Shown here in pieces: positions 1 to 64,000 of a DNA stretch of 64,000 nt. The DNA lies in contig JACQWY010000018.1 of the NCBI GenBank assembly GCA_016209015.1, positions 124,001-188,000 of the forward strand, given 5' to 3'. Both the position numbers and the translations under genes were made by a program. Source of the stretch: Gammaproteobacteria bacterium. GTDB lineage: Bacteria; Pseudomonadota; Gammaproteobacteria; Ga0077536. Under the pieces are notes generated by a model, which worked only from the letters and a program-made list of their open reading frames with translations, had not been told where the DNA came from and did no database searches. How positions within the stretch are numbered: position 1 is the first letter of the stretch; every line of letters starts with the position of its first letter.

Positions 1-379
1 CCCGCTGCACGGCCTGCCGCTCGAGCCAGGCGGCGAATATCGCCGAGAGCCAGATCCCTGCCTGCCAGAACGCGATGACCGTGATCGCCAAGGTCGCCGC
101 ACGGTCGATGCGCGCCGGCAGTGTGAGCGGGCCGAGCCCCGCGTAGAGCGCGAGCGCGAGCATGAACGCGGGGGAGGTGCGCCCGAACACCGCGAGCGGC
201 GCGTGCATGAACCCGAGGCGGCCGTATTTCACCAGGCGCGCGTGATAGCGTCCGAGCAGCCGGCGCGCGACGACGAGCGCGACGAAGACGACGAGCGTCA
301 CGCCCCAGGCGAGCGCCCAGTCCCCGAGTGTGTTGCCGAAGAACGGGGGCTCGAGGGCCGCGGCGGGCACGGCGGTCAT
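1..379 (-). CDS. Probable MscS-family mechanosensitive channel, N-terminal part (gene runs off the window)
   Basis: The reverse strand is open from an ATG at 379 to the window edge, giving the first 126 residues. The protein begins with a short polar stretch, then a hydrophobic segment (about residues 22-42), a basic loop, and two more hydrophobic segments (about 67-85 and 92-115). The pattern RTSPAFMLALALYAGL followed by LPARIDR and a WQAGIWLSAI helix resembles the membrane part of larger MscS-type channels, which release solutes on hypo-osmotic shock at the inner membrane. The pore helix and beta domain that would prove this lie outside the window, so the family call is tentative; the gene itself is well supported by its codon pattern and membrane topology. 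Confidence 0.55.
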   Translation of the reverse strand, partial: MTAVPAAALEPPFFGNTLGDWALAWGVTLVVFVALVVARRLLGRYHARLVKYGRLGFMHAPLAVFGRTSPAFMLALALYAGLGPLTLPARIDRAATLAITVIAFWQAGIWLSAIFAAWLERQAVQR

Positions 380-549
380 GTCCCGGCGCCCGGCGCGGTG
401 TTGCGGGATGAGGATTGCGGCATGGCGCGCTCCGGCGGCGAACGACTGAGCGCTGCCCTTGCATAAGCGGATCCACCCCGCGCGGCGCACGCTTCGCGCC
501 GGATGGCGCCCCCGGGCGGGCCGCGGCGGGCAGCGCAGGCACGCCGCGG

Positions 550-564
550 TTGTAAGTTTTACAA
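550..564. promoter_or_regulatory. Palindrome TTGTAA-GTT-TTACAA in the intergenic gap
   Basis: A perfect inverted repeat with 6-base arms and a 3-base spacer sits in a short AT-rich patch of the otherwise GC-rich gap between the divergent MscS-like gene and the gene at 660. It could be a regulator binding site for either direction. No convincing -35/-10 pair was found next to it, and the rest of 380-659 shows nothing recognisable. Confidence 0.3.
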
Positions 565-659
565 TAGATCTTCGATGTGCCGGGGTCCGCTGCTACGCTT
601 ACGGCGCTGAGGCCGGCCCGGGATCTGCGGCTGACCGCGAGGCTTGGAGAGATCGGCGC

Positions 660-1049
660 ATGCCGGCAGACGAACTTCCCGAAGACGTGATGGCTTTCGT
701 CGCGAGGCGCATCGACAGCGTGCCGCATCTCGAAGCGCTGCTGCTCCTGTGCGGGGACGCGGCCGTGCACTGGAGCGACGAGGCGCTCGCGCAGCGCGTC
801 TACGTCAGCCGCGAACGCGCGGCCGTGCTCCTGGCCGATCTCGCCCGCCTCGGCCTGCTTGCGCCCGTGGGGGGCGCCGGCGGGGGATATCGCTATGACG
901 GGAGCTGGGACACGGGCGGTTTGATGGCGCGCGTGGCGGAGACGTACCGGCGGCACCTCGTGCCCGTCTCGCGCTTCATCCATGCGAAGAGCGCGTCCGG
1001 CGCAGTGCACGAGTTCGCGCGGGCCTTCGAGTTCAAGAGGCGGGATTGA
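660..1049 (+). CDS. Small winged-helix-like protein of unknown function
   Basis: This 129-residue soluble protein has a central region (about residues 30-75) that reads like a winged helix: a helix with WSDEALAQRVYVSRERAAVLL followed by a short helix and a glycine-rich wing. The ATG at 660 was chosen because GGAGAG lies about ten bases upstream and the reading frame before it has no domain. The next two genes follow within a few bases, so the three probably form one operon with two small membrane proteins. The function is unknown; a DNA-binding or adaptor role is inference only. No sensor domain or catalytic motif is visible. Confidence 0.65.
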   Translation: MPADELPEDVMAFVARRIDSVPHLEALLLLCGDAAVHWSDEALAQRVYVSRERAAVLLADLARLGLLAPVGGAGGGYRYDGSWDTGGLMARVAETYRRHLVPVSRFIHAKSASGAVHEFARAFEFKRRD

Positions 1050-1050
1050 A

Positions 1051-1311
1051 ATGGGTGCGAGCGTCTACTTTCTCGGCTTCCTCACCACGCTGCTCTGCGC
1101 GGTGCTGCTCGCGCGCGGATACGCCCGCAGCCGGATGAAGCTCCTGCTGTGGAGCGCGTTGTGCTTCTTCGGCTTGACGGTCTCGAACGCGCTCGTCGTG
1201 CTCGATCTCGTGATTTTCCCGACGTCCGTCGACCTCCATCTGCTCAGGCTCGCGACAGCCGCGGTGTCGATGGTGTTGCTGCTGTTCGGTCTGCTCTGGG
1301 AAAGCGAGTGA
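1051..1311 (+). CDS. Small membrane protein, DUF5985-like (first of a tandem pair)
   Basis: The predicted 86-residue protein is almost wholly hydrophobic, with three likely transmembrane helices (about residues 4-22, 29-48 and 61-82) and short basic loops such as ARGYARSRMK. It starts one base after the stop of the preceding gene, so translation is probably coupled. The layout and the loop motif match the DUF5985 group of small proteobacterial membrane proteins, which often occur as adjacent pairs; the next gene is its paralogue. Biochemical function is not known. Identity as DUF5985 is from memory of the family pattern and should be treated as likely rather than certain. Confidence 0.7.
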   Translation: MGASVYFLGFLTTLLCAVLLARGYARSRMKLLLWSALCFFGLTVSNALVVLDLVIFPTSVDLHLLRLATAAVSMVLLLFGLLWESE

Positions 1312-1315
1312 GACC

Positions 1316-1576
1316 ATGATCGAAGGCTTCCTGCTCGGGATCATCGTCACCGCCTCGCTCGCGAGCGGCGCCTATTTCCTGAAGTTCTGGCGGCGCACGC
1401 GCGATCCGCTGTTCCTCGCCTTCGGCCTCGCGTTCACGATCGAGGGCTGCAACCGGCTCGGCTTCCTGTTCCTCCCGAAGCCGAACGAGGGCAGCCCGGC
1501 GATCTACGTCGTGCGCCTGCTCGCGTTCATGCTGATCCTCGCGGCGATCGTCTGGAAGAACCGGCGCGGGACGTGA
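1316..1576 (+). CDS. Small membrane protein, DUF5985-like (second of the pair)
   Basis: This 86-residue protein has the same length and topology as its upstream neighbour: three hydrophobic helices separated by a basic loop (FWRRTRDPLFLAF) and a middle segment (AFTIEGCNRLGFLF). It begins four bases after the upstream stop. The two proteins probably act together in the inner membrane, perhaps as a heteromer, but no catalytic residues are evident and no role is known. The three-gene order (winged-helix-like protein, membrane protein, membrane protein) is compact enough to be one transcription unit. The gene ends 68 bases from the convergent allophanate hydrolase. Confidence 0.7.
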   Translation: MIEGFLLGIIVTASLASGAYFLKFWRRTRDPLFLAFGLAFTIEGCNRLGFLFLPKPNEGSPAIYVVRLLAFMLILAAIVWKNRRGT

Positions 1577-1644
1577 CGCGGCGACACGTCGACCGCCTGC
1601 GGCGAAGCTGCGATCGAGCCGCGTCCTGCATCGGCACCTACGAG

Positions 1645-3429
1645 TCACTCCCGCCCCAGCCACGCGCGCCAGCCGCCGTACGACGTGATGTCCGTCGCGC
1701 CGGCGAGCGCGTGGTGCTCGCAGAGGAAGCCCGTGACGTACGAAGCGTCGGCGAGCTCGACGCGGCCGAGACCGAGCGGTGACGGGATGCCGGCGAGGAA
1801 GCTGCCGATGGTCTCGATGGGCAGCGACCAGACTTCGACCTCGATTGCGGCACCGTCCTCCGCGACGCGCACGAGCCCCGGCCGCGCCGGCGGCCCGCCG
1901 GGCAGCGCGTAGAAGCGATACGCGGGCGCCGTCGTCGTCGCCGCGACGAGCGTGCCGCCCCGTGCCGTGAGCTGGAGGTTCAGCGGCAATCCCGAGAGAT
2001 GCGCACCGCAGACCGCGATCGACAGCCGGCCCGACGCCTCGTGCGCTTTGCGCGCAGCGCTGACGCGCGGATGGCCCGTCGCCCCGAGCGGCAATGCGAA
2101 CGCGGCCTCGAGCCGCGCCGCATACGCCGCGAGCGCGCCGTCCGCGAATGCCGGCCCGAACAGCGTCACGCCGCGCGGGAGCGCATCGGCGCCGAAGCCT
2201 GCGGGCACGGCGATCGCCGCGTAGTCGAGCAGGTTCATGAAGTTCGTGTAGTGGCCGAGGCGCGAGTTGAGCGCGATCGGATCGGCCTCGAGCTCGGCGA
2301 TCGTGTAGATCGCGGGTGCCGTCGGCGTGAGCACGAAGTCGAGGCCTTCGAGCGCGCGATCGGCGAGTCGCTTCAACGCTTTCAGACGATACTGCGCTTC
2401 GAAGGCCTCGACCGCCGTGCGGCCGCGCGCGCCCTCGATGATCGTACGCGTCACCGGGAACAGCACGTCCGGCGCGTGCTCGACGAGATCCCGGATCGCC
2501 GCATAGCGCTCCGCCACCCACGGGCCTTCGTAGAGCAGACGTGCGGCGTCGAGGAAGGGCGCGAGATCGCACGTCACGCCCTCGCCGCCCGCGGCGATGA
2601 GTGCGGCGGCCGAGGCGTCGAAACGCGCGGCGGTCTCACCGTCGCCGTAGTACTCGAGCGCCGCGGGCACGCCGAAGCGGAAGCGCTCGCGCACCGCCTG
2701 GCCGGTGCCCGCCGGGCGCGAGTAGGGATCGTCCGCATCGAAGGCCGCCGCGACGCCGAGCACGGCCTCGGCATCCGCGACGTCGAGCGCGAAGATGCTC
2801 ACGCAGTCGAGCGAGCGGCAGGCCGGCACGACGCCGCGCGTGCTCACGAGCCCGCAGCTCGGCTTCACGCCGACGAGGTTGTTGAACGCCGCCGGCACGC
2901 GACCCGAGCCCGCGGTGTCCGTGCCGAGCGCGAAGCTCGCGAGCCCGAGCGCGACGGCGAGCGCCGAGCCCGAGCTCGAACCGCCGGAGACGTAGGCCGG
3001 ATCGAAGGCGTTGCGGCCCGGGCCGTAGGGCGAGCGCGTGCCGACGAGGCCGGTCGCGAATTGATCGAGGTTCGTCTTGCCGACCGGGATCGCCCCCGCC
3101 GCCACGAGCCGCGCGACGACGGTCGCGGATTGCGCCGGCACACGGGCGTAAGCCGGGCAGGCGGCCGTCGTGGGCACGCCCGCGAGATCGATGTTGTCCT
3201 TCACTGCGAACGGAATGCCGTAGAGCGGCAGCGAAGCCGGATCGCTGGCGGCGAGGCGCTCGAAGTAAGGCGCGAGCTCCGCGGCGGACAAGACGTGGAT
3301 CCAGGCGTTGTGCATTTCGGTCGCAGCGATACGCTCGCGGATTTGCGCGAATACCGCGGCGGGCGTCAGGCGCGCTTCGCGATACGCCGCGGCCAGAACG
3401 GGAATCGAGAGGTTCGATGCGCTGCTCAC
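1645..3429 (-). CDS. atzF: Allophanate hydrolase
   Basis: This 594-residue protein hydrolyses allophanate to two ammonia and two CO2 and is the last step of the operon. The N-terminal two thirds is an amidase-signature domain. Lys77 lies in AVKDN, the serine-rich loop SGGSSSGSA is at about 148-156, and Ser175 in TDTAGSGR is the likely nucleophile. The C-terminal part (from about 440) is the allophanate-hydrolase-specific domain that decarboxylates the intermediate. Length is normal for the family. It begins with GTG at 3429, four bases after the carboxylase stop, so the two are cotranscribed. The start is set by this spacing and by the end of the amidase N-terminal helix. Confidence 0.93.
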   Translation of the reverse strand: MSSASNLSIPVLAAAYREARLTPAAVFAQIRERIAATEMHNAWIHVLSAAELAPYFERLAASDPASLPLYGIPFAVKDNIDLAGVPTTAACPAYARVPAQSATVVARLVAAGAIPVGKTNLDQFATGLVGTRSPYGPGRNAFDPAYVSGGSSSGSALAVALGLASFALGTDTAGSGRVPAAFNNLVGVKPSCGLVSTRGVVPACRSLDCVSIFALDVADAEAVLGVAAAFDADDPYSRPAGTGQAVRERFRFGVPAALEYYGDGETAARFDASAAALIAAGGEGVTCDLAPFLDAARLLYEGPWVAERYAAIRDLVEHAPDVLFPVTRTIIEGARGRTAVEAFEAQYRLKALKRLADRALEGLDFVLTPTAPAIYTIAELEADPIALNSRLGHYTNFMNLLDYAAIAVPAGFGADALPRGVTLFGPAFADGALAAYAARLEAAFALPLGATGHPRVSAARKAHEASGRLSIAVCGAHLSGLPLNLQLTARGGTLVAATTTAPAYRFYALPGGPPARPGLVRVAEDGAAIEVEVWSLPIETIGSFLAGIPSPLGLGRVELADASYVTGFLCEHHALAGATDITSYGGWRAWLGRE

Positions 3430-3433
3430 GTGA

Positions 3434-6400
3434 TCACTCTTCGCCGTGTTCCAGCACGAGCAGGCGCTGGCCGGGTGCGACCTGCGCGCCGATCGCGCAC
3501 AGCACGCGGCTCACGACGCCGTCGCGCTCGGCGGTGACGGCGATCTCCATCTTCATCGACTCGATGACGACGAGCGTGTCGCCGGTCGCGACGCGCGCCC
3601 CGGCCGCGACGTTGATCTGCCAGATGCTGCCGTGGACGTGCGTCCCGACCTCGGATTCCGTCGCGGCGAGCGGCGCGTCCTCGCCTTCCGCGGCCGCGAA
3701 GCCGGCCGCGTCCGCGACGGTGTCCGTGCCCGCGGCGCGCCAGCGCGCGCGCTCCTCCTCGAAAGCCGCCTGCTGGCGATCCTTGAACGTCGCGATCGAG
3801 GTCGCGTTCTGCTTCAGGAACTCGTTGTACTCGCGCAGACTGAACCGCGTGTTCTCGATCTGCAGCGGATAGCGGCCGTGCGGAAAATCCGCCCGGATGT
3901 CGAGCAGCTCCTCCGCGCTCACGGGATAGAAGCGGATCTGATCGAAGAAGCGCAGCAGCCAGGGCTGCTCGAATTCGGCCGTGCGCTGGAAGCGGTTCCA
4001 CATCTGCAGCGTGCGGCCGACGAATTGATAGCCGCCCGGGCCTTCCATACCGTACACGCAGAGATACGAACCGCCGATGCCGACGGCATTCTCCGGCGTC
4101 CAGGTGCGCGCCGGGTTGTACTTCGTCGTCACGAGCCGGTGGCGCGGATCGAGCGGCGTGGCGACCGGTGCGCCGAGATAGACGTCGCCGAGCCCCATCA
4201 CGAGATAGCTCGCGCCGAAGACGATGCGCCTCACGTCATCGATGCCGTCGAGGCCGTTGATGCGGCGGATGAACTCGAGATTGCTCGGACACCAGGGCGC
4301 GTCGGGACGCACGGACTGCATGTATTTCTCGATCGCGAGACGCGTCGCGGGATCGTCCCAGGACAGCGGCAGGTGCACGATGCGCGCGGGCACTTCGAGA
4401 TCCGCGATGCCGCCGAGCTCGTGCTCCAGCGCGCGCAACTCGTCGATCAGCGCGGCGAGCTTCAGCACGCGGCTGTCGTAGTGGATCTGCAGCGAGCGGA
4501 TGCCGGGCGTGAGATCGACGATGCCCGGATGTGCGCGGCTCTCCAGCCTGAGCATCAGCGCGTGCACGCGGAAGCGCAGGTTGATGTCGAGCACCTGCGC
4601 GCCGTATTCGACGAGCAGATACTTGTCGCCCGAGGGCCGGTACGCGACGCCGACGGGGTGATCCGGCGGCGCGACGCGTTCGAGCACCGGGCTCGCGAGT
4701 GCGGCAGGCCGCCAGGCCGGGGCGATGGGCTCCAAGGTCGCGACGAGCTCGTCCTGCGCGGCCTCGAGCGCGTTCGCCGCGGCCTGATCGACCGGCACGA
4801 AGCGGATGCGGTCGCCGGGACGCAACTGACCGAGCATCCAGAGGTCGGCCGTGATCACCGTCGCGGGGCACACGAAGCCGCCGAGGCTCGGGCCGTCGGG
4901 GCCGAGGATCACGGGCATGTCGCCCGTGAAATCGACGGTGCCGATCGCATAGGCATTGTCGTGCAGGTTCGAGGGATGCAGGCCCGCTTCGCCGCCGTCC
5001 GGCCGCGCCCACTCGGGCTTCGGGCCGATGAGGCGCACGCCCGTGCGGCTCGAATTGTAATGGACCTCCCACTCCGTCGCGAAAAACGTCGCGATGTCGG
5101 CGGGCGTGAAGAAATCGGGTGCGCCGTGCGGGCCGTAGATCACGCGCAGCGTCCACGGCGAGCCGAGCGCGGGGCGCAAGGCGTTCGCGAGTGCGGGACC
5201 GGCCGCGGGCGGCGGCTGATCGGAGAGATGCAGCACGTCGGCGAGGCGCAGGCGCCGTCCGCCGTGACCGCCGAAACGCCCGAGCGTGAAAGTCGCGCGG
5301 CTGCCGAGGTACTGCGGCACGTCGAGCCCGCCGTGCACGCAGAGATAGGCGCGCGCGCCGGCGCCGTGTACGGCGCCGAGCGTCAGCACGCCGCCTGCCG
5401 GCACGGTGAACGGCTGCCACCACGGCACGGGCCGGCCGTCGAGATGCGCGTCGAGCGCGGCGCCGCCGAGACAGACGAGCGCGTCGACGTTGAATCTCAG
5501 CGTCGGTCCCGAGATCGTGATCTCGAGCCCCGCCGCGTCGGGACCATTGCCGAGCAGACGGTTCGCGAGACGGAACGAGAGCGCGTCCATCGGTCCGGAC
5601 GGCGGCACGCCGACCGCCCAGTAGCCGACGCGTCCCGGATGGTCCTGCACGGTGGTATCCGTGCCGGGCGCGATCACTTCGATCGTGCGCGCGGTGAACG
5701 GCAGCCCCGCGAGCAGGCGCGTCGTGTGCCGTCCCGCGCGGAAGACTTCGTTCACGATCACCTGGCGCAGGTAGTCGAGGTTCGTCTCCACGCCCGCGAT
5801 GCGCGTCGCGCGCAGCGCTTCACCGAGATCCGCGAGCGCGGCCTCGCGATCGGCGGAGGTCACGATGATCTTCGCGAGCAGGGGATCGTAGAACGGCGAG
5901 ACTTCGACGCCGGCCGTCACCCAGGTGTCGCAGCGCGCGAAATCCGGGAACACGGCTTCGGTGATCAATCCCGCGGCGGGCTGGAAGTCCTTCGCCGGAT
6001 CTTCGGCATAGAGGCGCACCTGGATCGCGTGCGCGGCGGGCGGCCGCGCCGCGAGCCCGAGCGGAATCGGATCGCCGGCAGCCGCGGCGAGCATCCATTC
6101 CACGAGGTCGATGCCCATCACCTGCTCAGTCACGCCGTGCTCGACCTGCAGGCGCGTGTTCACCTCCAGGAAGTAGTGCTCGCCGGCCGCGGCGTCGACG
6201 ACGTATTCGACGGTGCCGGCAGAGCGATAGCCGACGGATTCGCCGAGCGTGACGGCGTGCTCGCGCAGAGCGGCACGCATCGCGTCCGGCAGATTCGGCG
6301 CCGGGCTCTCCTCCACGACTTTCTGGTTGCGGCGCTGGAGCGAACAATCACGCTCGGGCAGCGCGACGACGCGCCCGCGGCCGTCGCCGAAGATCTGCAC

Positions 6401-7027
6401 TTCGACGTGGCGGGCGGCCGCGACGAATTTCTCGAGATAGAGGCCGCCGTCCGCGAAGTTGTTCTTCGACAGCCGCTGCACGGTCTCGAATCCGGCGGCG
6501 AGCGTCGCCGCGTCGCGACAGAGCTGCATGCCGATGCCGCCGCCGCCCGCCGTGCTCTTCAGCATCACGGGATAACCGATGCGCGCCGCCGCCGCGAGCG
6601 CCTCGTCGACGTCCGCGAGCAGCTCCGTGCCGGGCAGGAGCGGCATGCCGCAGGCGCGGGCGAGCCTGCGCGCCGTGTGCTTCAGGCCGAAATCGCGGAT
6701 CTGCTGCGGGGTCGGGCCGATGAACGAGATGCCGGCGGCCTCGCAGGCTTCGGCGAACGCGGCGTTCTCCGAGAGGAAGCCGTAACCCGGATGGATCGCC
6801 TCCGCACCCGTCGCGCGCGCGACTTCGAGGATCTTCGCGGCATCGAGATAGGACGTCGCCGCCACGCCCTCGCCGATCAGCACCGCCTCGTCGGCCTCGA
6901 AGACGTGCCGCGACTGGGCGTCGGCCCGCGTGTAGACGGCGATCGAGCGCACGCCGAGACGATGCAGCGTGCGGATGATGCGGCAGGCAATCGCGCCGCG
7001 ATTCGCGATGAGTACGCGTTTGAACAT
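3434..7027 (-). CDS. Biotin-dependent guanidine/urea carboxylase
   Basis: This 1197-residue single-chain carboxylase has the order expected for urea carboxylase. A biotin carboxylase domain comes first (ATP loop GGGGIGMQ at about 161-168, then [16 protein letters not shown]). Two carboxyltransferase (KipA/KipI-like, AHS) domains follow from about residue 447 to the 1050s. A C-terminal biotinyl domain carries the acceptor Lys1159 in ESMKMEI. Enzymes of this type carboxylate urea or guanidine. Because the operon carries two DUF1989 partners and a guanidine-I riboswitch, guanidine is the more likely substrate here (known from work on carboxyguanidine deiminases). I cannot assign specificity from active-site residues. 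It lies 79 bases after the upstream DUF1989 gene. Confidence 0.93.
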
Positions 7028-7106
7028 TCCTTCTGGCTCCCTTCGAGGCCCCGCGGGCGGGGCGCAGGTCGCGCGGCGATCGCGCCGCGTCCGATGTCGG
7101 CCCGGC

Positions 7107-7754
7107 TCAGGCTTCCCAGATCAACATGCGCACCGGCGTCGGGTCGTACGCGTTGCACGGGTTGTTGAGCTGGGGGCAATTCGAGACGAGACACAGCACG
7201 TCCATCAGGGCCTCGAGCTCGACGTACTTCCCGGCTTCCGAGATCCCGTCCTCGAACGTCAGACCGCCCGCGGGCGTGACCGGCACGTTCATGAAGAAAT
7301 TGATGTTCGGCGCGAGGTCGCGCTTCGACAGCGGGATCGGTGAATCGGCGATCGCCTTCAGAAAACTGTCGCGGCAGTTGTGCATGTAGCGCTTCTCGAG
7401 CGCGTAACGCACCTGGTTGCTCTCCGCGGCGCAGGCGCCGCCGAGCGTGTCGTGACGCCCGCAGGTGTCGGCGACGATGCGCAACATCGGGCGCCCGGCG
7501 TTCGAGTAGAGCGTCGAGCCGGTCGTGAGATAGACATTGTTCTGCAGGCGCAGCGTATCCACGGCGCTGTAGCGCTCGCGCGGATCCTGGGCGTTGTAGA
7601 ACAGCGTATCGACGGCCTGGTTGCCCTGCAGATCGAGGATGCGCAGAACCTGGCCGCGTTCGATGACGTGCAGCCAGGGTTCGCCGGCGGGGACGATGTG
7701 ATCGTGGAGCGCGCGCGCGGGATCGCGCGGACTGGAAGTCAATGCGGTGCTCAT
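7107..7754 (-). CDS. DUF1989 protein, UAAP2-type; probable carboxyguanidine deiminase subunit
   Basis: The 215-residue product belongs to the urea-carboxylase-associated DUF1989 proteins. Recognisable segments are [15 protein letters not shown] (about 43-57), a [19 protein letters not shown] stretch and a Cys/His-bearing [11 protein letters not shown] segment. Pairs of these proteins have been shown to form a heteromeric carboxyguanidine deiminase that converts carboxyguanidine to allophanate and ammonia. The ATG at 7754 was chosen because it is preceded by GGAGGCGAGC-like purine-rich sequence and lies 11 bases from the upstream paralogue. Which of the two proteins corresponds to CgdA or CgdB was not decided. 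It is the second gene of the operon. Confidence 0.88.
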
Positions 7755-7765
7755 GCTCGCCTCCT

Positions 7766-8497
7766 TCAATCCTGGCAGTGGTAGAGCGCGTTGTTCGCGT
7801 AACCGCGCTGGTTCTCGGGACAGCGGCGGAAGCAGGCGTCGTCGGAATGCACCTGCGGCACGCGCGCGATCGAGCAGAGCACGGGCTTCGGCGCCCAGGC
7901 CGCTGCGGGGTCGAGCGGGTGCGGCGCGGTGTTGAGGACGACGAGCACGTCCATCTCCGCCCGCAGCCAGACGTGGGCGCGCGCTTTCGCGTGGCCCGTA
8001 TCGAACTTCAAGCGGCCGGACTCGTCGGCCGTCACCTTGCTGAAGAAGTTCACGCCGGGCAGCAGATCCCGCAGCCCGAGGCCCCACTTGCCCAGCTCGA
8101 CGAGGAATAGCTCGCGCCCGCTGCGCTGGAACGCGTTGCGATGCTCCTGATAGCGCGCCTGACCGTAGCGCGCGGTGACGAGCGCCTCGTCGGAGACGCC
8201 GCACAGCGGATCGTGCCAGCCGCTCGTGTCCTCGCTGATCGCGACGAGGATGCGGCCCATGTCGGAATAGCAGACGTGTCCGGCGGTGAGATGCGCGGTG
8301 TGCTGAGCCTTCAGCGTATCCGGCATGTTGTAGCGCTCCAGCTTGTCCGCGGCGTTGAAGAAGAGCGCGGAACAGTTCGCGCCGCCGTCGATGTCCGTGA
8401 GCTTCAGGCCGAAACCGCGCTTGAGGATCCCGGACCATGCGCGCCCACCGGGCACGCTCTCTTCGCGGACGGGATTCGAAGTGATGAGCGGGCTCAT
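7766..8497 (-). CDS. DUF1989 protein, UAAP1-type; probable carboxyguanidine deiminase subunit
   Basis: This 243-residue paralogue of the next gene contains the DUF1989 pattern ([19 protein letters not shown], then [10 protein letters not shown]) and a C-terminal segment with several Cys and His residues ([14 protein letters not shown], near 215-230). Together with its neighbour it is expected to deiminate carboxyguanidine. The ATG at 8497 overlaps the stop of a 20-codon ORF by ATGA, and GAGGG lies seven bases upstream of the start, so it may be translated both by coupling and independently. It is the first full-length gene of the operon and follows the guanidine-I riboswitch by about 110 bases. 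Confidence 0.88.
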
Positions 8498-8556
8498 CGG
8501 CGAGCCCTCGGCGGATGGGCGGGTGCGCGCGCAGACGCCCGTGGATCGTTCAGCAT
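8494..8556 (-). CDS. 20-codon leader ORF between riboswitch and operon
   Basis: An ATG at 8556 has a very strong Shine-Dalgarno sequence (GAGGGAG at 8569-8563, six-base spacing), and its 20-residue frame ends in a TGA that overlaps the ATG of the UAAP1 gene. The peptide is rich in Arg, Ala and Pro ([12 protein letters not shown] at its end). It is not similar to anything I recognise. Its placement suggests a coupling peptide that carries ribosomes, released by the riboswitch, onto the operon. It could also be a chance frame in front of the true start, so it is offered with moderate confidence. Confidence 0.4.
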
Positions 8557-8607
8557 GATGAGCTCCCTCTTCAGTTACACGTCAGAATCAAAGCACAGGA
8601 GGACCAG

Positions 8608-8716
8608 TCGTCGACCTCCCGGGCTTTTGTCCCGCCGTGTAACCTCCGCGAGAGAGGTCGGCCGCTCTCGGACCAGCGTTCGCATGTGCGAACCGGAACC
8701 CTAGCGTCCCATTCAT
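8608..8716 (-). promoter_or_regulatory. Guanidine-I (ykkC) riboswitch
   Basis: The reverse strand carries the conserved blocks of the ykkC class in order: CTAGGGTTCCGG at 8704-8693, CTGGTCCGAGAG at 8676-8665, a variable hairpin ACCTC...GAGGT, and the 3' block ACGGCGGGACAAAAGCCCGGG ending near 8616 (given here by its core GACAAAAGCCCGGG). This class binds guanidinium and activates guanidine-detoxifying or -degrading genes. After the aptamer, GGAGG (8619-8615) can pair with CCTCC (8602-8598), and CCTCC could otherwise pair with the GAGGGAG ribosome site at 8569-8563. A translational on-switch is therefore a reasonable model. No T-rich terminator follows. Confidence 0.93.
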
Positions 8717-8861
8717 CCTGCGATCCGTCGCTTTCGCGCCGCACCGACCCGCATCGACGTCCCTGTTCTCACCGGCGCGCACAGGCGTCGGGGAGCGTCC
8801 TGCCGTGAACAGCAATCGGCGATCGTCGTCTCGCCGCTGGTTCTCCGTCGTCGTCACGTAG

Positions 8862-8877
8862 AGCGAGAACCGTGCCA
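8862..8877 (-). promoter_or_regulatory. Sigma-54-like promoter upstream of the riboswitch
   Basis: On the reverse strand TGGCACGGTTCTCGCT matches the -24/-12 pattern (TGGCAC, then GC exactly ten bases after GG; one mismatch to the usual TTGC). It points toward the riboswitch, placing the RNA start near 8850 and the aptamer about 135 bases downstream. Nitrogen-scavenging operons are often sigma-54/NtrC dependent, which fits, but no clear NtrC site was found upstream, and a 16-base match can arise by chance. Confidence 0.4.
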
Positions 8878-9219
8878 GTCGCGGCGCGCCGACGGGATTG
8901 CAATGCGCGGACTGCGGGCATCGAACGGCGTCGTCGCCGAGCCGATGCGATCGCGCGCTACGCTTGGGCAGCAGCCGCCTGTCGCGCACCGATTTAGTCC
9001 AAAACAGATCCGGCGCGTCGCTGGCGGCGACCCGCACGGCGCGAGGAAGCGTTGCTCGTCGCTCACGAGGCGCACGTCGCGCGAGCGCCTCCCCATCGCG
9101 AAGCCCGCCTGTGCGCGGCGCAGGACGTCGCAGTGCGATCGCATCACGCCCGCTGCGCGACCTCGAGGCGAGGACAAAAGAAGTTCTATTCCGAACTGCC
9201 GGGACGATACACCGGCAGG
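8878..9219. other. Intergenic stretch with no recognisable feature
   Basis: No gene is supported here: frames on both strands lack ribosome sites and recognisable protein composition, and the longest reverse frame runs straight through the riboswitch. Any upstream activator sites for the guanidine operon would be expected in this interval. A weak similarity between CAGATCCGG near 9008 and CAAATCCGG near 10189 was seen and not interpreted. Confidence 0.5.
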
Positions 9220-9338
9220 AAAATTTCGGGGACACGATACTTAATTCGGCTTCGACCATTGGTCGTCGAGGAAGCATGTCGGCCGAATTGAGCTTCGTGT
9301 CCCCGAAATTTAATTAAGGTTCGTGTCCCCGAAATTTT
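9220..9338. repeat. Three copies of a GTGTCCCCGAAATT repeat, one inverted against two
   Basis: The sequence AATTTCGGGGACACGATAC lies at 9222-9240 and continues to TTAATT. Its reverse complement recurs at 9285-9311 (about four mismatches) and at 9312-9338 (two mismatches over 27 bases). Between the inverted copies lies a short hairpin (GCTTCGACC...GAAGC, 9249-9275). Repeats of this form are scattered in many proteobacterial genomes, often next to REP-associated tyrosine transposases. No transposase is present here, so this is probably a non-autonomous or remnant copy. The association is from memory and unverified. Confidence 0.6.
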
Positions 9339-9344
9339 GTAGAC

Positions 9345-9511
9345 GTCGCCCTCGCGCAGGCGAGGGCCCAGGCGGTGACCAACGGCACGCGCAGTGAACC
9401 TCGGACTCTAGAGCGCTCCATTCCGCACCGCGCCCGCTTTCTGCGCTGGGCCCGCGGCTCAATCCCAGCGCCATGGCTGAACGACTGGGCCCTCGCCTGC
9501 GCGAGGGCGAC
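9345..9511. repeat. Inverted pair of REP-like hairpins (BIME-like)
   Basis: A 27-base sequence at 9345-9371 recurs as an exact reverse complement at 9485-9511. Each arm contains its own hairpin, CCCTCGC-GCAG-GCGAGGG, which is typical of REP elements, and the pair encloses 113 bases that include a third hairpin (GCGCTGGG...CCCAGCGC, about 9449-9477). Such inverted REP pairs can act as transcription barriers, mRNA stabilisers or gyrase/IHF sites. The exact arm identity suggests recent origin or selection. Confidence 0.65.
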
Positions 9512-9570
9512 ACGTGGGAAATACGCGCCGCAGTGTGCTGAGGAACAGTCCCGCAGTTCGGAGAAGAGCC

Positions 9571-9603
9571 AAAAAAAAAGCCCCGGGGGAGAACCACCGA
9601 GGC
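9571..9603 (-). terminator. Orphan intrinsic terminator
   Basis: Read on the reverse strand, GCCTCGG (9603-9597), a ten-base loop, CCGGGGC (9586-9580) and nine T (9579-9571) form a classic Rho-independent terminator with a 7-bp stem including one G-T pair. No protein gene lies upstream on this strand before the divergent ABC operon, so it probably ends an unannotated transcript that starts within 9604-9990. Confidence 0.65.
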
Positions 9604-9800
9604 GTTGAGGGGGAGTTAGAGGGAAGTCACACGGCGTTACTGTATGAGACCTCCGACTGAACTGATGGGAATCAGTTCACGTGTACTGTAGCAAGATGTG
9701 ACGCTAAGGTTAACTACCTTTTGCAGCCCTCTTCGACCGGCCCGGACGAATTCCGCTACTCATTGTTTCATAAGAGTTTTTACAGATTCCTCAGGTAACT
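9580..9800 (-). ncRNA. Candidate small RNA ending at the orphan terminator
   Basis: The roughly 220 bases upstream of the terminator are clearly less GC-rich than the surroundings and contain a perfect 8-bp hairpin GAACTGAT-TCCC-ATCAGTTC (about 9657-9676) and the palindrome GGTTAACTACC-like sequence near 9712. A 17-codon frame (ATG near 9760) is present but has no ribosome site. The 5' end is unknown and the interval is a guess. It does not resemble 6S, tmRNA or RNase P as far as I can tell. Confidence 0.28.
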
Positions 9801-9970
9801 TCTACGGAGTGCGCCGTAAGCCGGGGAACGGGTGTGCGGCGGGCGCCCGGAGACGCCGGCAACGGCGCTGAATCAGCCCCTTCGAACACCTCTCCGAAGG
9901 CTCGGAGCCGGCGTTCCGGGCGGCCGTGGCGCGCCGCAGAGCCCTCGCGATTCCGCCCCTCGAAGCGTCG

Positions 9971-10008
9971 CCTGTCCGGCTTCGTAATATTCCCGTACAG
10001 GTTTTTTT
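9971..10008 (+). terminator. Possible forward terminator with T7 tail
   Basis: CCTGTCCGG at 9971-9979 can pair with CCGTACAGG at 9993-10001 (eight pairs, one mismatch), followed directly by seven T at 10002-10008. There is no protein gene upstream on this strand back to 1576, so this is either the end of a second small transcript or a chance structure within the inverted-repeat region. Confidence 0.35.
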
Positions 10009-10086
10009 AAGGCTACTAATTGGATTATTCGCATGAACGCCTGTACGGGACGATTCGCGGTTGCTTCTTCCAGCAATCCCGTACGG
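9991..10086. repeat. 11-bp inverted repeat TCCCGTACAGG with a third related copy
   Basis: TCCCGTACAGG at 9991-10001 is mirrored exactly by CCTGTACGGGA at 10040-10050 across 38 AT-rich bases, and TCCCGTACGG recurs at 10077-10086 in the first orientation. The middle copy can therefore pair with either flank, giving two mutually exclusive hairpins. Possible roles are an operator array, an attenuator or the end of a mobile element. The remaining bases to 10393 show nothing recognisable. Confidence 0.45.
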
Positions 10087-10393
10087 ACATACAGAGTAGC
10101 TATGCCGCCGGGAAGGCGCGGCTCGGGCCGACATCGATGCGACGCCTGTGGGGCTCGGACCGCCCTGCCCGCGCCGTTCGGGCCGAAGCAAATCCGGACC
10201 ACGCACGCCCTCCGGCCCTCGGAACGGTCACCGGCGCGACGGCCGCCGCGCCCGGCAGGGGTCCGCTGCCGGGCGCGCGGCGGAGCGTGCCGGATCGGGC
10301 ACGGCGCTTCCTTCGGCCGGAGTCGCTCAGTACTCTGACGCCCATGATCCGAGCCTCCACGGCGCGCCCGGCGCCCTCCCCGTCCGACCTGCG

Positions 10394-11068
10394 ATGTCCG
10401 CGCTAGCGCCGCTGCTCCAGGTCCGCGCGCTGACCATGCGCTACGACGCGGAGGCGAGCGCGGTGGACGTGCTGCGCGAGATCGCGTTCGACGTCGCCGC
10501 CGGCTAGTTCGTGGTGCTGCTCGGGCGAAGCGGCTCGGGCAAATCGACGCTGCTCAATCTGCTCGGCGCGATGGACCGCCCGTGTGCCGGCACGATCCGG
10601 ATGGGGGACATCGAGCTCACGGCGCTCGACGAACCGGGACGGACACGCTTCCGGCGCCGCCACCTCGGCTTCATCTTCCAGGCGTACAACCTGATCCCGA
10701 CCTTGAGCGCGCGCGAGAACGTCGCGCTACCGCTCAGCCTCAACGGCCTCGCGGACGGCGATGTCGAAGCCCTGCTCGCGGAGCTCGGCCTCGCGGGCCG
10801 CGGCGGGGCGTATCCCGATCAACTCTCCGGCGGTGAACAGCAGCGCGTGGCGATTGCCCGGGCGCTCGCGCACCGGCCGCAGCTCATCCTCGCGGACGAG
10901 CCGACCGGCAACCTCGATGCGCAGACGAGCGCGCAGGTGCTCGCGCTCCTCGCCCAGGCCTGTCGCGACAAGGGGCAGACTCTCGTCATGGCGACGCACA
11001 GCGAGGACGCGCTGCGCCATGCCGATCGCGCGCTGCAGCTCAGGCAGGGCACGCTCCATCCGCTATGA
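10394..11068 (+). pseudogene. ABC transporter ATP-binding protein, LolD/MacB type, interrupted by an amber codon
   Basis: The frame from ATG 10394 encodes a 224-residue ATPase but has TAG at codon 38 (10505-10507). The sequence before it (LREIAFDVAAG) and after it ([14 protein letters not shown]) joins perfectly. Family members have Glu at this position, so GAG to TAG is the simplest explanation. Downstream are Walker [10 protein letters not shown], signature [14 protein letters not shown], Walker B LILADEPT and an ATHS switch histidine. It overlaps the permease gene by four bases (ATGA). Re-initiation at GTG 10511 would give a 185-residue protein lacking its first strands. This may be a true mutation, a sequencing error or a suppressed stop; the intact partner genes argue for recent or artefactual origin. 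Confidence 0.85.
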
Positions 11069-13590
11069 GTCCGCTGCTGCTCCGCGCGAGCCTGCGTTTC
11101 TGGCGCGCTCATCCCTGGCAGCTCGCGCTCGCCGTCGCGGGCATCGCGCTCGGCGTCGCCGTCGTCGTCGCCGTCGAGCTCACCCAGCAGAGCGCGCGCC
11201 GCAGCTTCGAGCTCGCGAATCGCGCCGTGCTCGGCAGCACGACGCATCGCATCGAGGCCGGCGCGACGGGCTTCGCGGAGACCGTCTATCGCGACGTGCT
11301 CACGCGGCTGCCGGCGCTGACGTGTTCGCCCGTCCTCCAGCAGAGCGTCGCGCCCGTCGCCGAGCCGGGCCGCCTGCTGCAGCTCGTCGGAATCGAACCG
11401 ACGACGCTGCCGCCGGCCGAGCCGCCCGCGGCGGCCGGCGCGTATGCACCGCTCGAGTTGATGTCGAAGCCCGGCACGGCGGTGTTGAACGCGCGCACCG
11501 CGGCGCGGCTCGGCGCGCGCGCCGGCGGCGCGTTCGACATTCATGTCGCGGGGACGACGCGTCGCCTCGCGCTCCTCGGCGTCGCACCGAACCTCACGGC
11601 CGCGGGCGGCTTGCCGGACGACACTGCGATCGTCGATCTCGCGACCGCGCAGGAGCTGCTCGACAGACCAGGCCGGATTTCGGCCGTCGACTGCCTGCTC
11701 GACGCCGCGCAGGCCCGCGCCGTCGCGGCGCTGCTGCCGCCCGGCCTCGAGCTCGTCACGACCGCGCGCGACGCGGCGGCGAACCGCGAGCTCACACGCG
11801 CCTTCGAGACGAATCTGCGGGCACTGAGCCTGCTCGCGCTCCTCGTCGGCATCTTCCTCGTCTACAACACCGAGACCTTCCTCGTCGTGCAACGCCAGGC
11901 GCTGTTCGGGCGGCTGCGCGCGCTCGGCGTGAGCCGCGGCGAGCTCAATGCGCTCGTGCTCGGCGAGGCGCTCGCGCTCGGTACGGCAGCGAGCCTGCTC
12001 GGCATCGCGGGCGGCATCGCGCTCGCCCACGCGCTGCTCGGCCTCGTCGCGCGAACGATCAACGATCTCTACTTCGGCGCGGCGATCGACGCGGTCGCGC
12101 TACCGCCGCCGGTGCTCGCGGCCGGCGCGCTCGCCGGCGTCGCGGCGACGGTCATCGCGGCCGCGGTGCCGGCGCGCGAAGCGACGCGTGCTCCGGTGAG
12201 CGGCACGCTCCGGGCGGCACGCCGCGATCCGCCGCGGCCACGTCGCCTGCGCCGGCAGGTCGCCGCGGCAGTGCTGCTGCTCGCGGCCGCAGCGGCGTTC
12301 GCGCTCGTACCGGGCCAGTCGCTCTGGCCGGGCTTCACCGCGCTGTTCCTGCTGCTGCTCGCCTGCGGCGTGCTGACACCGCCCTGCCTCGCCGCCGCGA
12401 CGGCCGTCGTCGCGCGGCGCCTGCCGTTCCGCGGCGCGTTGCCGGAACGGCTCGGCACGGGCATGGTGAGGCTCGCGCTGTCGCGCACCGGCATCGCGAC
12501 GGCCGCGCTCATGGTCGCGGCGGCGACGAGCATCGGCATCAGCGTGATGGTGACGAGCTTTCGCGTGAGCGTGACCGACTGGCTGACGACGCTGCTGCGC
12601 GCCGATCTCTACGTCGGCGTCTCGCCTGCCGATGCCGGCTTCGCCTCGCCGGCGGCGGTCGAGGCCTACAAGCGGACGCTGCTCGCCGACCCGGCCATCG
12701 CGCACGTCAGCAGCGTGAAACGCGGGGACGTCCGCTACGGCGCGGGCAGCGCACAGCTCGTCGCCTACGAACTGCCGCCGCCCGCACGGCGCGGTTTCCG
12801 CTTGCGCGGCGCGGCGCCCGACGCCGTGTGGCGCGTCTGGGAACGCAGCGACGCCGTGATCGTGAGCGAGCCGTTCGCGAACCGGCACGGCGTGCGGGCG
12901 GGCGACACGCTCGATTTGCCGACGGCCGCGGGCCCGCGCTCTTTCGCCGTGCTCGCGATCTACCAGGACTACGCGAACGAGCGCGGCACGGTCGCGATGA
13001 GTCGCGCGACGTATGCGCGGCACTGGGCGCTCGCGGGCTACGACGGCCTCGGCGTCTACGGCGCCCCGGGGGTGACGCTCGCGGCGCTCGAAGCGCAAGT
13101 GCGCGCCCTGCAGCCCGCGGGCCTCGCCGTCACGCTGCAGTCGAATCGCGCGCTGCGCGAACGCTCGCTCGCGATCTTCGATCGCACGTTCGCCGTCACC
13201 GAGGTGCTGCGCACGCTCGCCGTGCTCGGCGCGGTGCTCGGTGTCGTCGGTGCGATGCTCGCCCAGCAGCTCGAGCACACCGCGGACTACGGCCTCCTGC
13301 GCGCGCTCGGCATGGACACGCGCGAGATCGCCCGCACGGTGTTCGTGCAGACGGGCTGGTGCGGCATCGTCGCGGCGAGCCTCGCGCTGCCTGTCGGCAT
13401 CGCGCTCGCCGTACTGCTCGTGAAGGTGATCAACGTGCGCTCGTTCGGCTGGACGATGAGCCTGCACCTGCCCGTGGGCCAGCTCGCCGCGGCGTGGCTC
13501 ACGGTCGTCGTCGCCGCGCTCGCGGCCGGCGTCTATCCCGTCGTGCGCGCGGCGCGCATCCCGCCCGCGGCGGCGCTGCGCGATGAATAG
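11065..13590 (+). CDS. ABC transporter permease, FtsX/LolC-E-like, two FtsX domains
   Basis: This 841-residue inner-membrane protein has an N-terminal helix (about 15-40), a large periplasmic domain, a cluster of helices around 250-440, a second periplasmic domain (about 500-700) and three C-terminal helices. This is the arrangement of the large YbbP-like permeases with duplicated FtsX domains. Such permeases work with a LolD-type ATPase, encoded just upstream with a 4-base overlap, in moving lipids, lipoproteins or hydrophobic compounds across or out of the membrane. Its own frame is intact. The next gene overlaps its stop by eight bases. The permease-ATPase-CrtC/AttH order is a familiar trio whose substrate is unknown. 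Confidence 0.85.
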
Positions 13591-14731
13591 GCCGCGCGCG
13601 CCCGTGCTCCTCGTCGCGCTCGCCGCCGCGGCGCTGCTCGCGCGTGTCGCATGGCGCGAGGCTGCGCCGCCCGCGACGACGGCGCCCGCCGTCGGCCGCG
13701 TGCTCGGCGAGCCGGCACCGGATCCGGGGTTCGCGCGCGCTCGTACGCCGCGCGGATTCGCCTTCCCCGCCGACCACGGACCGCATCCGGACTTTCGCAC
13801 CGAGTGGTGGTATTTCACGGGCAATCTCGCGGATCGGCGCGGCCGGCCTTATGGCTTCCAGCTCACGTTCTTCAGGCATGCGCTCACCGCCGATCGCACG
13901 CCCTGGGCGTCCGCCTGGCGCAATCGCGACGTGATGCTCGCGCACTTCGCGGTGTCCGATCCCGAAGGTGGACGCTTCCTGCATCGTGCCCGCACGCAGC
14001 GCGCCGCGCTCGGTCTCGCCGGCGCGAGCGCGGCGCCGCCCGCGGCCTGGCTGCGCGATTGGCGCTGCGAGCTCGTTGCGCCGGACGAATGGACGCTCCA
14101 TGCGGAGGACGAGGCCTATGCGCTCGAGCTCCGCGTGCGCGCGGTGAAGCCGCTCGTGGCGCAGGGTGATCGCGGCCTGTCGCAGAAGAGCGCCGAGCCC
14201 GGCAATGCCTCGTACTACTACTCCGGCACGCGGCTCGAGGCGACGGGTGAGTTGCGGATCGGCGGGACGCGCCTGCCGGTGCACGGCACGGCCTGGCTCG
14301 ATCGCGAATGGAGCACGAGCGCGCTCGGGCCGGAACAGACCGGGTGGGACTGGTTCGCGCTGCAATTCGCGGATGGTGCCGAGCTCATGTTCTACCAGTT
14401 GCGGCACGCCGACGGCTCGAGCGATGCGCACAGCGCGGGCGTCTACGTGGACGCCGCGGGCACGGTGCAGCCGCTCGCGCGCGAGGACGTCGCGATCGGC
14501 GTGGACGCGCGCTGGAAGAGTCCGCACAGCGGCGCGGACTATCCGGCACGCTGGCGGCTCGCGGTGCCGCGCGCGGGGCTCGACGTCGAGATCGCGCCGC
14601 GGCTCGCCGATCAGGAGTGGACGGGGACGCTCGTCTACTGGGAAGGCGCAGTGACCGTGCGGCCGCTGAACGGTCGCGCCCCCGGCGTCGGTTATGTCGA
14701 GCTGACCGGCTACGGCGCGCGGGCCCGCTGA
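13583..14731 (+). CDS. AttH/CrtC-family lipocalin-like protein, exported
   Basis: This 382-residue protein begins with a hydrophobic export signal or anchor (about residues 7-24) and then shows family features: a DFRTEWWYFTGNL segment near residue 70-82 and an AWLDREWS segment near 240. The family includes carotenoid 1,2-hydratase (CrtC) and AttH, and has a double lipocalin fold. Members encoded beside FtsX-type permeases are presumed to handle a hydrophobic ligand in the periplasm. No carotenoid genes are nearby, so a hydratase role is not suggested. ATG 13583 overlaps the permease stop, which supports translational coupling. Confidence 0.82.
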   Translation: MNRPRAPVLLVALAAAALLARVAWREAAPPATTAPAVGRVLGEPAPDPGFARARTPRGFAFPADHGPHPDFRTEWWYFTGNLADRRGRPYGFQLTFFRHALTADRTPWASAWRNRDVMLAHFAVSDPEGGRFLHRARTQRAALGLAGASAAPPAAWLRDWRCELVAPDEWTLHAEDEAYALELRVRAVKPLVAQGDRGLSQKSAEPGNASYYYSGTRLEATGELRIGGTRLPVHGTAWLDREWSTSALGPEQTGWDWFALQFADGAELMFYQLRHADGSSDAHSAGVYVDAAGTVQPLAREDVAIGVDARWKSPHSGADYPARWRLAVPRAGLDVEIAPRLADQEWTGTLVYWEGAVTVRPLNGRAPGVGYVELTGYGARAR

Positions 14732-14780
14732 GTGCGCGGAAGATGCGATCGATGCCCCTCCCGCGTCGGCGCATCCTGCG

Positions 14781-14806
14781 AAGAGCGAGCGGCGGCGTCC
14801 GCTCTT
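14781..14806. terminator. Hairpin between convergent genes
   Basis: AAGAGCG at 14781-14787 and CGCTCTT at 14800-14806 form a 7-bp stem with a GC-rich loop between the convergent CrtC-like gene and ppnN. There is no long T run in either direction, so it is a possible bidirectional terminator only. Confidence 0.35.
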
Positions 14807-14810
14807 ACGC

Positions 14811-16190
14811 TCACTTCACGAGGCGGTAACAGGGCTGGTATTCGCGCCCGTTGAGCCGCATGCGGCCCTGCGCGATGAACGACTGCAGGAGGTGGTCGAT
14901 CCCCCGCATCAGCGCGATTTCTCCGCGCACCTCGAACGGACCGTGCGCTTCGACCGCGCGGATCCCGTCCTCCTTCACGTTGCCGCAGACGAGGCCGGAG
15001 AACATGCGGCGCAGATTGCCCGCGAGCACGTACGGCGGCTGATCGCGGCTCAGCTCGAGCTTCGCCATGCTCTCGTGCGTCGGCACGAACGGCTTCTGGA
15101 ATTCCTCGCCGATGCGCAGCAGCCAGTTGAAATACGCGGCGTCGTCGTTGCCGTCGCGGAACGCGAGCACCTCGGCGGTGTCCCGCCTCATCATCGCGGC
15201 GACGTGCGCCGGATCGTCGACGACGATGCGGTAGCGCCGCGCGAACTGCTCGCCGAAGACCTCCTGGATGAATGCGTCGAGCTGACGGAAGTAGGGCTCG
15301 CTCGAGGCGGGCCCGGTGAGGATCAAGGGCAGCGGGATTTCCGCGTTGTCGGGATGCGCGAGGATCCCCAACAGGTACAGGAACTCCTCCGCCGTGCCCA
15401 CGCCGCCCGGGAAGATGATGATGCCGTGACCGAGACGCACGAAACCTTCGAGACGCTTCTCGATGTCCGGCATGATAACGAGGTTGTTGACGATCGGATT
15501 CGGCGCTTCGGCGGCGATGATGCCGGGCTCCGTGATGCCGATGTAGCGGCCCTTCGCGATGCGCTGCTTCGCGTGTGCGATCGTCGCCCCCTTCATCGGC
15601 CCCTTCATCGCGCCCGGGCCGCAGCCCGTGCACACGTCGAGCCCGCGCAGGCCGAGCTGGTAGCCGACCTCCTTCGTGTAGTCGTACTCGTGGCGCTCGA
15701 TCGCGTGACCGCCCCAGCACACGACGAGCCCCGCCTGGTGTCCCGGCACGAGCAGGTTCGCGTTGCGCAGGATGTGGAAGACGATGTCCGTGATGCCGGC
15801 CGGCGACGTCGGGTCGAAGCGCCCGCTGGCCTCGATTTCGCGCGTCACGTAGACGAGATCGCGGAGCACGGAGGAGAGGTGTTCCTGGACGCCCAGGATC
15901 ATCTCGCCGTCGACGAACGCGACGGCCGGTGCGTTCGAGAGGTGGATCCGGATGCCGCGCTCGACGTGCTCGAAGGCGATGTCGAAATCCGCGAACGCCG
16001 CCAGCAACTCCCGAGGGTTGTCCGTATACGAGCCGCTCGTCATCACCGCCAGCGCACAGCGCCGGATGAGGTCGAAGAGCTTGCCGTCGCGCGCCGCGCA
16101 GAGGTCGTTGACCTCGGCCTGGGCGAGCACCGCGAGGCTGGCGACGGGGTTCACCGCCACCGATTTCAGGGTTCTTTTCTCTATGCGCAT
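14811..16190 (-). CDS. ppnN: Pyrimidine/purine nucleotide 5'-monophosphate nucleosidase
   Basis: The 459-residue product matches PpnN (formerly YgdH) in length and plan. An N-terminal domain of about 140 residues precedes a LOG-type Rossmann core with VVCWGGHAI near 157-164 and the catalytic/phosphate motif PGGVGTAEE at 261-269, followed by a C-terminal helical domain. The enzyme cleaves nucleoside monophosphates to base and ribose 5-phosphate, and in E. coli it is stimulated by (p)ppGpp. It acts in the cytoplasm in nucleotide salvage. The ATG at 16190 is the first in frame and lies in an AT-richer leader shared with the divergent small gene at 16385. Confidence 0.9.
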   Translation of the reverse strand: MRIEKRTLKSVAVNPVASLAVLAQAEVNDLCAARDGKLFDLIRRCALAVMTSGSYTDNPRELLAAFADFDIAFEHVERGIRIHLSNAPAVAFVDGEMILGVQEHLSSVLRDLVYVTREIEASGRFDPTSPAGITDIVFHILRNANLLVPGHQAGLVVCWGGHAIERHEYDYTKEVGYQLGLRGLDVCTGCGPGAMKGPMKGATIAHAKQRIAKGRYIGITEPGIIAAEAPNPIVNNLVIMPDIEKRLEGFVRLGHGIIIFPGGVGTAEEFLYLLGILAHPDNAEIPLPLILTGPASSEPYFRQLDAFIQEVFGEQFARRYRIVVDDPAHVAAMMRRDTAEVLAFRDGNDDAAYFNWLLRIGEEFQKPFVPTHESMAKLELSRDQPPYVLAGNLRRMFSGLVCGNVKEDGIRAVEAHGPFEVRGEIALMRGIDHLLQSFIAQGRMRLNGREYQPCYRLVK

Positions 16191-16244
16191 GGGCTCATTC
16201 GTGACCGGCCGCCGGGCATTCGGCCCCGCGTCGGAAATTTCCGG

Positions 16245-16272
16245 TTGAAGTCAGTTGTGAAGTTCCTATAAT
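16245..16272 (+). promoter_or_regulatory. Sigma-70 promoter for the small coiled-coil gene
   Basis: TTGAAG at 16245-16250 and a perfect TATAAT at 16267-16272 are separated by 16 bases, facing the gene at 16385. The RNA would start near 16279 and have a leader of about 105 bases. This is the clearest sigma-70 promoter in the window. Confidence 0.65.
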
Positions 16273-16277
16273 CTTTG

Positions 16278-16335
16278 CATTAAAGATCAGCGCATTAAAC
16301 GATCATTGTGACAAAGTTGATCAAATTTTGATCAA
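16278..16335. promoter_or_regulatory. GATCA-containing repeats and TTGATCAAA palindrome downstream of the promoter
   Basis: GCATTAAAGATCA (from 16278) is repeated as GCATTAAACGATCA (from 16293), and a near-perfect palindrome TTGATCAAATTTTGATCAA occupies 16317-16335 (9-base arms, one central base). All lie between the predicted RNA start and the gene at 16385, where a bound repressor would block transcription. They could also serve the divergent ppnN. The regulator is not identifiable from this window. Confidence 0.45.
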
Positions 16336-16384
16336 TTCGCCATCCGCGCCGGGGCTGCAGACGATTCATGGGGGGCCGTGATTT

Positions 16385-16624
16385 ATGGGTACGAAAATGG
16401 TGTCGGACGGGCTGAACGACCTCGTCGACGAGCTCAAGACGCTCGAAGCGTTCTTCCCGCTGCTCGGGCTCGCGAGCGAGAAGGACGAGCTCGAGGAGGA
16501 GGTCCGGGAGCTCGAGGATCTGATCCGGGCCGCCGGCATGCCGGACGACGAACATTCCGTCCGCGCGCTCTCCTACCTGAAATCCGAGCTGTCCCGCAAA
16601 CGGGATCTCCTCGACCGCATCTGA
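16385..16624 (+). CDS. Small coiled-coil protein of unknown function
   Basis: The 79-residue protein is charged and helical, with heptad-like Leu spacing (LNDLVDELKTLEAFFPLL, then EKDELEEEVRELEDLI). A break at GMPDDEHS separates a second short helix ending in KRDLLDRI. It looks like a helical hairpin or a dimeric coiled coil. It has no membrane segment, signal or catalytic motif. It has its own strong promoter and possible operator, and it is convergent with galU. I do not recognise the family; a regulatory or scaffolding role is possible but unsupported. Confidence 0.7.
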   Translation: MGTKMVSDGLNDLVDELKTLEAFFPLLGLASEKDELEEEVRELEDLIRAAGMPDDEHSVRALSYLKSELSRKRDLLDRI

Positions 16625-16692
16625 ACCGCGCGGGGCGCGCTGCCCCGCCGCGCCGCCTCCGCCCCGCTCGCGCGGGACGGCACCCTGTCTCC

Positions 16693-17580
16693 TCAAGCCT
16701 TCGCCTGGGTGCGGTGCTTCTCCAGGTACGCGGCGAAATCCGCCGCGAGCTCCTTGTGCTTCAGCGCGTATTCGACCGTCGCTTCGAGATAACCGAGCTT
16801 CGAGCCGCAATCGTAGCGCTTGCCCTGGAATTCGTACGCCAGCACCTGCTGCCGGTTCAGAAGCGTCGCGATGCCGTCCGTGAGCTGGATTTCGCCGCCC
16901 GCGCCGCGCGCCGTCTTCTCGAGGATGCCCATGATCTCGCCGGGCAGGATGTAACGGCCCACGACGCCGAGATTCGACGGTGCGACGTCGGGCTTCGGCT
17001 TCTCGACGATGCTCTGGATCTTCGCCACGCGCTCGTCGATCTGCTTGACCTCGACGATGCCGTACTTGTCCGTGTCCTCCTTCGGCACCGGCTGCACGGC
17101 GATCACGCCCGTGTTGTAGTGCGAGAAGACGTCGACCATCTGCTTCAGGCAGCCCTTCTCGCCGCCGTCGATGAGATCGTCCGCGAGCAGGATCGCGAAC
17201 GGCTCGTTGCCGATCGCCGGCTTCGCGCACAGCACCGCGTGACCGAGACCGAGCGGCTCGGCCTGGCGGATGTAGATGCACGACACGCCCTTCGGCAGGA
17301 TGTTGCGCACGATGTCGATCATCTGCGACTTCTTGCTCTTCTCGAGCTCGACCTCGAGCTCGTAGGCCTTGTCGAAGTGATCCTCGATCGACCGCTTGTT
17401 GCGGCCGGTGACGAAGATGAGCTCCTCGATGCCCGCCGCGACCGCTTCCTCCGCGGCGTACTGGATGAGCGGCTTGTCGACGACCGGCAGCATTTCCTTG
17501 GGATTCGCCTTGGTCGCGGGCAGGAACCGCGTGCCGAGACCTGCCACGGGGAAAACCGCCTTCCTGATTGCACTCGTCAT
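16693..17580 (-). CDS. galU: UTP--glucose-1-phosphate uridylyltransferase
   Basis: The 295-residue enzyme makes UDP-glucose, the precursor for the UDP-glucose dehydrogenase and epimerases encoded in the same locus. It has the GalU start pattern [19 protein letters not shown] (residues 13-31), the [11 protein letters not shown] uridine site near 106-116 and VEKPKPD near 188. Length is normal. The ATG at 17580 overlaps the stop of the WbpM-like gene by ATGA, making it the last gene of the polysaccharide operon. The gap to the convergent gene at 16624 holds only GC-rich hairpin potential. Confidence 0.95.
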
Positions 17581-19448
17581 GAATTGCTCCGTTTGAATTG
17601 AACGACCGTGGTGTTCTGCGGCTGCGGAATGGTCTGCGACAGCTCCGGCACCGCTTCGGTGAGCAGCTTGCGGATGCGTTCCTCCGCGAACTCCTCGCAA
17701 GCCGCCATGAGCTCCTCGAACAGCTCGCGGATGCGCACCGCGTCGAGCTGCGTATGTCCGGCGAGCAGGAGCTTCTCGTGGCGCGTCGGCGCGAGGTTCT
17801 CGTCCGCGCGGAAGAGCTCCTCCTTCAGCTTCTCGCCGGGCCGCAGGCCCGTGTAGACGATCTGGATGTCGCGCCCGGGGACGCGGCCCGAGAGCCTGAT
17901 CATCTGCTCGGCGAGATAACTGATCGACACCGGCTCGCCCATGTCGAGCACGTAGATCTCGCCGCCCTGCCCGATCGCCGCGGCCTGCAGGATGAGCTGC
18001 GAGGCTTCGGGTATCGTCATGAAGTAGCGCGTCGCCTCGGGATGCGTGACCGTCACCGGTCCGCCGGACTTGATCTGCTCCTGGAAGAGCGGCACGACGC
18101 TGCCGGCCGAGCCGAGCACGTTGCCGAAGCGGACCGTGATGAAGCGCGTGGCCGAACGCTGGTTGCGCACTTCGCAGAGCAGCTCCGCGAAGCGCTTCGT
18201 CGCGCCCATCACGCTGCTCGGCCGCACCGCCTTGTCGGTCGAGATCAGCACGCAGGCCTCGCAGCCGAACTGGTCCGCCGCTGCGGTGACGAGATGTGTG
18301 CCGAGCACGTTGTTGCGCACGCCTTCGCGCGCCTGGGCTTCGACGATCGGCACGTGCTTGTAGGCCGCGGCGTGGAACACGAGTCGCGGCTTCCAGGTCG
18401 CGAACGCGTGGTGCAGTGCCGGCCGGTCGCACACGTCGCCGAGCACGCAGTGCAGATCGAGACGCGGATGGCTGGCGCGCAGCTCGCGCTCGACGAGATA
18501 GAGATGATGCTCGCTGCGTTCGAAGACGACGAGCCGGCCCGCGCCGAGACGCGCGACCTGCCGGCAGAGCTCGGAACCGATCGAGCCGCCGCCGCCGGTG
18601 ACGAGCACGGCCTTGCCGGCGAGCTGGGACTGGATCGTCTGCCAGTCGAGCTCGACTTTCGCGCGGCCGAGCAGATCGTCGATCGACACGTCGCGCAATT
18701 CGCGCAGCGCGCCGCCGTTCACGAGATCCTGCAGTCGCGGCAGCGTGCGGAACGGCAGGCCCGTTCGCTCGCAGATTTCGACGATGCGCCGCATCTCGGC
18801 GCTCGTCGCCGAGGGGATCGCGATCAGCACGAGCTCGATCTGGAGCTTCTGCGCGAGCCGCGGCAACTGATCGATCGCACCGAGGATCGGCACGCCGTGG
18901 ATGCGCGCCTTGCGCAGCGAGCTGCGGTCGTCGACGAAGCCGACCGGCACGTAGCCGCCGCCGCGCAGCATGTCGCGCACGAGCGTCTCGCCGCCGGAGC
19001 CCGCGCCGATGATGACGGTGCGCTGCCCGGAGGAGAGCTGCTTCAGGCTCAGCGAGCGATCCTTCCACAGGCGGTACATGAGCCGCGGCCCGCCGAGCGT
19101 GCCGATGAGGAACATCGGGTAGAGCACGGTCATGGAGCGCGGAATGCCTTCGAGGCGGTTGATGACGAAGAGCGCGATGCCGATGCAGCCCGCACCGAGC
19201 ACCGCCGCGCGCAGGATGTTCCAGAGATCCTGCAGGCTCGCGAAGCGCCACACGCCGCGGTAGAGTCCGAAACGCTGCACGATCAGGCCCTGCACGATCA
19301 GCACGACCGGCAGCGCCTGCAGCGCGTGTGCGAGGTTGTCGTGCGGCGGCAGCTCGAAGTTGAAACGGGCGTAGAGCGCGATCATCCACGCCGCGGCGAT
19401 GGCCACGGCGTCGTGCAGGATCACCTTGTTGCGTCGGCTCAGGGGCAT
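17577..19448 (-). CDS. UDP-GlcNAc 4,6-dehydratase-type membrane protein, WbpM/PglF/CapD family
   Basis: This 623-residue inner-membrane enzyme has about four N-terminal transmembrane helices (residues 10-130), a linker Rossmann domain ([14 protein letters not shown] near 147) and a catalytic SDR domain with [15 protein letters not shown] near 282. The SDR motif reads SSVMGATK, so Met replaces the usual catalytic Tyr. This is characteristic of the WbpM/PglF dehydratases, which turn UDP-GlcNAc into UDP-4-keto-6-deoxy sugars such as those leading to FucNAc or QuiNAc. It sits beside a WecA-like transferase and an epimerase, as in Pseudomonas O-antigen loci. Length and topology are typical. Confidence 0.9.
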
Positions 19449-19458
19449 CCGCCCATCC

Positions 19459-20457
19459 TCATTCGCGAAGTAAAGCGCGCCCCCGGCGGAGGATCGCGCC
19501 CCATATCGTACCAGCTAGCGCGTAGGCGATCAGCGTCGCGACCGGCCCGAGGCCCGGCCGTGCCGCCGCCAGGCACGCCAGCGGGACCGACACTGTGAAG
19601 CAGAGCACGGCGAGCGCCGTCGCGACGCGTTGGTGCGGCCAGCCGCCTCGCACGAGCAGTTGATAGGCGTGGCAGCGATGCGCGCGGAACCACGGCTCAC
19701 CGGCGAGCATGCGCCGTACGAGCGTGGCCGTCGCGTCCGTGACGAAGGGCGAGATCAGGATCAGCAGCGGCCAGGGCGCACAGCCCTGCGCGGCGCCGGC
19801 GACGCCGAGGCTCGCGAACTGGAAGCCGAGGTAGTAGCTGCCCGCATCGCCCATGAAGATGCGTGCCGGCGCCCAGTTCCACCACGTGAAGCCGAGGCTC
19901 GCGCCGGCGAGCCCGGCCGCGACGAGGCCTGCCGCACCGCAGCCGCCGCGCGTGTACAGCACGCCGAGCACACCGGCGGCGACGATCGCCTGCGTGCCGG
20001 CGATGCCGTCCGAGCCGTCCATGAAGTTGTAGAGGTTCACGAGCCACGCAACGCCGACGGCGAGCACGAGCGCACGCAGGACTTCGAGCGGCGGGACGAG
20101 CGGCGGCCAGGGCGTCGCGAGCACGCAGGCGAGCGCGACCGCGAGTTGGATCGCGAGCCGCAGCCGCGTGCCGAGCGGGCGGTGATCGTCGAGGAAGCCG
20201 AGCGCCGCCATGACGAGCGCGCCCCACCACCATACGCCGAGCGCGCGCGGTGCGTCCGCGGAGAGCGCGACGTACGCGTGGACGAGGCCCGCGACGATCA
20301 CGATCGCGATCCCGCCGCCGCGCGGGACCGGCGTCGCGTGCAGGCTGCGCGCGTTCGGTCGGTCGATCACGCCGCGCGCGAGCGCGTAACGCCGCACGCC
20401 GCCGGTGAGCAGCGCGGCGCAGGCCGCGCCGAGGACGAAGACCGCGATCTGCGGCAT
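19459..20457 (-). CDS. WecA/WbpL-like undecaprenyl-phosphate sugar-1-phosphate transferase
   Basis: The 332-residue polytopic protein belongs to the MraY/WecA superfamily, with about ten hydrophobic helices. Conserved cytoplasmic motifs are present: LGFLDDHRPLGTR near 104 (the DD Mg site), NLYNFMDGSDGIAG near 150 and FMGDAGSYYLGF near 205. It would start the glycan by placing a HexNAc-1-phosphate on undecaprenyl phosphate at the inner membrane. WbpL, which uses UDP-FucNAc, is the closest analogue given the neighbouring WbpM-like and epimerase genes. The ATG at 20457 overlaps the epimerase stop. Confidence 0.88.
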   Translation of the reverse strand: MPQIAVFVLGAACAALLTGGVRRYALARGVIDRPNARSLHATPVPRGGGIAIVIVAGLVHAYVALSADAPRALGVWWWGALVMAALGFLDDHRPLGTRLRLAIQLAVALACVLATPWPPLVPPLEVLRALVLAVGVAWLVNLYNFMDGSDGIAGTQAIVAAGVLGVLYTRGGCGAAGLVAAGLAGASLGFTWWNWAPARIFMGDAGSYYLGFQFASLGVAGAAQGCAPWPLLILISPFVTDATATLVRRMLAGEPWFRAHRCHAYQLLVRGGWPHQRVATALAVLCFTVSVPLACLAAARPGLGPVATLIAYALAGTIWGAILRRGRALLRE

Positions 20458-21428
20458 CAACGCCGCGTCCCGAGATACCAGGCCGCCGTGCGTGCGAGCG
20501 CCTCTTCCGTCGCGACGACGGGCGCCCAGCCGAGCGCGGCGCGCACGGCGCTGCTGTCGACGACGAGCGAGCCCGCGAGCCGCTGGTAGATGCCGGGCCG
20601 GCGGACGGCGAGGCACGCGACACGGAACAGCGCATCCGGACAGCGCAGCACCCAGGCGCGCCTGCCCATCGCCTGCGCGAGTGCGCGCACGAGCTCCGCG
20701 GTCGAGAACTCGCAATCGGCGATCGTGTAGGTGCCGCGGCAGGGCCCGGTCTTGAGTGCGGCGAGCACGAGGGCATGCGCGAGATTGTCGCGATAGACCA
20801 GGCTGCGCAGATTGTCGACCGCGCCGAGCGGCCAGGGCAGGCCGAGCAGGATGCCGCGCATGAGCAGCGCGAGGTTCGCCTTGTTGCCCGGACCGTAGAC
20901 GAGCGGCGGACGCAGCACGAAGAGCTCGAACGCGCCGCGCGCCGCGTGCTCGCCGAGCAGGCGTTCCGCGGCGAGCTTGCTCTCGCCGTAGGGCCCTTCG
21001 GGACGCGGCAGCGCATCGCCGGCATGGCGCTGCCACTCGCCGGTCGTCTCGCGCACGGAACGTTCGCCGTTGACCTTGATCGAGCTCGCGAACACGAAGC
21101 GCGCGACGCCCGCGTCCGCGGCCTGCGCGGCGAGGGCCGCCGTGGCGTCGACGTTCACGCGCTGATACGCGGCGCGCTCGCCGTCCGCTTCGCCGCGGTG
21201 CGTGTGCGCGGCGAGATGGACGACGGCGTTCACGCCGTCGAGCGCGGCGCGAAAATCGGTGTTCGCGTCGAGCTCGCCGACGAGGACGGCCTGCGTGCCC
21301 GCGGGCGCGCCGTCCGCGCGGCGTACCGCCGCGACGACCTCGACGCCGCGCGCGAGCAGCGCTTCGCAGACCGCGGCGCCGACGAAGCCGCTCGCGCCCG
21401 TGACGAGGATGCGGGGCTTCGCGTTCAT
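20457..21428 (-). CDS. NAD-dependent epimerase/reductase, WbpV-like
   Basis: This 323-residue extended SDR has the NAD motif GASGFVGAAV (residues 11-20) and the catalytic YGESK near 149, with SS of SSIKVNGE as the serine. By position next to WbpM- and WbpL-like genes it is likely to act on a UDP-4-keto-6-deoxy-HexNAc, reducing or epimerising C4 to give UDP-FucNAc or UDP-QuiNAc. That substrate is inferred from context. The start ATG 21428 overlaps the preceding glycosyltransferase stop by four bases. Confidence 0.85.
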   Translation of the reverse strand: MNAKPRILVTGASGFVGAAVCEALLARGVEVVAAVRRADGAPAGTQAVLVGELDANTDFRAALDGVNAVVHLAAHTHRGEADGERAAYQRVNVDATAALAAQAADAGVARFVFASSIKVNGERSVRETTGEWQRHAGDALPRPEGPYGESKLAAERLLGEHAARGAFELFVLRPPLVYGPGNKANLALLMRGILLGLPWPLGAVDNLRSLVYRDNLAHALVLAALKTGPCRGTYTIADCEFSTAELVRALAQAMGRRAWVLRCPDALFRVACLAVRRPGIYQRLAGSLVVDSSAVRAALGWAPVVATEEALARTAAWYLGTRR

Positions 21429-22552
21429 GCCGCGCCCCGCAGCCGGGCATAGAGCGCGAGCGTCTCGGCGGCGATGCGCGCGGAAGAGAACTCGAGCTCG
21501 ACGAGCGCGCGTCCGCCGGCGCCGAGCGTCGCGCGCCGCGCCGGATCCGCGATGAGCCCGGCGAGCGCGGACGCGAGCGCCGCGGCATCGCGCGCCGGCA
21601 CGAGCACACCGCTCACCCCGGGACGACAGATCTCGCGGCAGCCCGGCACGTCGGTCGAGACCAGCGGACGCGCGCAGGCCGCGGCCTCGAGCAGCACTTT
21701 CGGCAGACCCTCGCGATACGACGGCAGGCAGACGATGCTCGCCTCGGCGTAGACCGCGGGCATGTCCTCGCGCTGTCCCCACCATTCGATCGCGCCTTCG
21801 TCGACCCAGGCTTCGACCTCGCGCTCGGGGATCGCCGCCGGATTGTCGGGATCCGTCCCGCCGACGAGCGCGAGCCGCGCCGCGACGCCGCGCGCTCTCA
21901 GCAGGCGCGCCGCGGCGACGAATTCCTCGATACCCTTGTCGCGGATGAGACGCGCGGGCAGGACGACGACGTCCTCCGCCGGCAGCGGGGTCGGGGCGTA
22001 GCGCGCGACGTCGACGCCCGAGCCCGCGATCAGCGTGCGCCGCGCGGCGCTGCCGAGGCCGTGGCTCTCGAGGAGCGCGCAATCGTCGGCGTTCTGCGCG
22101 ATCACGTGACAGTTGCGCCGCGCGAGGATCACGCGCAGCGCCGTGACGAGGATGCGCTGGATGCCGCGCGCGCGGCGGTCGGAAGAGGAGAACAGATAGC
22201 CCATGCCGGTGACGGCGTGCACGAAGCGCGTACGGCGCATGAACAGGATCGCGAGACCGGCGAGCAGCATGGGTTTCAGCGAGACGAGGTGCACGACGTC
22301 GGGCCCGAGCCGGCGCAACGCGGAGGCGAGCGCGAACACCGCGGCGACGTCACGCGCGGGATGGCGGAGCGAACGTTCGAACGGCATCTCCACGATCTCG
22401 AAACCCTCGGCGGCCATGCGCTCGCGATGCGCGGTGGTGCGCGTCGCGACCGCGACCGCATAGCCCGCGTCGCGCGCCTGCCGCGCGAGATCGAGCCGGT
22501 GCGACCAGAAGTACCAGTCCTCCGTGACGACATAGACGATGCGCGGCTGCAT
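21425..22552 (-). CDS. Glycosyltransferase family 4
   Basis: The 375-residue enzyme has a GT-B fold: an N-terminal acceptor domain (YVVTEDWYFWSHR at 7-19) and a C-terminal nucleotide-sugar domain with ARLIRDKGIEEFV near 199 and the E-x7-E motif in SYREGLPKVLLEAAA near 272-286. It resembles the WbpT/Cap1E group that acts right after the initiating transferase on lipid-linked HexNAc, which fits its position two genes from the WecA homologue. Donor and acceptor are unknown. It lies seven bases after asnB. Confidence 0.87.
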   Translation of the reverse strand: MQPRIVYVVTEDWYFWSHRLDLARQARDAGYAVAVATRTTAHRERMAAEGFEIVEMPFERSLRHPARDVAAVFALASALRRLGPDVVHLVSLKPMLLAGLAILFMRRTRFVHAVTGMGYLFSSSDRRARGIQRILVTALRVILARRNCHVIAQNADDCALLESHGLGSAARRTLIAGSGVDVARYAPTPLPAEDVVVLPARLIRDKGIEEFVAAARLLRARGVAARLALVGGTDPDNPAAIPEREVEAWVDEGAIEWWGQREDMPAVYAEASIVCLPSYREGLPKVLLEAAACARPLVSTDVPGCREICRPGVSGVLVPARDAAALASALAGLIADPARRATLGAGGRALVELEFSSARIAAETLALYARLRGAA

Positions 22553-22559
22553 GCGGCCG

Positions 22560-24512
22560 TCAGTGCCGCCAGCGTTCGCGCCACGCCTCGAACATCAGCA
22601 CGCCCCACAACGCGTACTGGAAGCCGCCCTCGCCGGCGAGATGCGCCCGCCAGGCCGCGCGCACCGGCGTCGCGTCGATGTAGCCCGCACTCTCGAGGCG
22701 GCGCGCGTCGAGCAGGTGCTCGGCCCAGTCGCGAAGCGCCCCGCGCAGCCAGTGATCGATGGGGATGCCGAAGCCCATCTTCGGCCGTTCGAACAGCGCC
22801 GGCGGCACGTAGCGCGCGAGCACCTGGCGCAAGACCCATTTTCCGACGCCGTCGCGCACCTTGTATTCATGCGGCATGCGCCAGGCGAGCCCGACGACGT
22901 CGTGATCGAGGAAGGGCACGCGCGATTCGAGACTCACGGCCATGCTCGCGCGATCGACCTTCACCAGGATGTCGCTCGGCAGATAGTGCACGGCATCGAG
23001 GTACATCATGCGCTCGACGTGGTTCGAGAAGCGCGCGTCGAGCTCCGGCGGGCAGAGTACGGTCGCGGGCTCGTGCGCGCCGGGCACCATGCTCCCCGCC
23101 TCCTTCCACAGCGAGATGAGCCGGAAGTACATCTGCATCGGCTCGCGCAGCAGGGCGAGCGCCGCGAGCTTGTGCAGCTTGTCGCCCGGTGCGCGGAAGC
23201 GGTAACGGGCCGGGACGAGCGGGCCGAGCGCCGCGAAGATCCGATCCCAGTGTCGCGGCGGCAGCACGGTCAGCAGGCGCGCGGCGAGGGCGCGCAGCGG
23301 CGCGGGTGCGACGGCCAGCCGCTGCCACAGCTCGAGCGCGAGCGAGTAGCGCGTATAGCCCGCGAAGAGCTCGTCGCCCGCGTCGCCCGACATCGCGACC
23401 GTCACGTGGCGGCGGGCGAGCGCGGAGACGAGATACGTCGGGATCTGCGAGGAATCCGCGAACGGCTCGTCGTACATGTCGGCGAGCCGCGGGATGACCG
23501 CGCGCGCTTCTTCCGAAGTCACGTACAGCTCGGTGTGATCCGTCCCGAGATGCTGGGCGACCGCCTTCGCGTGCGGCGCCTCGTCGTACTCGCGCTCGTC
23601 GAAGCCGATGCTGAACGTGCGCACGGGCCGCGTGCTCTCGGCCTGCATGAGCGCGACGACGGTCGAGGAATCGATGCCGCCGGAGAGGAACGCGCCGAGC
23701 GGCACGTCGGCGACCATGCGCAGGCGCACCGAGCGGCGCATCGCGGCGTCGAGCGCCTCGACCGCGGCGGCGGCATCGCCGTCGAAGGGCGCGGCCTTGC
23801 CGGCCTGCACGGCCGCGGCGAGCGACCAGTAAGGGCGCGGCTCGGGCAGGTGTCCCGACCCGTTCGCCGTGACGACGACGAACGTGCCCGGCACGAGCTG
23901 CTTCACGCCGCGATAGATGCAATAGGGCCCGGGCACGTAGTTGTGCCTGAGATACAGCGGTACGACGTCGCGATCGATCTCCGGCCGGAACTCCGGCCAG
24001 CCGTGCAGCGCCTTCAGCTCCGAGCCGAACAGGAACACGCCGCCGTGCCAGCCGTAGTACACCGGCTTCTCGCCGAGGCGATCGCGCGCGAGCATCAAGC
24101 GCCGTTCCGTGCGATCCCACAGCGCGATGGCGAACATGCCGTTCGTGCGCGCGAGCGTCTGCTCGAGGCCCCAGGCCGCGAAGCCCTCGACGAGGATCTC
24201 GGTGTCGGAGTGGCCGGCGAACGCGGCGCCGCGCGCCTCGAGCTCGCGGCGCAGATCCGCGAAGTTGTAGATCTCGCCGTTGAACGCGATGACGTAGCGC
24301 CCGCACTTCGAATGCATGGGCTGCGCGCCGAGCGGCGAGAGATCGAGGATGGAGAGACGCCGGTGGCCGAGCGCGATCCCGGCCTCTGCGTCACACCACA
24401 CCGCGCCCGCGTCGGGGCCGCGATGATGGAGCTTCTCGGTCATCGCCCCGGCGCGCGCCGCGAGTGCGGCGGCCTCGCCCTTGAAGTTGAGGAAGCCGGT
24501 CAGGCCGCACAT
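22560..24512 (-). CDS. asnB: Asparagine synthase (glutamine-hydrolysing)
   Basis: This 650-residue protein starts MCGLTGF, placing the glutaminase nucleophile Cys2 in position after Met removal. The N-terminal amidohydrolase covers about 1-190 (FNGEIYN near 75), and the synthetase domain has the PP-loop LSGGIDSS near 265. AsnB homologues are common in O-antigen loci (for example beside wbp genes) and may make the amide of a uronic acid rather than asparagine. The uronate-forming dehydrogenases in this locus make a uronamide function reasonable but unproven. Length and motifs are complete. Confidence 0.88.
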   Translation of the reverse strand: MCGLTGFLNFKGEAAALAARAGAMTEKLHHRGPDAGAVWCDAEAGIALGHRRLSILDLSPLGAQPMHSKCGRYVIAFNGEIYNFADLRRELEARGAAFAGHSDTEILVEGFAAWGLEQTLARTNGMFAIALWDRTERRLMLARDRLGEKPVYYGWHGGVFLFGSELKALHGWPEFRPEIDRDVVPLYLRHNYVPGPYCIYRGVKQLVPGTFVVVTANGSGHLPEPRPYWSLAAAVQAGKAAPFDGDAAAAVEALDAAMRRSVRLRMVADVPLGAFLSGGIDSSTVVALMQAESTRPVRTFSIGFDEREYDEAPHAKAVAQHLGTDHTELYVTSEEARAVIPRLADMYDEPFADSSQIPTYLVSALARRHVTVAMSGDAGDELFAGYTRYSLALELWQRLAVAPAPLRALAARLLTVLPPRHWDRIFAALGPLVPARYRFRAPGDKLHKLAALALLREPMQMYFRLISLWKEAGSMVPGAHEPATVLCPPELDARFSNHVERMMYLDAVHYLPSDILVKVDRASMAVSLESRVPFLDHDVVGLAWRMPHEYKVRDGVGKWVLRQVLARYVPPALFERPKMGFGIPIDHWLRGALRDWAEHLLDARRLESAGYIDATPVRAAWRAHLAGEGGFQYALWGVLMFEAWRERWRH

Positions 24513-24573
24513 GGGGAGACCCCGGGTCGGAGGGAATTCATCGCGGCGATCTTACGGGACGCGGGGGACGCTG

Positions 24574-25728
24574 TCACAGCGGCCGGGCGAGCGCGCGATA
24601 GAGCGCGGCATAGCGCGCCGCGATCGCCGTCATGCCGTAGCGTTCGGCGATGCGTTCGCGGCCGGCCAGACCGGCCTGCCTGCGCTCCGCCGCCGGCAGC
24701 GCGAGCACTTCGGCCCAGGCCGCCGCGAGTGCGCGCGGATCGTCCGGCTCGACGAGCCGGCCGCGGTCGCCGACGAGGAGCGCGGCGTCGCCGACGCGCG
24801 TCGCGACCACCGGCACGCCGCAGGCCATCGCTTCGCCGAGCACGTTCGGAAAGCCTTCGCCGTAGTTCGCGGACGAGGTCGCGACGTCGAGCGCCGCAGT
24901 GATCGCCGGTACGTCCTCGCGGGCGCCGAGCAGATGGCAGCGCGTGTCGAGCCCCGCCTCGGCGATCCAGCCGGCGAGCGCGGCGTTCGCTGCCGTCATG
25001 CCCTCGCCGCAGAGCACGAAGTGCACCTCCGGCCTGACCGCGGTGAGGAGACGCGCCGCCGCGAGGAACCCGCGGTGATCCTTCTGCGGATCGCAACGCG
25101 CGACCATGCCGACGAGCGGCGCGTCGGGATCGAGGCCGAGCTCGGCGCGCAGCGCCGCGCGCGCGCCGGCAGCGGGCCGGAAGTGCTCGAGATCGAAGCC
25201 GTTCGGGATGCATTCGAGGCGGGCGGCGGCGTAACCGAAAGCGCGATGCACCTCGGCCGCGGTCTCGGAGCACGACACGATGCGCGCCGGCAGGACGTTC
25301 GAGAGCAGCGCGCAGGCCCGCGCCACGGCGAGCGTCGTGCCGCGCGTGCGGCCGCGCTCGAGCGTGCTCTGACGCAGGTTCCAGACCGTCGGCACGCGGC
25401 CCGCGAGCAGCGCGGCGATCCCGCCGACGAGATCCGCGTGATACATCCAGGTCTGGACGAGCGCGGGCCGCCACGCCCGCATCCAGCGCGCGAGGCGCAG
25501 CACTTTCAGCGGACTCGGCAGCCGCGGGTCGAGACCCAGCGCGTGCACCGGAATGCCCTGCGCCGCGAGCCGTGCGCCGATGGGGCCGACGCCGCCGAGA
25601 CTCCACACCGCGGATTCGAACTCGCGCGGGTCGAGCGCGCCGAGCAGGCGCTCGAGCATGCGCTCCGCGCCGCCGTAGCCGAGGCCGGTGATGACGTGGA
25701 CGACGCGCAGGCGTGCGGGCGCGCTCAT
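24574..25728 (-). CDS. Glycosyltransferase family 4
   Basis: The 384-residue GT-B enzyme has the glycine-rich N-terminal loop VITGLGYGGAERML, a hinge SCSETAAEVHR, MVARCDPQKDH near 212 and the E-x7-E motif in YGEGFPNVLGEAMACG near 293. It is a close relative in pattern of the next gene upstream, which suggests a tandem duplication. The ATG at 25728 was preferred because it overlaps the upstream stop by four bases and immediately precedes the first strand. Sugar specificity cannot be read from the sequence. Confidence 0.87.
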   Translation of the reverse strand: MSAPARLRVVHVITGLGYGGAERMLERLLGALDPREFESAVWSLGGVGPIGARLAAQGIPVHALGLDPRLPSPLKVLRLARWMRAWRPALVQTWMYHADLVGGIAALLAGRVPTVWNLRQSTLERGRTRGTTLAVARACALLSNVLPARIVSCSETAAEVHRAFGYAAARLECIPNGFDLEHFRPAAGARAALRAELGLDPDAPLVGMVARCDPQKDHRGFLAAARLLTAVRPEVHFVLCGEGMTAANAALAGWIAEAGLDTRCHLLGAREDVPAITAALDVATSSANYGEGFPNVLGEAMACGVPVVATRVGDAALLVGDRGRLVEPDDPRALAAAWAEVLALPAAERRQAGLAGRERIAERYGMTAIAARYAALYRALARPL

Positions 25729-26870
25729 GTCGCAATCCCGCCCGTCAGGCCGAGCGCGGCGATCGTATCCTCGACCAGGCGGTCGAGCGCGAAGTTCGCG
25801 ACGATGCGCTCGCGGGCCTGCTCGCCGCGCCTCCGGCGTGCTGCCGCGCTTTCCCCGAGGAGCGTCGTCCACGCGGCCGCGAGCGCCGCCGCGTCGCCGG
25901 GCGCGACGACGAGGCCGGTGTCGCCGACGATGAACGCGGAATCACCGACGTCGCTCACGACGCAGGGCACGCCGCAGGCCATGGCTTCGCCGACGACGTT
26001 CGGAAAGCCTTCGCCGAACGTCGAGGCCGACGTGCACACGTCGAGCGCGTCGAACACCGCCGCGGTCTCGGCCTGCGCCGGCAGCAGCGTGAAGCGCGCG
26101 CCGAGACCGCGGGCGCCGGCCTCCGCGTGCAAGGCCGCCACCCGCGTCGCGGGGCCGTCGCCGACGCAGACGAAGCGCACGTCCGGACGAGACATCGCGG
26201 CCGCCGCTTCGAGGAACACGGCGTGACCTTTCATGGGATCGAGACGGCCGACGAGGCCGATCAGGAGCTCGTCGTCGGCGATGCCCCAGGCCCGTCGCGT
26301 CGCGGCGCGGCGCGCGGCGTCCGGCGCGTAGCGCGCGGTGTCGATGCCGTTGAAGACGATCTGCATGCGCGCCGCGGGGAAGCCCTGTGCCGCCGCATAC
26401 CTCGCGCCGGCCCGCGAATTCACGACGATGCGCGCGGGGATCCGCGAGAGCATTCTCTCGAGCCGGAACTGCCAGCGATCGAGCCAGCCGTAGCGCGCGA
26501 GATCCATGTTCGAGGCGCGCACGCTCCACACCAGCCGCGCGCCCGGCACGCACGGCACGAGCAGCGCGGCGAGGACGTTCGAAGTGCCGAGGAAGGAATA
26601 GACGACGCGCGGTGCGAGCTGCCGGAGCGTCGCGAGCAGGCCGGCGAGGAAGCCCGCGACGTGCCAGCGCGAGCGCTTGCCGAGCGCGGTGATCGGCACC
26701 CCGGCGGCCTCGAGCGGCGCGGCGAGCGGACCGCCGCCGTAGAACACGAGCACGTGCACGCGATAGCCGCGTCCGGCGAGCGCGACGGCGAGACGGACGA
26801 GCTGAGTCTCGGCGCCGCCGTAGCCGAGGCTGCGCGTCAGCAGCACGAGATCGGTGTGCCGTCCCGTCAC
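25725..26870 (-). CDS. Glycosyltransferase family 4
   Basis: This protein of about 381 residues shows TRSLGYGGAETQLVRL at the N-terminus, IVNGID-like FNGIDTARY, VGRLDPMKGH and FGEGFPNVVGEAMACG. The order matches its downstream neighbour. The start is uncertain: GTG 26870 fits the beginning of the fold, while TTG 26912 would overlap the stop of the ABC ATPase gene; no good ribosome site marks either. It probably adds one residue of the repeat unit in the cytoplasm before ABC export. Confidence 0.85.
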   Translation of the reverse strand: MTGRHTDLVLLTRSLGYGGAETQLVRLAVALAGRGYRVHVLVFYGGGPLAAPLEAAGVPITALGKRSRWHVAGFLAGLLATLRQLAPRVVYSFLGTSNVLAALLVPCVPGARLVWSVRASNMDLARYGWLDRWQFRLERMLSRIPARIVVNSRAGARYAAAQGFPAARMQIVFNGIDTARYAPDAARRAATRRAWGIADDELLIGLVGRLDPMKGHAVFLEAAAAMSRPDVRFVCVGDGPATRVAALHAEAGARGLGARFTLLPAQAETAAVFDALDVCTSASTFGEGFPNVVGEAMACGVPCVVSDVGDSAFIVGDTGLVVAPGDAAALAAAWTTLLGESAAARRRRGEQARERIVANFALDRLVEDTIAALGLTGGIAT

Positions 26871-26908
26871 GACGCGGGCACCGGCGCGGGCCGCGCGAGC
26901 GTCATGCG

Positions 26909-27664
26909 TCAAACCGCCTGGTTCACCTGCTTGTAGGCATCGAGGACTTCCTCGACCGTGCCGGATTTCACGACGCTCCCGCTCTGCAGAAGGATTGCCT
27001 TGTTGCACATCGCCTGGATCAGCGCGTCGGAATGCGAGGCGAGGATGAGGATGCTCGCGCGCGCGATCAGCGAATCGACGCGGCGCTTGGCCTTGTCCGC
27101 GAAGCGCGCGTCGCCGGCGCCCAGACCTTCGTCGAGGATCAGGATCTCCGGATCGATCGCCGTCGCGATCGCGAAGCCGAGCCGCGTCATCATGCCCGCG
27201 GAATACGTGCGCACCGGCAGGTTGAGGTATTCGCCGAGCTCGGAGAACTCGACGATGTCGGGCGTCTTGCGATCGATCTCCTCCCACGACATGCCGAGGA
27301 AGAGTCCGCAGTTCACGATATTCTCGTAGCCCGTGTCCTCGGGGTCGAGGCCCGGCGACATGTTGAAGAGCGGCGAGACGTTGCCCTCGATTTTCACGCT
27401 ACCCTGCGTCGGCTCGTAGACGCCCGCGCACACGCGCAGCAGCGTCGACTTGCCGGCGCCGTTGTGGCCGATGAAGCCGACGCGGTCGCCCTCCCGGAAA
27501 TTCAGCGATACGTTGTCGAGCGCGCGCACCACGACGCGCTCCTGGTTGCGGCCTTCGCGCTTGATGAGGCCGCCCGTCGCACTGCGCAACGCGCTGCGGA
27601 AGCTCTTCTGCGCGCCGTAGATCGGAAAGTCGACCGTCGCGTTATCGAGGACGAGGGAGACCAT
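26909..27664 (-). CDS. wzt: Polysaccharide ABC exporter, ATP-binding subunit (Wzt/KpsT type)
   Basis: The 251-residue ATPase has Walker A GHNGAGKST near 83, the signature YSAGMMTRLGFAIA near 155, Walker B ILILDEGLGAGD near 174 and the switch ASHS. Sequence around the nucleotide site is that of exporters of O-antigen or capsule. It lacks the C-terminal carbohydrate-binding domain found in Wzt proteins that recognise a capped chain end, so recognition may be looser, as in KpsT/TagH types. The permease partner is encoded about 1.7 kb upstream, separated by an unknown gene of 507 codons. Confidence 0.92.
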   Translation of the reverse strand: MVSLVLDNATVDFPIYGAQKSFRSALRSATGGLIKREGRNQERVVVRALDNVSLNFREGDRVGFIGHNGAGKSTLLRVCAGVYEPTQGSVKIEGNVSPLFNMSPGLDPEDTGYENIVNCGLFLGMSWEEIDRKTPDIVEFSELGEYLNLPVRTYSAGMMTRLGFAIATAIDPEILILDEGLGAGDARFADKAKRRVDSLIARASILILASHSDALIQAMCNKAILLQSGSVVKSGTVEEVLDAYKQVNQAV

Positions 27665-27724
27665 GGCAGAGAACTCCTGGCTGTCAGCGTGGGGACTGCG
27701 TTGGGACGGACAGCGGGCGGCGCA

Positions 27725-29248
27725 TCAGGCCCGGCCCAGGATGCTGAGCTTCAGGCGCCGCACGGTCTTGCGGAACAGGAGCTCATACTTGCCGTCGCGC
27801 AGGCATTCGGCTGCAAAAGCGAAGCGCTCCTTGACCACGAGGCGCTGGTGATCGATGAAGTGCAGGATGCGCGCGAGCGTCTTCATGATCTTCATGAGCA
27901 CCGTCATCGGCAGGTTTGCGAGCTTCGCGAGCAGGCGTGCGATGCGCACGCGCCAGTGCACCACGCGGACCCTCAGGTAGGCGATGCGCAGCCGCAGGTT
28001 CGCCAGGCGCAGCCGGAGCCGCCCCATGCCGGATTCGTACGGCCCCGGACGGGTCGGCAGAGCGGCGAGCTCCCTGCTCGAAATGTCGGCGATCTTGGCC
28101 GGCATTTCGGCGAGCGCGACACGGTCGGCGAGCAGCGCCTCGCATTCCTCCGCCGGCTGTTCGCACCAGGTGCTGAGGTACTTCGTCAGCCAGCTCTCGT
28201 GCTTCTGCCAGACACGCTCGGGCACGCTCTCCGCGTACCAGCGGATGTGCAGGAAGAAGAGCTTGCGCTTCGTCGCATCGAAGATCTTGTTGTTGAACGT
28301 CGTGTGCAGGCTCATGCCCTTCACCGCGGCGGCCGTCAGGCGCGAGGTCTGGCCGACCTTCGGATCGAGCGGCACGGGTCGGTCGTTCGCGGGCGACCAG
28401 CTCGCAGCCACGCATTCTCTGGAATCCCGGATGATGTGGAACGTGTCGGTGAGATCGCCGAAGTTGTCGTGCAGGTAATCGCCGTCCATCGTCCACTGTT
28501 CGAGGCAGGTCTTGTCGTGCCCGGGGATGCGCGAGTAGTCGAGGATCACGGGCAGCCAGTGCAGGCTGTGAATGAGCCACGCCTGGTGGTTATTCACCTT
28601 CCAGTACGGCGCGACGGGGAAGTTCGAGAAATACGGCTCGTCCCAGGCCCAGGCCTTGCACTCGGTATGCAGGTTGTTCATCACGATGCCGGTCATCTGC
28701 TCGCCGGTCAGCGCGATCGTGGCCTCGGTATCGCGGAGCGCGCCCGTCGCGGGCAGGCCGGCGATCCGGCGCAGCGCCGGCAGATAACTCTCCTCCTCGA
28801 CGCGCATGCAGGTCGAGAGCACGGCCGCGCAGCCGTTGTCCGCCTTCTCCACGGCCTTCGCGAGCGTGCCGTCGGAGATCATCATGTCCGGCACGAGCGC
28901 CGACAGATAGGCACCGTTCTGGTAGGCGTACTCCGTGACCTGGAGGTGGCCGACACCCATGTGCATGCAGCCGCTCACGCCGGGAGGCGGCAGCGGAATG
29001 AGGAAATGCACGGGCTCGGCATAGCGCTTCAGACGTTTGAACTGCGCGCTCTCCTCGAGCGCCGCGTAGTCCGCGTGCGTCGTCGCGATGAGCACGCGGT
29101 TGGCGCGCCCCATGAGCGCCGGCAGATTCCCCGGCGCGAGCAGCGAGGGAATGAGGTAGTCCAGGAAGTGGTTGCGATACGCCTCTCCCCAGAACACGCA
29201 GGAGACGTAGATCGGCTTCAGCTTATGACCCGGTGATGCGGCTGACAT
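27725..29248 (-). CDS. Unknown protein with Arg/Leu-rich repeated helical tail
   Basis: This 507-residue protein lies between the two ABC exporter genes. The first 330 residues look globular (KPIYVSCVFWGEAYRNHFLDYLIPS at the start, shown here only in part, and CMHMGVGHLQVTEYAY near 94). From about 395 to 440 it has a repeating pattern of Leu and Arg (LRLRLANLRLRIAYLRVRV), forming a strongly basic amphipathic helix that may lie on the membrane. The ATG has AAGGAA seven bases upstream. I do not recognise the family; a glycosyltransferase role is plausible given the locus and the GT-A-like N-terminal strand-helix opening, but no DxD or other catalytic motif was established. Confidence 0.78.
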   Translation of the reverse strand: MSAASPGHKLKPIYVSCVFWGEAYRNHFLDYLIPSLLAPGNLPALMGRANRVLIATTHADYAALEESAQFKRLKRYAEPVHFLIPLPPPGVSGCMHMGVGHLQVTEYAYQNGAYLSALVPDMMISDGTLAKAVEKADNGCAAVLSTCMRVEEESYLPALRRIAGLPATGALRDTEATIALTGEQMTGIVMNNLHTECKAWAWDEPYFSNFPVAPYWKVNNHQAWLIHSLHWLPVILDYSRIPGHDKTCLEQWTMDGDYLHDNFGDLTDTFHIIRDSRECVAASWSPANDRPVPLDPKVGQTSRLTAAAVKGMSLHTTFNNKIFDATKRKLFFLHIRWYAESVPERVWQKHESWLTKYLSTWCEQPAEECEALLADRVALAEMPAKIADISSRELAALPTRPGPYESGMGRLRLRLANLRLRIAYLRVRVVHWRVRIARLLAKLANLPMTVLMKIMKTLARILHFIDHQRLVVKERFAFAAECLRDGKYELLFRKTVRRLKLSILGRA

Positions 29249-29384
29249 GATGCATTTCCTTTGAATGCCCGGGCACGGCGCACGGCGCCGGCCCGTTGAA
29301 TTCCCGGAGAGCCCCCCTCCCGGATGTTTGCGGCAGAGCGCTGTGCGCCGCCTGCCGGCCCGTGTATGCGCGTGCTCCCACGCG

Positions 29385-30185
29385 CTACAGCCAGTACGGG
29401 ATCCGCCGGCGGAACCGGCTGAACACGTAGATCATCAGACTCCAGCCCACGACGGCGCTACCCACGACCATGCCGTAGGACCACAGCGACGGCGCCTTGC
29501 CGAGCATCGGTTCGCGCACGACCTCGACGAAGTGATAGAGCAGGTTGAAGTCGACGAAATGCGTCAGGCGCCCCTCGAGCTGGCTCGGCGACCAGAACAC
29601 GGGCGTGACGAACATCGCGACCTGCAGGATGCTGCTGACGACCTGGTGGACGTCGCGATAGCGCGCACAGACAGAGCCGAGCAGCGTCGCGAACCACACG
29701 CCGTTCACGGCGACGAGCGCGAGCCCCGGGATGACGAGCAGCGATTTCAGGTTCACGTCGACGTTCGTGAACAGGGCGACGAGCACGAAGATCGCGAAGT
29801 GGTGGCAGAACACGATGAGGTTCCGCCAGATCGCCGCACACGTCAGGATCGTGTAATTGAATCGCAGTGACTTGACGATCGATTCGCCCGCGGTGAAGAC
29901 GCTGCAGCCCTCGATGATGAGCGTCGAGACGAGCGTCCACGCCAGCATGCCCGAGGTCAGGAACGGCAGGTATTGCTTCGGGTCCTGCTTCCAGAGGTTC
30001 GCCCACACGAAACCGAGCGTGACGATGAACAGCCCCAGCGACATGCTCGTCCAGAACGGGCCGAAGGTCGTGCGCCGGTAACGGCGCTTGATCTCCTGCC
30101 AGCCGAGGCGGCCCCATTTCCGCCACTCCGCGAGTCCCCCCAGGACGTCGCGGCACGCGATTTCGTATTGTGGTGTCATTGTCAT
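29385..30185 (-). CDS. wzm: Polysaccharide ABC exporter, permease subunit (Wzm type)
   Basis: The 266-residue inner-membrane protein has a cytoplasmic amphipathic N-terminus (QEIKRRYRRTTFGPFW), then six hydrophobic helices between about residues 48 and 255, the ABC-2 plan of Wzm/KpsM/TagG. The motif RYRRTTFGPFW is typical of the coupling region. It would form a dimer that, with the ATPase at 26909, passes the undecaprenyl-linked polymer to the periplasm. ATG 30185 and ATG 30179 are both possible starts. The 136-base gap after it is GC-rich and holds a small GCGTG...CACGC hairpin. Confidence 0.92.
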   Translation of the reverse strand: MTMTPQYEIACRDVLGGLAEWRKWGRLGWQEIKRRYRRTTFGPFWTSMSLGLFIVTLGFVWANLWKQDPKQYLPFLTSGMLAWTLVSTLIIEGCSVFTAGESIVKSLRFNYTILTCAAIWRNLIVFCHHFAIFVLVALFTNVDVNLKSLLVIPGLALVAVNGVWFATLLGSVCARYRDVHQVVSSILQVAMFVTPVFWSPSQLEGRLTHFVDFNLLYHFVEVVREPMLGKAPSLWSYGMVVGSAVVGWSLMIYVFSRFRRRIPYWL

Positions 30186-30209
30186 CCGTCGTCGTCCCCG
30201 CCCGGGCGC

Positions 30210-31418
30210 TCACGCGCCTCCGTGTTCGATCCGCTCCACCATGTGCGCGAACTCGCGGCCGATGACCGCCGCGGTGTCGTCTTCCCAGACCCACTTCTGG
30301 GCGGGACCGGCGCACGGGAGCGAAGCCCCGATTTCGTAACCGCACCACTCGAGATACTCGCGCGTGGTCTGCGCCACGCTCGGCTCGATCATCTTGAACG
30401 TGATGTAGCGCGTCGCGCCGTTCAGCCAGCACAGGCCGAGCGGTCCGTTGTTGACGCCGACGTTGAGATACGCGCGCTCGTACAACGCCATCCTGAGCCC
30501 GACGTTCCAGCACGCCTCCCGGAATACCGGGAAGCCCCCGATCGTCGCCGCCACCTCCTCGAGGCAACGCTCGGTGTCCGGCACGAAGACCGGCAGCCAG
30601 CGCGCCGGATCGAGACCCGTCGCGAACGTCGTCCACGCGTCGAGATTGCTGTTCCGCGCGGCGTTGTAGTGGTAGTCGCGCAACGTGACGACGACGAGGC
30701 GCCGGCCCGCCGCGTGCGCGGCGATCCACTGATCGACGTAGCGCAGCGCCTGCACGCCCGCACGCAGCACGGTGACATCGGCGTTGCGCGCGGCCGCGGC
30801 CTTCAGGCACTCGCCCGGATGGTGCGCCGTCGGCAGCCCGAGCTCGTAGGGCCGCGGGAAGACGCGATCGCCGGCGGCGTCCCGCAGCACGCCGGCCGCC
30901 GTGCGCGTCGCGGCGACGGTGAGGCCGCGCCCCGCCGGCAGCAGCGTGTGGCAGCCGGCGAGGATGTTCGTGATCCGCCAACGCCGCGCTTCCGCGTCGA
31001 TCGCCTGCACGTAAGCCGCGTCCTCGGTGCGCACGACGTCGTCCGGTCCCGGCACGATCACGAGATGCACGCCCGCGAGGTTCTGGCGGCGGCGTTCGAG
31101 ATCCGCCGCCGCGAGGAACCACACGACGTCATAAGTGATGGGCTGGACCTTCAGATCGTAGAACGCATAGAGCGTGTCGCGGTCCGCGATCGCCGCCGCG
31201 CCCGCGGCGCGCAGCAGCCGCCGCGGCGCGAGCACCACGCCGAGTGCGCCGCGCAGCGCCTTGTGCAGCGCGCGGCCCGGCTTCGTCGTCGGCAGCACGT
31301 ACTCGGACTGCAGGCGCCGCCAGATCCAGCCCGGCCCCTCGGACCGGAGCTTGAACCAGGCGCGCGCGAGCCCGCGTCCGGGCTCGCCCTTCGCACCGGC
31401 CGAATAGGTGTTGTACAT
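30210..31418 (-). CDS. Unknown protein of the polysaccharide locus, possibly a glycosyltransferase
   Basis: This 402-residue soluble protein begins MYNTYSAGAKGEPG. Its C-terminal half has segments that recur in uncharacterised GT-B-like transferases: VVVTLRDYHYNAARNSN, LPVFVPDTERCLEEV and LNVGVNNGPLGLCWLNGA. An NNGP/ NSGP-like loop after a buried strand is reminiscent of enzymes that bind a nucleotide sugar at the C-domain, but this is pattern impression only. No membrane segment is seen. It sits between the radical SAM gene and wzm in the same direction, so a role in building or modifying the exported glycan is likely. Confidence 0.75.
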   Translation of the reverse strand: MYNTYSAGAKGEPGRGLARAWFKLRSEGPGWIWRRLQSEYVLPTTKPGRALHKALRGALGVVLAPRRLLRAAGAAAIADRDTLYAFYDLKVQPITYDVVWFLAAADLERRRQNLAGVHLVIVPGPDDVVRTEDAAYVQAIDAEARRWRITNILAGCHTLLPAGRGLTVAATRTAAGVLRDAAGDRVFPRPYELGLPTAHHPGECLKAAAARNADVTVLRAGVQALRYVDQWIAAHAAGRRLVVVTLRDYHYNAARNSNLDAWTTFATGLDPARWLPVFVPDTERCLEEVAATIGGFPVFREACWNVGLRMALYERAYLNVGVNNGPLGLCWLNGATRYITFKMIEPSVAQTTREYLEWCGYEIGASLPCAGPAQKWVWEDDTAAVIGREFAHMVERIEHGGA

Positions 31419-31444
31419 GCTGCCCGCTGCGCCCCGGCGCTCCG

Positions 31445-32530
31445 TCAGCCGACGGATTCTTCCGTCGCCTTGCCGACGAGCTCTTCCGGCGGCGGCTTGT
31501 GGCCGCCGAGCAGCGTGCCCGACCAGTTCGCGAGGCGGCGGATCGTGTTGTAGTACGTGAACTGCGGCGAGCGGCGGATCATGATGCCGTCCTTCACCTC
31601 TTCCTCGTACTCGTACTGCGCCCAGCCGTTGCACGGCTTGCAGAACGGCACTTTGTCCCACTGTCCCGTCTCGTGGTAGTAGCGCGCCTTCGCGAACTCC
31701 TCGCCGTGCCATACGGCCTTCACGCCGTCCTTGAACACGTTGCCCATGTCGGTCGCGCGGAAGCCGTCGAGGCAGCACAGGCGCACCGTGCCGTCGTTGT
31801 GCACCGGCATCGTCTTGTAGATCGCCGGGCACGGCAGACGCTCGCCCTCGGCGTTCACGTTCTCGAAGGAGCCGACGTCGGAGTCGAACATCGGGCAGGT
31901 GCGCACGACGTCGACGACGCCGACCCAGCGCTGCACGAAGGCCTCGAGCTCGTGCTCGTTCTCCTTCTGGATGGTGAAGGAGACGCCGACGCGCGGGAAT
32001 TCGGCGTCGCCGCGGATTTTCATGAGCCGGAACACCGCGCTCTCGATTTTCTCGAGCGCGTGGATGCCGCGCACCTTCTTCAGCGTCTCGCGCGTCACGG
32101 AGTCGATGCTGAACATCACGGAGTCGACCTTGATGTCGACCATGAACTGCGCGATGTCGTCCGTGAGCGTGAGGCCGTTCGTGTTCATGGACAGCGGCAT
32201 GCCGCGCGACTTGATGTCCGTGAAGACCTTCTTGAGATTCGGCACGAGCAGCGGCTCGCCGTACACCGCCGGCGCCACCATCGGCTTCGCGGCCATGATC
32301 TCGTCGAGCAGGCGCCGCGAGTTCTCCTCGCTGATCGCGCCCTTGACCTGATCGATCTCGTTGTCGTCGTCGGAGCCCCAGACCGGGCACATCGGGCAGC
32401 GCAGATTGCACTTCGTGATGTAGTCGATGAGCACCCGCTCGGGCAGCTCGGCAACTTCCAGCGGCTTCCAGTCGTGGGCGGGATCCACCCATTCGGCCTT
32501 GGACCAGTCTCGTGTCGTCATATGCGTCAT
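31445..32530 (-). CDS. Radical SAM/SPASM enzyme
   Basis: The 361-residue enzyme has the radical SAM cluster motif CNLRCPMC at about 41-48 (CxxxCxxC) and a C-terminal SPASM-type cysteine set (LPCPA, RLCCLDG, FCKPCNGW). It therefore probably carries a SAM-binding 4Fe-4S cluster plus at least one auxiliary cluster. Such enzymes in sugar loci oxidise, epimerise or rearrange sugar or aminocyclitol intermediates. Its substrate is unknown. Neighbouring aminotransferase and zinc dehydrogenase genes suggest it belongs to the synthesis of an unusual amino sugar. Two ATGs (32530 and 32521) are possible starts. Confidence 0.88.
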   Translation of the reverse strand: MTHMTTRDWSKAEWVDPAHDWKPLEVAELPERVLIDYITKCNLRCPMCPVWGSDDDNEIDQVKGAISEENSRRLLDEIMAAKPMVAPAVYGEPLLVPNLKKVFTDIKSRGMPLSMNTNGLTLTDDIAQFMVDIKVDSVMFSIDSVTRETLKKVRGIHALEKIESAVFRLMKIRGDAEFPRVGVSFTIQKENEHELEAFVQRWVGVVDVVRTCPMFDSDVGSFENVNAEGERLPCPAIYKTMPVHNDGTVRLCCLDGFRATDMGNVFKDGVKAVWHGEEFAKARYYHETGQWDKVPFCKPCNGWAQYEYEEEVKDGIMIRRSPQFTYYNTIRRLANWSGTLLGGHKPPPEELVGKATEESVG

Positions 32531-32550
32531 TACCTCGCGGTTCTCGCCTC

Positions 32551-33018
32551 TTACTTGACGATGCGTCCGCCGCTCGCGTGCAGGAACAGCGCGAACGCGT
32601 CGTAAGGTGCCAGATCGAGCTCGTTGAGCATCGTGCGGGCATCGAAGGCACCCATGTCCTTGCCCTCGCGCAAGGCGAGGGCGCCGACGGCCTGCGGCGC
32701 GAGCCGGGCCGTGTAGTACGTGCGATGGCAGTGCCCGAGTCCGAGCGCGCCCATCTCGAAATCCATGTGCATGAAGTAACCGAGCTCCCCGACCTCGAGG
32801 TCCAGCTCCTCGACGAGCTCGCGCGCGAGCGCCTCGGCCGGCGATTCGCCCGCCTCCACGCCGCCGCCGAAGCAGCCCCAGTGACCCGGATACCAGATGC
32901 CGGGCTTGTCGTCGCGCTGCTGCAGGAAGTAGCGTCCGTCCGCCGTCTGCAGGATCGCCGCCGCGGCGTCGCCGAACGCGAGCGGCTCACGGGTGTCGAC
33001 GAGGGCCGCGGGCCGCAT
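32551..33018 (-). CDS. NUDIX hydrolase
   Basis: This 155-residue protein carries a Nudix box, GGVEAGESPAEALARELVEE at about 71-90 (G-x5-E-x7-RE-x2-EE), which binds Mg and hydrolyses a nucleoside diphosphate linked to another moiety. The final Gly of the box is replaced (LDL), a mild deviation. In a sugar-nucleotide locus it could act like GDP-mannose mannosyl hydrolase or clean up a side product, but the substrate is unknown. It lies seven bases after the acetyltransferase gene in the same operon. Confidence 0.85.
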   Translation of the reverse strand: MRPAALVDTREPLAFGDAAAAILQTADGRYFLQQRDDKPGIWYPGHWGCFGGGVEAGESPAEALARELVEELDLEVGELGYFMHMDFEMGALGLGHCHRTYYTARLAPQAVGALALREGKDMGAFDARTMLNELDLAPYDAFALFLHASGGRIVK

Positions 33019-33025
33019 CGCCGTC

Positions 33026-33727
33026 TCAGCCCCGCGCCGCGGCTTCGCGCTTCGCGAGCACCACGTCCTCGAGCTGATCGAGGCAGCGCTCCACGTCGCG
33101 GAACGGCAGGCCGGAGAGCTCGAAGAGCTCGAGCTCCCACCAGCGGATGTCGAGCAGGCGCTCGATCACCGCGTCGGAGAAGCGGAACCTGCGGATCGTC
33201 GCCGGCACGCCCGCGACGATCGCGAACGGCGGCACGTCCTTCGTGACCACCGCGCCGGCGCCGATGATGGCGCCGTGGCCGACGTTCACCCCCGGCATCA
33301 CGTTCACGTTGTGACCCATCCACACGTCGCTGCCGAGCGTCACGTGCTGGAACATGTCGGGCGTGCGCTCGAGGCGCTCGAACTCGCGGTATTCCGGCAC
33401 CCACGCGTAAGCCGACGGGTGATACGGGAACTCGTGCGTGCTGAGCCAGTTCGTCGGGTGGTTGAACGGATTGATCGAGGTGCGCGCGCCGATCGCGCAG
33501 TAATTGCCGACCGTCGCGCGCGCCAGGAAGCAGTTTTCGTTCATGCCGAAATAGCGCCCGACCGTCACGTCCGGCCCGAGCTGCGTGCCGCGATTCAGCG
33601 CGATAGGGCCCTGCGTCCAGGCCTTGAAGATCTTCGCGTTCGGCGCGACGTGGATGACGTCGTGCACGACGACCGGCTCCGTCGTGCGGTTCTCGTAGGT
33701 GTCGATGTAGATCTTCTCGTAGCGCAT
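33026..33727 (-). CDS. Left-handed beta-helix acyltransferase
   Basis: The 233-residue protein shows hexapeptide repeats (LGPDVTVGRYFGMNENCF, VGNYCAIGARTS, then GVNVGHGAIIGAGAVVTKDV) and the terminal IVAGVPAT motif of xenobiotic-type (CatB/VatD) acetyltransferases, with the likely catalytic His in NPFNHPTNW. It would transfer an acetyl or other acyl group from CoA to an amino or hydroxyl group of a sugar. It follows the DegT aminotransferase by two bases, so N-acylation of the newly formed amine is the obvious guess. The ATG at 33727 fits the first strand. Confidence 0.88.
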   Translation of the reverse strand: MRYEKIYIDTYENRTTEPVVVHDVIHVAPNAKIFKAWTQGPIALNRGTQLGPDVTVGRYFGMNENCFLARATVGNYCAIGARTSINPFNHPTNWLSTHEFPYHPSAYAWVPEYREFERLERTPDMFQHVTLGSDVWMGHNVNVMPGVNVGHGAIIGAGAVVTKDVPPFAIVAGVPATIRRFRFSDAVIERLLDIRWWELELFELSGLPFRDVERCLDQLEDVVLAKREAAARG

Positions 33728-33729
33728 GT

Positions 33730-34977
33730 TCAAACCGCCATCGCCCGTTCGACTTTCACGATTGCGTTGACGGCGTCGCGCACCTCGCGGTCGCCGTAGT
33801 GCTCGTTCACGTACACCGCGAAGCTCTGATCGCGGATCGCCCGCGCGTTCGGCGTGTCGAAGCCGTCCGCGAGATGGGGTTTGATCCACGGCCAGTCCGC
33901 GACCACGTACTCGTAGTGCGGATTGAGCCCGATCCCTTCGGCGATCACGGCCTCGGCGAACTCGCGCTTCGTGCAGCGGAGCTTCGCGCTGTCCACGATC
34001 ACCGGGAAGACGAACGGCGAATCGGCCGGCGAGTAGGCATAGGGCCGGCAGAGCTTCGACTGCTCCTTGAGATGAAAAGCGAACTCCGAGACGAAGGACA
34101 GCCGACCGACGATCGTCGCGTTGAGGCGCTTCAGCGAGGCGATGCCGATCGCGCAGGAGATCTCGTCCGTGTGCAGGTTCAGCGCCGGGAACAGGAAGCC
34201 GTTCGGATTGCGATCGTCGAAGCCCGGGAGCCAGCTCGGCTTGCCGCGATCGGCGTGCGCGAGCGCGCGGCGGAAGAGCTCCAGATCGCGCGAGTAGACG
34301 ACGCCGCCGCAGGCGCCCGTGATGTGCGCCTTGCGGTACATCGTCGAGAACGCCGCGATGTCGCCGTAGCTGCCGACGAACTGGCCGCCGAGCTTCGCGC
34401 CGTGCGCCTGGCTGCAGTCCTCCACGACGCGGATGCCGTGGCGGCGCGCGACGGGCATGATGCCGGCGATGTCGCAGGCCTGGCCGATCGAATGCACGAT
34501 GACCGCGCCTACGGTCTCGGGCGTGATGCGCGCCTCGAACTCGGCGGCGCCCGTGTTGTAGCTGCCCGGCCGGCTGTCGATGAGACGGGGCTTCAAGCCG
34601 TTGAGGATGATCGCGCTCAGCGTGCCGGGATCGGTGATCGGCGAGACGAGCACCTCGCCGCCCTTCGGCAGCTCGAGTGCGGCGATCGCGACGTAGAGCG
34701 CGGCCGTCCCCGTCGCGACCGCGTCCGCATAGCCGCCGCTCAGGGTGTCGACGAAGGCCTCCGTGTAGCGCTTCTCGAAATGGCCCTGGTAGCCGGGATC
34801 GGCGTTGCGCTCGCGATAGTAGGCGACGACCTCGTCGATCATCGCGACCTCGGCCTCGCCGAAAGCCTGGCGCGCGGGCAGCGGATCCGGGCGCACCTTC
34901 GGGCCGCCGCGCACGGCGAGCTCGGCCTTGCGGGCGGCTTCGTCGTCGGCGTCGTCGATCTGTCGATAGCCAGACAT
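33730..34977 (-). CDS. DegT/DnrJ/EryC1 family aminotransferase
   Basis: This 415-residue PLP enzyme belongs to the sugar aminotransferase family. It has the AVATGTAALYVAI phosphate-binding segment near 86-98, ED-x-SQAHG near 184 and the likely Schiff-base lysine in MYRKAHITGACGG near 214. It transfers an amino group, usually from glutamate, to a keto sugar or cyclitol. The family usually acts on nucleotide-linked keto sugars. A long N-terminal tail of about 30 residues precedes the core. ATG 34977 overlaps the nucleotidyltransferase stop by one base. Confidence 0.9.
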   Translation of the reverse strand: MSGYRQIDDADDEAARKAELAVRGGPKVRPDPLPARQAFGEAEVAMIDEVVAYYRERNADPGYQGHFEKRYTEAFVDTLSGGYADAVATGTAALYVAIAALELPKGGEVLVSPITDPGTLSAIILNGLKPRLIDSRPGSYNTGAAEFEARITPETVGAVIVHSIGQACDIAGIMPVARRHGIRVVEDCSQAHGAKLGGQFVGSYGDIAAFSTMYRKAHITGACGGVVYSRDLELFRRALAHADRGKPSWLPGFDDRNPNGFLFPALNLHTDEISCAIGIASLKRLNATIVGRLSFVSEFAFHLKEQSKLCRPYAYSPADSPFVFPVIVDSAKLRCTKREFAEAVIAEGIGLNPHYEYVVADWPWIKPHLADGFDTPNARAIRDQSFAVYVNEHYGDREVRDAVNAIVKVERAMAV

Positions 34978-35714
34978 CAGCGTCCTCCGGCCGCCCGCAA
35001 CACCGCGGGTGCCGTCGCAGGGAATTCGCGCTCCGCGGCGGCGAGGCTCTCGAGCGTGCCGATGTCGCGGTGATAGAGCGCGTTGTGATACGTGCACATG
35101 CGGCCGAGGTAATGCGGCAGCACCTCGGTGCTTAGATCGACGATCTCGCGGCCCAGGCCCGCGATGAACGCGACGACCTCGGGCTCGAAGAGGTAGACCG
35201 CGGCGTTCGCGCGCGTGCCGGGCGGGTTCGCGACTTTCTCGTGGAACGCGACGACCCGGCCGGATTCGTCCTCTTCGACGATGCCGCAGCTCTGCGGAAC
35301 GTCGGTGTCGAACGTCATCATGGTGATCGCCGTGCCTGCCGGCCGCCCCCGATGGCGGGCGAGGAAGGCCGTCGCGTCGAAGAGCGTGAGATTGTCCGCG
35401 TGCGCGACGAGGAAGGGCTCGTCGCCGAAGAACGCGCGGTTCTTCAATACCGTGCCGCCGGTGCCGAGCAGCACATCCTCGTGGACGAGCTCGACGCGCT
35501 CGCGCCACGGCGACGTCGCGACGAACGCGCGCACCGGCTCCGGCAGGTAATGCGTGTTGACGAGCGCGCGCTCGACCGCGTCCGGCGCGAACAGCAGCTC
35601 GAACCACCAGCCGAGCAGCGGCCGGCCGCGGATCTCGACGAGGCATTTCGGCACGCGCTCGGTGAGCGGCCGCAGCCGCGTCCCGAAACCGGCGGCGAGC
35701 AGCAGCGCCTTCAC
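34977..35714 (-). CDS. Sugar-1-phosphate nucleotidyltransferase, HddC/RmlA-like
   Basis: The 245-residue enzyme has the nucleotidyltransferase signature LAAGFGTRLRPLT (7-19) with VPKCLVEI following, and HADNLTL near 104. The short length and RPLTERVPKCL pattern match the group that includes D-glycero-D-manno-heptose 1-phosphate guanylyltransferase. With the SIS isomerase, kinase and phosphatase encoded nearby it could make a GDP- or CDP-activated heptose-like sugar. It begins with GTG at 35714, which overlaps the TGA of the kinase fusion. Confidence 0.87.
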   Translation of the reverse strand: MKALLLAAGFGTRLRPLTERVPKCLVEIRGRPLLGWWFELLFAPDAVERALVNTHYLPEPVRAFVATSPWRERVELVHEDVLLGTGGTVLKNRAFFGDEPFLVAHADNLTLFDATAFLARHRGRPAGTAITMMTFDTDVPQSCGIVEEDESGRVVAFHEKVANPPGTRANAAVYLFEPEVVAFIAGLGREIVDLSTEVLPHYLGRMCTYHNALYHRDIGTLESLAAAEREFPATAPAVLRAAGGR

Positions 35715-37210
35715 GCGCGGAGCTCCGCGATCAGCTCTTCACTGGTGAGCGGCGTATTGCCGACGCGCCCGACCTGGCAGGCCGCGGCCACGGAGCCGAG
35801 ATACGCGCTCCGCCAGATGTCGCCCTCGATCGCGAGCGCCATCGAGGCGCAGGTCAGCAGCGAATCGCCCGCGCCCGAGACGTCCTTCGGCGCGCCGTTG
35901 AACGCCGGCAGGCGGTCCGTGCGGAAGCAGCCGGTCTTGTCCGGCGCATGGATGAGCAGGCCCTCCGCGCCGAGCGTGACGAGCACGCGCTCCGCCGCGG
36001 CCTTCAGGCGCAGCGCTTCGGCGAGACCGACGAGGCCCGCGCTGAAATCGCGCACCGACAGGCGCGCCTCGTGCTCCGTCGGCGTGAGCAGCCGCATGCC
36101 CTTGAAGCGCGACACGTCGCCGACCTGCGAGGACGACTGGCTGTCCGCGACCATCATCACGTCGTGGCGATTCGCGACCGCACAGATGCGATCGACGAGG
36201 AGCTGCGGCAGGCAGCCGTAGGTGAAGTCCGAGAAGATGACGAGATTCGCCTGCTCGACGTCGCCCGCGATGCGCTCGAAGAGCTCGTCCGCCTGATCGT
36301 TGCTGATCGCGTGCTGGCGCAGATGGCTCACGCGCAGCAGCGTCTTGCCGTTCGCGCGGTAGCGCTGCTTGAGCGTGGTCGGACGGCTGTCGTCGGTCAG
36401 GAACTGGTGATCGACGCCGTAGCCGCGCAGCGTGTCGGCCGCGAACTGCGCCGTCTCGTCCTGGCCCGTGACGCCGAAATAGCTGACCTTGGCGCCGAGA
36501 CCGCGCGCGTGCGCCGCGACGATGCCGGCGCCGCCGATGAACAGATCGCGCTTGATCGGCGTGACGACGATCGTCGGATCCTCCTGCGACATGCCGAGCG
36601 CTTCGCAGTTGATGTACTCGTCGACGATCAGATCCCCGATGACCACCACGCGCAGCTCCGAGAGCCGGCGCACGAGGCCCACGAGATCGTTGAAGTCGAA
36701 GCCGTGGCGTTGCGGGAAATCCGCGGGCTTCATGATGCTCGAGAAGTTCGTCTCGAGCAGCTCGCGCTGCAGGAGATCGAGCGAGGAGAAGCGGATCTCG
36801 CCCGAGCTGAAGAGCAGCTTGCCGTCGTAGGCCTCGACCGCCGCGAGCTCGGGGTTGAACGTCGTCTCGTGCTCCTTGCCCTTCACGACGACCGCGGGCT
36901 CGAGCATCGCGATGAAGTCCTCGGGCAGGGAATGCATGATGAACGCGTAATCGACCACGCCGATCGAGCGCACGCCCTCGAGACGCAGCTCCGCCGGCAG
37001 CAGCGCGCCGCCGGCCGCGTCGGGCAGGACACCGACGACGACGAAATCGCCGCAGTCCGCGGCGAAGTTCAGGAGTCGCAGATGCCCCGGGTGGACGAGG
37101 TTGAAATTGCCCGAGACGAACACGACGCGATCCTGGCCGGCGCGGCGGCGGATCTCCTCGACGACGTCCGCATCGGATGCGGCCGGGGTGAAATACTCTG
37201 CCGGTTTCAT
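35711..37210 (-). CDS. Nucleotidyltransferase-PfkB kinase fusion, HldE-like with domains in reverse order
   Basis: This 499-residue protein joins a cytidylyltransferase-type domain at the N-terminus (SGNFNLVHPGHLRLL, HxGH at 40-43, to about residue 150) to a PfkB sugar kinase (VVIGDLIVDEYI near 189, VSGAGDSLL near 445). E. coli HldE has kinase first and transferase second, so this is the same pair inverted. It probably phosphorylates C1 of a heptose 7-phosphate-like sugar and may also activate a sugar 1-phosphate. A separate nucleotidyltransferase follows, so one of the two may serve another step. Both domains keep their key motifs. Confidence 0.88.
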   Translation of the reverse strand: MKPAEYFTPAASDADVVEEIRRRAGQDRVVFVSGNFNLVHPGHLRLLNFAADCGDFVVVGVLPDAAGGALLPAELRLEGVRSIGVVDYAFIMHSLPEDFIAMLEPAVVVKGKEHETTFNPELAAVEAYDGKLLFSSGEIRFSSLDLLQRELLETNFSSIMKPADFPQRHGFDFNDLVGLVRRLSELRVVVIGDLIVDEYINCEALGMSQEDPTIVVTPIKRDLFIGGAGIVAAHARGLGAKVSYFGVTGQDETAQFAADTLRGYGVDHQFLTDDSRPTTLKQRYRANGKTLLRVSHLRQHAISNDQADELFERIAGDVEQANLVIFSDFTYGCLPQLLVDRICAVANRHDVMMVADSQSSSQVGDVSRFKGMRLLTPTEHEARLSVRDFSAGLVGLAEALRLKAAAERVLVTLGAEGLLIHAPDKTGCFRTDRLPAFNGAPKDVSGAGDSLLTCASMALAIEGDIWRSAYLGSVAAACQVGRVGNTPLTSEELIAELRA

Positions 37211-37240
37211 ACCCTTCCCTCCATGCTCATGGCCGCGGCC

Positions 37241-38293
37241 TCAGTCCATCCTGACCAGGCAACGGCCGCTGATGCTGCCGTCGCGCACGCCGGCGATGCC
37301 GGCGTTGACGTCCGCGAGCGGCACGCGCTCTGTGATGAGATTCGCGAGCTTGATGCGCCCGGCCTTCAGGAGCGCGGCATAGCGCGGGATGTCCTCCTGC
37401 GGAATCGCCTCGCCGCCGTGCGAGCCGGACAGCCGTTTGCCGAAGTGCAGCGGCAACGTGTAGAGCGTGCTGTTCGCGCCCTTCTTCGGCACGCCGACGA
37501 GGATGACGCGGCCCTGCGCCTTCGCGAGCTCGTAGCCCATCTCGATGATCGCGGGCACCCCCGTGTTGTCGATGAAGCAGTCGACGCCGCCCCCGCCCAG
37601 GATTTCCGCGATCGCGGCCTTCGCGTCGACGTCGCGGCTGTTGATGCAATGCGTGGCGCCGAGCTCGCGGGCGAGCGCGAGCTTGTTGTCGTGGAGATCG
37701 ACCGCGATGACGGGATACGCCGAGACGAGCGCCGCGGCCTGCACGATGTTGAGTCCGACCCCGCCTGCGCCGAACACGACCACCGACTCGCCGATCGTCA
37801 GCTTCGCGTTGTTGACGACGACGCCGAAGCCCGTCGTCACCGCGCAGCCGAACAGCGCCGCGACTTCGAGATCGCTGTCCGCCGGGATGCACGTCAGGCG
37901 GTTCTCCGCGACGATCGCGTGATCGTTGAACGTCGTCACCCAGCCCGCATTCACGCGCCTGCCGTCCCAGGTGTAGTGCGGCGGCCGGGCCTCGATGCCG
38001 AGGCTCTTCCGCCAGTGGAGCACGACCTTGTCGTCCGGCTGCACCTGCGTGACGCCGGGGCCGATCGCGAGCACCGTGCCCGAGCCTTCGTGGCCGAGCA
38101 GATGCGGCAGGAATTTGTCCGGACCCTTCGCGCCGTCGATCTCGCCGAGCTGCGAGCCGCAGATGCCGCTGTAGTGGATTTTCACCAGTACCTGGCCGAC
38201 GTCGAGCGTCTTCGGCAGCTCGACGCGCGCGACCACGAGCGGCTGGCGCTGCTCGACGAGGATGGCGGCCTGCATGGATGTCGGGAGCGTCAT
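37241..38293 (-). CDS. Zinc-type medium-chain alcohol dehydrogenase
   Basis: This 350-residue MDR protein has the catalytic zinc ligand region YSGICGSQLGE near 42, HLLGHEGSG near 64 and the NAD motif GAGGVGLNIV near 174. The four-cysteine lobe that binds the structural zinc in most alcohol dehydrogenases is replaced by HWRKSLGIEARPPHY, so only the catalytic zinc is expected. It probably oxidises a polyol or sugar hydroxyl to a ketone, which would feed the DegT aminotransferase. The ATG at 38293 is the first in frame, ten bases from the methyltransferase stop. Confidence 0.87.
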   Translation of the reverse strand: MTLPTSMQAAILVEQRQPLVVARVELPKTLDVGQVLVKIHYSGICGSQLGEIDGAKGPDKFLPHLLGHEGSGTVLAIGPGVTQVQPDDKVVLHWRKSLGIEARPPHYTWDGRRVNAGWVTTFNDHAIVAENRLTCIPADSDLEVAALFGCAVTTGFGVVVNNAKLTIGESVVVFGAGGVGLNIVQAAALVSAYPVIAVDLHDNKLALARELGATHCINSRDVDAKAAIAEILGGGGVDCFIDNTGVPAIIEMGYELAKAQGRVILVGVPKKGANSTLYTLPLHFGKRLSGSHGGEAIPQEDIPRYAALLKAGRIKLANLITERVPLADVNAGIAGVRDGSISGRCLVRMD

Positions 38294-38303
38294 GGTCCCT
38301 CTC

Positions 38304-38975
38304 CTATTCGAAAAAGATGAACGAGTGGTCGCCGGTGTAGCCGGTCTGCTCGAACCACCACGCCCATTCCTCGGGCGTGTTGAACGCCTCGCACGTCACC
38401 TGCCAGTACAGCAGGTTCGTCTTCTCGACCTCGTTGCGGTAGGACTCGACGCAGAGATACTTCGGGCCTTTGCCGACGCGCTGCATTTCGCGGAGCGCGC
38501 GGTCGAGGTCGTAGCAGTGCAGGTTGTGCAGCGTGTTCAGGGAGTACACGAAATCGAAATGCCCGTCGGGCCAGGGCAGCTCGGTCGCGCTGCCGAGCGT
38601 CGTGCGATCCTTGATCTCCTCCTTCGCGTTCTCGAGCGCGTAGGCCGAGACGTCGATGCCGTAGATCTCGATCCCGGGCACGACCTTCGTGAAGTCGAAC
38701 ATCAGGAAGCCCTTGCCGCAGCCGACGTCGAGCACCTTGTCGCCCGCCTTCAGGCCGTAGTGGTCCGCCATCGCCTTCGCGACCTTCTCCCAGCGTCCTT
38801 CCATGTAGCGATAGCCGCCGTAGTTGATGCGCCGATCGCCGTCCCAGTAGTCGTAGGCCCACTGCTTCGCGAGCTCCGCGGCCTTCGCCTTCGGATACTC
38901 GGGATCGTTCACGCGCGCGAGGTAGTCGCGCTGCGTGCTCTTGTGAACGACGGACATGAAGTCGATGTAAGCCAT
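38304..38975 (-). CDS. SAM-dependent methyltransferase
   Basis: The 223-residue enzyme has the class I fold with motif I VLDVGCGKGFLMFDF near 84-98, an acidic IYGIDVS at the end of strand 2 and LPWPDGHFDFVYS as motif IV. It probably methylates a sugar of the repeat unit or its precursor. The unusually aromatic N-terminus (QWAYDYWDGDRRINYGGYRYM) may form the substrate lid. It follows the kinase-like gene by four bases. The methylated position is unknown. Confidence 0.85.
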   Translation of the reverse strand: MAYIDFMSVVHKSTQRDYLARVNDPEYPKAKAAELAKQWAYDYWDGDRRINYGGYRYMEGRWEKVAKAMADHYGLKAGDKVLDVGCGKGFLMFDFTKVVPGIEIYGIDVSAYALENAKEEIKDRTTLGSATELPWPDGHFDFVYSLNTLHNLHCYDLDRALREMQRVGKGPKYLCVESYRNEVEKTNLLYWQVTCEAFNTPEEWAWWFEQTGYTGDHSFIFFE

Positions 38976-38979
38976 GAGG

Positions 38980-39987
38980 TCACCAGAGTCGTTGAATGAG
39001 TTCGAACGCGCGCTCCGCTTTCGCGAGCTGCGCGGCCTGCCGCGCGGCGGTGTCGGACGCGGGATCGGCGAAACGCCGGCGCGCCGCGGCCTCGGGCAGG
39101 AATTCGTTGAGCATGATGCAGCACCATTTGAGCGCAAACGCGGGCTCGAGCAGCGCGGCGCGGAATTCGAGCGCGCGCGCGTCGGACACGATGCCGAGCA
39201 GCGCGTCGAGGAACCTCCCGCGATGGGCGCGATCGACCGGCACCGCGGGCTGGCTGAAGAAATCGCCGAGCGTCTTCGCCGGATCGTCCCAGCCCGCGTA
39301 CTCGAAATCGATGAACGCGAGCGTGCCGTCGGCGCGGCGCAGCGCGTTGTGGAAACCGAAGTCTGAAGGCGAGAGGCAGCGATCGGCCGTCGCAATCGGC
39401 ACTGCAGCGTCGTGGCCCGCGGCGGCGGCGCGCGCGAGCATCTCGGCGCGGCGGCGCGTCCAGTCCGCGGCGAGCACGTCTGCGAAGCGGATCGCCGCGG
39501 CGTGCACGGCGCTCTCCTCGGCGAGGCGGCCGAGGCGCGCGATCCGGCCATCCACGCTTGCGAGGTGATCGGCAATCGAGAAGCAGCCCTCGGAGGCGAC
39601 CGGCAAGGCGGCGGCGCGCGCGGCGCGATCCGCCGGGTTCAGCGCGCCCAGGAAATCCGCGGCGGCGGCGACGTCCGCGGCCGTGACCGCGCCCGGCGGC
39701 ACTTTCTCGCCAGCGACGAATTCGTAGAGCGCGAGATGCGACTCCGCAGCGCGCGACAGCGGCCGCGGGACGCAGGCGATGCCGAGTCCGGCCGCATAGC
39801 TCAGGAACGACCACTCGGCGTGCAGGCGATCGCGCGTGTCGCTCGGGTGGTGGTAGTAGCTCTTCGCGATGTAGCTCGCGCCGTCCGCGGCCGTAACGCG
39901 GAACACGCGGTTGTTGCCGCTCACCGCGCAGGGCGCGATGTCGAGCGCGCGCCCGCCGCCCGGCACGAGCTCGGCGATGCGGGCCAT
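38980..39987 (-). CDS. Aminoglycoside-phosphotransferase-fold kinase
   Basis: This 335-residue protein belongs to the APH/choline kinase fold. It has SGNNRVFRVT as the nucleotide loop, YIAKSYY with the ATP lysine near 50, and the catalytic block SPSDFGFHNAL followed by IDFEYAGWDDP near 236. The usual HGD is SDF here, but the aspartate, asparagine and metal-binding DFE are kept, so it may be active. It overlaps the upstream HAD gene by ATGA. A kinase for a sugar or choline-like decoration is the likely role; an aminoglycoside resistance role is not suggested by the setting. Confidence 0.82.
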   Translation of the reverse strand: MARIAELVPGGGRALDIAPCAVSGNNRVFRVTAADGASYIAKSYYHHPSDTRDRLHAEWSFLSYAAGLGIACVPRPLSRAAESHLALYEFVAGEKVPPGAVTAADVAAAADFLGALNPADRAARAAALPVASEGCFSIADHLASVDGRIARLGRLAEESAVHAAAIRFADVLAADWTRRRAEMLARAAAAGHDAAVPIATADRCLSPSDFGFHNALRRADGTLAFIDFEYAGWDDPAKTLGDFFSQPAVPVDRAHRGRFLDALLGIVSDARALEFRAALLEPAFALKWCCIMLNEFLPEAAARRRFADPASDTAARQAAQLAKAERAFELIQRLW

Positions 39988-40613
39988 CACGGCTTCAGAT
40001 CCGTCCATCGCCCGCACATCCAGGTCTGTAGCTCGTCCCAGCCCGCGATCGCCGCCAGACCATTTGCTGCCGCCGCGTGATGACGGTCGGGATCGAAGAG
40101 CAGCGCCGTCGTGCCGGCCGGGAAGCTCTGCGCTTCGAGGATTTCCGGCAGATCGTCGAGGAACAGATCGCAGCCGATCGCGCCGATGCGCGCGAGCTTC
40201 TCCTCCTTCGTCAATTCGAAGAAGACCGACGGCGGCGCGATCAGCGGCGCGCCCGCCGCGACGAGATGATGCCGGACCCAGGCGCGGGCCGCGGCATGCA
40301 GATCGTATTGCGGCCCGAGGAACGGATGCTTCGTCTTGTGGCTCACGATCGCGAGACCGAGGCCCGCGCCGCGCGCCCAGGCCATGAACTCGAGCGCGCC
40401 CGGATAGGCGACGGCCTCGTCCATGCGCGCCCCGTACACATAGCCCTGCATCTCGGTCCAAACTTCCTCCCGGCCGATCGCCCGCAGATGATTGCGCACC
40501 GCGATCTTCGTGACGGGCAGGTCCGCCGGAATCACGCCCTGCTCGAGCGCGACCTTATGGAACAGCCCATCGTAGTTCACGATGGTGTTGTCGAAGTCGA
40601 GACCGAGCCGCAC
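39987..40613 (-). CDS. HAD-superfamily phosphatase-like protein
   Basis: The 208-residue protein opens with LDFDNTIV, the DxDxT motif I at 6-10, and later has VSHKT (motif II, near 92) and FLDDLPE (motif IV, near 151). It resembles HAD hydrolases that remove phosphate from sugar phosphates. In a heptose-type pathway this would be the GmhB step between kinase and nucleotidyltransferase, though GmhB itself has a different length and zinc loop. It starts with GTG at 40613, nine bases after the transketolase subunit. Confidence 0.83.
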   Translation of the reverse strand: MRLGLDFDNTIVNYDGLFHKVALEQGVIPADLPVTKIAVRNHLRAIGREEVWTEMQGYVYGARMDEAVAYPGALEFMAWARGAGLGLAIVSHKTKHPFLGPQYDLHAAARAWVRHHLVAAGAPLIAPPSVFFELTKEEKLARIGAIGCDLFLDDLPEILEAQSFPAGTTALLFDPDRHHAAAANGLAAIAGWDELQTWMCGRWTDLKP

Positions 40614-40622
40614 GACGGAAGC

Positions 40623-41576
40623 TCAGCGCGCGCTCGCGACGGTGCGGCGGCCACCGGTGCCGCTCTCGGCGAGGACGCGCGAGACGACGTTCTCCGCGGT
40701 CAGGCCGAAGAGCCGGCGCGCGTATTCCTGCGAGCCGATTTCATGCATGAACGCATCGTCCGTGCCGAACGCGAGCAGGCGGGCCGCATTACCGCCGCGC
40801 GCCGCGAGCCATTCCGCCACGCTGCCGCCGAAACCGCCGAGGCGGCTGTGCTCCTCGAGCGTGACGACGAGCGGATAGCGCGTGAAAACTTCCTCGAGGC
40901 GCGCGCCGTCGAGGGGCTTCACGGTGTGGAAGCTCTCGACGCGCGCCGAGACGCCGGCCTGGCCGAGCGCGTCCGCGGCGTCGAGCGCGACGGAGATCAT
41001 GTTGCCGGTGCTGAGCAGCGCGACGTCCGCGCCGTCGCGAACGGTGATCGCGCGGCCGATCGCGAAGTCCGGCGGCGTCTGGTGGATGATGGGCTCGCCC
41101 TTCTTGCCGATGCGCATGTAGACGGGGCCGTCGTGCTTCAGCGCGGCACGCAGGCCCGCCCGGAGCTCGACCGCATCGCAGGGGCACAGCACCGTCATCT
41201 CCGGCAGCACGCGCAAGAGCGCGATGTCTTCGCAGGAGTGATGCGTCGGGCCGAGCTCGGCATACGAGAGGCCGGCACCCGTGCCGACGATGATCACCGG
41301 CGCGCGGTGATAGCAGGCGTCGACGCGGATCTGCTCGAGGCAGCGCGTGGTCGTGAACGGCGTGATGGTGTAGACGACGGGACGCAGGCCCGAGAGCGCC
41401 ATGCCGGCCGCCATGCTCATCATGTTCGCCTCGGCGACGCCGCAGTTGAAGAAGCGCTTCTCGTCGCCCGCCTTGAACTTGTCGAACAGCTTGTTGCCGA
41501 TGTCGCCCGAGAGCAGGCAGACGCGCGGGTCTTCCGCACCCAGTTTCGTGATCTCGTCGGCGAATGCGTTTCTCAT
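40623..41576 (-). CDS. Transketolase, C-terminal subunit
   Basis: This 317-residue protein matches the pyrimidine-binding and C-terminal domains of transketolase. FFNCGVAEANMMSMAAGMAL near 42-61 contains the Glu that activates thiamine diphosphate, and GLSYAELGPTHHSCEDIALL follows. It is half of a split enzyme whose other half is encoded directly upstream with a 4-base overlap. Within a glycan locus a dedicated transketolase is unusual. It could move a two-carbon ketol unit to make sedoheptulose 7-phosphate or a longer ketose for the local isomerase. Confidence 0.9.
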   Translation of the reverse strand: MRNAFADEITKLGAEDPRVCLLSGDIGNKLFDKFKAGDEKRFFNCGVAEANMMSMAAGMALSGLRPVVYTITPFTTTRCLEQIRVDACYHRAPVIIVGTGAGLSYAELGPTHHSCEDIALLRVLPEMTVLCPCDAVELRAGLRAALKHDGPVYMRIGKKGEPIIHQTPPDFAIGRAITVRDGADVALLSTGNMISVALDAADALGQAGVSARVESFHTVKPLDGARLEEVFTRYPLVVTLEEHSRLGGFGGSVAEWLAARGGNAARLLAFGTDDAFMHEIGSQEYARRLFGLTAENVVSRVLAESGTGGRRTVASAR

Positions 41577-42409
41577 GCCGCCACCCCCAGCTCGCGCTTG
41601 GCCGCGACGACCTCGTCGGCCGACGGGATCCGGTAATGCCAGTTGTTGTCGTCCTCCATGAAGGACACGCCCTTGCCCTTGACGGTGTGGGCGATGATCG
41701 CGCGCGGCTTGCCGCTGTGCGGCCGCGTGAGCGCGCCGAGCACGGCCTCGACGTCGTGGCCGTCGACTTCGACCGCGTCCCAGCCGAACGCACGCCACTT
41801 CTCGGCGAGCGGATCGAGCGCCATCACTTCCGCGCTGCGGCCCGTCGCCTGCCACTTGTTGAAGTCGACGACGATCGTCACGCGATCGAGCTTCTGGGCC
41901 GCGGCGAACATCGCGCCCTCCCAGATCGAGCCCTCGTTGCATTCCCCATCGGAGAGCAGCGCGTAGACGTGGTAGTCCTCACCGCGGATGCGCGCGGCGA
42001 GCGCCATGCCGAGCCCCATCGGGAAGCCGTGGCCGAGCGAGCCCGTCGCGGCCTCGATGCCGGCGAGCTTGTCCGGGGTCGGCGGATGCTCGGCGAAGAG
42101 ACTGCCGTCCTCGCCGTAGGTGTCGAGCATGCTCTCAGGATAGAAGCCCTTCAGCGCGAGCACCTGGAACAGCGCAGGCGCGCCGTGGCCCTTGCTGAGA
42201 ATGAATCGATCGCGATCCGCGGCGCGCGGCTGTGCGGGGTCGATGCGCAGCACGCCGTAGTAGATCGCAACGAGGATGTCGACGCACGAGAGGCAGGAAC
42301 CGAGGTGCGGGGTCTGCGTCTTGTGCGAGGTTTCGATGATCCGCGCGCGGATCTCCGCGGCGAGCTCGCGGAGCCGGGCGGGGTTCGGGGCGTCGATGGC
42401 GCTGGCCAT
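41573..42409 (-). CDS. Transketolase, N-terminal subunit
   Basis: The 278-residue partner carries the thiamine-diphosphate motif LLSDGECNEGSIWE near 145, followed by VVDFNKWQ (the GDG...N pattern with Ser for the first Gly). HLGSCLSCVDILVAIY near the N-terminus is also typical. ATG 42409 was chosen over GTG 42418 because CAGGAG lies eight bases upstream of the ATG. The pair would form a heterotetramer. Split transketolases of this kind also occur in other bacterial sugar and antibiotic pathways. Confidence 0.9.
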   Translation of the reverse strand: MASAIDAPNPARLRELAAEIRARIIETSHKTQTPHLGSCLSCVDILVAIYYGVLRIDPAQPRAADRDRFILSKGHGAPALFQVLALKGFYPESMLDTYGEDGSLFAEHPPTPDKLAGIEAATGSLGHGFPMGLGMALAARIRGEDYHVYALLSDGECNEGSIWEGAMFAAAQKLDRVTIVVDFNKWQATGRSAEVMALDPLAEKWRAFGWDAVEVDGHDVEAVLGALTRPHSGKPRAIIAHTVKGKGVSFMEDDNNWHYRIPSADEVVAAKRELGVAA

Positions 42410-42431
42410 GGGCTTCACTCCTGGGGTCCGT

Positions 42432-43433
42432 TCAAGGCTTGTGCTGATAGTCGAAGGGCAGCGCCTTCAAGGCATCGAGGTGCGCGTCCACCCAGGCGAT
42501 GCACTCGTCGAGGCCCTGATCGAGCGAGATTTCGTCCCGCCAGCCGAGCTGCTCGCGCAGCTTCGTGCTGTCGAGCATGTAGGCGGCGTCCTTGCCGAGG
42601 CGCTCGGCGTCGACTTCCGCGACGTCTTCGAGACGCACGCCGAGCTTCGCGCAGATGCGTTCGACGAGCTCGCGGATGGAGACGATCTCGTTCGTCGAGA
42701 TGTGATAGGTCTCGCCGAGCGGGGCGCGCTCCATGATGTCCCAGGTCGCGCTCGAGACGTCCTTCATGTGGATGAACGCGCGGCGCGACACGCCGCCGCC
42801 GTGCAGCTTCAATTTCTTGCCCAAGCGGATGAAGAGGATCGTGCGCGGGATGATGCGATAGAGCTGCTGGCCCGGGCCGTAGACGTTCGCGGCGCGCGTG
42901 AAGACGACCGGGAACCGATAGGCGTCGAAATAGGACTTCAGGCTCATGTCGCCCGCGGCGCGCGAGACGGCATAAGGCGTGCTCGGATTGAAGTGCTGGT
43001 CCTCGCGGATGAAGCCGCCGTCCGTGCTGCCGTAGACCTCGGGGGTCGTCACGTGCACGTAGCGGCTCAGGAAATCGCACTGCCGGAGCTGCTCGTGGAG
43101 CCGCACCGTCGAGACCACGTTCGTCATGAACCAGTGATCGGGATTTTTCCAGCTCTCGCCGACCATGGACTGCGCGGCGAAGTTCACGACGTGCGCGATC
43201 CGCTCGCCGCGGATCAGGTGCATGATTTCCGCGAGGTGGTGGTTGAGGTCGTAGGCGTAGAAACGGAAACCCGCGTCCTTCCCGCCCCAGCGGTACGGCA
43301 GGAAGGCCTGATGCGGCTCGCAGGAGCGGCTCATGCCGACGACTTCCACGCCGCGATCGAGGAGCGCCGAGACGAAGCTCGCGCCGGAGAAGGAATTGCT
43401 GCCGATGACGGCGACCTTGTCGATGCCGGCCAT
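42432..43433 (-). CDS. NAD-dependent sugar epimerase/dehydratase
   Basis: This 333-residue extended SDR has the nucleotide loop GSNSFSGASF near 10 and resembles dTDP-/GDP-sugar 4,6-dehydratases and CDP-sugar synthases (TPEVYGSTDGGF and RAANVYGPGQQLYRIIPR). The catalytic motif reads YAVSR, with Arg in place of the usual Lys of YxxxK, which could alter or reduce activity. ATG 43433 has GGGAG seven bases upstream and was preferred to TTG 43439. It lies two bases after the SIS gene. Substrate unknown. Confidence 0.85.
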   Translation of the reverse strand: MAGIDKVAVIGSNSFSGASFVSALLDRGVEVVGMSRSCEPHQAFLPYRWGGKDAGFRFYAYDLNHHLAEIMHLIRGERIAHVVNFAAQSMVGESWKNPDHWFMTNVVSTVRLHEQLRQCDFLSRYVHVTTPEVYGSTDGGFIREDQHFNPSTPYAVSRAAGDMSLKSYFDAYRFPVVFTRAANVYGPGQQLYRIIPRTILFIRLGKKLKLHGGGVSRRAFIHMKDVSSATWDIMERAPLGETYHISTNEIVSIRELVERICAKLGVRLEDVAEVDAERLGKDAAYMLDSTKLREQLGWRDEISLDQGLDECIAWVDAHLDALKALPFDYQHKP

Positions 43434-43435
43434 GC

Positions 43436-44029
43436 TCAAGCTCCCGCCTGCGGGCGATTCTGATAGAGGTACTGCATCAGCATGTGGCCGATCGCCATCT
43501 GCACGTCCTCGGCGATCTGCATGTCGTTCACGGCGGCATGGATCGCACAGTCCGCGAGCGCCTTCGCCTTGCCGCCGGTGTAGCCGAGGATGGCGTAGCT
43601 GCGCACGCCCATGGTCCTGGCCTGTTCGAGGACACGCAGGATGTTCGGCGAGTTGCCGCTCCCGGACAGCGCGATCACGACGTCGCCCGGCCGCGCGAGC
43701 ACGGCGAGCTGCAGGGAGAAAATCTGCTCGTAGCCCTCGTCGTTCGCGAGGCAGGTCAGCACCGAACCGTTCGCCGGCAGCGCCGTCACGCGCAGACCCG
43801 AGCCCGGGGTCTTCGAAATGCCGTAGAGGAAGTCGTTCGCGAGGTGCACCGCGTTGCCGGCACTGCCGCCGTTGCCGCAGAGGAACACCTGGCGGCCGCT
43901 CTGCCAGCAGTCGAGCAGCTCGGCGCCGAGCGCCGCGACCGGCGCCCAGTCGAGCTCCTGCAGAACGCCGTTCAGCCGGGCCGTGTAAGCGCGGAACAGG
44001 GCTTCGGGTGCGAGCTGCGGGGCATTCAT
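43436..44029 (-). CDS. SIS-domain isomerase, GmhA-like
   Basis: The 197-residue protein has the two SIS phosphosugar loops of phosphoheptose isomerase: LCGNGGSAGNAVHLANDF near 50-67 and IALSGSGNSPNILRVL near 109-124. GmhA converts sedoheptulose 7-phosphate to D-glycero-D-manno-heptose 7-phosphate and has almost the same length. Placed between two epimerases and just before a split transketolase, it is the likely entry enzyme of the local sugar pathway. It could also act on a related ketose phosphate. Start and stop overlap both neighbours closely. Confidence 0.87.
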   Translation of the reverse strand: MNAPQLAPEALFRAYTARLNGVLQELDWAPVAALGAELLDCWQSGRQVFLCGNGGSAGNAVHLANDFLYGISKTPGSGLRVTALPANGSVLTCLANDEGYEQIFSLQLAVLARPGDVVIALSGSGNSPNILRVLEQARTMGVRSYAILGYTGGKAKALADCAIHAAVNDMQIAEDVQMAIGHMLMQYLYQNRPQAGA

Positions 44030-44964
44030 TTGATGACCTCTTTCTGCATCCAGCGCAGGTTGTAGAAGCGGTCCTCGTCCTTCAACTCGCCGGCGCGGAA
44101 CTTCGCGGTGATTTCGTTGATCGCGTCCTGCACCGTCTTCCTGGGCTTGAAGCCCGCGGCGAGCAGCTTGTCGGAGTTCACGCGGTAGGAGCGCGGATCG
44201 TTCGACTCGGTCACGACGATCTCCGCACCGACGGCGTTCGCGACGCGCTCGGCGATCTCCAGCAGCGAGAGGTTCTCGAAGCCCGCGTTGTAGACGCCGG
44301 TGACTTCGGGATGATCGAGCAGGAAGAGATAGACCTCGGTGATGTCCTCGATGTGGATGTTCGGGCGCGTCTGCGCGCCGCCGAACACCGTGATGCGGCC
44401 CTTCGCGAGCGCCTGCATCGTCAGCATGTTCACCGCGACGTCGAGGCGCATGCGCGGCGAGAGCCCGCAGACCGTCGCCGGGCGCACGATCTGCACGCTC
44501 ATGCGATCGGCGTAGCTCAGCATCACGCGCTCACCGACCATCTTCGTCTTGTTGTATTCGGAGAGCGGTCGGAGCTCGAGGTCTTCCGTCACCTGCGGCT
44601 CGTCCGTCACGCCGTACACGCTGCCCGAGGACGCGTAGAGCATGCGCTCGATGCCGAGGCGCGCGGCGCGGTCCGCGAGCTGCATGGTGGCGAGCGCGCT
44701 GATCTCCCAGGTGAGCTGCGGATCGAGATCGCTGCAGGGATCGTTCGCGACGGAGGAGAGATGGATGATCGCGTCGACGCCGTCGAGCGGGATGGCATCG
44801 ATGTCGCGCACGTCGCCGCGCACGACCGTCAGCTTCGGATGCGGCTGCAGATAGTTGCCGAACCACATGATGTCGAAGGCCGTCACCTCATAGCCGCGCG
44901 CGAGCAGCTTCGGGACGAGGACCGTGCCCTTGTAGCCGCAGGCCCCTGTTACGAGCAGTTTCAT
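44026..44964 (-). CDS. NAD-dependent sugar epimerase/dehydratase
   Basis: The 312-residue extended SDR has GACGYKGTVLVPKLL near 7-21 (a GxxGxxG variant with Lys) and a normal catalytic YNKTK near 140, with SSGSVYG providing serine. It resembles UDP-glucose 4-epimerase-like enzymes often found beside GmhA-like genes in heptose-containing glycan loci. It would change stereochemistry or oxidation at one carbon of an activated or phosphorylated sugar. It overlaps the SIS gene by four bases and the regulator by one. Confidence 0.86.
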   Translation of the reverse strand: MKLLVTGACGYKGTVLVPKLLARGYEVTAFDIMWFGNYLQPHPKLTVVRGDVRDIDAIPLDGVDAIIHLSSVANDPCSDLDPQLTWEISALATMQLADRAARLGIERMLYASSGSVYGVTDEPQVTEDLELRPLSEYNKTKMVGERVMLSYADRMSVQIVRPATVCGLSPRMRLDVAVNMLTMQALAKGRITVFGGAQTRPNIHIEDITEVYLFLLDHPEVTGVYNAGFENLSLLEIAERVANAVGAEIVVTESNDPRSYRVNSDKLLAAGFKPRKTVQDAINEITAKFRAGELKDEDRFYNLRWMQKEVIK

Positions 44965-45632
44965 CAATTCTTCTCCGATGTTTCCAATGCCAGGTCCTGA
45001 GATGCGCCGTCCCCGTCGTCCGCCTCGGGCAGCGCGGCGAGCGGCCGCACGATGCCGGGCACGATGACGCGCGCCGGACCGAAGTAGTCGACGAGGTTCG
45101 TGTAGAGTCCGTCGTGGGGCGCGAGCTTCGTGAAGATCGCGGCATCCGCGGCGCCGACGTCGAGCAGCCGCGTCCACACCGGCCGGCCGACGAAGCGGCT
45201 CTGCGCCGAATCCGGATCGAACGTGCCGATGAGCTCGAGCTCGAAATCCGCGGCGCGCACGGAGCCGATCTCCGCGAGCTCCGACACTCCGCCGAACAGC
45301 ACGCGGGCCGCACCGCGCTCGCGGCAGGCCGCGAACGCCGCCTCCATCGCCCCGCTCGCCTGGCGGTAGAACGCGAATTGCGCGCTCAGGAATTCCGCGG
45401 TCAGACGGCTCTTCTCGGCGAAGCCCTTCGGCGTGAGGTAGTAGAGGTAGCGGTTCGCGGGCGCCTGGGTGATCTTCACGAGCCCCTTGCGGACGGAACG
45501 GCGCAGGCAGTAGTTCGCGAGGCCGAGCGCGACGCCGAGTCGATCCGCGAGGTGACGTTGCGTGATGTCACTGCGGGCTTCGATCTGCTGCAGCAGCTCA
45601 AGGGTCAACGATTCTTCGCGGTCGAGTTTCAT
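44964..45632 (-). CDS. MarR-like winged-helix regulator with a C-terminal Rossmann-like domain
   Basis: The first 90 residues form a winged helix (EESLTLELLQQIEARSDITQ, then the recognition segment LGVALGLANYCLRRSVRKGL) as in the MarR-type regulators of exopolysaccharide loci. From about 108 to 222 there is a second domain, opening with RVLFGGVSELAEI and continuing LIGTFDPDSAQ and FVGRPVW. This is a strand-Gly-rich loop-helix-strand pattern like the nucleotide-binding N-domain of PglD-type enzymes. It may therefore sense a nucleotide, cofactor or sugar nucleotide. Two palindromes just upstream fit autoregulation. It heads the sugar-pathway half of the locus. Confidence 0.8.
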   Translation of the reverse strand: MKLDREESLTLELLQQIEARSDITQRHLADRLGVALGLANYCLRRSVRKGLVKITQAPANRYLYYLTPKGFAEKSRLTAEFLSAQFAFYRQASGAMEAAFAACRERGAARVLFGGVSELAEIGSVRAADFELELIGTFDPDSAQSRFVGRPVWTRLLDVGAADAAIFTKLAPHDGLYTNLVDYFGPARVIVPGIVRPLAALPEADDGDGASQDLALETSEKN

Positions 45633-45634
45633 GC

Positions 45635-45689
45635 CATGCCGTTCACGAAATGAACGGCATGGTACCACCGACCCGTTCAAAAAGTGAAC
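45635..45689 (-). promoter_or_regulatory. Twin TTCA-N5-TGAA operators over a putative promoter
   Basis: CATGCCGTTCA-CGAAA-TGAACGGCATG (45635-45661, perfect 11-base arms) and GTTCA-AAAAG-TGAAC (45675-45689) share the core TTCA-N5-TGAA, with centres 34 bases apart. On the reverse strand TTCACT (45688-45683) and TACCAT (45664-45659), 18 bases apart, could be a promoter lying between and under them. This is consistent with repression by the MarR-like protein encoded 3 bases downstream. The leader to its ATG would be about 20 bases and has no ribosome site. Confidence 0.65.
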
Positions 45690-45747
45690 AGGCCCATATT
45701 GAGCGGAAAGCGCGTCCTGCCACCAGATGTTGTGGTGGCCGGCGAGG

Positions 45748-46788
45748 TCAGGGCGCGAGGCGGCGGCGCACCCGGAATTCCGCGCCGGTGGGCGCTTCCC
45801 CGGCGAGCACCGCCGCGATCGTCCGGGCGAGCCGGTCGGCGACTGCCTTGTGCGGGTGCAGTGCATCCCAGTACTGCGTGTCGTCGCGGGTCAGCGCGGT
45901 GTCGAGCATGTAATCGACGACGCCGAGCCCGGGTCGCGCGGCGACTGCCGCGAGCACGCGCGCCTTGCACTCGCGGACCTCGTGCGCCTCCTGGGCGAGA
46001 TGCCAGGCGTGGAACGGCGGGAAGACGAGCACGAGCCGCGTCGCCGCGGGCACGCGCGCGAGCAGCGGCGCGAGATGCTCGAGATTCGGCAGTTTCAAAT
46101 CCGGACGCGCCGCGGCGGGCTCGAGGTCGAGCTGCCCGAAAGCCGGCGGCGCATTCGCGTGCGCCGCCCCGTAGACGCGGCGGCGGATCGTCGCGAGCTC
46201 GAAGCTCCCGAACTCGGCCGTGAAGTCCTTGTAGCCGCTGCGGGCGTATTTCGCGCGGCGCTTCCCCCGCGCGTACTGCAGCATGCGCACCGCGTTCTCG
46301 AGGGCCTTGTCGTTGAACAGATACAGCAGATCGTTCCAGCGGTTCGCGTCGTAGAGCCATTCCGGGAAGCCGCGGAACGTGTAGCGCTCGGGTGCGGTGC
46401 CCTGCTTGCACCAGCTGTCGTCGATGCCGAGCACGAGATACTGCGGCCGTGGATGATGGCGCACGAAGAGCTCGAGCATGCGCAGCTCCTCGTAGGCGGT
46501 CGCCGAGTTCATGGCGAGATTCGCGAAGCGCGTGCGGAGCGGGCCGTCGAGCAGCGCCGGATCGACGAGGCGCAGCGTCGAAGTGCCGATGACGGCGCTC
46601 TCGAACGCGGGGTCGCGCGCCACGGCCGGATAGGAATAGCGCTGGTTCTGGGCGATCGGCGCGCGCTTCAGGGGCGGCGAGAACGGCACGTCCTCGTAAG
46701 GGTCCATGACGAGGATGAACGCATAGAGCGCGCCCGCGACGAGCAGGAAGCTGCCGAGGAACCACCGCAGGAAGCGCGTCCAGTGCAT
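45748..46788 (-). CDS. Membrane-anchored SGNH-like protein, partner of MBOAT
   Basis: The 346-residue protein has one N-terminal membrane helix (about 7-27) and a periplasmic domain. IGTSTLRLVDP near 67 fits SGNH block I, and DALHPHKAVAD near 313 fits the terminal D-x-x-H block. Such proteins work with MBOAT acyltransferases to acetylate polysaccharides, as AlgX/AlgJ do with AlgI or DltD with DltB. It follows the MBOAT gene by three bases. The GTST serine would be the nucleophile. The family is diverse, so the call rests on the motifs plus the neighbour. Confidence 0.78.
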   Translation of the reverse strand: MHWTRFLRWFLGSFLLVAGALYAFILVMDPYEDVPFSPPLKRAPIAQNQRYSYPAVARDPAFESAVIGTSTLRLVDPALLDGPLRTRFANLAMNSATAYEELRMLELFVRHHPRPQYLVLGIDDSWCKQGTAPERYTFRGFPEWLYDANRWNDLLYLFNDKALENAVRMLQYARGKRRAKYARSGYKDFTAEFGSFELATIRRRVYGAAHANAPPAFGQLDLEPAAARPDLKLPNLEHLAPLLARVPAATRLVLVFPPFHAWHLAQEAHEVRECKARVLAAVAARPGLGVVDYMLDTALTRDDTQYWDALHPHKAVADRLARTIAAVLAGEAPTGAEFRVRRRLAP

Positions 46789-46791
46789 GGT

Positions 46792-48168
46792 TCAGAACTG
46801 GAAGTAGATGAAGTCGAGGCTCCGCCCCTCGCCGACGCGGAGCGCGACGAGCACGAGCGCGAGGCCGACGAGCGCCGCCGTCCAGGGGCGATCGAGGCCC
46901 TGACGCTCGGCGAGACGGATGTTCGTCAGCGGGATCACGGCGAGCACGGCGGCGAGCGAAATCGCCATGAGCGTGTCGGATTCGACCGCCGCCGCCGGGC
47001 CACCGCAGCCGGCCATGCCGCGGAGCAGATGCGCCGCGACGCCGAAGCTCTCGGCGCGGAACAGCACCCAGCCGACGACGACGAACAGCATCGTCAGCGC
47101 CCAGGCGAGCGGCGCCGGCAGCTTCAGGCCGCGTGCCGTCCAGAGACGATGCACGCAGAGCGCGAGCCCGTGCAGCCCGCCCCAGGCGACGAACGTCCAG
47201 CCCGCGCCGTGCCAGAGACCACACAGCAGCATCGTGCCCATGAGCCGCGCGTTCGTCGCCGTCATGCCGCCGCGGTTGCCGCCGAGCGGGATGTAGACGT
47301 AGTCGCGGAAGAAGCGCGAGAGCGTCATGTGCCAGCGCCGCCAGAACTCCTGGATCGACAGCGCGCGGTACGGCACGTCGAAATTCAGCGGGAACTTGAA
47401 GCCGAACATCGCGGCGAGGCCCATCGCCATGTCGGAATAGCTCGAGAAATCGAAATAGAGCTGCAGGCTGTAGGCGAGCGCCGCCGTCCAGGCGGACAGC
47501 GCATCCGGGCTCGTCGCGGCGGCGGCGGCGAAGCCCTCGTCGGCGAACGGCGCGAGCTCGTCGGCGATGAACACCTTCTTCACGAGCCCGAGCACGAGCA
47601 GGAGCAGCCCCCGGCCGAGATTCTCCGCCGTCGCCGCGCGCCGCACCGGCGCCGCGAACTGTCCGAGCAGCTCGTCGTGGCGGACGATGGGTCCCGCGAT
47701 CAGATGCGCGAAGAACGTGACGTAGGTGCAGTAGTCGAGCAGCGAGTAACGCGGCGCGTCGTCGCGGCGCATGTCGACGAGGAAGGACACCTGCTGGAAC
47801 GTGAAGAAGCTGATGCCGAGCGGCAGGATGAGATCCCAGCGCTCGTGCGTCGTGCCGGCGAGCCCCGCCGCGGACGCGGCGAAGAAGTTCGCGTACTTGA
47901 AGGCGCCGAGCAGCGCGAGATTCGCGGCGACCCCCGCGGTGATGAGCCAGTCACGGCGCCGGAGGCAGTACCAGCGCGCGATCGCCCAGTTCGCGACCGT
48001 CGAGGCGAGCAGCAGCGGCATGAAGCGCGGATCCCACCACGAGTAGAACACGAGCGAGGCGGCGAACAGGGCGGCGATCGTCGCGCGGCGCGATGACGCG
48101 CAGGCGTAGTACAGCGCGAGCGTCAGCGGCAGGAACAGCAGCAGGAAGGGCTGGGTCGGGAACAGCAT
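46792..48168 (-). CDS. MBOAT O-acyltransferase, AlgI-like
   Basis: This 458-residue polytopic protein has about ten hydrophobic helices and the MBOAT hallmarks: FWRRWHMTLSRFFRDYVYIPLGG near 268 (only its core WRRWHMTLS is diagnostic) and the catalytic His in CGLWHGAGWTFVAWG near 315. It would move an acyl group, usually acetyl, across the inner membrane for transfer to the glycan by the adjacent SGNH-like protein. O-acetylation of the exported polysaccharide is the expected outcome. Length is normal. Confidence 0.92.
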   Translation of the reverse strand: MLFPTQPFLLLFLPLTLALYYACASSRRATIAALFAASLVFYSWWDPRFMPLLLASTVANWAIARWYCLRRRDWLITAGVAANLALLGAFKYANFFAASAAGLAGTTHERWDLILPLGISFFTFQQVSFLVDMRRDDAPRYSLLDYCTYVTFFAHLIAGPIVRHDELLGQFAAPVRRAATAENLGRGLLLLVLGLVKKVFIADELAPFADEGFAAAAATSPDALSAWTAALAYSLQLYFDFSSYSDMAMGLAAMFGFKFPLNFDVPYRALSIQEFWRRWHMTLSRFFRDYVYIPLGGNRGGMTATNARLMGTMLLCGLWHGAGWTFVAWGGLHGLALCVHRLWTARGLKLPAPLAWALTMLFVVVGWVLFRAESFGVAAHLLRGMAGCGGPAAAVESDTLMAISLAAVLAVIPLTNIRLAERQGLDRPWTAALVGLALVLVALRVGEGRSLDFIYFQF

Positions 48169-48225
48169 CGCGCCGTCTCGCCTCAGGTGAGGATCGCTGT
48201 CCCCTCACCCGCGGCCGGCGGGACG

Positions 48226-49362
48226 CTAGCAGGCATAGAGGACCGTCTCGATGACGCCGCCGTCGTGCTGGCGCAGGTAGAGGTGGTAATCGGCGTGCAG
48301 CGAACGCACGAGCTCGGGGATCTGCCAGAGGTCCGAAGGCCGGTGATAGGCGGAAATCGCGAGCTTCGGCCGAAAGGAAGCGATCGACAGGGCCGCGCCG
48401 CGCAGGGCCTCGAGCTCCGAGCCCTCGATGTTCATCTTGATGAAGCTCACGCGCTGGCCGGCGAGCACTTCGTCGAGGCCGACGACCGGCACGACGACGC
48501 TGCCCGTGTCGCTGAAGATCGCGCCGCGCGTGCTGTCGTTGTCGAAGCGCAGCTCGCCCTGCTGGCGATGCAGTCCGCAGTTGTGCGTCTGGACACGCGG
48601 CTCGTTCGCGAAGCTCGCGCACAGCCGTTCGAACGTCGCGGGATCGGGCTCGAAAGCGAGCGCGCGCGAGAACTTCCCGCCCACGTGCTCGATGAAGAGC
48701 CGGACGGAATCGCCGTCGAAGGAGCCGCCGTCGACGTAGACCTCGTCCGTGCCGAATTCGAACAGGCCCGAGCCGCAGTACAGATCCCAGTCGATCGCCT
48801 CGCGCATCACGCGCGGGTCCATGCTCAGGCGATAGGCGAGCACGCGGTCGAGCACGCGCCGCGATTCGTCGTCGGCGAGGCTCGCGGCGAGCGCGCGGTA
48901 GCGGGCGCGGTTCGCGTGCAGGTCTTCGAGCATCGCCGTGTAGAACATGTGCGGCGGGAAGGCTTCCGGATCCAGCAACTGCAGCAGCGCGAACGGCGCC
49001 GCCTCGAAGCCGAGGCCGGCGAGCAGGTCGATGGCACCCAGCACGCGGTGCGAGGCGACGATCACCGGCACGCTGCGATCGAGCGAGCCGAGCGCGTCGG
49101 ACGGCATGACGCGGCAGGTGCCGAACGGCATGCCGCGCTTCGTCGCATTGCCGTCGAACACGGCCACGACCTCGATGCCGCGCGCCGCGCAGCAGGCGGC
49201 GAGGCGCCGGCCTTCCGGTCCGGCGCCGAGGATCGCGAGGCGCGTCAGGCGTGCGGGATCGAACGCGGGCCGCGCGGCCAGAAAGGCGCGCCGCAGCGCC
49301 GCGACGGAATCGTGTGCGTCGAGCAGGTCGAGCGAGGATGTGACGGCAGCCGCCGCGTTCAT
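48226..49362 (-). CDS. FkbM-family methyltransferase with an N-terminal Rossmann-like domain
   Basis: The 378-residue protein has an N-terminal segment LAILGAGPEGRRLAACCAARG near 42, like a nucleotide-binding fold. The FkbM methyltransferase domain runs from about 205, with VYVDGGSFDGDSV (SAM motif I) and FIKMNIEGSELEALRG near 315 (the KxDIEGxE signature, with Asn). It probably O-methylates a sugar hydroxyl. The same two-part layout occurs in many glycan loci. The ATG at 49362 was chosen at the start of the first domain; the frame before it has no family similarity. Confidence 0.87.
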   Translation of the reverse strand: MNAAAAVTSSLDLLDAHDSVAALRRAFLAARPAFDPARLTRLAILGAGPEGRRLAACCAARGIEVVAVFDGNATKRGMPFGTCRVMPSDALGSLDRSVPVIVASHRVLGAIDLLAGLGFEAAPFALLQLLDPEAFPPHMFYTAMLEDLHANRARYRALAASLADDESRRVLDRVLAYRLSMDPRVMREAIDWDLYCGSGLFEFGTDEVYVDGGSFDGDSVRLFIEHVGGKFSRALAFEPDPATFERLCASFANEPRVQTHNCGLHRQQGELRFDNDSTRGAIFSDTGSVVVPVVGLDEVLAGQRVSFIKMNIEGSELEALRGAALSIASFRPKLAISAYHRPSDLWQIPELVRSLHADYHLYLRQHDGGVIETVLYAC

Positions 49363-49481
49363 GTTCGAAATCTCCCGCCGCGGGCTCGGCGGCCGACGGT
49401 AGTGTGGTCTGAGGCTGGTGGCCGCCGCGGCGGCCGGGCGGAGTCTACCAACTCGCGCCGGGCTCTGCCATGTGGGCCGGT

Positions 49482-50207
49482 TCAGGCGGCGAGCGTGGCG
49501 CGGGGATCCTCGACGAGCGCCTCGAAGACCGTGCGCATCAGGGCCTTCAGCTCGATCAGCCGGAACGCGAGCGGCGGCTGGCCCGGGCCGACCTCGAGCG
49601 CGTGCGCCGGCCCGCCGAATTTCGGGAAGTCGCGCAGCACGCGGACGTGCCGGCGCATGCGCTGGCGATGCTCGCGGCCGTGACGATCGATCAGGCGATA
49701 GTCGACATCGTCCGGTGCGGCGTTCACGTAGACCTCGGGCGCCATCACTTCCTCGGGATGATGCAGGGCGGTGCAGGACTCGAGGCCGCATTCGACGAGC
49801 AGGATCCAGGTATCGTAGTTGCGCATCAGACCGTAGGGCGAGTTCGCCGCGACGGGGGTGTCCCCGAAGAGATGTGTCGAGAGCAGTGCGCGGCACAGCG
49901 GCCCCGCGCCGGCGACGGAATGCGTGACATGCAGCGAGCGCTGCGTGCTGTATTTCAGACGGAAGACTTCGGCGAGCGCGCCGACGTGCCCGGGCGTCGC
50001 GAGCTCGTCGAACACGGGGCTCGCGGCGTTCACCGTGCGCCAGGTCATGGCCGGCATGAGCAGCGTGCCGGCGCGCGCCATGAGCGCTTCGGCGAAGGGC
50101 TCGCAGGCGAGGCCGAGCGCGCGCGCCTTGCGCCAGCCGGCGTGGACGACGAGGACTTCCGGACGGCGTCCGTCCAGCATGCGTTCGGCGATTTCTGACT
50201 CGTCCAT
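49482..50207 (-). CDS. AAC(3)-like acetyltransferase
   Basis: This 241-residue protein resembles aminoglycoside 3-N-acetyltransferases: LLMPAMTWRTVN near 49, HVTHSVAGAGPLCRALL near 93, then SPYGLMRNYDTWILLVECGLESCTALHHPEE near 125-155, whose core VECGLESCTALHHPEE contains the CoA/substrate His and Glu. Homologues in polysaccharide loci are thought to acetylate amino sugars rather than antibiotics. The neighbours support that reading. GTG 50258 is an alternative start but would overlap the next gene, so ATG 50207 is preferred. Confidence 0.8.
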   Translation of the reverse strand: MDESEIAERMLDGRRPEVLVVHAGWRKARALGLACEPFAEALMARAGTLLMPAMTWRTVNAASPVFDELATPGHVGALAEVFRLKYSTQRSLHVTHSVAGAGPLCRALLSTHLFGDTPVAANSPYGLMRNYDTWILLVECGLESCTALHHPEEVMAPEVYVNAAPDDVDYRLIDRHGREHRQRMRRHVRVLRDFPKFGGPAHALEVGPGQPPLAFRLIELKALMRTVFEALVEDPRATLAA

Positions 50208-50239
50208 GTTCGGATCAGGCACTGGCGCGGCCGTGCATT

Positions 50240-50917
50240 CTAGCGGCGCGTCGCGCACAGGGCCCAGAGATAATGGGCCATCGGGTAGTAGCCGGTGTGC
50301 ACGAGCTCGTCGTTCATCGAGAACAGGAACAGGTTGTGAAAGTGGCGCAGCCCGAGCTCGCGCAGCGCCTGGTGGGTCTTGAGATTGACGTGCCCCGTCT
50401 GCGAATGCTCGGAAGCATGCGCGCCGGCCGCGGCGTTCGGCGTGCCGATGAGCAGGATGCCGTGCGGGGCGAGGCTCGCGCAGAGATTCTCGACGAAGCC
50501 CGCTTCCTCCTCGGGATAGAGGTGCTCGAGCACGTCGACGAGATAGGCGCCGTCGAAGCGTCGTGCATGCGGCGCGGCGCGAAAGTCATGATATTCGAAC
50601 GCGATGTTCGGGAAATGCCGGCAGCGCTCGCGGTTCTCGTCGAGCACCTCCTGGTCGATGTCCGTGCACGAGAGCCGCGTCACGCACTGCGCGACGAGCG
50701 GCGCGCCGAACGCGTCACCGCAGCCGACCTCGAGCGCGTCCGTGAGCCCCGCGAACATTTTCGAGACGAACTTGTAGCGGCCGGCGACGAACGCGATGTG
50801 CCGCGGATCGTGGACGTAGTCCTGCGCGGTGGCGCGGCCGAGCCGGACGTCGTACACGGGCAGGCTGCCGCGCAGCCCGAGCCACAGCTTCTTCGAATCG
50901 CGCCCGCCTTCATTCAT
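50240..50917 (-). CDS. SAM-dependent methyltransferase
   Basis: The 225-residue class I methyltransferase has motif I ALEVGCGDAFGAPLV near 60, CTDIDQEVL at the end of strand 2 and DGAYLVDVLEHLYPEEE near 123-139, then LLIGTPNAA. It is probably another sugar- or phosphate-modifying enzyme of the locus, for instance capping the chain end, which in ABC-exported O-antigens often sets chain length. That is inference. The start was set at ATG 50917; an upstream GTG at 50947 is possible. Confidence 0.83.
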   Translation of the reverse strand: MNEGGRDSKKLWLGLRGSLPVYDVRLGRATAQDYVHDPRHIAFVAGRYKFVSKMFAGLTDALEVGCGDAFGAPLVAQCVTRLSCTDIDQEVLDENRERCRHFPNIAFEYHDFRAAPHARRFDGAYLVDVLEHLYPEEEAGFVENLCASLAPHGILLIGTPNAAAGAHASEHSQTGHVNLKTHQALRELGLRHFHNLFLFSMNDELVHTGYYPMAHYLWALCATRR

Positions 50918-51002
50918 CGCCCGTTCCGCTCCGTCGCCCGCACGCACGGCCGCTCCGCGCGCCGGCGCAGTATGCCACGAAACGCGAGGACGCCGGCCGC
51001 GC

Positions 51003-52307
51003 TCAGCGGCCGACGCAGTAGTACCGGAAGCCGTGCGACTCCATGAGCTCGCGCTCGTAGACGTTGCGCAGATCGACGAACACCGGCGTGCGCATCAGCG
51101 CGCGCGCGCGCATGAGATCGAGGCCGCGGTAGGCGTTCCATTCCGTCATGAGCACGACGGCATCCGCGCCGCGGAAGACTGCGTAGGCGTCGTCGCAATA
51201 CGTCACGGCCGGCGGCAGCAGCGTGCGCGCCTCGGCGATCGCTTGCGGGTCGTGGGCCTGCACGAGCGCGCCCTTCTCGACGAGCGGCGGCAGGATGGAG
51301 AGCGCCGGGGCATCGCGCATGTCGTCCGTCTCGGGCTTGAACGTGAGCCCGAGCACGCCGACGAGCTTGCCGGCTTCGGAGCCGCCGAGCGCCTCGCGGA
51401 TCTTCTTCGTCATGCGCGCCTTCTGCGCCGCGTTCACCTCGATGACGGACTCGACGATGCGGCTGCCGACGCCGTGTTCCTGGGCGATGCGGACGAGTGC
51501 CTGCGTGTCCTTCGGGAAGCAGGAGCCGCCGTAGCCGGGGCCCGGGTGCAGGAATTTCGAGCCGATGCGTTTGTCCATGCCCATGCCCTTGGCGACGGCG
51601 TGGACGTCCGCGCCCACCGCTTCGCAGAGCATCGACATTTCGTTGATGAAGCTGATCTTCGTCGCGAGGAAGGCGTTCGAGGCGTACTTGATGAGCTCGG
51701 CGCTCTCGAGGCCCGTGACGAGGATCGGCGCCTCGATGAGGTTCAGCGGCCGGTAGAGCTCGCGGAGCAGTTTCTCCGCGCGCGCGCTCTCGAGACCGAT
51801 GACGACGCGGTCGGGGCGCATGAAATCCGAGATCGCCGCGCCTTCGCGCAGGAATTCGGGGTTCGAGGCGACGTCGAAATCCGCCTCCGGATTCGTCTCG
51901 GCGATGAGGCGCGCGACGTTGCGCGCGGTGCCGACCGGCACGGTCGACTTGTCGACGATGACGGTATAGCCGCGGAGATGCGCGGCGACCTGCCGCGCGG
52001 CCTCGTAGACGTAGCTCAGATCCGCGTAACCGTCACCGCGCCGGCTCGGCGTGCCGACCGCGATGAAGACGAGATCCGCGCTGCCCGCCGCCGCGCCGAG
52101 ATCGGTCGTGAACGACAGCCGCCCTTCGCGCACGTTGCCCGCCACGAGATCCTCGAGACCGGGCTCGTAGATCGGGATTTCGCCCGCGCGCAGGCGGGCG
52201 ACTTTCGCCTCGTCGACGTCGACGCAGGTGACGTTCGCGCCGAACTCGGCGAAGCAGGCCCCGGATACGAGTCCGACGTATCCGGAGCCGATCATCACGA
52301 CGTGCAT
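51003..52307 (-). CDS. ugd: UDP-glucose 6-dehydrogenase
   Basis: The 434-residue enzyme oxidises UDP-glucose (from GalU) to UDP-glucuronate. It has the N-terminal NAD motif GSGYVGLVSGACFAEFG (7-23) and the catalytic Cys in GPGYGGSCFPKDTQAL near 260, plus FINEMSMLCE and a C-terminal UDP-binding domain. Length and motifs are those of the bacterial TuaD/Ugd group. It lies four bases after the WbpO-like dehydrogenase. Its product would be used by the UDP-glucuronate epimerase encoded at the head of the operon. Confidence 0.95.
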   Translation of the reverse strand: MHVVMIGSGYVGLVSGACFAEFGANVTCVDVDEAKVARLRAGEIPIYEPGLEDLVAGNVREGRLSFTTDLGAAAGSADLVFIAVGTPSRRGDGYADLSYVYEAARQVAAHLRGYTVIVDKSTVPVGTARNVARLIAETNPEADFDVASNPEFLREGAAISDFMRPDRVVIGLESARAEKLLRELYRPLNLIEAPILVTGLESAELIKYASNAFLATKISFINEMSMLCEAVGADVHAVAKGMGMDKRIGSKFLHPGPGYGGSCFPKDTQALVRIAQEHGVGSRIVESVIEVNAAQKARMTKKIREALGGSEAGKLVGVLGLTFKPETDDMRDAPALSILPPLVEKGALVQAHDPQAIAEARTLLPPAVTYCDDAYAVFRGADAVVLMTEWNAYRGLDLMRARALMRTPVFVDLRNVYERELMESHGFRYYCVGR

Positions 52308-52311
52308 GGTT

Positions 52312-53597
<1,286 letters not shown>

Positions 53598-53601
<4 letters not shown>

Positions 53602-54608
53602 GGGATTCCATAATATCCTTTGTACCAAGATACGAAATTCGCGATGCCGGTCGAGATCGGCGTCTGCGGCCGGTAGCCGACGTCGTCGACGAGCGCGCTC
53701 ACGTCGGCGTACGTGTCGGGCACGTCGCCGGGCTGCAGGGGCAGCATGTTCTTCTTCGCCTCGATGCCGAGGCACCGCTCCAGGGTCGAGATGAAATCCA
53801 TGAGCGGAACGGGCGTGTTCGCGCCGATGTTGTAGAGCCGGTAGGGCGCCTTGCTCGTGCCCGGGTCCGGTGCGTCGCCGTTCCAGGTCTCCGCAGGCGT
53901 CGCCACCTTGTCGATGCAGCGGATGATGCCCTCGACGATGTCGTCGACGTAGGTGAAATCGCGCCGGTGATTGCCGTAGTTGAAGACGTCTATCGGCTCG
54001 CCCGCGAGGATCTTGCGGGTGAACAGGAACAGCGACATGTCGGGCCGGCCCCACGGCCCGTAGACGGTGAAGAAGCGCAGGCCGGTCGTCGGCAGACCGT
54101 AGAGATGGCTGTAGGAATGCGCCATCAGCTCGTTCGCCTTCTTCGTCGCCGCGTACATCGACACCGGGTGATCGACGTTGTCGTGGACCGAGAACGGCAT
54201 GCGCGTGTTCGCGCCGTAGACCGAGCTCGTCGAGGCGTACACGAGGTGCTCGACGCCGTTGTGCCGGCAGCCTTCGATGACGTTCAGGTAACCGACGATG
54301 TTCGACTCGACGTAGACGTGCGGATTCTCGATCGAATAGCGCACGCCGGCCTGCGCGGCGAGGTGCATCACGCGCTGCGGTTTCACCGACTCGAAGAGAT
54401 CCTCCATCGCCGCGCGGTCGGCGATGTCGAGCTTGCGGAATTCGAAGTTCGCGTTCGGGAGGAGGCGCTTCAGACGCGCTTCCTTGAGCGTGACGTCGTA
54501 GTAGTCGTTGAGGTTGTCGATGCCGATGACGTGATCGCCGCGGGCCAGCAGGCGCTCACTCAGACGCGAGCCGATGAAGCCGGCCGCGCCGGTGACTAGA
54601 ATTCGCAT
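53598..54608 (-). CDS. UDP-glucuronate 4-epimerase
   Basis: This 336-residue extended SDR has [15 protein letters not shown] near 8-22, the catalytic YAATK near 150 and the segment [16 protein letters not shown] near 184, which is diagnostic of the UDP-glucuronate epimerase (LspL/CapI) group. It interconverts UDP-GlcA and UDP-GalA, supplying galacturonate to the polymer. It is the first gene of the minus-strand locus, facing the divergent gene at 54851. No confident promoter was identified in the 242-base gap, although ATGTAAAAT near 54641 could be an extended -10. Confidence 0.93.
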
Positions 54609-54850
54609 TGCCGATGTTTTGCTCTCGATTGGAGGCGGCATTTTACATGGATCTCCAGGGCATACACGTTACAAACCGCAACACCGGCGAGGCCTTGCGC
54701 GGGCAAACGTCCAGTCCGTCGCAATTCGGCGGCCGGGCCTCCGCACTATCGGCAGCGCCGCGCGGGTTTTGCAGTGGCGCCCGTCGCACGCCCATGGACA
54801 CGGCGGATTTGTTACCATGGCCGCCCGTGTAAGCCCAGGAGACACTGCGT

Positions 54851-55252
54851 ATGGCGACCCGCCCCGGCATGACCCCGGACAGCATGTCCGTCGACGTCGA
54901 CAATCTCTATCGCGAGGAGACCTACACCGATCTCCACGCCGCGAGCATCCGCCAGCTCACGCCCGTGAAGTCCGACGGCAGCCGCGATCCCGACCGCCCC
55001 CTCCAGTTCATCGGCGACACCACGCTCATGACGCAGATGGGCCCGCTGCCGCTGCAGTTCGCCATCGAGGCCGAATCCCTCGAGCAGGCGTTCGAGGGCT
55101 TCCCGCAGGGCGTGCGCGAGGCGGTCGAGCGTCTGAACGAGCGCGCGAAGGAAATGGCCCGCGAGGAAGCGTCCCGCATCGTGGTGCCCTCGAAAATGCC
55201 CGGCGGCGGCCTCCCCGGCGGCGGCCTGGTCGGTACCGGCAAGCTGGGCTGA
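54851..55252 (+). CDS. Small conserved protein of unknown function beside ccmA
   Basis: The 133-residue soluble protein starts MATRPGMTPDSM, contains a central FIGDTTLMTQMGPLPLQF strand-rich part and a helix (EAVERLNERAKEMAREEASR), and ends in a Gly/Pro-rich tail with GGGLPGGGL. The ATG has AGGAGA nine bases upstream. I have seen similar sequences annotated only as hypothetical or cytoplasmic proteins. It is 49 bases before ccmA and may share its transcript, but there is no sign of a role in haem handling. Confidence 0.78.
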   Translation: MATRPGMTPDSMSVDVDNLYREETYTDLHAASIRQLTPVKSDGSRDPDRPLQFIGDTTLMTQMGPLPLQFAIEAESLEQAFEGFPQGVREAVERLNERAKEMAREEASRIVVPSKMPGGGLPGGGLVGTGKLG

Positions 55253-55301
55253 TCCGGGCCCGGCACGGATCGCCTCTGCAGCACTCCCTCCCCCGCGCCC
55301 G

Positions 55302-55949
55302 ATGCCCATCGCCGATACCGCCGGCCGTCCGCGGCTCGAGGCGCGTGCACTCGAATGCATCCGCGCCGACGAGCTCGTGTTCCGCGGCGTGAGCCTGACG
55401 GTCGCGCCGCGCGAAGTCGTCCAGCTCGTGGGCGCGAACGGCAGCGGCAAGACGAGTCTGCTGCGCATCCTGTGCGGCCTGACGCCGCCCGCCGACGGCG
55501 TGGTGAGCTGGGACGGCGCGGACATCCAGGCGCTCGGCAAGAGCTACACCGCCGAGGTCTGCTACATCGGCCACCTGAACGGCGTCGCGCCGACGCTGAC
55601 CCCGGCCGAGAACCTGCGCTTCGCCGCGCGCCTCTGCACCGCGAAACCCGACCTCGACATCGACGCCGTGCTCGAGCGCATGGCCCTGACCGCGATCGCC
55701 GAGGTGCCTGCGCGACGGCTCTCGGCCGGTCAGCGCCAGCGCGTCGCGCTCGCCCGCCTGCTCGTCTCCGACGCGCCGCTGTGGGTGCTCGACGAGCCGC
55801 TGACCGCGCTCGACACGACGGGCAAGGCGCTCGTCGAGGACCTGCTCGCGACGCACGCCGCCGGCGGCGGCCTCGCCGTCGTCTCGACGCACCAGCCGCT
55901 CGTGCTGCCGCCGGACGTCGCGCTCAAATCCATGTCGATCCGGGACTGA
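55302..55949 (+). CDS. ccmA: Cytochrome c biogenesis ATPase CcmA
   Basis: The 215-residue ABC ATPase has Walker A GANGSGKTSLL near 45, signature LSAGQRQRVALARLL near 142 and Walker B LWVLDEPLTALD near 164. Together with CcmB it powers release of holo-CcmE from the CcmC complex, using ATP in the cytoplasm. Length matches the family. It opens a nine-gene operon whose genes overlap or nearly touch. An N-terminal extension of about 12 residues precedes the first conserved strand. Confidence 0.95.
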   Translation: MPIADTAGRPRLEARALECIRADELVFRGVSLTVAPREVVQLVGANGSGKTSLLRILCGLTPPADGVVSWDGADIQALGKSYTAEVCYIGHLNGVAPTLTPAENLRFAARLCTAKPDLDIDAVLERMALTAIAEVPARRLSAGQRQRVALARLLVSDAPLWVLDEPLTALDTTGKALVEDLLATHAAGGGLAVVSTHQPLVLPPDVALKSMSIRD

Positions 55950-55953
55950 TGCC

Positions 55954-56622
55954 GTGAGTGGTGCGACCCGGGCCGTGCTGTCCCGCGAGCTGACGCGCAT
56001 GCTCAGGCGCCGCAGCCAGATCGTGCATCCGCTCATGTTTTTCCTGATCGTGGTCTCGCTGTTCCCGATCGCCATCGGTCCCGACCCGGTGACGCTCGCC
56101 CGCATCGGTCCGGCGATGGTGTGGGTCGCGGTGCTGCTGTCCTCGACGCTGACGATGGACGGCATCTTCCGCGACGATTTCGACGACGGCAGCCTCGAGC
56201 AGCTCGTGCTGAGCCCGGCCCCCCTGCCGATGCTGGTGCTGGCCAAAGCGGTCGCGCACTGGCTCCTGAGCGCCGCCCCGCTCATCGCCATGAGCGCCCC
56301 GCTCGCGCTCATGGTCGGGCTCGATACCCGCACGCTCGTCGCGCTCAGCCTCACGCTCCTGCTCGGCACGCCGGTGTTGAGCCTCGTGGGCGCGGTCGGC
56401 AGCGCGCTCACAGTCGGCCTGCGCAGCGGCGCGCTGTTGTTGGCGTTGATCATCCTGCCGTTGTACATTCCGCTCCTCATTTTCGGCACGTCCGCCACGC
56501 ACAATGCGGCCCTGGGCCTGCCCATCGAAGCGGAACTCTACTTCCTGGGCGGACTCGCAGTACTGGCGGCGACGCTGGCGCCGCTGGCCGCGGCAGCCGC
56601 ACTTCGGATCAGATTGGGATAA
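55954..56622 (+). CDS. ccmB: Haem exporter membrane protein CcmB
   Basis: The 222-residue inner-membrane protein has six hydrophobic helices and the cytoplasmic loop DDFDDGSLEQLVLSPAPL near 68-85, which is characteristic of CcmB. It forms the membrane part of the CcmAB transporter. It starts with GTG at 55954, four bases after ccmA, and its TAA at 56620 is three bases before ccmC. Confidence 0.95.
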   Translation: MSGATRAVLSRELTRMLRRRSQIVHPLMFFLIVVSLFPIAIGPDPVTLARIGPAMVWVAVLLSSTLTMDGIFRDDFDDGSLEQLVLSPAPLPMLVLAKAVAHWLLSAAPLIAMSAPLALMVGLDTRTLVALSLTLLLGTPVLSLVGAVGSALTVGLRSGALLLALIILPLYIPLLIFGTSATHNAALGLPIEAELYFLGGLAVLAATLAPLAAAAALRIRLG

Positions 56623-56625
56623 ACG

Positions 56626-57372
56626 GTGTTCGAGCGCTTCCACAAATACGCCTCGCTGATGCATTTCCATGCGTTCGCGCTACGCTGGGCCGGGCCGCTG
56701 ATGTGGCTCGCGCTCGTCCTGCTCGCGGCGGGCCTCGTCGGCGGGCTCGTGCTCGCACCCACCGACTACCAGCAGGGCGAGAGCTTCCGGATCATGTACA
56801 TCCACGTCCCGAGCGCCTGGATGTCGATGTTCGTCTACATGACGATGGCGGGGGCGGGGATTCTGGGCCTGGTCTGGAAAGTGAAGCTCGGCGACGTCAT
56901 CGCGCGGGCCGCCGCGCCGCTCGGCGCCTCCTTCACGTTCCTCGCGCTCGTCACCTGATCCCTGTGGGGCAAGCCGATGTGGGGCACCTGGTGGGTGTGG
57001 GACGCGCGTCTCACCTCGGAGTTGATCCTGCTGTTCCTCTATCTCGGCTACATCGCGCTCCAGAACGCGATCGAAGACCGCCGCGTCGCGGCGCGTGCCG
57101 GCGCGGTGCTCGCCGTCATCGGCACGGTGAACATCCCGATCATCCATTACTCGGTGCTGTGGTGGAGCACGCTCCACCAGGCGGCGAGCGTGAGCAAGAT
57201 GGCGAAGCCCTCGATCCATCCGACGATGCTCATCCCGCTGCTCATCATGATCGCGGCGTTCATGTGCTACTTTGCGGCCGTGCTGCTGATGCGCGTGCGC
57301 TGCGAGATCCTGCAATTCGACCGCAACGCGAGCTGGGTCCGCGAGCTCGCGCGCGGCCCGTCGGGAGCCTGA
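56626..57372 (+). pseudogene. ccmC: Haem-handling protein CcmC, interrupted by an in-frame TGA
   Basis: The frame from GTG 56626 encodes a 248-residue CcmC except that codon 111 (56956-56958) is TGA. The sequences either side join without loss: FLALVT, stop, SLWGKPMWGTWWVWDARLTS, where family members have Gly, so GGA to TGA is the simplest change. The tryptophan-rich WGTWWVWD motif and both haem-ligand histidine loops (YIHVPSAW and IIHYSVLWW) are present. Without readthrough the first product loses the haem site, and a restart at ATG 56977 would lack three helices. Since all other ccm genes are intact, a recent mutation, sequence error or recoding must be considered. Confidence 0.9.
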
Positions 57373-57374
57373 GC

Positions 57375-57548
57375 ATGGAAGCGCTGCAGAACTTTTTCGC
57401 CATGGGCGGTTACGCCGCGTTCGTGTGGAGCTCCTACGGCCTCGCCTGCGTGGTTCTGGTGCTGAACGCGGTCCTGCCGCGTTCTCAGGAGAAGACTTTG
57501 CTGAAACAGATCGCCGCGCGTCGTGCGCTGCCCGGAGAAGACGCATGA
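57375..57548 (+). CDS. ccmD: Haem exporter subunit CcmD
   Basis: The 57-residue single-helix protein (hydrophobic about residues 13-34) has the usual small-CcmD plan: a short N-terminus with MGGYAAFVWSSYG, one transmembrane span and a basic tail (SQEKTLLKQIAARRA). It helps release CcmE from CcmC. It starts two bases after ccmC and its stop overlaps the ATG of ccmE. Confidence 0.9.
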   Translation: MEALQNFFAMGGYAAFVWSSYGLACVVLVLNAVLPRSQEKTLLKQIAARRALPGEDA

Positions 57549-57997
57549 CCCCACGCCAGAGACGCCTGTGGGCGGTGGTCCTCGTGCTCATCGGGATGGG
57601 CATCGCGACCGCGCTCATCCTCACCGCGTTCAACAAGAACCTGATGTACTTCTACAGCCCGAGCCAGATCTCGGCCGGCGAAGCGCCGCAGGAACGGCCG
57701 TTCCGCGTCGGCGGACTCGTCGTGAGAGGCAGCGTCAAGCGCGCGCCGAACAGCCTCGCCGTGCACTTCACGCTCACGGATACGATCAAGAACGTCGACG
57801 TCACGTTCGACGGCATCCTGCCCGATCTCTTCCGCGAGGGTCAGGGCATCGTCGCGAACGGCAAGCTCGGCGGTGACGGCGTGTTCGTCGCCTCCGAGGT
57901 GCTCGCGAAGCACGACGAGAACTACATGCCGCCCGAGGTCGCCGCGGCGCTGAAGAAGAGCAACCCGAACTACCGCCACAACGGTGCCGCGCCGTGA
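57545..57997 (+). CDS. ccmE: Haem chaperone CcmE
   Basis: The 150-residue protein has an N-terminal membrane anchor (about 9-28) and a periplasmic OB-fold domain. The haem-binding histidine is His123 in LAKHDENYMPPEV, with Tyr127 four residues later, matching the HxxxY pattern. It carries haem covalently from CcmC to the CcmF/H ligase. The ATG overlaps the ccmD stop, and its own stop overlaps the GTG of ccmF. Confidence 0.95.
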   Translation: MTPRQRRLWAVVLVLIGMGIATALILTAFNKNLMYFYSPSQISAGEAPQERPFRVGGLVVRGSVKRAPNSLAVHFTLTDTIKNVDVTFDGILPDLFREGQGIVANGKLGGDGVFVASEVLAKHDENYMPPEVAAALKKSNPNYRHNGAAP

Positions 57998-59958
57998 TCC
58001 CCGAGCTCGGCCATTTCGCGCTGGTGCTCGCCTTCGCGCTCGCGGTCGTGCAGAGCGCCGTGCCGCTCGTCGGCGTCGCCCGCGGCTACGGGAGCTGGAT
58101 GAGCGTCGCGATTCCTGCCGCGCGCGCGCAGTTCTGCTGCGTGGCCCTTGCGTTCGCGACGCTCGCGTATTGTTTCTACGTCAGCGACTTCAGCGTCGCC
58201 TACGTCGCCCAGAACTCGAACACCCAGTTGCCGACGCCCTATCGCCTGTCCGCGGTGTGGGGCGCGCACGAGGGCTCGCTGCTGCTGTGGGTGCTGATCC
58301 TCGGCGTGTGGACGACGGCCGTCAGCTTCTTCAACAAAGGCCTGCCCTCGGACATCACGGCGACGGTCATCGGCGTGATGGGACTCGTCTCGATGGCGTT
58401 CCTGCTGTTCCTGCTCCTGACCTCGAATCCTTTCATCAGACTTGCCTCGCCCCCGGCCGACGGCGCCGATCTGAATCCGCTGCTGCAGGACCCGGGGCTC
58501 GTCGTGCACCCGCCGATTCTCTACACCGGCTATGTCGGCTTCTCCGTCGCGTTCGCCTTCGCGATGGCGGCGCTGATCCGCGGGCGCCTCACGACGCAGT
58601 GGGCGCGCTGGGTGCGCCCGTGGACCGTGATGGCCTGGACTTTCCTCACGCTCGGCATCGCGCTCGGAAGCTGGTGGGCCTACTACGAGCTCGGCTGGGG
58701 CGGCTGGTGGTTCTGGGATCCCGTCGAGAACGCCTCCTTCATGCCCTGGCTGCTCGGCACGGCACTCATCCATTCGCTCGCGGTCACCGAGAAGCGCGGC
58801 ACGTTCAAGAACTGGACCGTGCTGCTCGCGATCGGCGCCTTCGCGCTCTCCCTGCTCGGCACCTTCCTCGTCCGCTCGGGCGTGCTGACCTCGGTGCACG
58901 CCTTCGCGACGGATCCGGCGCGCGGCATCTTCGTGCTCGCGATCCTCGGCATCGCGATCGGCGGCTCGCTCTCGCTCTTCGCCTGGCGCGGCCCGCAGGC
59001 GCTCGCCGGCGCGGGCTACGGCGCCGTCTCGCGCGAGACCTTCCTGCTCGCGAACTCGCTCCTGCTCGCAGTCGCGACCTCGACCGTGCTCCTCGGCACG
59101 CTCTATCCGCTCGTCCTCGACGCGCTGAACCTCGGCAAGATCTCCGTCGGCCCGCCCTACTTCAACCTCATGTTCTCGATCGTGATGGCGCCGCTCGTGC
59201 TGCTGCTCGGCATCGGTCAGTTCTCGCGCTGGAAGGGCGACACGCTCGCGCGCATCGGCCTCGAGCTCAAGTACGCGTTGTCCGGCTGCGTGACGCTCGG
59301 CTTCGTCTGCGTCGCGATGCTGAAGCCGGAAGGCCGGCTCGCCGCCGGCACCGGGCTCGCGTTCGCGTTCTGGATCCTCGCGAGCGTTGCCGCCGGCCTC
59401 TGGCAGCGCATCGCGCCGCACGGCCGCGGCGCGGTGCGCCTGAATCTGCTCTCCCCCGCGTTCCTCGGGCAGTGCATCGCGCACACGGGCTTCGCGCTGA
59501 GCATCATCGGCATCGTGCTCACGTCCTACGAGACGGTGGATCTGCACACGCGCATGGCGCCCGGCGAGACGAAGAACGTCGGTCCCTATGCGTTCGAGTT
59601 CGTGAAGCTCCGCGAGTACAAGGGCCCGAACTACGACGCGACCGAGGGCACGTTCCGGATCACGAAGGACGGTGCGCTGGTCGCCGAGCTCACGCCGGAG
59701 AAGCGCAACTACACCGTGCGTGCGATGCCGATGACCGAGGCCGGCATCGCGCCCGGACTCACGCGCGATCTCTACATCTCGATGGGCGAGCCGCTCGGCG
59801 GCGGCGCGTGGAGCGTACGGTTGCACTACAAGGCATTCGTGCGCTTCATCTGGCTCGGCGCCCTCGTCATGGCGCTCGGCGGGATCGTAGCGATCGGCGA
59901 TCGCCGCTTCCGCCTCGCCACCCGGACGTCGGACGAGCGGCACACCGCCAAAGCCTAG
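57994..59958 (+). CDS. ccmF: Cytochrome c haem lyase CcmF
   Basis: This 654-residue inner-membrane protein has about fifteen hydrophobic helices and the WWD domain GGWWFWDPVENASFMPW near 228-244, where periplasmic haem is positioned. Histidine loops before and after it (LLQDPGLVVHPPILYTG) are in place. It attaches haem to apocytochrome cysteines with CcmH. Length is typical. It begins with GTG 57994, overlapping the ccmE stop. Confidence 0.95.
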   Translation: MIPELGHFALVLAFALAVVQSAVPLVGVARGYGSWMSVAIPAARAQFCCVALAFATLAYCFYVSDFSVAYVAQNSNTQLPTPYRLSAVWGAHEGSLLLWVLILGVWTTAVSFFNKGLPSDITATVIGVMGLVSMAFLLFLLLTSNPFIRLASPPADGADLNPLLQDPGLVVHPPILYTGYVGFSVAFAFAMAALIRGRLTTQWARWVRPWTVMAWTFLTLGIALGSWWAYYELGWGGWWFWDPVENASFMPWLLGTALIHSLAVTEKRGTFKNWTVLLAIGAFALSLLGTFLVRSGVLTSVHAFATDPARGIFVLAILGIAIGGSLSLFAWRGPQALAGAGYGAVSRETFLLANSLLLAVATSTVLLGTLYPLVLDALNLGKISVGPPYFNLMFSIVMAPLVLLLGIGQFSRWKGDTLARIGLELKYALSGCVTLGFVCVAMLKPEGRLAAGTGLAFAFWILASVAAGLWQRIAPHGRGAVRLNLLSPAFLGQCIAHTGFALSIIGIVLTSYETVDLHTRMAPGETKNVGPYAFEFVKLREYKGPNYDATEGTFRITKDGALVAELTPEKRNYTVRAMPMTEAGIAPGLTRDLYISMGEPLGGGAWSVRLHYKAFVRFIWLGALVMALGGIVAIGDRRFRLATRTSDERHTAKA

Positions 59959-59968
59959 GACTGCCCGC

Positions 59969-60499
59969 ATGCGCTTCGCCATTCCGCTCGCGATCTTCAT
60001 CGGCCTCGTCATCCTGCTCGCCCGCGGCTTGCACCTCGATCCGCGGCTCGTGCCCTCGCCGCTCATCGGCAAGCCGGCGCCGGAATTCTCGCTGACGAAA
60101 CTCTCCGATCCGGCCGCGAGCATGACGAAAGCGGATCTCGCCGGACGGCCGGTGATGCTGAACGTCTGGTCATCGTGGTGCGGCGCGTGCCGCGAAGAGC
60201 ATCCGCTGCTCGTCGCGACCGCGCGCACCGGCGAATTCGAAATCTTCGGGCTGAACTACAAGGACACGCGGGAGGACGCCAAGCAGATCCTGGCGCGCGC
60301 CGGCAACCCGTACAAGGAGAGCCTGTTCGATCCGGAAGGCCGGCTCGGCCTCGATCTCGGCGTCTACGGCGTGCCCGAGACGTTCATTCTCGACGGCCAG
60401 GGCGTCATCCGCTTCAAGCAGGTCGGGCCGATCACGCCCGAGGTGCTGAACGGCAGGATCCTGCCGCTCATGCGTGAGCTGCGCGGTTCGAAGACGTGA
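59969..60499 (+). CDS. ccmG: Thiol:disulfide oxidoreductase CcmG/DsbE
   Basis: The 176-residue protein has an N-terminal anchor (about 3-20) and a periplasmic thioredoxin fold with WCGAC (Cys71, Cys74) and the cis-proline loop YGVPETFILDG near 131. It reduces apocytochrome or CcmH thiols before haem attachment. CGAC rather than CPTC is a common variant in this family. It starts ten bases after ccmF and overlaps ccmH by four bases. Confidence 0.93.
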   Translation: MRFAIPLAIFIGLVILLARGLHLDPRLVPSPLIGKPAPEFSLTKLSDPAASMTKADLAGRPVMLNVWSSWCGACREEHPLLVATARTGEFEIFGLNYKDTREDAKQILARAGNPYKESLFDPEGRLGLDLGVYGVPETFILDGQGVIRFKQVGPITPEVLNGRILPLMRELRGSKT

Positions 60500-60966
60500 G
60501 GATCGCGCGCCTCGCCGCGGCCCTCCTCGTCCTGCTCGCCGCCGCGGCGCGCGCGGAGGACACGCCCTACACGTTCGACGATCCGGCGCGGCAGCAGACC
60601 TACGAGCAGCTCATCAACGAGCTGCGCTGCCTCGTCTGCCAGAACCAGACGCTCGCGGATTCGCACGCCGATCTCGCGCAGGATCTGCGGCGCGAGGTCT
60701 ACGGTATGGTCACGGCGGGCAAGAGCCGCGAGGAAGTGATCGATTACCTCGTGAAGCGCTACGGCGACTTCGTGCTCTATCGCCCGCCGATGAAGGACAC
60801 GACCTGGCTCCTGTGGGCCGGCCCCGTGCTGCTGCTCGTGCTCGCCGGCGGCGCGTGGTTCGCGATGAGCCGTTCGAAGCAGCGCGCGCTCGCCAGCACG
60901 CTCACGCCCGAGGAGCAGGCGCGGCTCGCCGCGCTGACCGGCGCCGACGAGGTGAAGCGCACGTGA
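60496..60966 (+). CDS. ccmH: Cytochrome c biogenesis protein CcmH (CcmL/CycL)
   Basis: The 156-residue protein has a signal peptide (cleaved after about ARA at 20), the redox motif LRCLVCQNQ with Cys45 and Cys48, a three-helix bundle and a C-terminal membrane helix (about 97-117). It acts with CcmG and CcmF in reducing and presenting apocytochrome. GTG 60496 overlaps the ccmG stop and its own stop overlaps the GTG of ccmI. Confidence 0.93.
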   Translation: MRIARLAAALLVLLAAAARAEDTPYTFDDPARQQTYEQLINELRCLVCQNQTLADSHADLAQDLRREVYGMVTAGKSREEVIDYLVKRYGDFVLYRPPMKDTTWLLWAGPVLLLVLAGGAWFAMSRSKQRALASTLTPEEQARLAALTGADEVKRT

Positions 60967-62177
60967 CGTTCTGGGCGATCGCCTACGGGCTCCTCGTCGT
61001 CGTGACGGGAGCCGTGATCCTCGGTGCGCTCCGCCGCCGCGACACGCGCGAGGTCACGCCGGGCAGGCTCTACGCGGAGCGCCGCGCCGAGCTCGCCCAG
61101 GACCTCGCGGCCGGGGCCATCGCGAACGACGACGCCGGCAGTATCGAGGCCGAGCTCGCGCAGGCGACGCTCGCCGAGGAGGACGGAGTCGCGAAGCAGG
61201 CCGTGGAAGACGGTCCGCGCCGCGCGGCGCTGATCCTCTGCGCCGTGCTCGTCCCGCTGATCGCGCTCCCGATGTATCTGCACCTCGGCAGTCCCCGCCT
61301 CGCCGACGCGCCGGCCGGCGGCAAGCTCCCGGAGCTGCGTCCCGACCAGCTCATCCCCCACCTCGAGTCGCAGGCCGCGAAGGATCCGAAGAACTACGAA
61401 GTGCGCTTCATGCTCGGCCGCGCCTACATGGCCGCGCAGCGCTACGACCGCGCCGCGCAGGAATTCGAGCAGGTGCTCGGCGGTGTCGGCGAGCAGGCGA
61501 CGCTGCTCGTCGAATACGCCGACGCGCTCGCGATGCAGTCCGGCGGCAAGCTCGCGGGCAAGCCCGCCGAGCTCGCGGCGCGTGCGCTCGCGCTCGAGCC
61601 CGAGAACGTCACCGCGCTCTGGCTCACCGGCATGGCCGAGAACGAGGCCGGCAAGCGCGGCGAGGCCCTGCAGCACCTGCGCCAGGCCCGCAAGGCCGCG
61701 CGCAAGTCCGAAATCCCGACGGACGATCTCGACGGCATGATCGCGAGCCTCGAAGCCGGCCTCGGCAGCGCCGCGCCGCCCGATACCGAAATCCCGGAAG
61801 CGGATCCGCACGCGGGCCCGGCGCCGGGCGGGCCGAGCCTCGAAGTGAAGGTCGGCATCAGCGAGGAGCTCCGCGCCAGACTGCCCGCCGACGCGACGCT
61901 CTTCGTGTTCGCCCGCGCGAAGAACGGCATGCCGATGCCGCTCGCGGTCGTGCGCCTGCCCGTCAGCGCCCTGCCTGCGACCGTCACGCTCGACGACAGC
62001 AAGGCGATGGCGCCGCAGGCCGCGCTCAGCAGGTTCGATACCGTGGAAATCGTCGCGCGCGTCAGCCGCAGCGGCAAGCCGCTGCCGACGCCCGGCGACT
62101 TCGAGGGCAGCGTGCCCTCCGTCGCGACCGCCTCGCGCGATCCCGTCGCCGTCACGATCGACCGCGTCGTGCCCTGA
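60963..62177 (+). CDS. ccmI: Cytochrome c biogenesis protein CcmI (CycH)
   Basis: The 404-residue protein has two N-terminal membrane helices (about 2-20 and 91-109) joined by a cytoplasmic loop, then a periplasmic TPR region (about 130-260, with RFMLGRAYMAAQRYDRAAQEF as one repeat, core given) and a C-terminal beta domain near 300-404. It chaperones apocytochrome c. The start GTG 60963 is favoured because its overlap with ccmH follows the operon habit and precedes the first helix directly. GC-rich inverted sequences after the stop have no T run. Confidence 0.9.
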   Translation: MTFWAIAYGLLVVVTGAVILGALRRRDTREVTPGRLYAERRAELAQDLAAGAIANDDAGSIEAELAQATLAEEDGVAKQAVEDGPRRAALILCAVLVPLIALPMYLHLGSPRLADAPAGGKLPELRPDQLIPHLESQAAKDPKNYEVRFMLGRAYMAAQRYDRAAQEFEQVLGGVGEQATLLVEYADALAMQSGGKLAGKPAELAARALALEPENVTALWLTGMAENEAGKRGEALQHLRQARKAARKSEIPTDDLDGMIASLEAGLGSAAPPDTEIPEADPHAGPAPGGPSLEVKVGISEELRARLPADATLFVFARAKNGMPMPLAVVRLPVSALPATVTLDDSKAMAPQAALSRFDTVEIVARVSRSGKPLPTPGDFEGSVPSVATASRDPVAVTIDRVVP

Positions 62178-62324
62178 GCGGCGCGCAAGAAACTTGCGCT
62201 GGCCCCGGGGCCGCCCGCGGCCCGGGCGCAGCGCTCGCGAAACGCCGCTGCGGCGAATCAATGCCCGTCCCTTCTATGTCATGATCCGGGCCGCAATCCA
62301 GTCATCGCGTCCAGGAGAACCGCA

Positions 62325-64000
62325 TTGAGCGAGAAGAAGCTTCCGAGCCAGGCCCGCGTCGTCATCATCGGCGGCGGCGTCATCGGCTGTTCCATTGCCT
62401 ATCACCTGACGAAGCTCGGCTGGAAGGACGTCGTCCTGCTCGAGCGCAAGCAGCTCACCTGCGGCACGACCTGGCACGCCGCGGGTCTGCTCACCACGCT
62501 GCGCGACACCGAGACCCAGACGAAGCTCGCGAAGTACACGCAGGATCTGTATCGCAAGCTCGAGGCCGAGACGGGTCAGGCGACGGGCCTCATCCAGTGC
62601 GGCTCGGTGCAGCTCGCGATGACGGAGGCGAAGGCGATCGAAATGCGGCGCGGCTGCGCGATGGCGCGCTGCTTCGGCGTCGAGAACCGCGAGATCACCG
62701 CCGCCGACGTGAAGGGGATGTGGCCGCTCGCCGAGGTCTCCGACGTGAAAGCCGCGTTCCACTTTCCGAACGACGGCCGCGTGAATCCGGCCGACGTCGC
62801 GCAGGCCCTCGCGAAAGGCGCGCGCATGGGCGGTGCGCAGATTTTCGAGAACGTGAAGGTCACGGCGATACGCCAGGACAAGGGTCGCGTGACGGGCGTG
62901 GAGACCGCGCAGGGCGACATCACCGCCGAGATCGTCGTGAACTGCGCCGGCATGTGGGCACGCCAGGTGGGGCGGCTCGCGGGCGTGAACGTGCCGCTGC
63001 AGGCCGCCGAGCACTACTATCTCATCTCGGAGGCGATCGACGGGCTGCACAACATGCTGCCGATCCTGCGGGACCCGGGTAATGCCGCCTACATCCGCGA
63101 AGAGGCCGGCAAGATCATGCTCGGCTTCTTCGAGCCGATTGCGAAACCCTGGGGGATGGACGGCATCCCGGCCGAATTCTGCTTCAACGACATCCAGGCC
63201 GACTGGGATCGCATGCTGCCGTACATCGAGAAAGGCATGAACCGCATCCCCTCGCTGAAGGACACGGGCATCAAGCTCTTCTTCTGCGGCCCCGAGTCCT
63301 TCACGCCGGATCACAACTACCTCATGGGCGAGGCGCCGAATCTCAGGAACTTCTTCGTCGCCGCGGGCTTCAACTCGCTCGGTATTCTGTCCGGCGGCGG
63401 CGCGGGTCTCGTCATGTCGCACTGGATCGCCGAAGGGCATCCGCCGATGGACGTGTGGTCCGTGGACATCCGCCGCGCGCACGCCTGGCAGGACAACGAT
63501 CGCTATCTGCACGATCGCATCGTCGAGTCGCTCGGCATCGGCTACCAGGATCACTGGCCGGCGCGGCAGTGGGAGACGGCGCGCGACGTGAAGAAGACCA
63601 TCCTCCACGACCGCCTCGCCGCGGCCGGCGCCTGCTTCGGCGAATCGGCAGGCTTCGAGCGTCCGAACTGGTATGCGCGTCCCGGCGAGAAGGCGGAATA
63701 CGACTACGGCTGGGATCGCCGCAACTGGTTCCATCGCGGCGCGGACGAGCACCGCGCGGTGCGCGAGACGGTGGGCGTGTTCGAGCAGACCTCGTTCTCG
63801 AAGCTCCTCGTGCAGGGTCGCGACGCGGAGCGCGTGCTGAACCGGATCGCGACGGCGAACTGCGCGGTGCCGGTCGGCAAGATCATCTACACCCAGTTCG
63901 TGAACGCGCGCGGCGGCATCGTCGCGGACCTCACGATCACGCGCCTCGCGGCCGATCAGTTCATGGTCGTGACCGCGGCGTTCACGCACACGCACGTCGA
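62325..64000 (+). CDS. Sarcosine/dimethylglycine dehydrogenase-like flavoprotein (3' end outside window)
   Basis: About 558 residues are visible. An N-terminal FAD domain has VVIIGGGVIGCSIAYHL near 13-29 and GTTWHAAGLL near 49 (the His of the covalent-flavin region). From about 440 the glycine-cleavage T-like domain begins (RPGEKAEYDYGWDRR, then LVQGRDAERVLNRI), which binds tetrahydrofolate. Such enzymes demethylate dimethylglycine, sarcosine or related N-methyl compounds. No ATG fits; TTG 62325 has AGGAG seven bases upstream and the sequence reads LSEKKLPSQ. The exact substrate is not determinable. Confidence 0.88.
   Translation, partial: MSEKKLPSQARVVIIGGGVIGCSIAYHLTKLGWKDVVLLERKQLTCGTTWHAAGLLTTLRDTETQTKLAKYTQDLYRKLEAETGQATGLIQCGSVQLAMTEAKAIEMRRGCAMARCFGVENREITAADVKGMWPLAEVSDVKAAFHFPNDGRVNPADVAQALAKGARMGGAQIFENVKVTAIRQDKGRVTGVETAQGDITAEIVVNCAGMWARQVGRLAGVNVPLQAAEHYYLISEAIDGLHNMLPILRDPGNAAYIREEAGKIMLGFFEPIAKPWGMDGIPAEFCFNDIQADWDRMLPYIEKGMNRIPSLKDTGIKLFFCGPESFTPDHNYLMGEAPNLRNFFVAAGFNSLGILSGGGAGLVMSHWIAEGHPPMDVWSVDIRRAHAWQDNDRYLHDRIVESLGIGYQDHWPARQWETARDVKKTILHDRLAAAGACFGESAGFERPNWYARPGEKAEYDYGWDRRNWFHRGADEHRAVRETVGVFEQTSFSKLLVQGRDAERVLNRIATANCAVPVGKIIYTQFVNARGGIVADLTITRLAADQFMVVTAAFTHTHV

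Follow-up and report, generated by a model that had tools for sequence, protein, structure and literature searches.

Bradyrhizose, a ten-carbon two-ring sugar, forms the non-immunogenic O-antigen of photosynthetic Bradyrhizobium, which live in symbiosis with plants, and the bradyrhizobial O-antigen is a homopolysaccharide (PMC9912281). In Bradyrhizobium ORS285 an insertion in gdh abolishes the bradyrhizose O-antigen, bradyrhizose peaks being missing in the mutants, and the authors consider the mutation possibly polar; gdh belongs to a run of eleven adjacent genes, most of them for sugar modification and one resembling dTDP-glucose 4,6-dehydratase genes, and the O-antigen is dispensable for nodulation (PMC4743980). 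The assembly of bradyrhizose appears unexplained: the literature searched names the sugar, and does so without the word transketolase. Branching of keto-sugars, at C3 or at C4, is described for E1-type ThDP enzymes in section 7 of the review PMC12247030, whose section 9 gives no case of a transketolase shown to act on a keto-sugar; such action is proposed there for Streptomyces nucleosides, and its 13 putative ketone-using transketolases all come from Streptomycetes, none being characterised in vitro.

The gene string and its enzymes

The window, i.e. the whole analysed stretch of 64,000 nucleotides, carries eleven tightly packed core genes on the minus strand, from 44964 to 34977. The genes named by the earlier note, among them the split transketolase, SIS, HAD, reversed HldE and NTP transferase genes, were all found in place on this strand, together with two further members that it had not named (the methyltransferase and the APH-fold kinase). 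The gene string and the neighbouring exporter genes are as follows.

44964..45632, minus: MarR-type EPS-associated regulator, head of the gene string (TIGR04176 73.9 bits, cut-off 88)
44026..44964, minus: EpiA, NAD-dependent epimerase/reductase-type SDR, Ser-Tyr-Lys kept (Pfam Epimerase 124.5 bits)
43436..44029, minus: SIS-domain isomerase, GmhA-like (TIGR00441 115 bits, cut-off 209.45)
42432..43433, minus: SdrB, dTDP-glucose 4,6-dehydratase-like SDR (TIGR01181 196.9 bits, cut-off 365.1; TPE and YxxxR)
41573..42418, minus: TktN, N-terminal half of split transketolase, ThDP-binding (Transketolase_N 128 bits)
40623..41576, minus: TktC, C-terminal half of split transketolase (Transket_pyr and Transketolase_C)
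39987..40613, minus: HAD phosphatase (PF12710 24.5 bits, under the cut-off of 27; four HAD motifs in alignment)
38980..39987, minus: APH-fold small-molecule kinase (PF01636 43.4 bits)
38304..38975, minus: SAM-dependent methyltransferase, MT (Methyltransf_31 77.8 bits)
37241..38275, minus: Zn-dependent medium-chain alcohol dehydrogenase, ADH (ADH_zinc_N 92.9 bits, ADH_N 48.7 bits)
35711..37210, minus: reversed HldE, revHldE (CTP_transf_like at residues 32-118, then PfkB at 187-486)
34977..35714, minus: NTPt, sugar-1-phosphate nucleotidylyltransferase, MurU/RmlA/HddC-like (NTP_transferase 100.8 bits)
33730..34977, minus: DegT/DnrJ aminotransferase, outside the conserved eleven (PF01041 166 bits)
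33026..33727, minus: hexapeptide acyltransferase, outside the conserved eleven (Hexapep 39.1 bits)
29385..30179, minus: Wzm-type ABC exporter permease (PF01061; NF050109 238.2 bits, cut-off 380)
26909..27664, minus: Wzt-type ABC exporter ATPase (PF00005; NF050108 295.1 bits, cut-off 400)

Intergenic gaps across the 13 genes from EpiA to the acyltransferase range from -4 to +30 bp, with DegT overlapping NTPt by 1 bp and separated from the acyltransferase by 2 bp, and the GC3 of these genes is 0.84-0.94.

The canonical LPS heptose pathway was rejected for this set, as the ADP-heptose equivalog cut-offs are missed (gmhA 115 against 209.45, a model also missed by the ordinary isomerases of the comparison genome G567, 191.9, and of the host, 189.1; rfaE_dom_I 195.9 against 345; rfaE_dom_II 49.9 against 181.5; heptose_epim 61.6 against 274.6), the domain order of HldE is reversed, and the host genome encodes a separate kinase-first HldE and a separate phosphoheptose isomerase that passes NF010546. 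The window HAD has no NCBIfam match and is not recognised as GmhB. The GDP-D-glycero-D-manno-heptose pathway was rejected as well (HddC-type guanylyltransferase NF049965, 49.6 against 300), and no family score of NTPt is near its cut-off. Since the host has its own HldE, phosphoheptose isomerase, transketolase and DXS, the last three all above a family cut-off, the set is a dedicated one; the earlier proposal of a dedicated, non-standard activated-sugar pathway is supported, with the GmhA-like SIS protein and the HldE relative pointing to a heptose-like precursor.

In revHldE the nucleotidylyltransferase domain (HxGH) comes first and the PfkB kinase domain (GAGD) second, according to an alignment of seven relatives, and the SIS protein has Asp at the position of the GmhA Glu when aligned with phosphoheptose isomerases. 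RmlB-type enzymes usually carry a TDE triad and YxxxK. SdrB falls outside this type by both motifs and score, having TPE and YxxxR in the 12 displayed window-type sequences (the display omits four near-identical Bradyrhizobium rows, L126, L127, L129 and L134), so that formation of a 4-keto sugar is not assured. The four motifs of the HAD superfamily are recognisable in the window HAD (the aligned set excludes L054, not a HAD protein). By fold it comes closest to 5'(3')-deoxyribonucleotidases (Z 15.7-17.9), a heptose 1,7-bisphosphate phosphatase reaching Z 12.5, and the fold does not single out a substrate. In the APH kinase the catalytic Asp and Asn are invariant in six sequences, but its fold gives no decision on function, as N-acetylhexosamine 1-kinase and choline kinases are tied (Z about 20-21), while Foldseek ranks a corramycin phosphotransferase first.

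Probable match to the bradyrhizose locus and spread of the gene set

In G567 the SdrB ortholog lies within exactly eleven contiguous genes (tblastn), and 43,784 bp separate it from a 427-aa Wzy_C ORF (O-antigen ligase, 1932527-1933810), just upstream of which there are rfaD, rfaE and rfaF relatives, all above family cut-offs. The window SdrB is 63% identical to this gene, which we matched to Bradyrhizobium gdh and which scores 195.2 with TIGR01181 (196.9 for the window SdrB); the next SdrB-like genes within 111 kb are only 24% and 22% identical. The G567 locus would accordingly be the published ORS285 gdh/rfaL locus, and through this fit the operon falls into a class of clusters that are tagged by genetics but uncharacterised in their biochemistry. 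The eleven families of the published-type cluster are matched in the window and the G567 locus, the comparison with the published cluster running through this locus. The pathway had been called undescribed, which has to be revised, since its eleven genes match those of a Bradyrhizobium cluster that was identified by mutation as the bradyrhizose locus in 2016 (PMC4743980). Photosynthetic Bradyrhizobium appears to build bradyrhizose with these same eleven enzymes.

The locus survey covered 80 of at least 560 loci. The complete eleven-gene set is present in 11 of the 26 other tabulated loci, all 26 fetched because at least one of the genes has a relative there. The proteins of the complete sets are 32-77% identical to those of the window (EpiA 71-76%, MT 59-77%), and this recurrence excludes a chance association. 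DegT and the acyltransferase are not among the conserved eleven, so that tailoring by these two enzymes, as had been suggested, is favoured by their place in the same gene string of the window but not by conservation. One common gene order, with the set uninterrupted, is seen in all seven cluster-bearing genomes of 7.3-8.5 Mb, presumably Bradyrhizobium. The window departs from the order of photosynthetic Bradyrhizobium: the EpiA-SIS-SdrB-TktN-TktC and HAD-APH-MT blocks are kept, while revHldE-NTPt is downstream and ADH is relocated.

Among the loci listed, ten of the 44 spanning at least 20 kb have no ThDP gene; in four of them (L020, L022, L031, L037) this is explained by a cluster that stops at the border of the locus or is split, which does not account for the remaining six. 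In L026 an SdrB of 70% identity stands at the contig end, with no ThDP gene in view. The cluster does not strictly track photosynthesis, since two of the seven cluster-bearing genomes of 7.3-8.5 Mb have no reaction-centre match (PF00124 in only five), and a strict tie was rejected. PF00124 is present in all three Rhodopseudomonas-like genomes tested, and absent from both other cluster-bearing genomes tested (G322, G313) and from both genomes without an SdrB match.

The split transketolase and candidate routes

The best PDB matches of TktN and TktC are the split transketolase 6yak and 6yaj, respectively, with which both halves align over nearly the full length, showing the classical ThDP-binding and catalytic architecture. 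The comparison indicates the split transketolase as the C-C bond-forming enzyme and suggests that it would add further carbons to a sugar. In the window TktC the acceptor-site Asp is replaced by Leu; at this position (D469 in E. coli) the 30 cassette rows, with L024 set aside as a DXS-type match, have 26 Leu, 3 Ala, one unreadable residue and no Asp, while Asp is kept in the host's own transketolase and DXS. It is also retained in TktC of L004, which adjoins revHldE, SIS, HAD and APH relatives. In the tree, 34 of the 36 sequences labelled as cassette TktC form one clade (support 0.907), L024 being one of the two outside it.

A split ThDP enzyme is found within 4.5 kb of SdrB on the same strand in all 19 loci compared, which had been chosen by SdrB: 14 are of the transketolase type and five of the E1 type. 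Sister loci contain ThDP enzymes of the E1 type, in pairs, and of the decarboxylase family (YerE superfamily), these labels having been checked by Pfam for the Rhodopseudomonas genes. Given this constant pairing, the five E1-type cases and the loss of the acceptor-site Asp, it is likely that the transketolase attaches a C2 unit to a keto-sugar. Supply of sedoheptulose 7-phosphate, the role assigned to it earlier, fits badly with the E1-type replacements, the lost Asp and the host's own transketolase. The ketone of an NDP-sugar may be the acceptor, as the E1-type swap and the SdrB neighbourhood indicate indirectly.

The locus is likely to be a bradyrhizose-type cluster. Its eleven core enzymes would then produce bradyrhizose or a closely related sugar, C-branched or carbocyclic, with over seven carbons and activated by a nucleotide. 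This sugar would go into a surface polysaccharide, with the neighbouring Wzm/Wzt as the probable exporter. This reading is based on gene identity, linkage, conservation, the gdh/rfaL locus fit, the E1 swap and the residue changes, and from these we infer the product and the order of reactions. SIS, the kinase and nucleotidyltransferase of revHldE and a phosphatase would give an activated, possibly heptose-like aldose; the two SDRs would convert it into a 4-keto form; the split transketolase would transfer a two-carbon ketol to the ketone, leaving a tertiary alcohol, a step to which the swap with E1-type pairs, the genes nearby and the altered acceptor site point. Completion of the skeleton may then fall to the dehydrogenase and the methyltransferase, and HAD, the APH kinase and the NTP transferase may re-activate the product. 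From the ring closures given in PMC9912281 we deduce that C4 of bradyrhizose, bonded to C3, C5, C9 and OH, is a tertiary alcohol. The final sugar of the window's host may differ from bradyrhizose, since the gene string continues into DegT and the acyltransferase.

A more detailed 7+2+1 carbon scheme, which would be a transketolase-based new route to carbocyclic sugars in several phyla, is offered as a tentative and rather doubtful one. Here, the isomerase and reversed HldE would make an activated heptose, SdrB/EpiA would create a ketone at C4, and TktNC would put HOCH2-CO- on it to give C9; the dehydrogenase would oxidise C7 to an aldehyde, aldol closure of C8 onto C7 would form a sugar-fused inositol ring, the tenth carbon would come from the methyltransferase, and HAD-APH-NTPt would re-activate the bicyclic sugar.

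A model along the lines of the earlier note has a linear heptose as product, with the transketolase providing sedoheptulose 7-phosphate or a linear ketose phosphate of greater length, SIS turning this into an aldose phosphate, the kinase, phosphatase and nucleotidyltransferase activating it, and the epimerases, DegT and acyltransferase tailoring it. Sedoheptulose 7-phosphate is indeed a normal transketolase product, SIS is GmhA-like, revHldE is HldE-like, and DegT and the acyltransferase share the gene string, but they lie outside the conserved eleven, the host has a housekeeping transketolase, an E1-type pair takes the transketolase place in five of 19 loci, and the acceptor-site Asp is lost. 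The sugar linked to the Bradyrhizobium cluster, moreover, is bicyclic and has ten carbons (PMC4743980; PMC9912281), and we find a linear heptose quite improbable. It is unlikely, too, that TktNC extends a heptose or another aldose by C2 at its terminal aldehyde, and not at an internal ketone, yielding a linear nonulose or longer ketose that SIS isomerises before later ring closure: aldehydes are the normal transketolase acceptors (PMC5073344 and PMC7661550) and the set includes a GmhA-type isomerase, but such elongation alone would not leave the tertiary alcohol deduced for C4 of bradyrhizose, the E1-type enzymes that can occupy this place are known to branch ketones, and the ThDP pair always has SdrB nearby in the compared loci (chosen by SdrB).

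Alternatively, one operon could hold two pathways, SIS, revHldE and NTPt making an activated heptose-like sugar and SdrB, Tkt, HAD, APH, MT and ADH another residue. This would agree with G105 and G272, where revHldE-NTPt is on a different contig from the remaining nine genes, and with several loci where revHldE-NTPt has no ThDP gene in view; still, both parts are within one genome in G105 and G272, SIS there accompanies the nine-gene block, and the bradyrhizobial O-antigen, described as a homopolysaccharide in PMC9912281, is tied to a single contiguous eleven-gene block, which makes two pathways very improbable.

Comparison with known systems

The comparison assigns to the listed genes a proposed order of enzyme steps that can be tested. 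Relatives of the GmhA-HldE-GmhB-HldD enzymes of the ADP-L-glycero-D-manno-heptose pathway are seen in the window SIS and HldE domains, but with reversed domain order, missed cut-offs and a HAD unlike GmhB. The Bradyrhizobium cluster has the same eleven enzyme families in a different gene order, and further genes are present in the window, for DegT, an acyltransferase, Nudix and radical SAM proteins. The split transketolase of Carboxydothermus hydrogenoformans (6yak/6yaj, PMC7661550) has the same two-chain layout, but keeps the acceptor-site Asp.

Relatives of the cluster are found far beyond Bradyrhizobium, with E1-type and transketolase-type enzymes swapped. In particular, the Rhodopseudomonas cassette (L130, L131, L135) has SIS, EpiA, SdrB, MT, ADH, revHldE and NTPt relatives, but an E1 alpha/beta-type pair instead of TktN/TktC and, at a distance of about 7 kb, a ThDP enzyme of the decarboxylase family. 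In R. palustris CGA009, a possible carrier of the cassette, the O-antigen sugar is C4-branched (PMC9912281). Keto-sugar branching by ThDP enzymes is described in PMC12247030 for YerE (yersiniose) and for E1-type pairs (aldgamycin, kibdelomycin), split transketolases being proposed for miharamycin. As there, a dehydratase-type SDR stands beside a split ThDP enzyme, but the window has a transketolase-type pair in a bacterial polysaccharide locus, and, if the reading is true, would exemplify, for bacterial polysaccharides, the use of a keto-sugar by a transketolase.

Gene string of the window and its host background

Family scans of the window identify thirteen minus-strand genes (44964 to 33026) with intergenic gaps of -4 to +30 bp. 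Their order is EpiA, SIS, SdrB (a dTDP-glucose 4,6-dehydratase-like SDR), TktN and TktC (the halves of a split transketolase), HAD, APH kinase, MT, Zn ADH, revHldE (HldE with reversed domains), NTPt, DegT and a hexapeptide acyltransferase; the first eleven are called the cassette below. The gene set proposed earlier is thus confirmed, with all listed genes in one string, and the list was correct as far as it went, MT and APH kinase being missing from it. The host genome encodes a kinase-first HldE on a separate contig from the cassette, and it also has a phosphoheptose isomerase, a transketolase and a DXS of its own, all three scoring above a family cut-off; therefore the window operon is a dedicated pathway.

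At 31445-34977, also on the minus strand, the string extends beyond DegT and the hexapeptide acyltransferase to Nudix and radical SAM/SPASM genes, the gaps being -1 to 62 bp; in the related locus of Azospirillum oryzae (L005) the cassette is likewise followed by two DegT genes, one radical SAM gene and one Nudix gene. The following genes flank the string:

27725-29197, minus strand: 490-aa protein beside Wzm/Wzt, no Pfam or NCBIfam match
30210-31418, minus strand: 402-aa protein beside Wzm/Wzt, no Pfam or NCBIfam match
45748-46788, minus strand: MBOAT partner protein upstream of the cassette, no Pfam match
46792-48168, minus strand: MBOAT acyltransferase upstream of the cassette

Relatives of the 490-aa and 402-aa proteins recur in other revHldE loci, one of which (L093) contains four matches to the former. 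The MBOAT protein and its partner are perhaps an O-acetylation module.

Several cassette enzymes deviate from their families at characteristic positions. SIS has Asp (in the 18 sequences aligned) in place of the catalytic Glu of GmhA, and SdrB has TPE and YxxxR (in the 12 window-type sequences aligned) at positions where TDE and YxxxK are usual, so that, judging by these motifs, SdrB may be other than a plain dehydratase. EpiA retains Ser-Tyr-Lys, and both domains of revHldE keep their motifs (HxGH and GAGD). HAD has all four motifs and a nucleotidase-like fold, while APH kinase retains its catalytic residues, its fold fitting sugar 1-kinase and choline kinase alike; the two are fused in a single ORF in two loci (L015:17279-18964 and L059:12488-14125), which suggests that they act consecutively.

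Probable match to the bradyrhizose locus of Bradyrhizobium

A search for SdrB in the family of a Rhodopseudomonas genome that contains it covered 391 genomes and found the gene at E <= 1e-60 in 22 of them. The SdrB neighbourhoods were compared in 12 of these 22 genomes and, via locus L030, in genome G278. In seven of the 12 neighbourhoods, all from genomes of 7.3-8.5 Mb, the eleven genes have one identical order; from their size and family, we infer that these seven genomes are Bradyrhizobium. Reaction-centre genes are present in five of the seven. MBOAT homologs of 42-43% identity lie near the cluster in L124, L125, L126, L129 and L134, which belong to five of these seven genomes.

In one genome, G567 (a single contig of 7,797,098 bp), Wzy_C is encoded by an ORF of 427 aa with relatives of rfaE, rfaD and rfaF, all above family cut-offs, directly upstream. 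The SdrB ortholog is 43,784 bp from the Wzy_C gene, and the next SdrB-like genes in the same 111-kb stretch are only 24% and 22% identical. G567 agrees with the published locus in the number and type of genes, the length of the ligase, the neighbours and the distance; it is thus taken to represent ORS285 or a closely related strain, and its SdrB ortholog is taken to be gdh, the gene in which an insertion removes the bradyrhizose O-antigen (PMC4743980).

The earlier note had also considered the pathway a candidate for an undescribed one. It is unusual but not without precedent, since the locus fits a genetically tagged Bradyrhizobium cluster. That cluster is already known; what is new is the match of the window locus to it, its spread, and a case for the split transketolase as the maker of a C-C bond. 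The word transketolase is absent from the text of PMC4743980 and from the other three papers that name bradyrhizose in the literature searched, which includes few subscription papers and the first 300,000 characters of PMC9912281.

Spread of the cassette

Seven revHldE sequences were searched against named genomes, and the best 80 of at least 560 loci were examined. In the DNA surrounding these 80 matches, both transketolase halves are present at 30, an E1-type pair (the alternative split ThDP enzyme) at 15, and an enzyme related to the decarboxylase-family ThDP protein of Rhodopseudomonas at eight, the classes overlapping. For the 44 of these best 80 that span at least 20 kb the respective numbers are 23, 11 and 8, and ten have no ThDP gene of these classes. 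A locus edge or a split cluster accounts for four of the ten: in L022, L031 and L037 the cassette genes are at the very edge, and L020 matches, by its length, contig G272:C36 of a genome with the other nine genes elsewhere; the remaining six have no such account. G105 and G272 each divide the set between two contigs, one with revHldE-NTPt and one with the remaining nine genes in exactly the order of the window. In G272, the revHldE-NTPt contig (L012) also carries a Wzm/Wzt pair of its own and a gene related to that of the 402-aa protein; the remaining nine cassette genes of this genome lie on a different contig (L161).

Transketolase-bearing loci among the best 80 of at least 560 include Bosea, Desulfobacteraceae, Campylobacterales, Bdellovibrio, Acidimicrobiaceae and Verrucomicrobia, mostly as MAGs. 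The complete eleven-gene set is found in 11 of 26 other tabulated loci (L034, L050, L124-L129, L132-L134), which were chosen for holding a relative of one cassette gene. The largest gap does not exceed 407 bp in ten of the 11, L133 having a 3.9-kb gap, and in L034 revHldE-NTPt is on the opposite strand. In a wider sample of the host's class, SdrB is present at E <= 1e-90 in 7 of 369 genomes, host included.

Other Bradyrhizobium (B. manausense, B. campsiandrae and BR13661; loci L073, L075, L076, L079) have the cassette in diverged form, which includes a gene resembling nucleotide-sugar dehydrogenases and a transketolase pair of about 40% identity. The MAG of a Thermoplasmata archaeon (L062) has relatives of revHldE, MT, EpiA and DegT, and hence reversed HldE may reach Archaea.

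The split transketolase and its probable role in sugar branching

PMC9912281 describes bradyrhizose as a ten-carbon bicyclic sugar that is the only constituent of its O-antigen and in which the aldehyde can form a ring with O4, O5 or O9; the title of a synthesis paper cited there terms it inositol-fused. From these closures it follows that C4 is bonded to C3, C5, C9 and oxygen, a tertiary alcohol of the kind that results when a 4-keto-sugar undergoes addition at its ketone. Of the schemes that the gene list allows, the boldest would combine a heptose (seven carbons), a ketol unit (two) and a methyl group (one, C10 as methyl being a proposal), with aldol closure between C8 and oxidised C7. The main alternative is a hexose with two C2 additions.

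Ketol transfer to a keto-sugar is also in line with the acceptor site of TktC. E. coli D469 is one residue whose change admits other acceptors (PMC5073344, PMC7661550), and in 30 cassette TktC sequences this position is occupied by Leu (26) or Ala (3), one being unreadable, while Asp is kept in the host's own transketolase, the host's DXS and the Carboxydothermus split transketolase. A counter-example comes from L004, a locus on a Solidesulfovibrio plasmid, whose TktC keeps Asp. Of the 36 sequences labelled as cassette TktC, 34 fall into one clade (support 0.907), L004 and the DXS-type L024 being outside.

In 18 SdrB loci from whole genomes and the window, a split ThDP enzyme is always (19 of 19) within 4.5 kb of SdrB on the same strand, being transketolase-type in 14 and E1 alpha/beta-type in five; L026, from another scan, shows no ThDP gene, its SdrB lying where the contig ends. 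In Rhodopseudomonas, an E1-type pair (E1_dh; Transket_pyr + Transketolase_C) takes the place of TktN/TktC in a setting of otherwise matching genes; a decarboxylase-family ThDP enzyme, of the superfamily of YerE, is about 7 kb away. Since E1-type enzymes are known for C2 branching and are not known to produce sedoheptulose 7-phosphate, the transketolase pair replaced by them is most simply read as doing likewise to keto-sugars, with a ketol unit.

E1-type enzymes are the reported catalysts of C2 branching onto keto-sugars at C3 or C4, the evidence coming from feeding and knockout experiments and from a single in-vitro study that used analogues (PMC12247030), and AviB1/AviB2 and Pau11/Pau12 are proposed for C4 acetyl branches (PMC4753412). 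For transketolases, PMC12247030 counts 13 ketone-using candidates, all from Streptomycetes and none characterised in vitro, and such enzymes are proposed there for miharamycin and amipurimycin.
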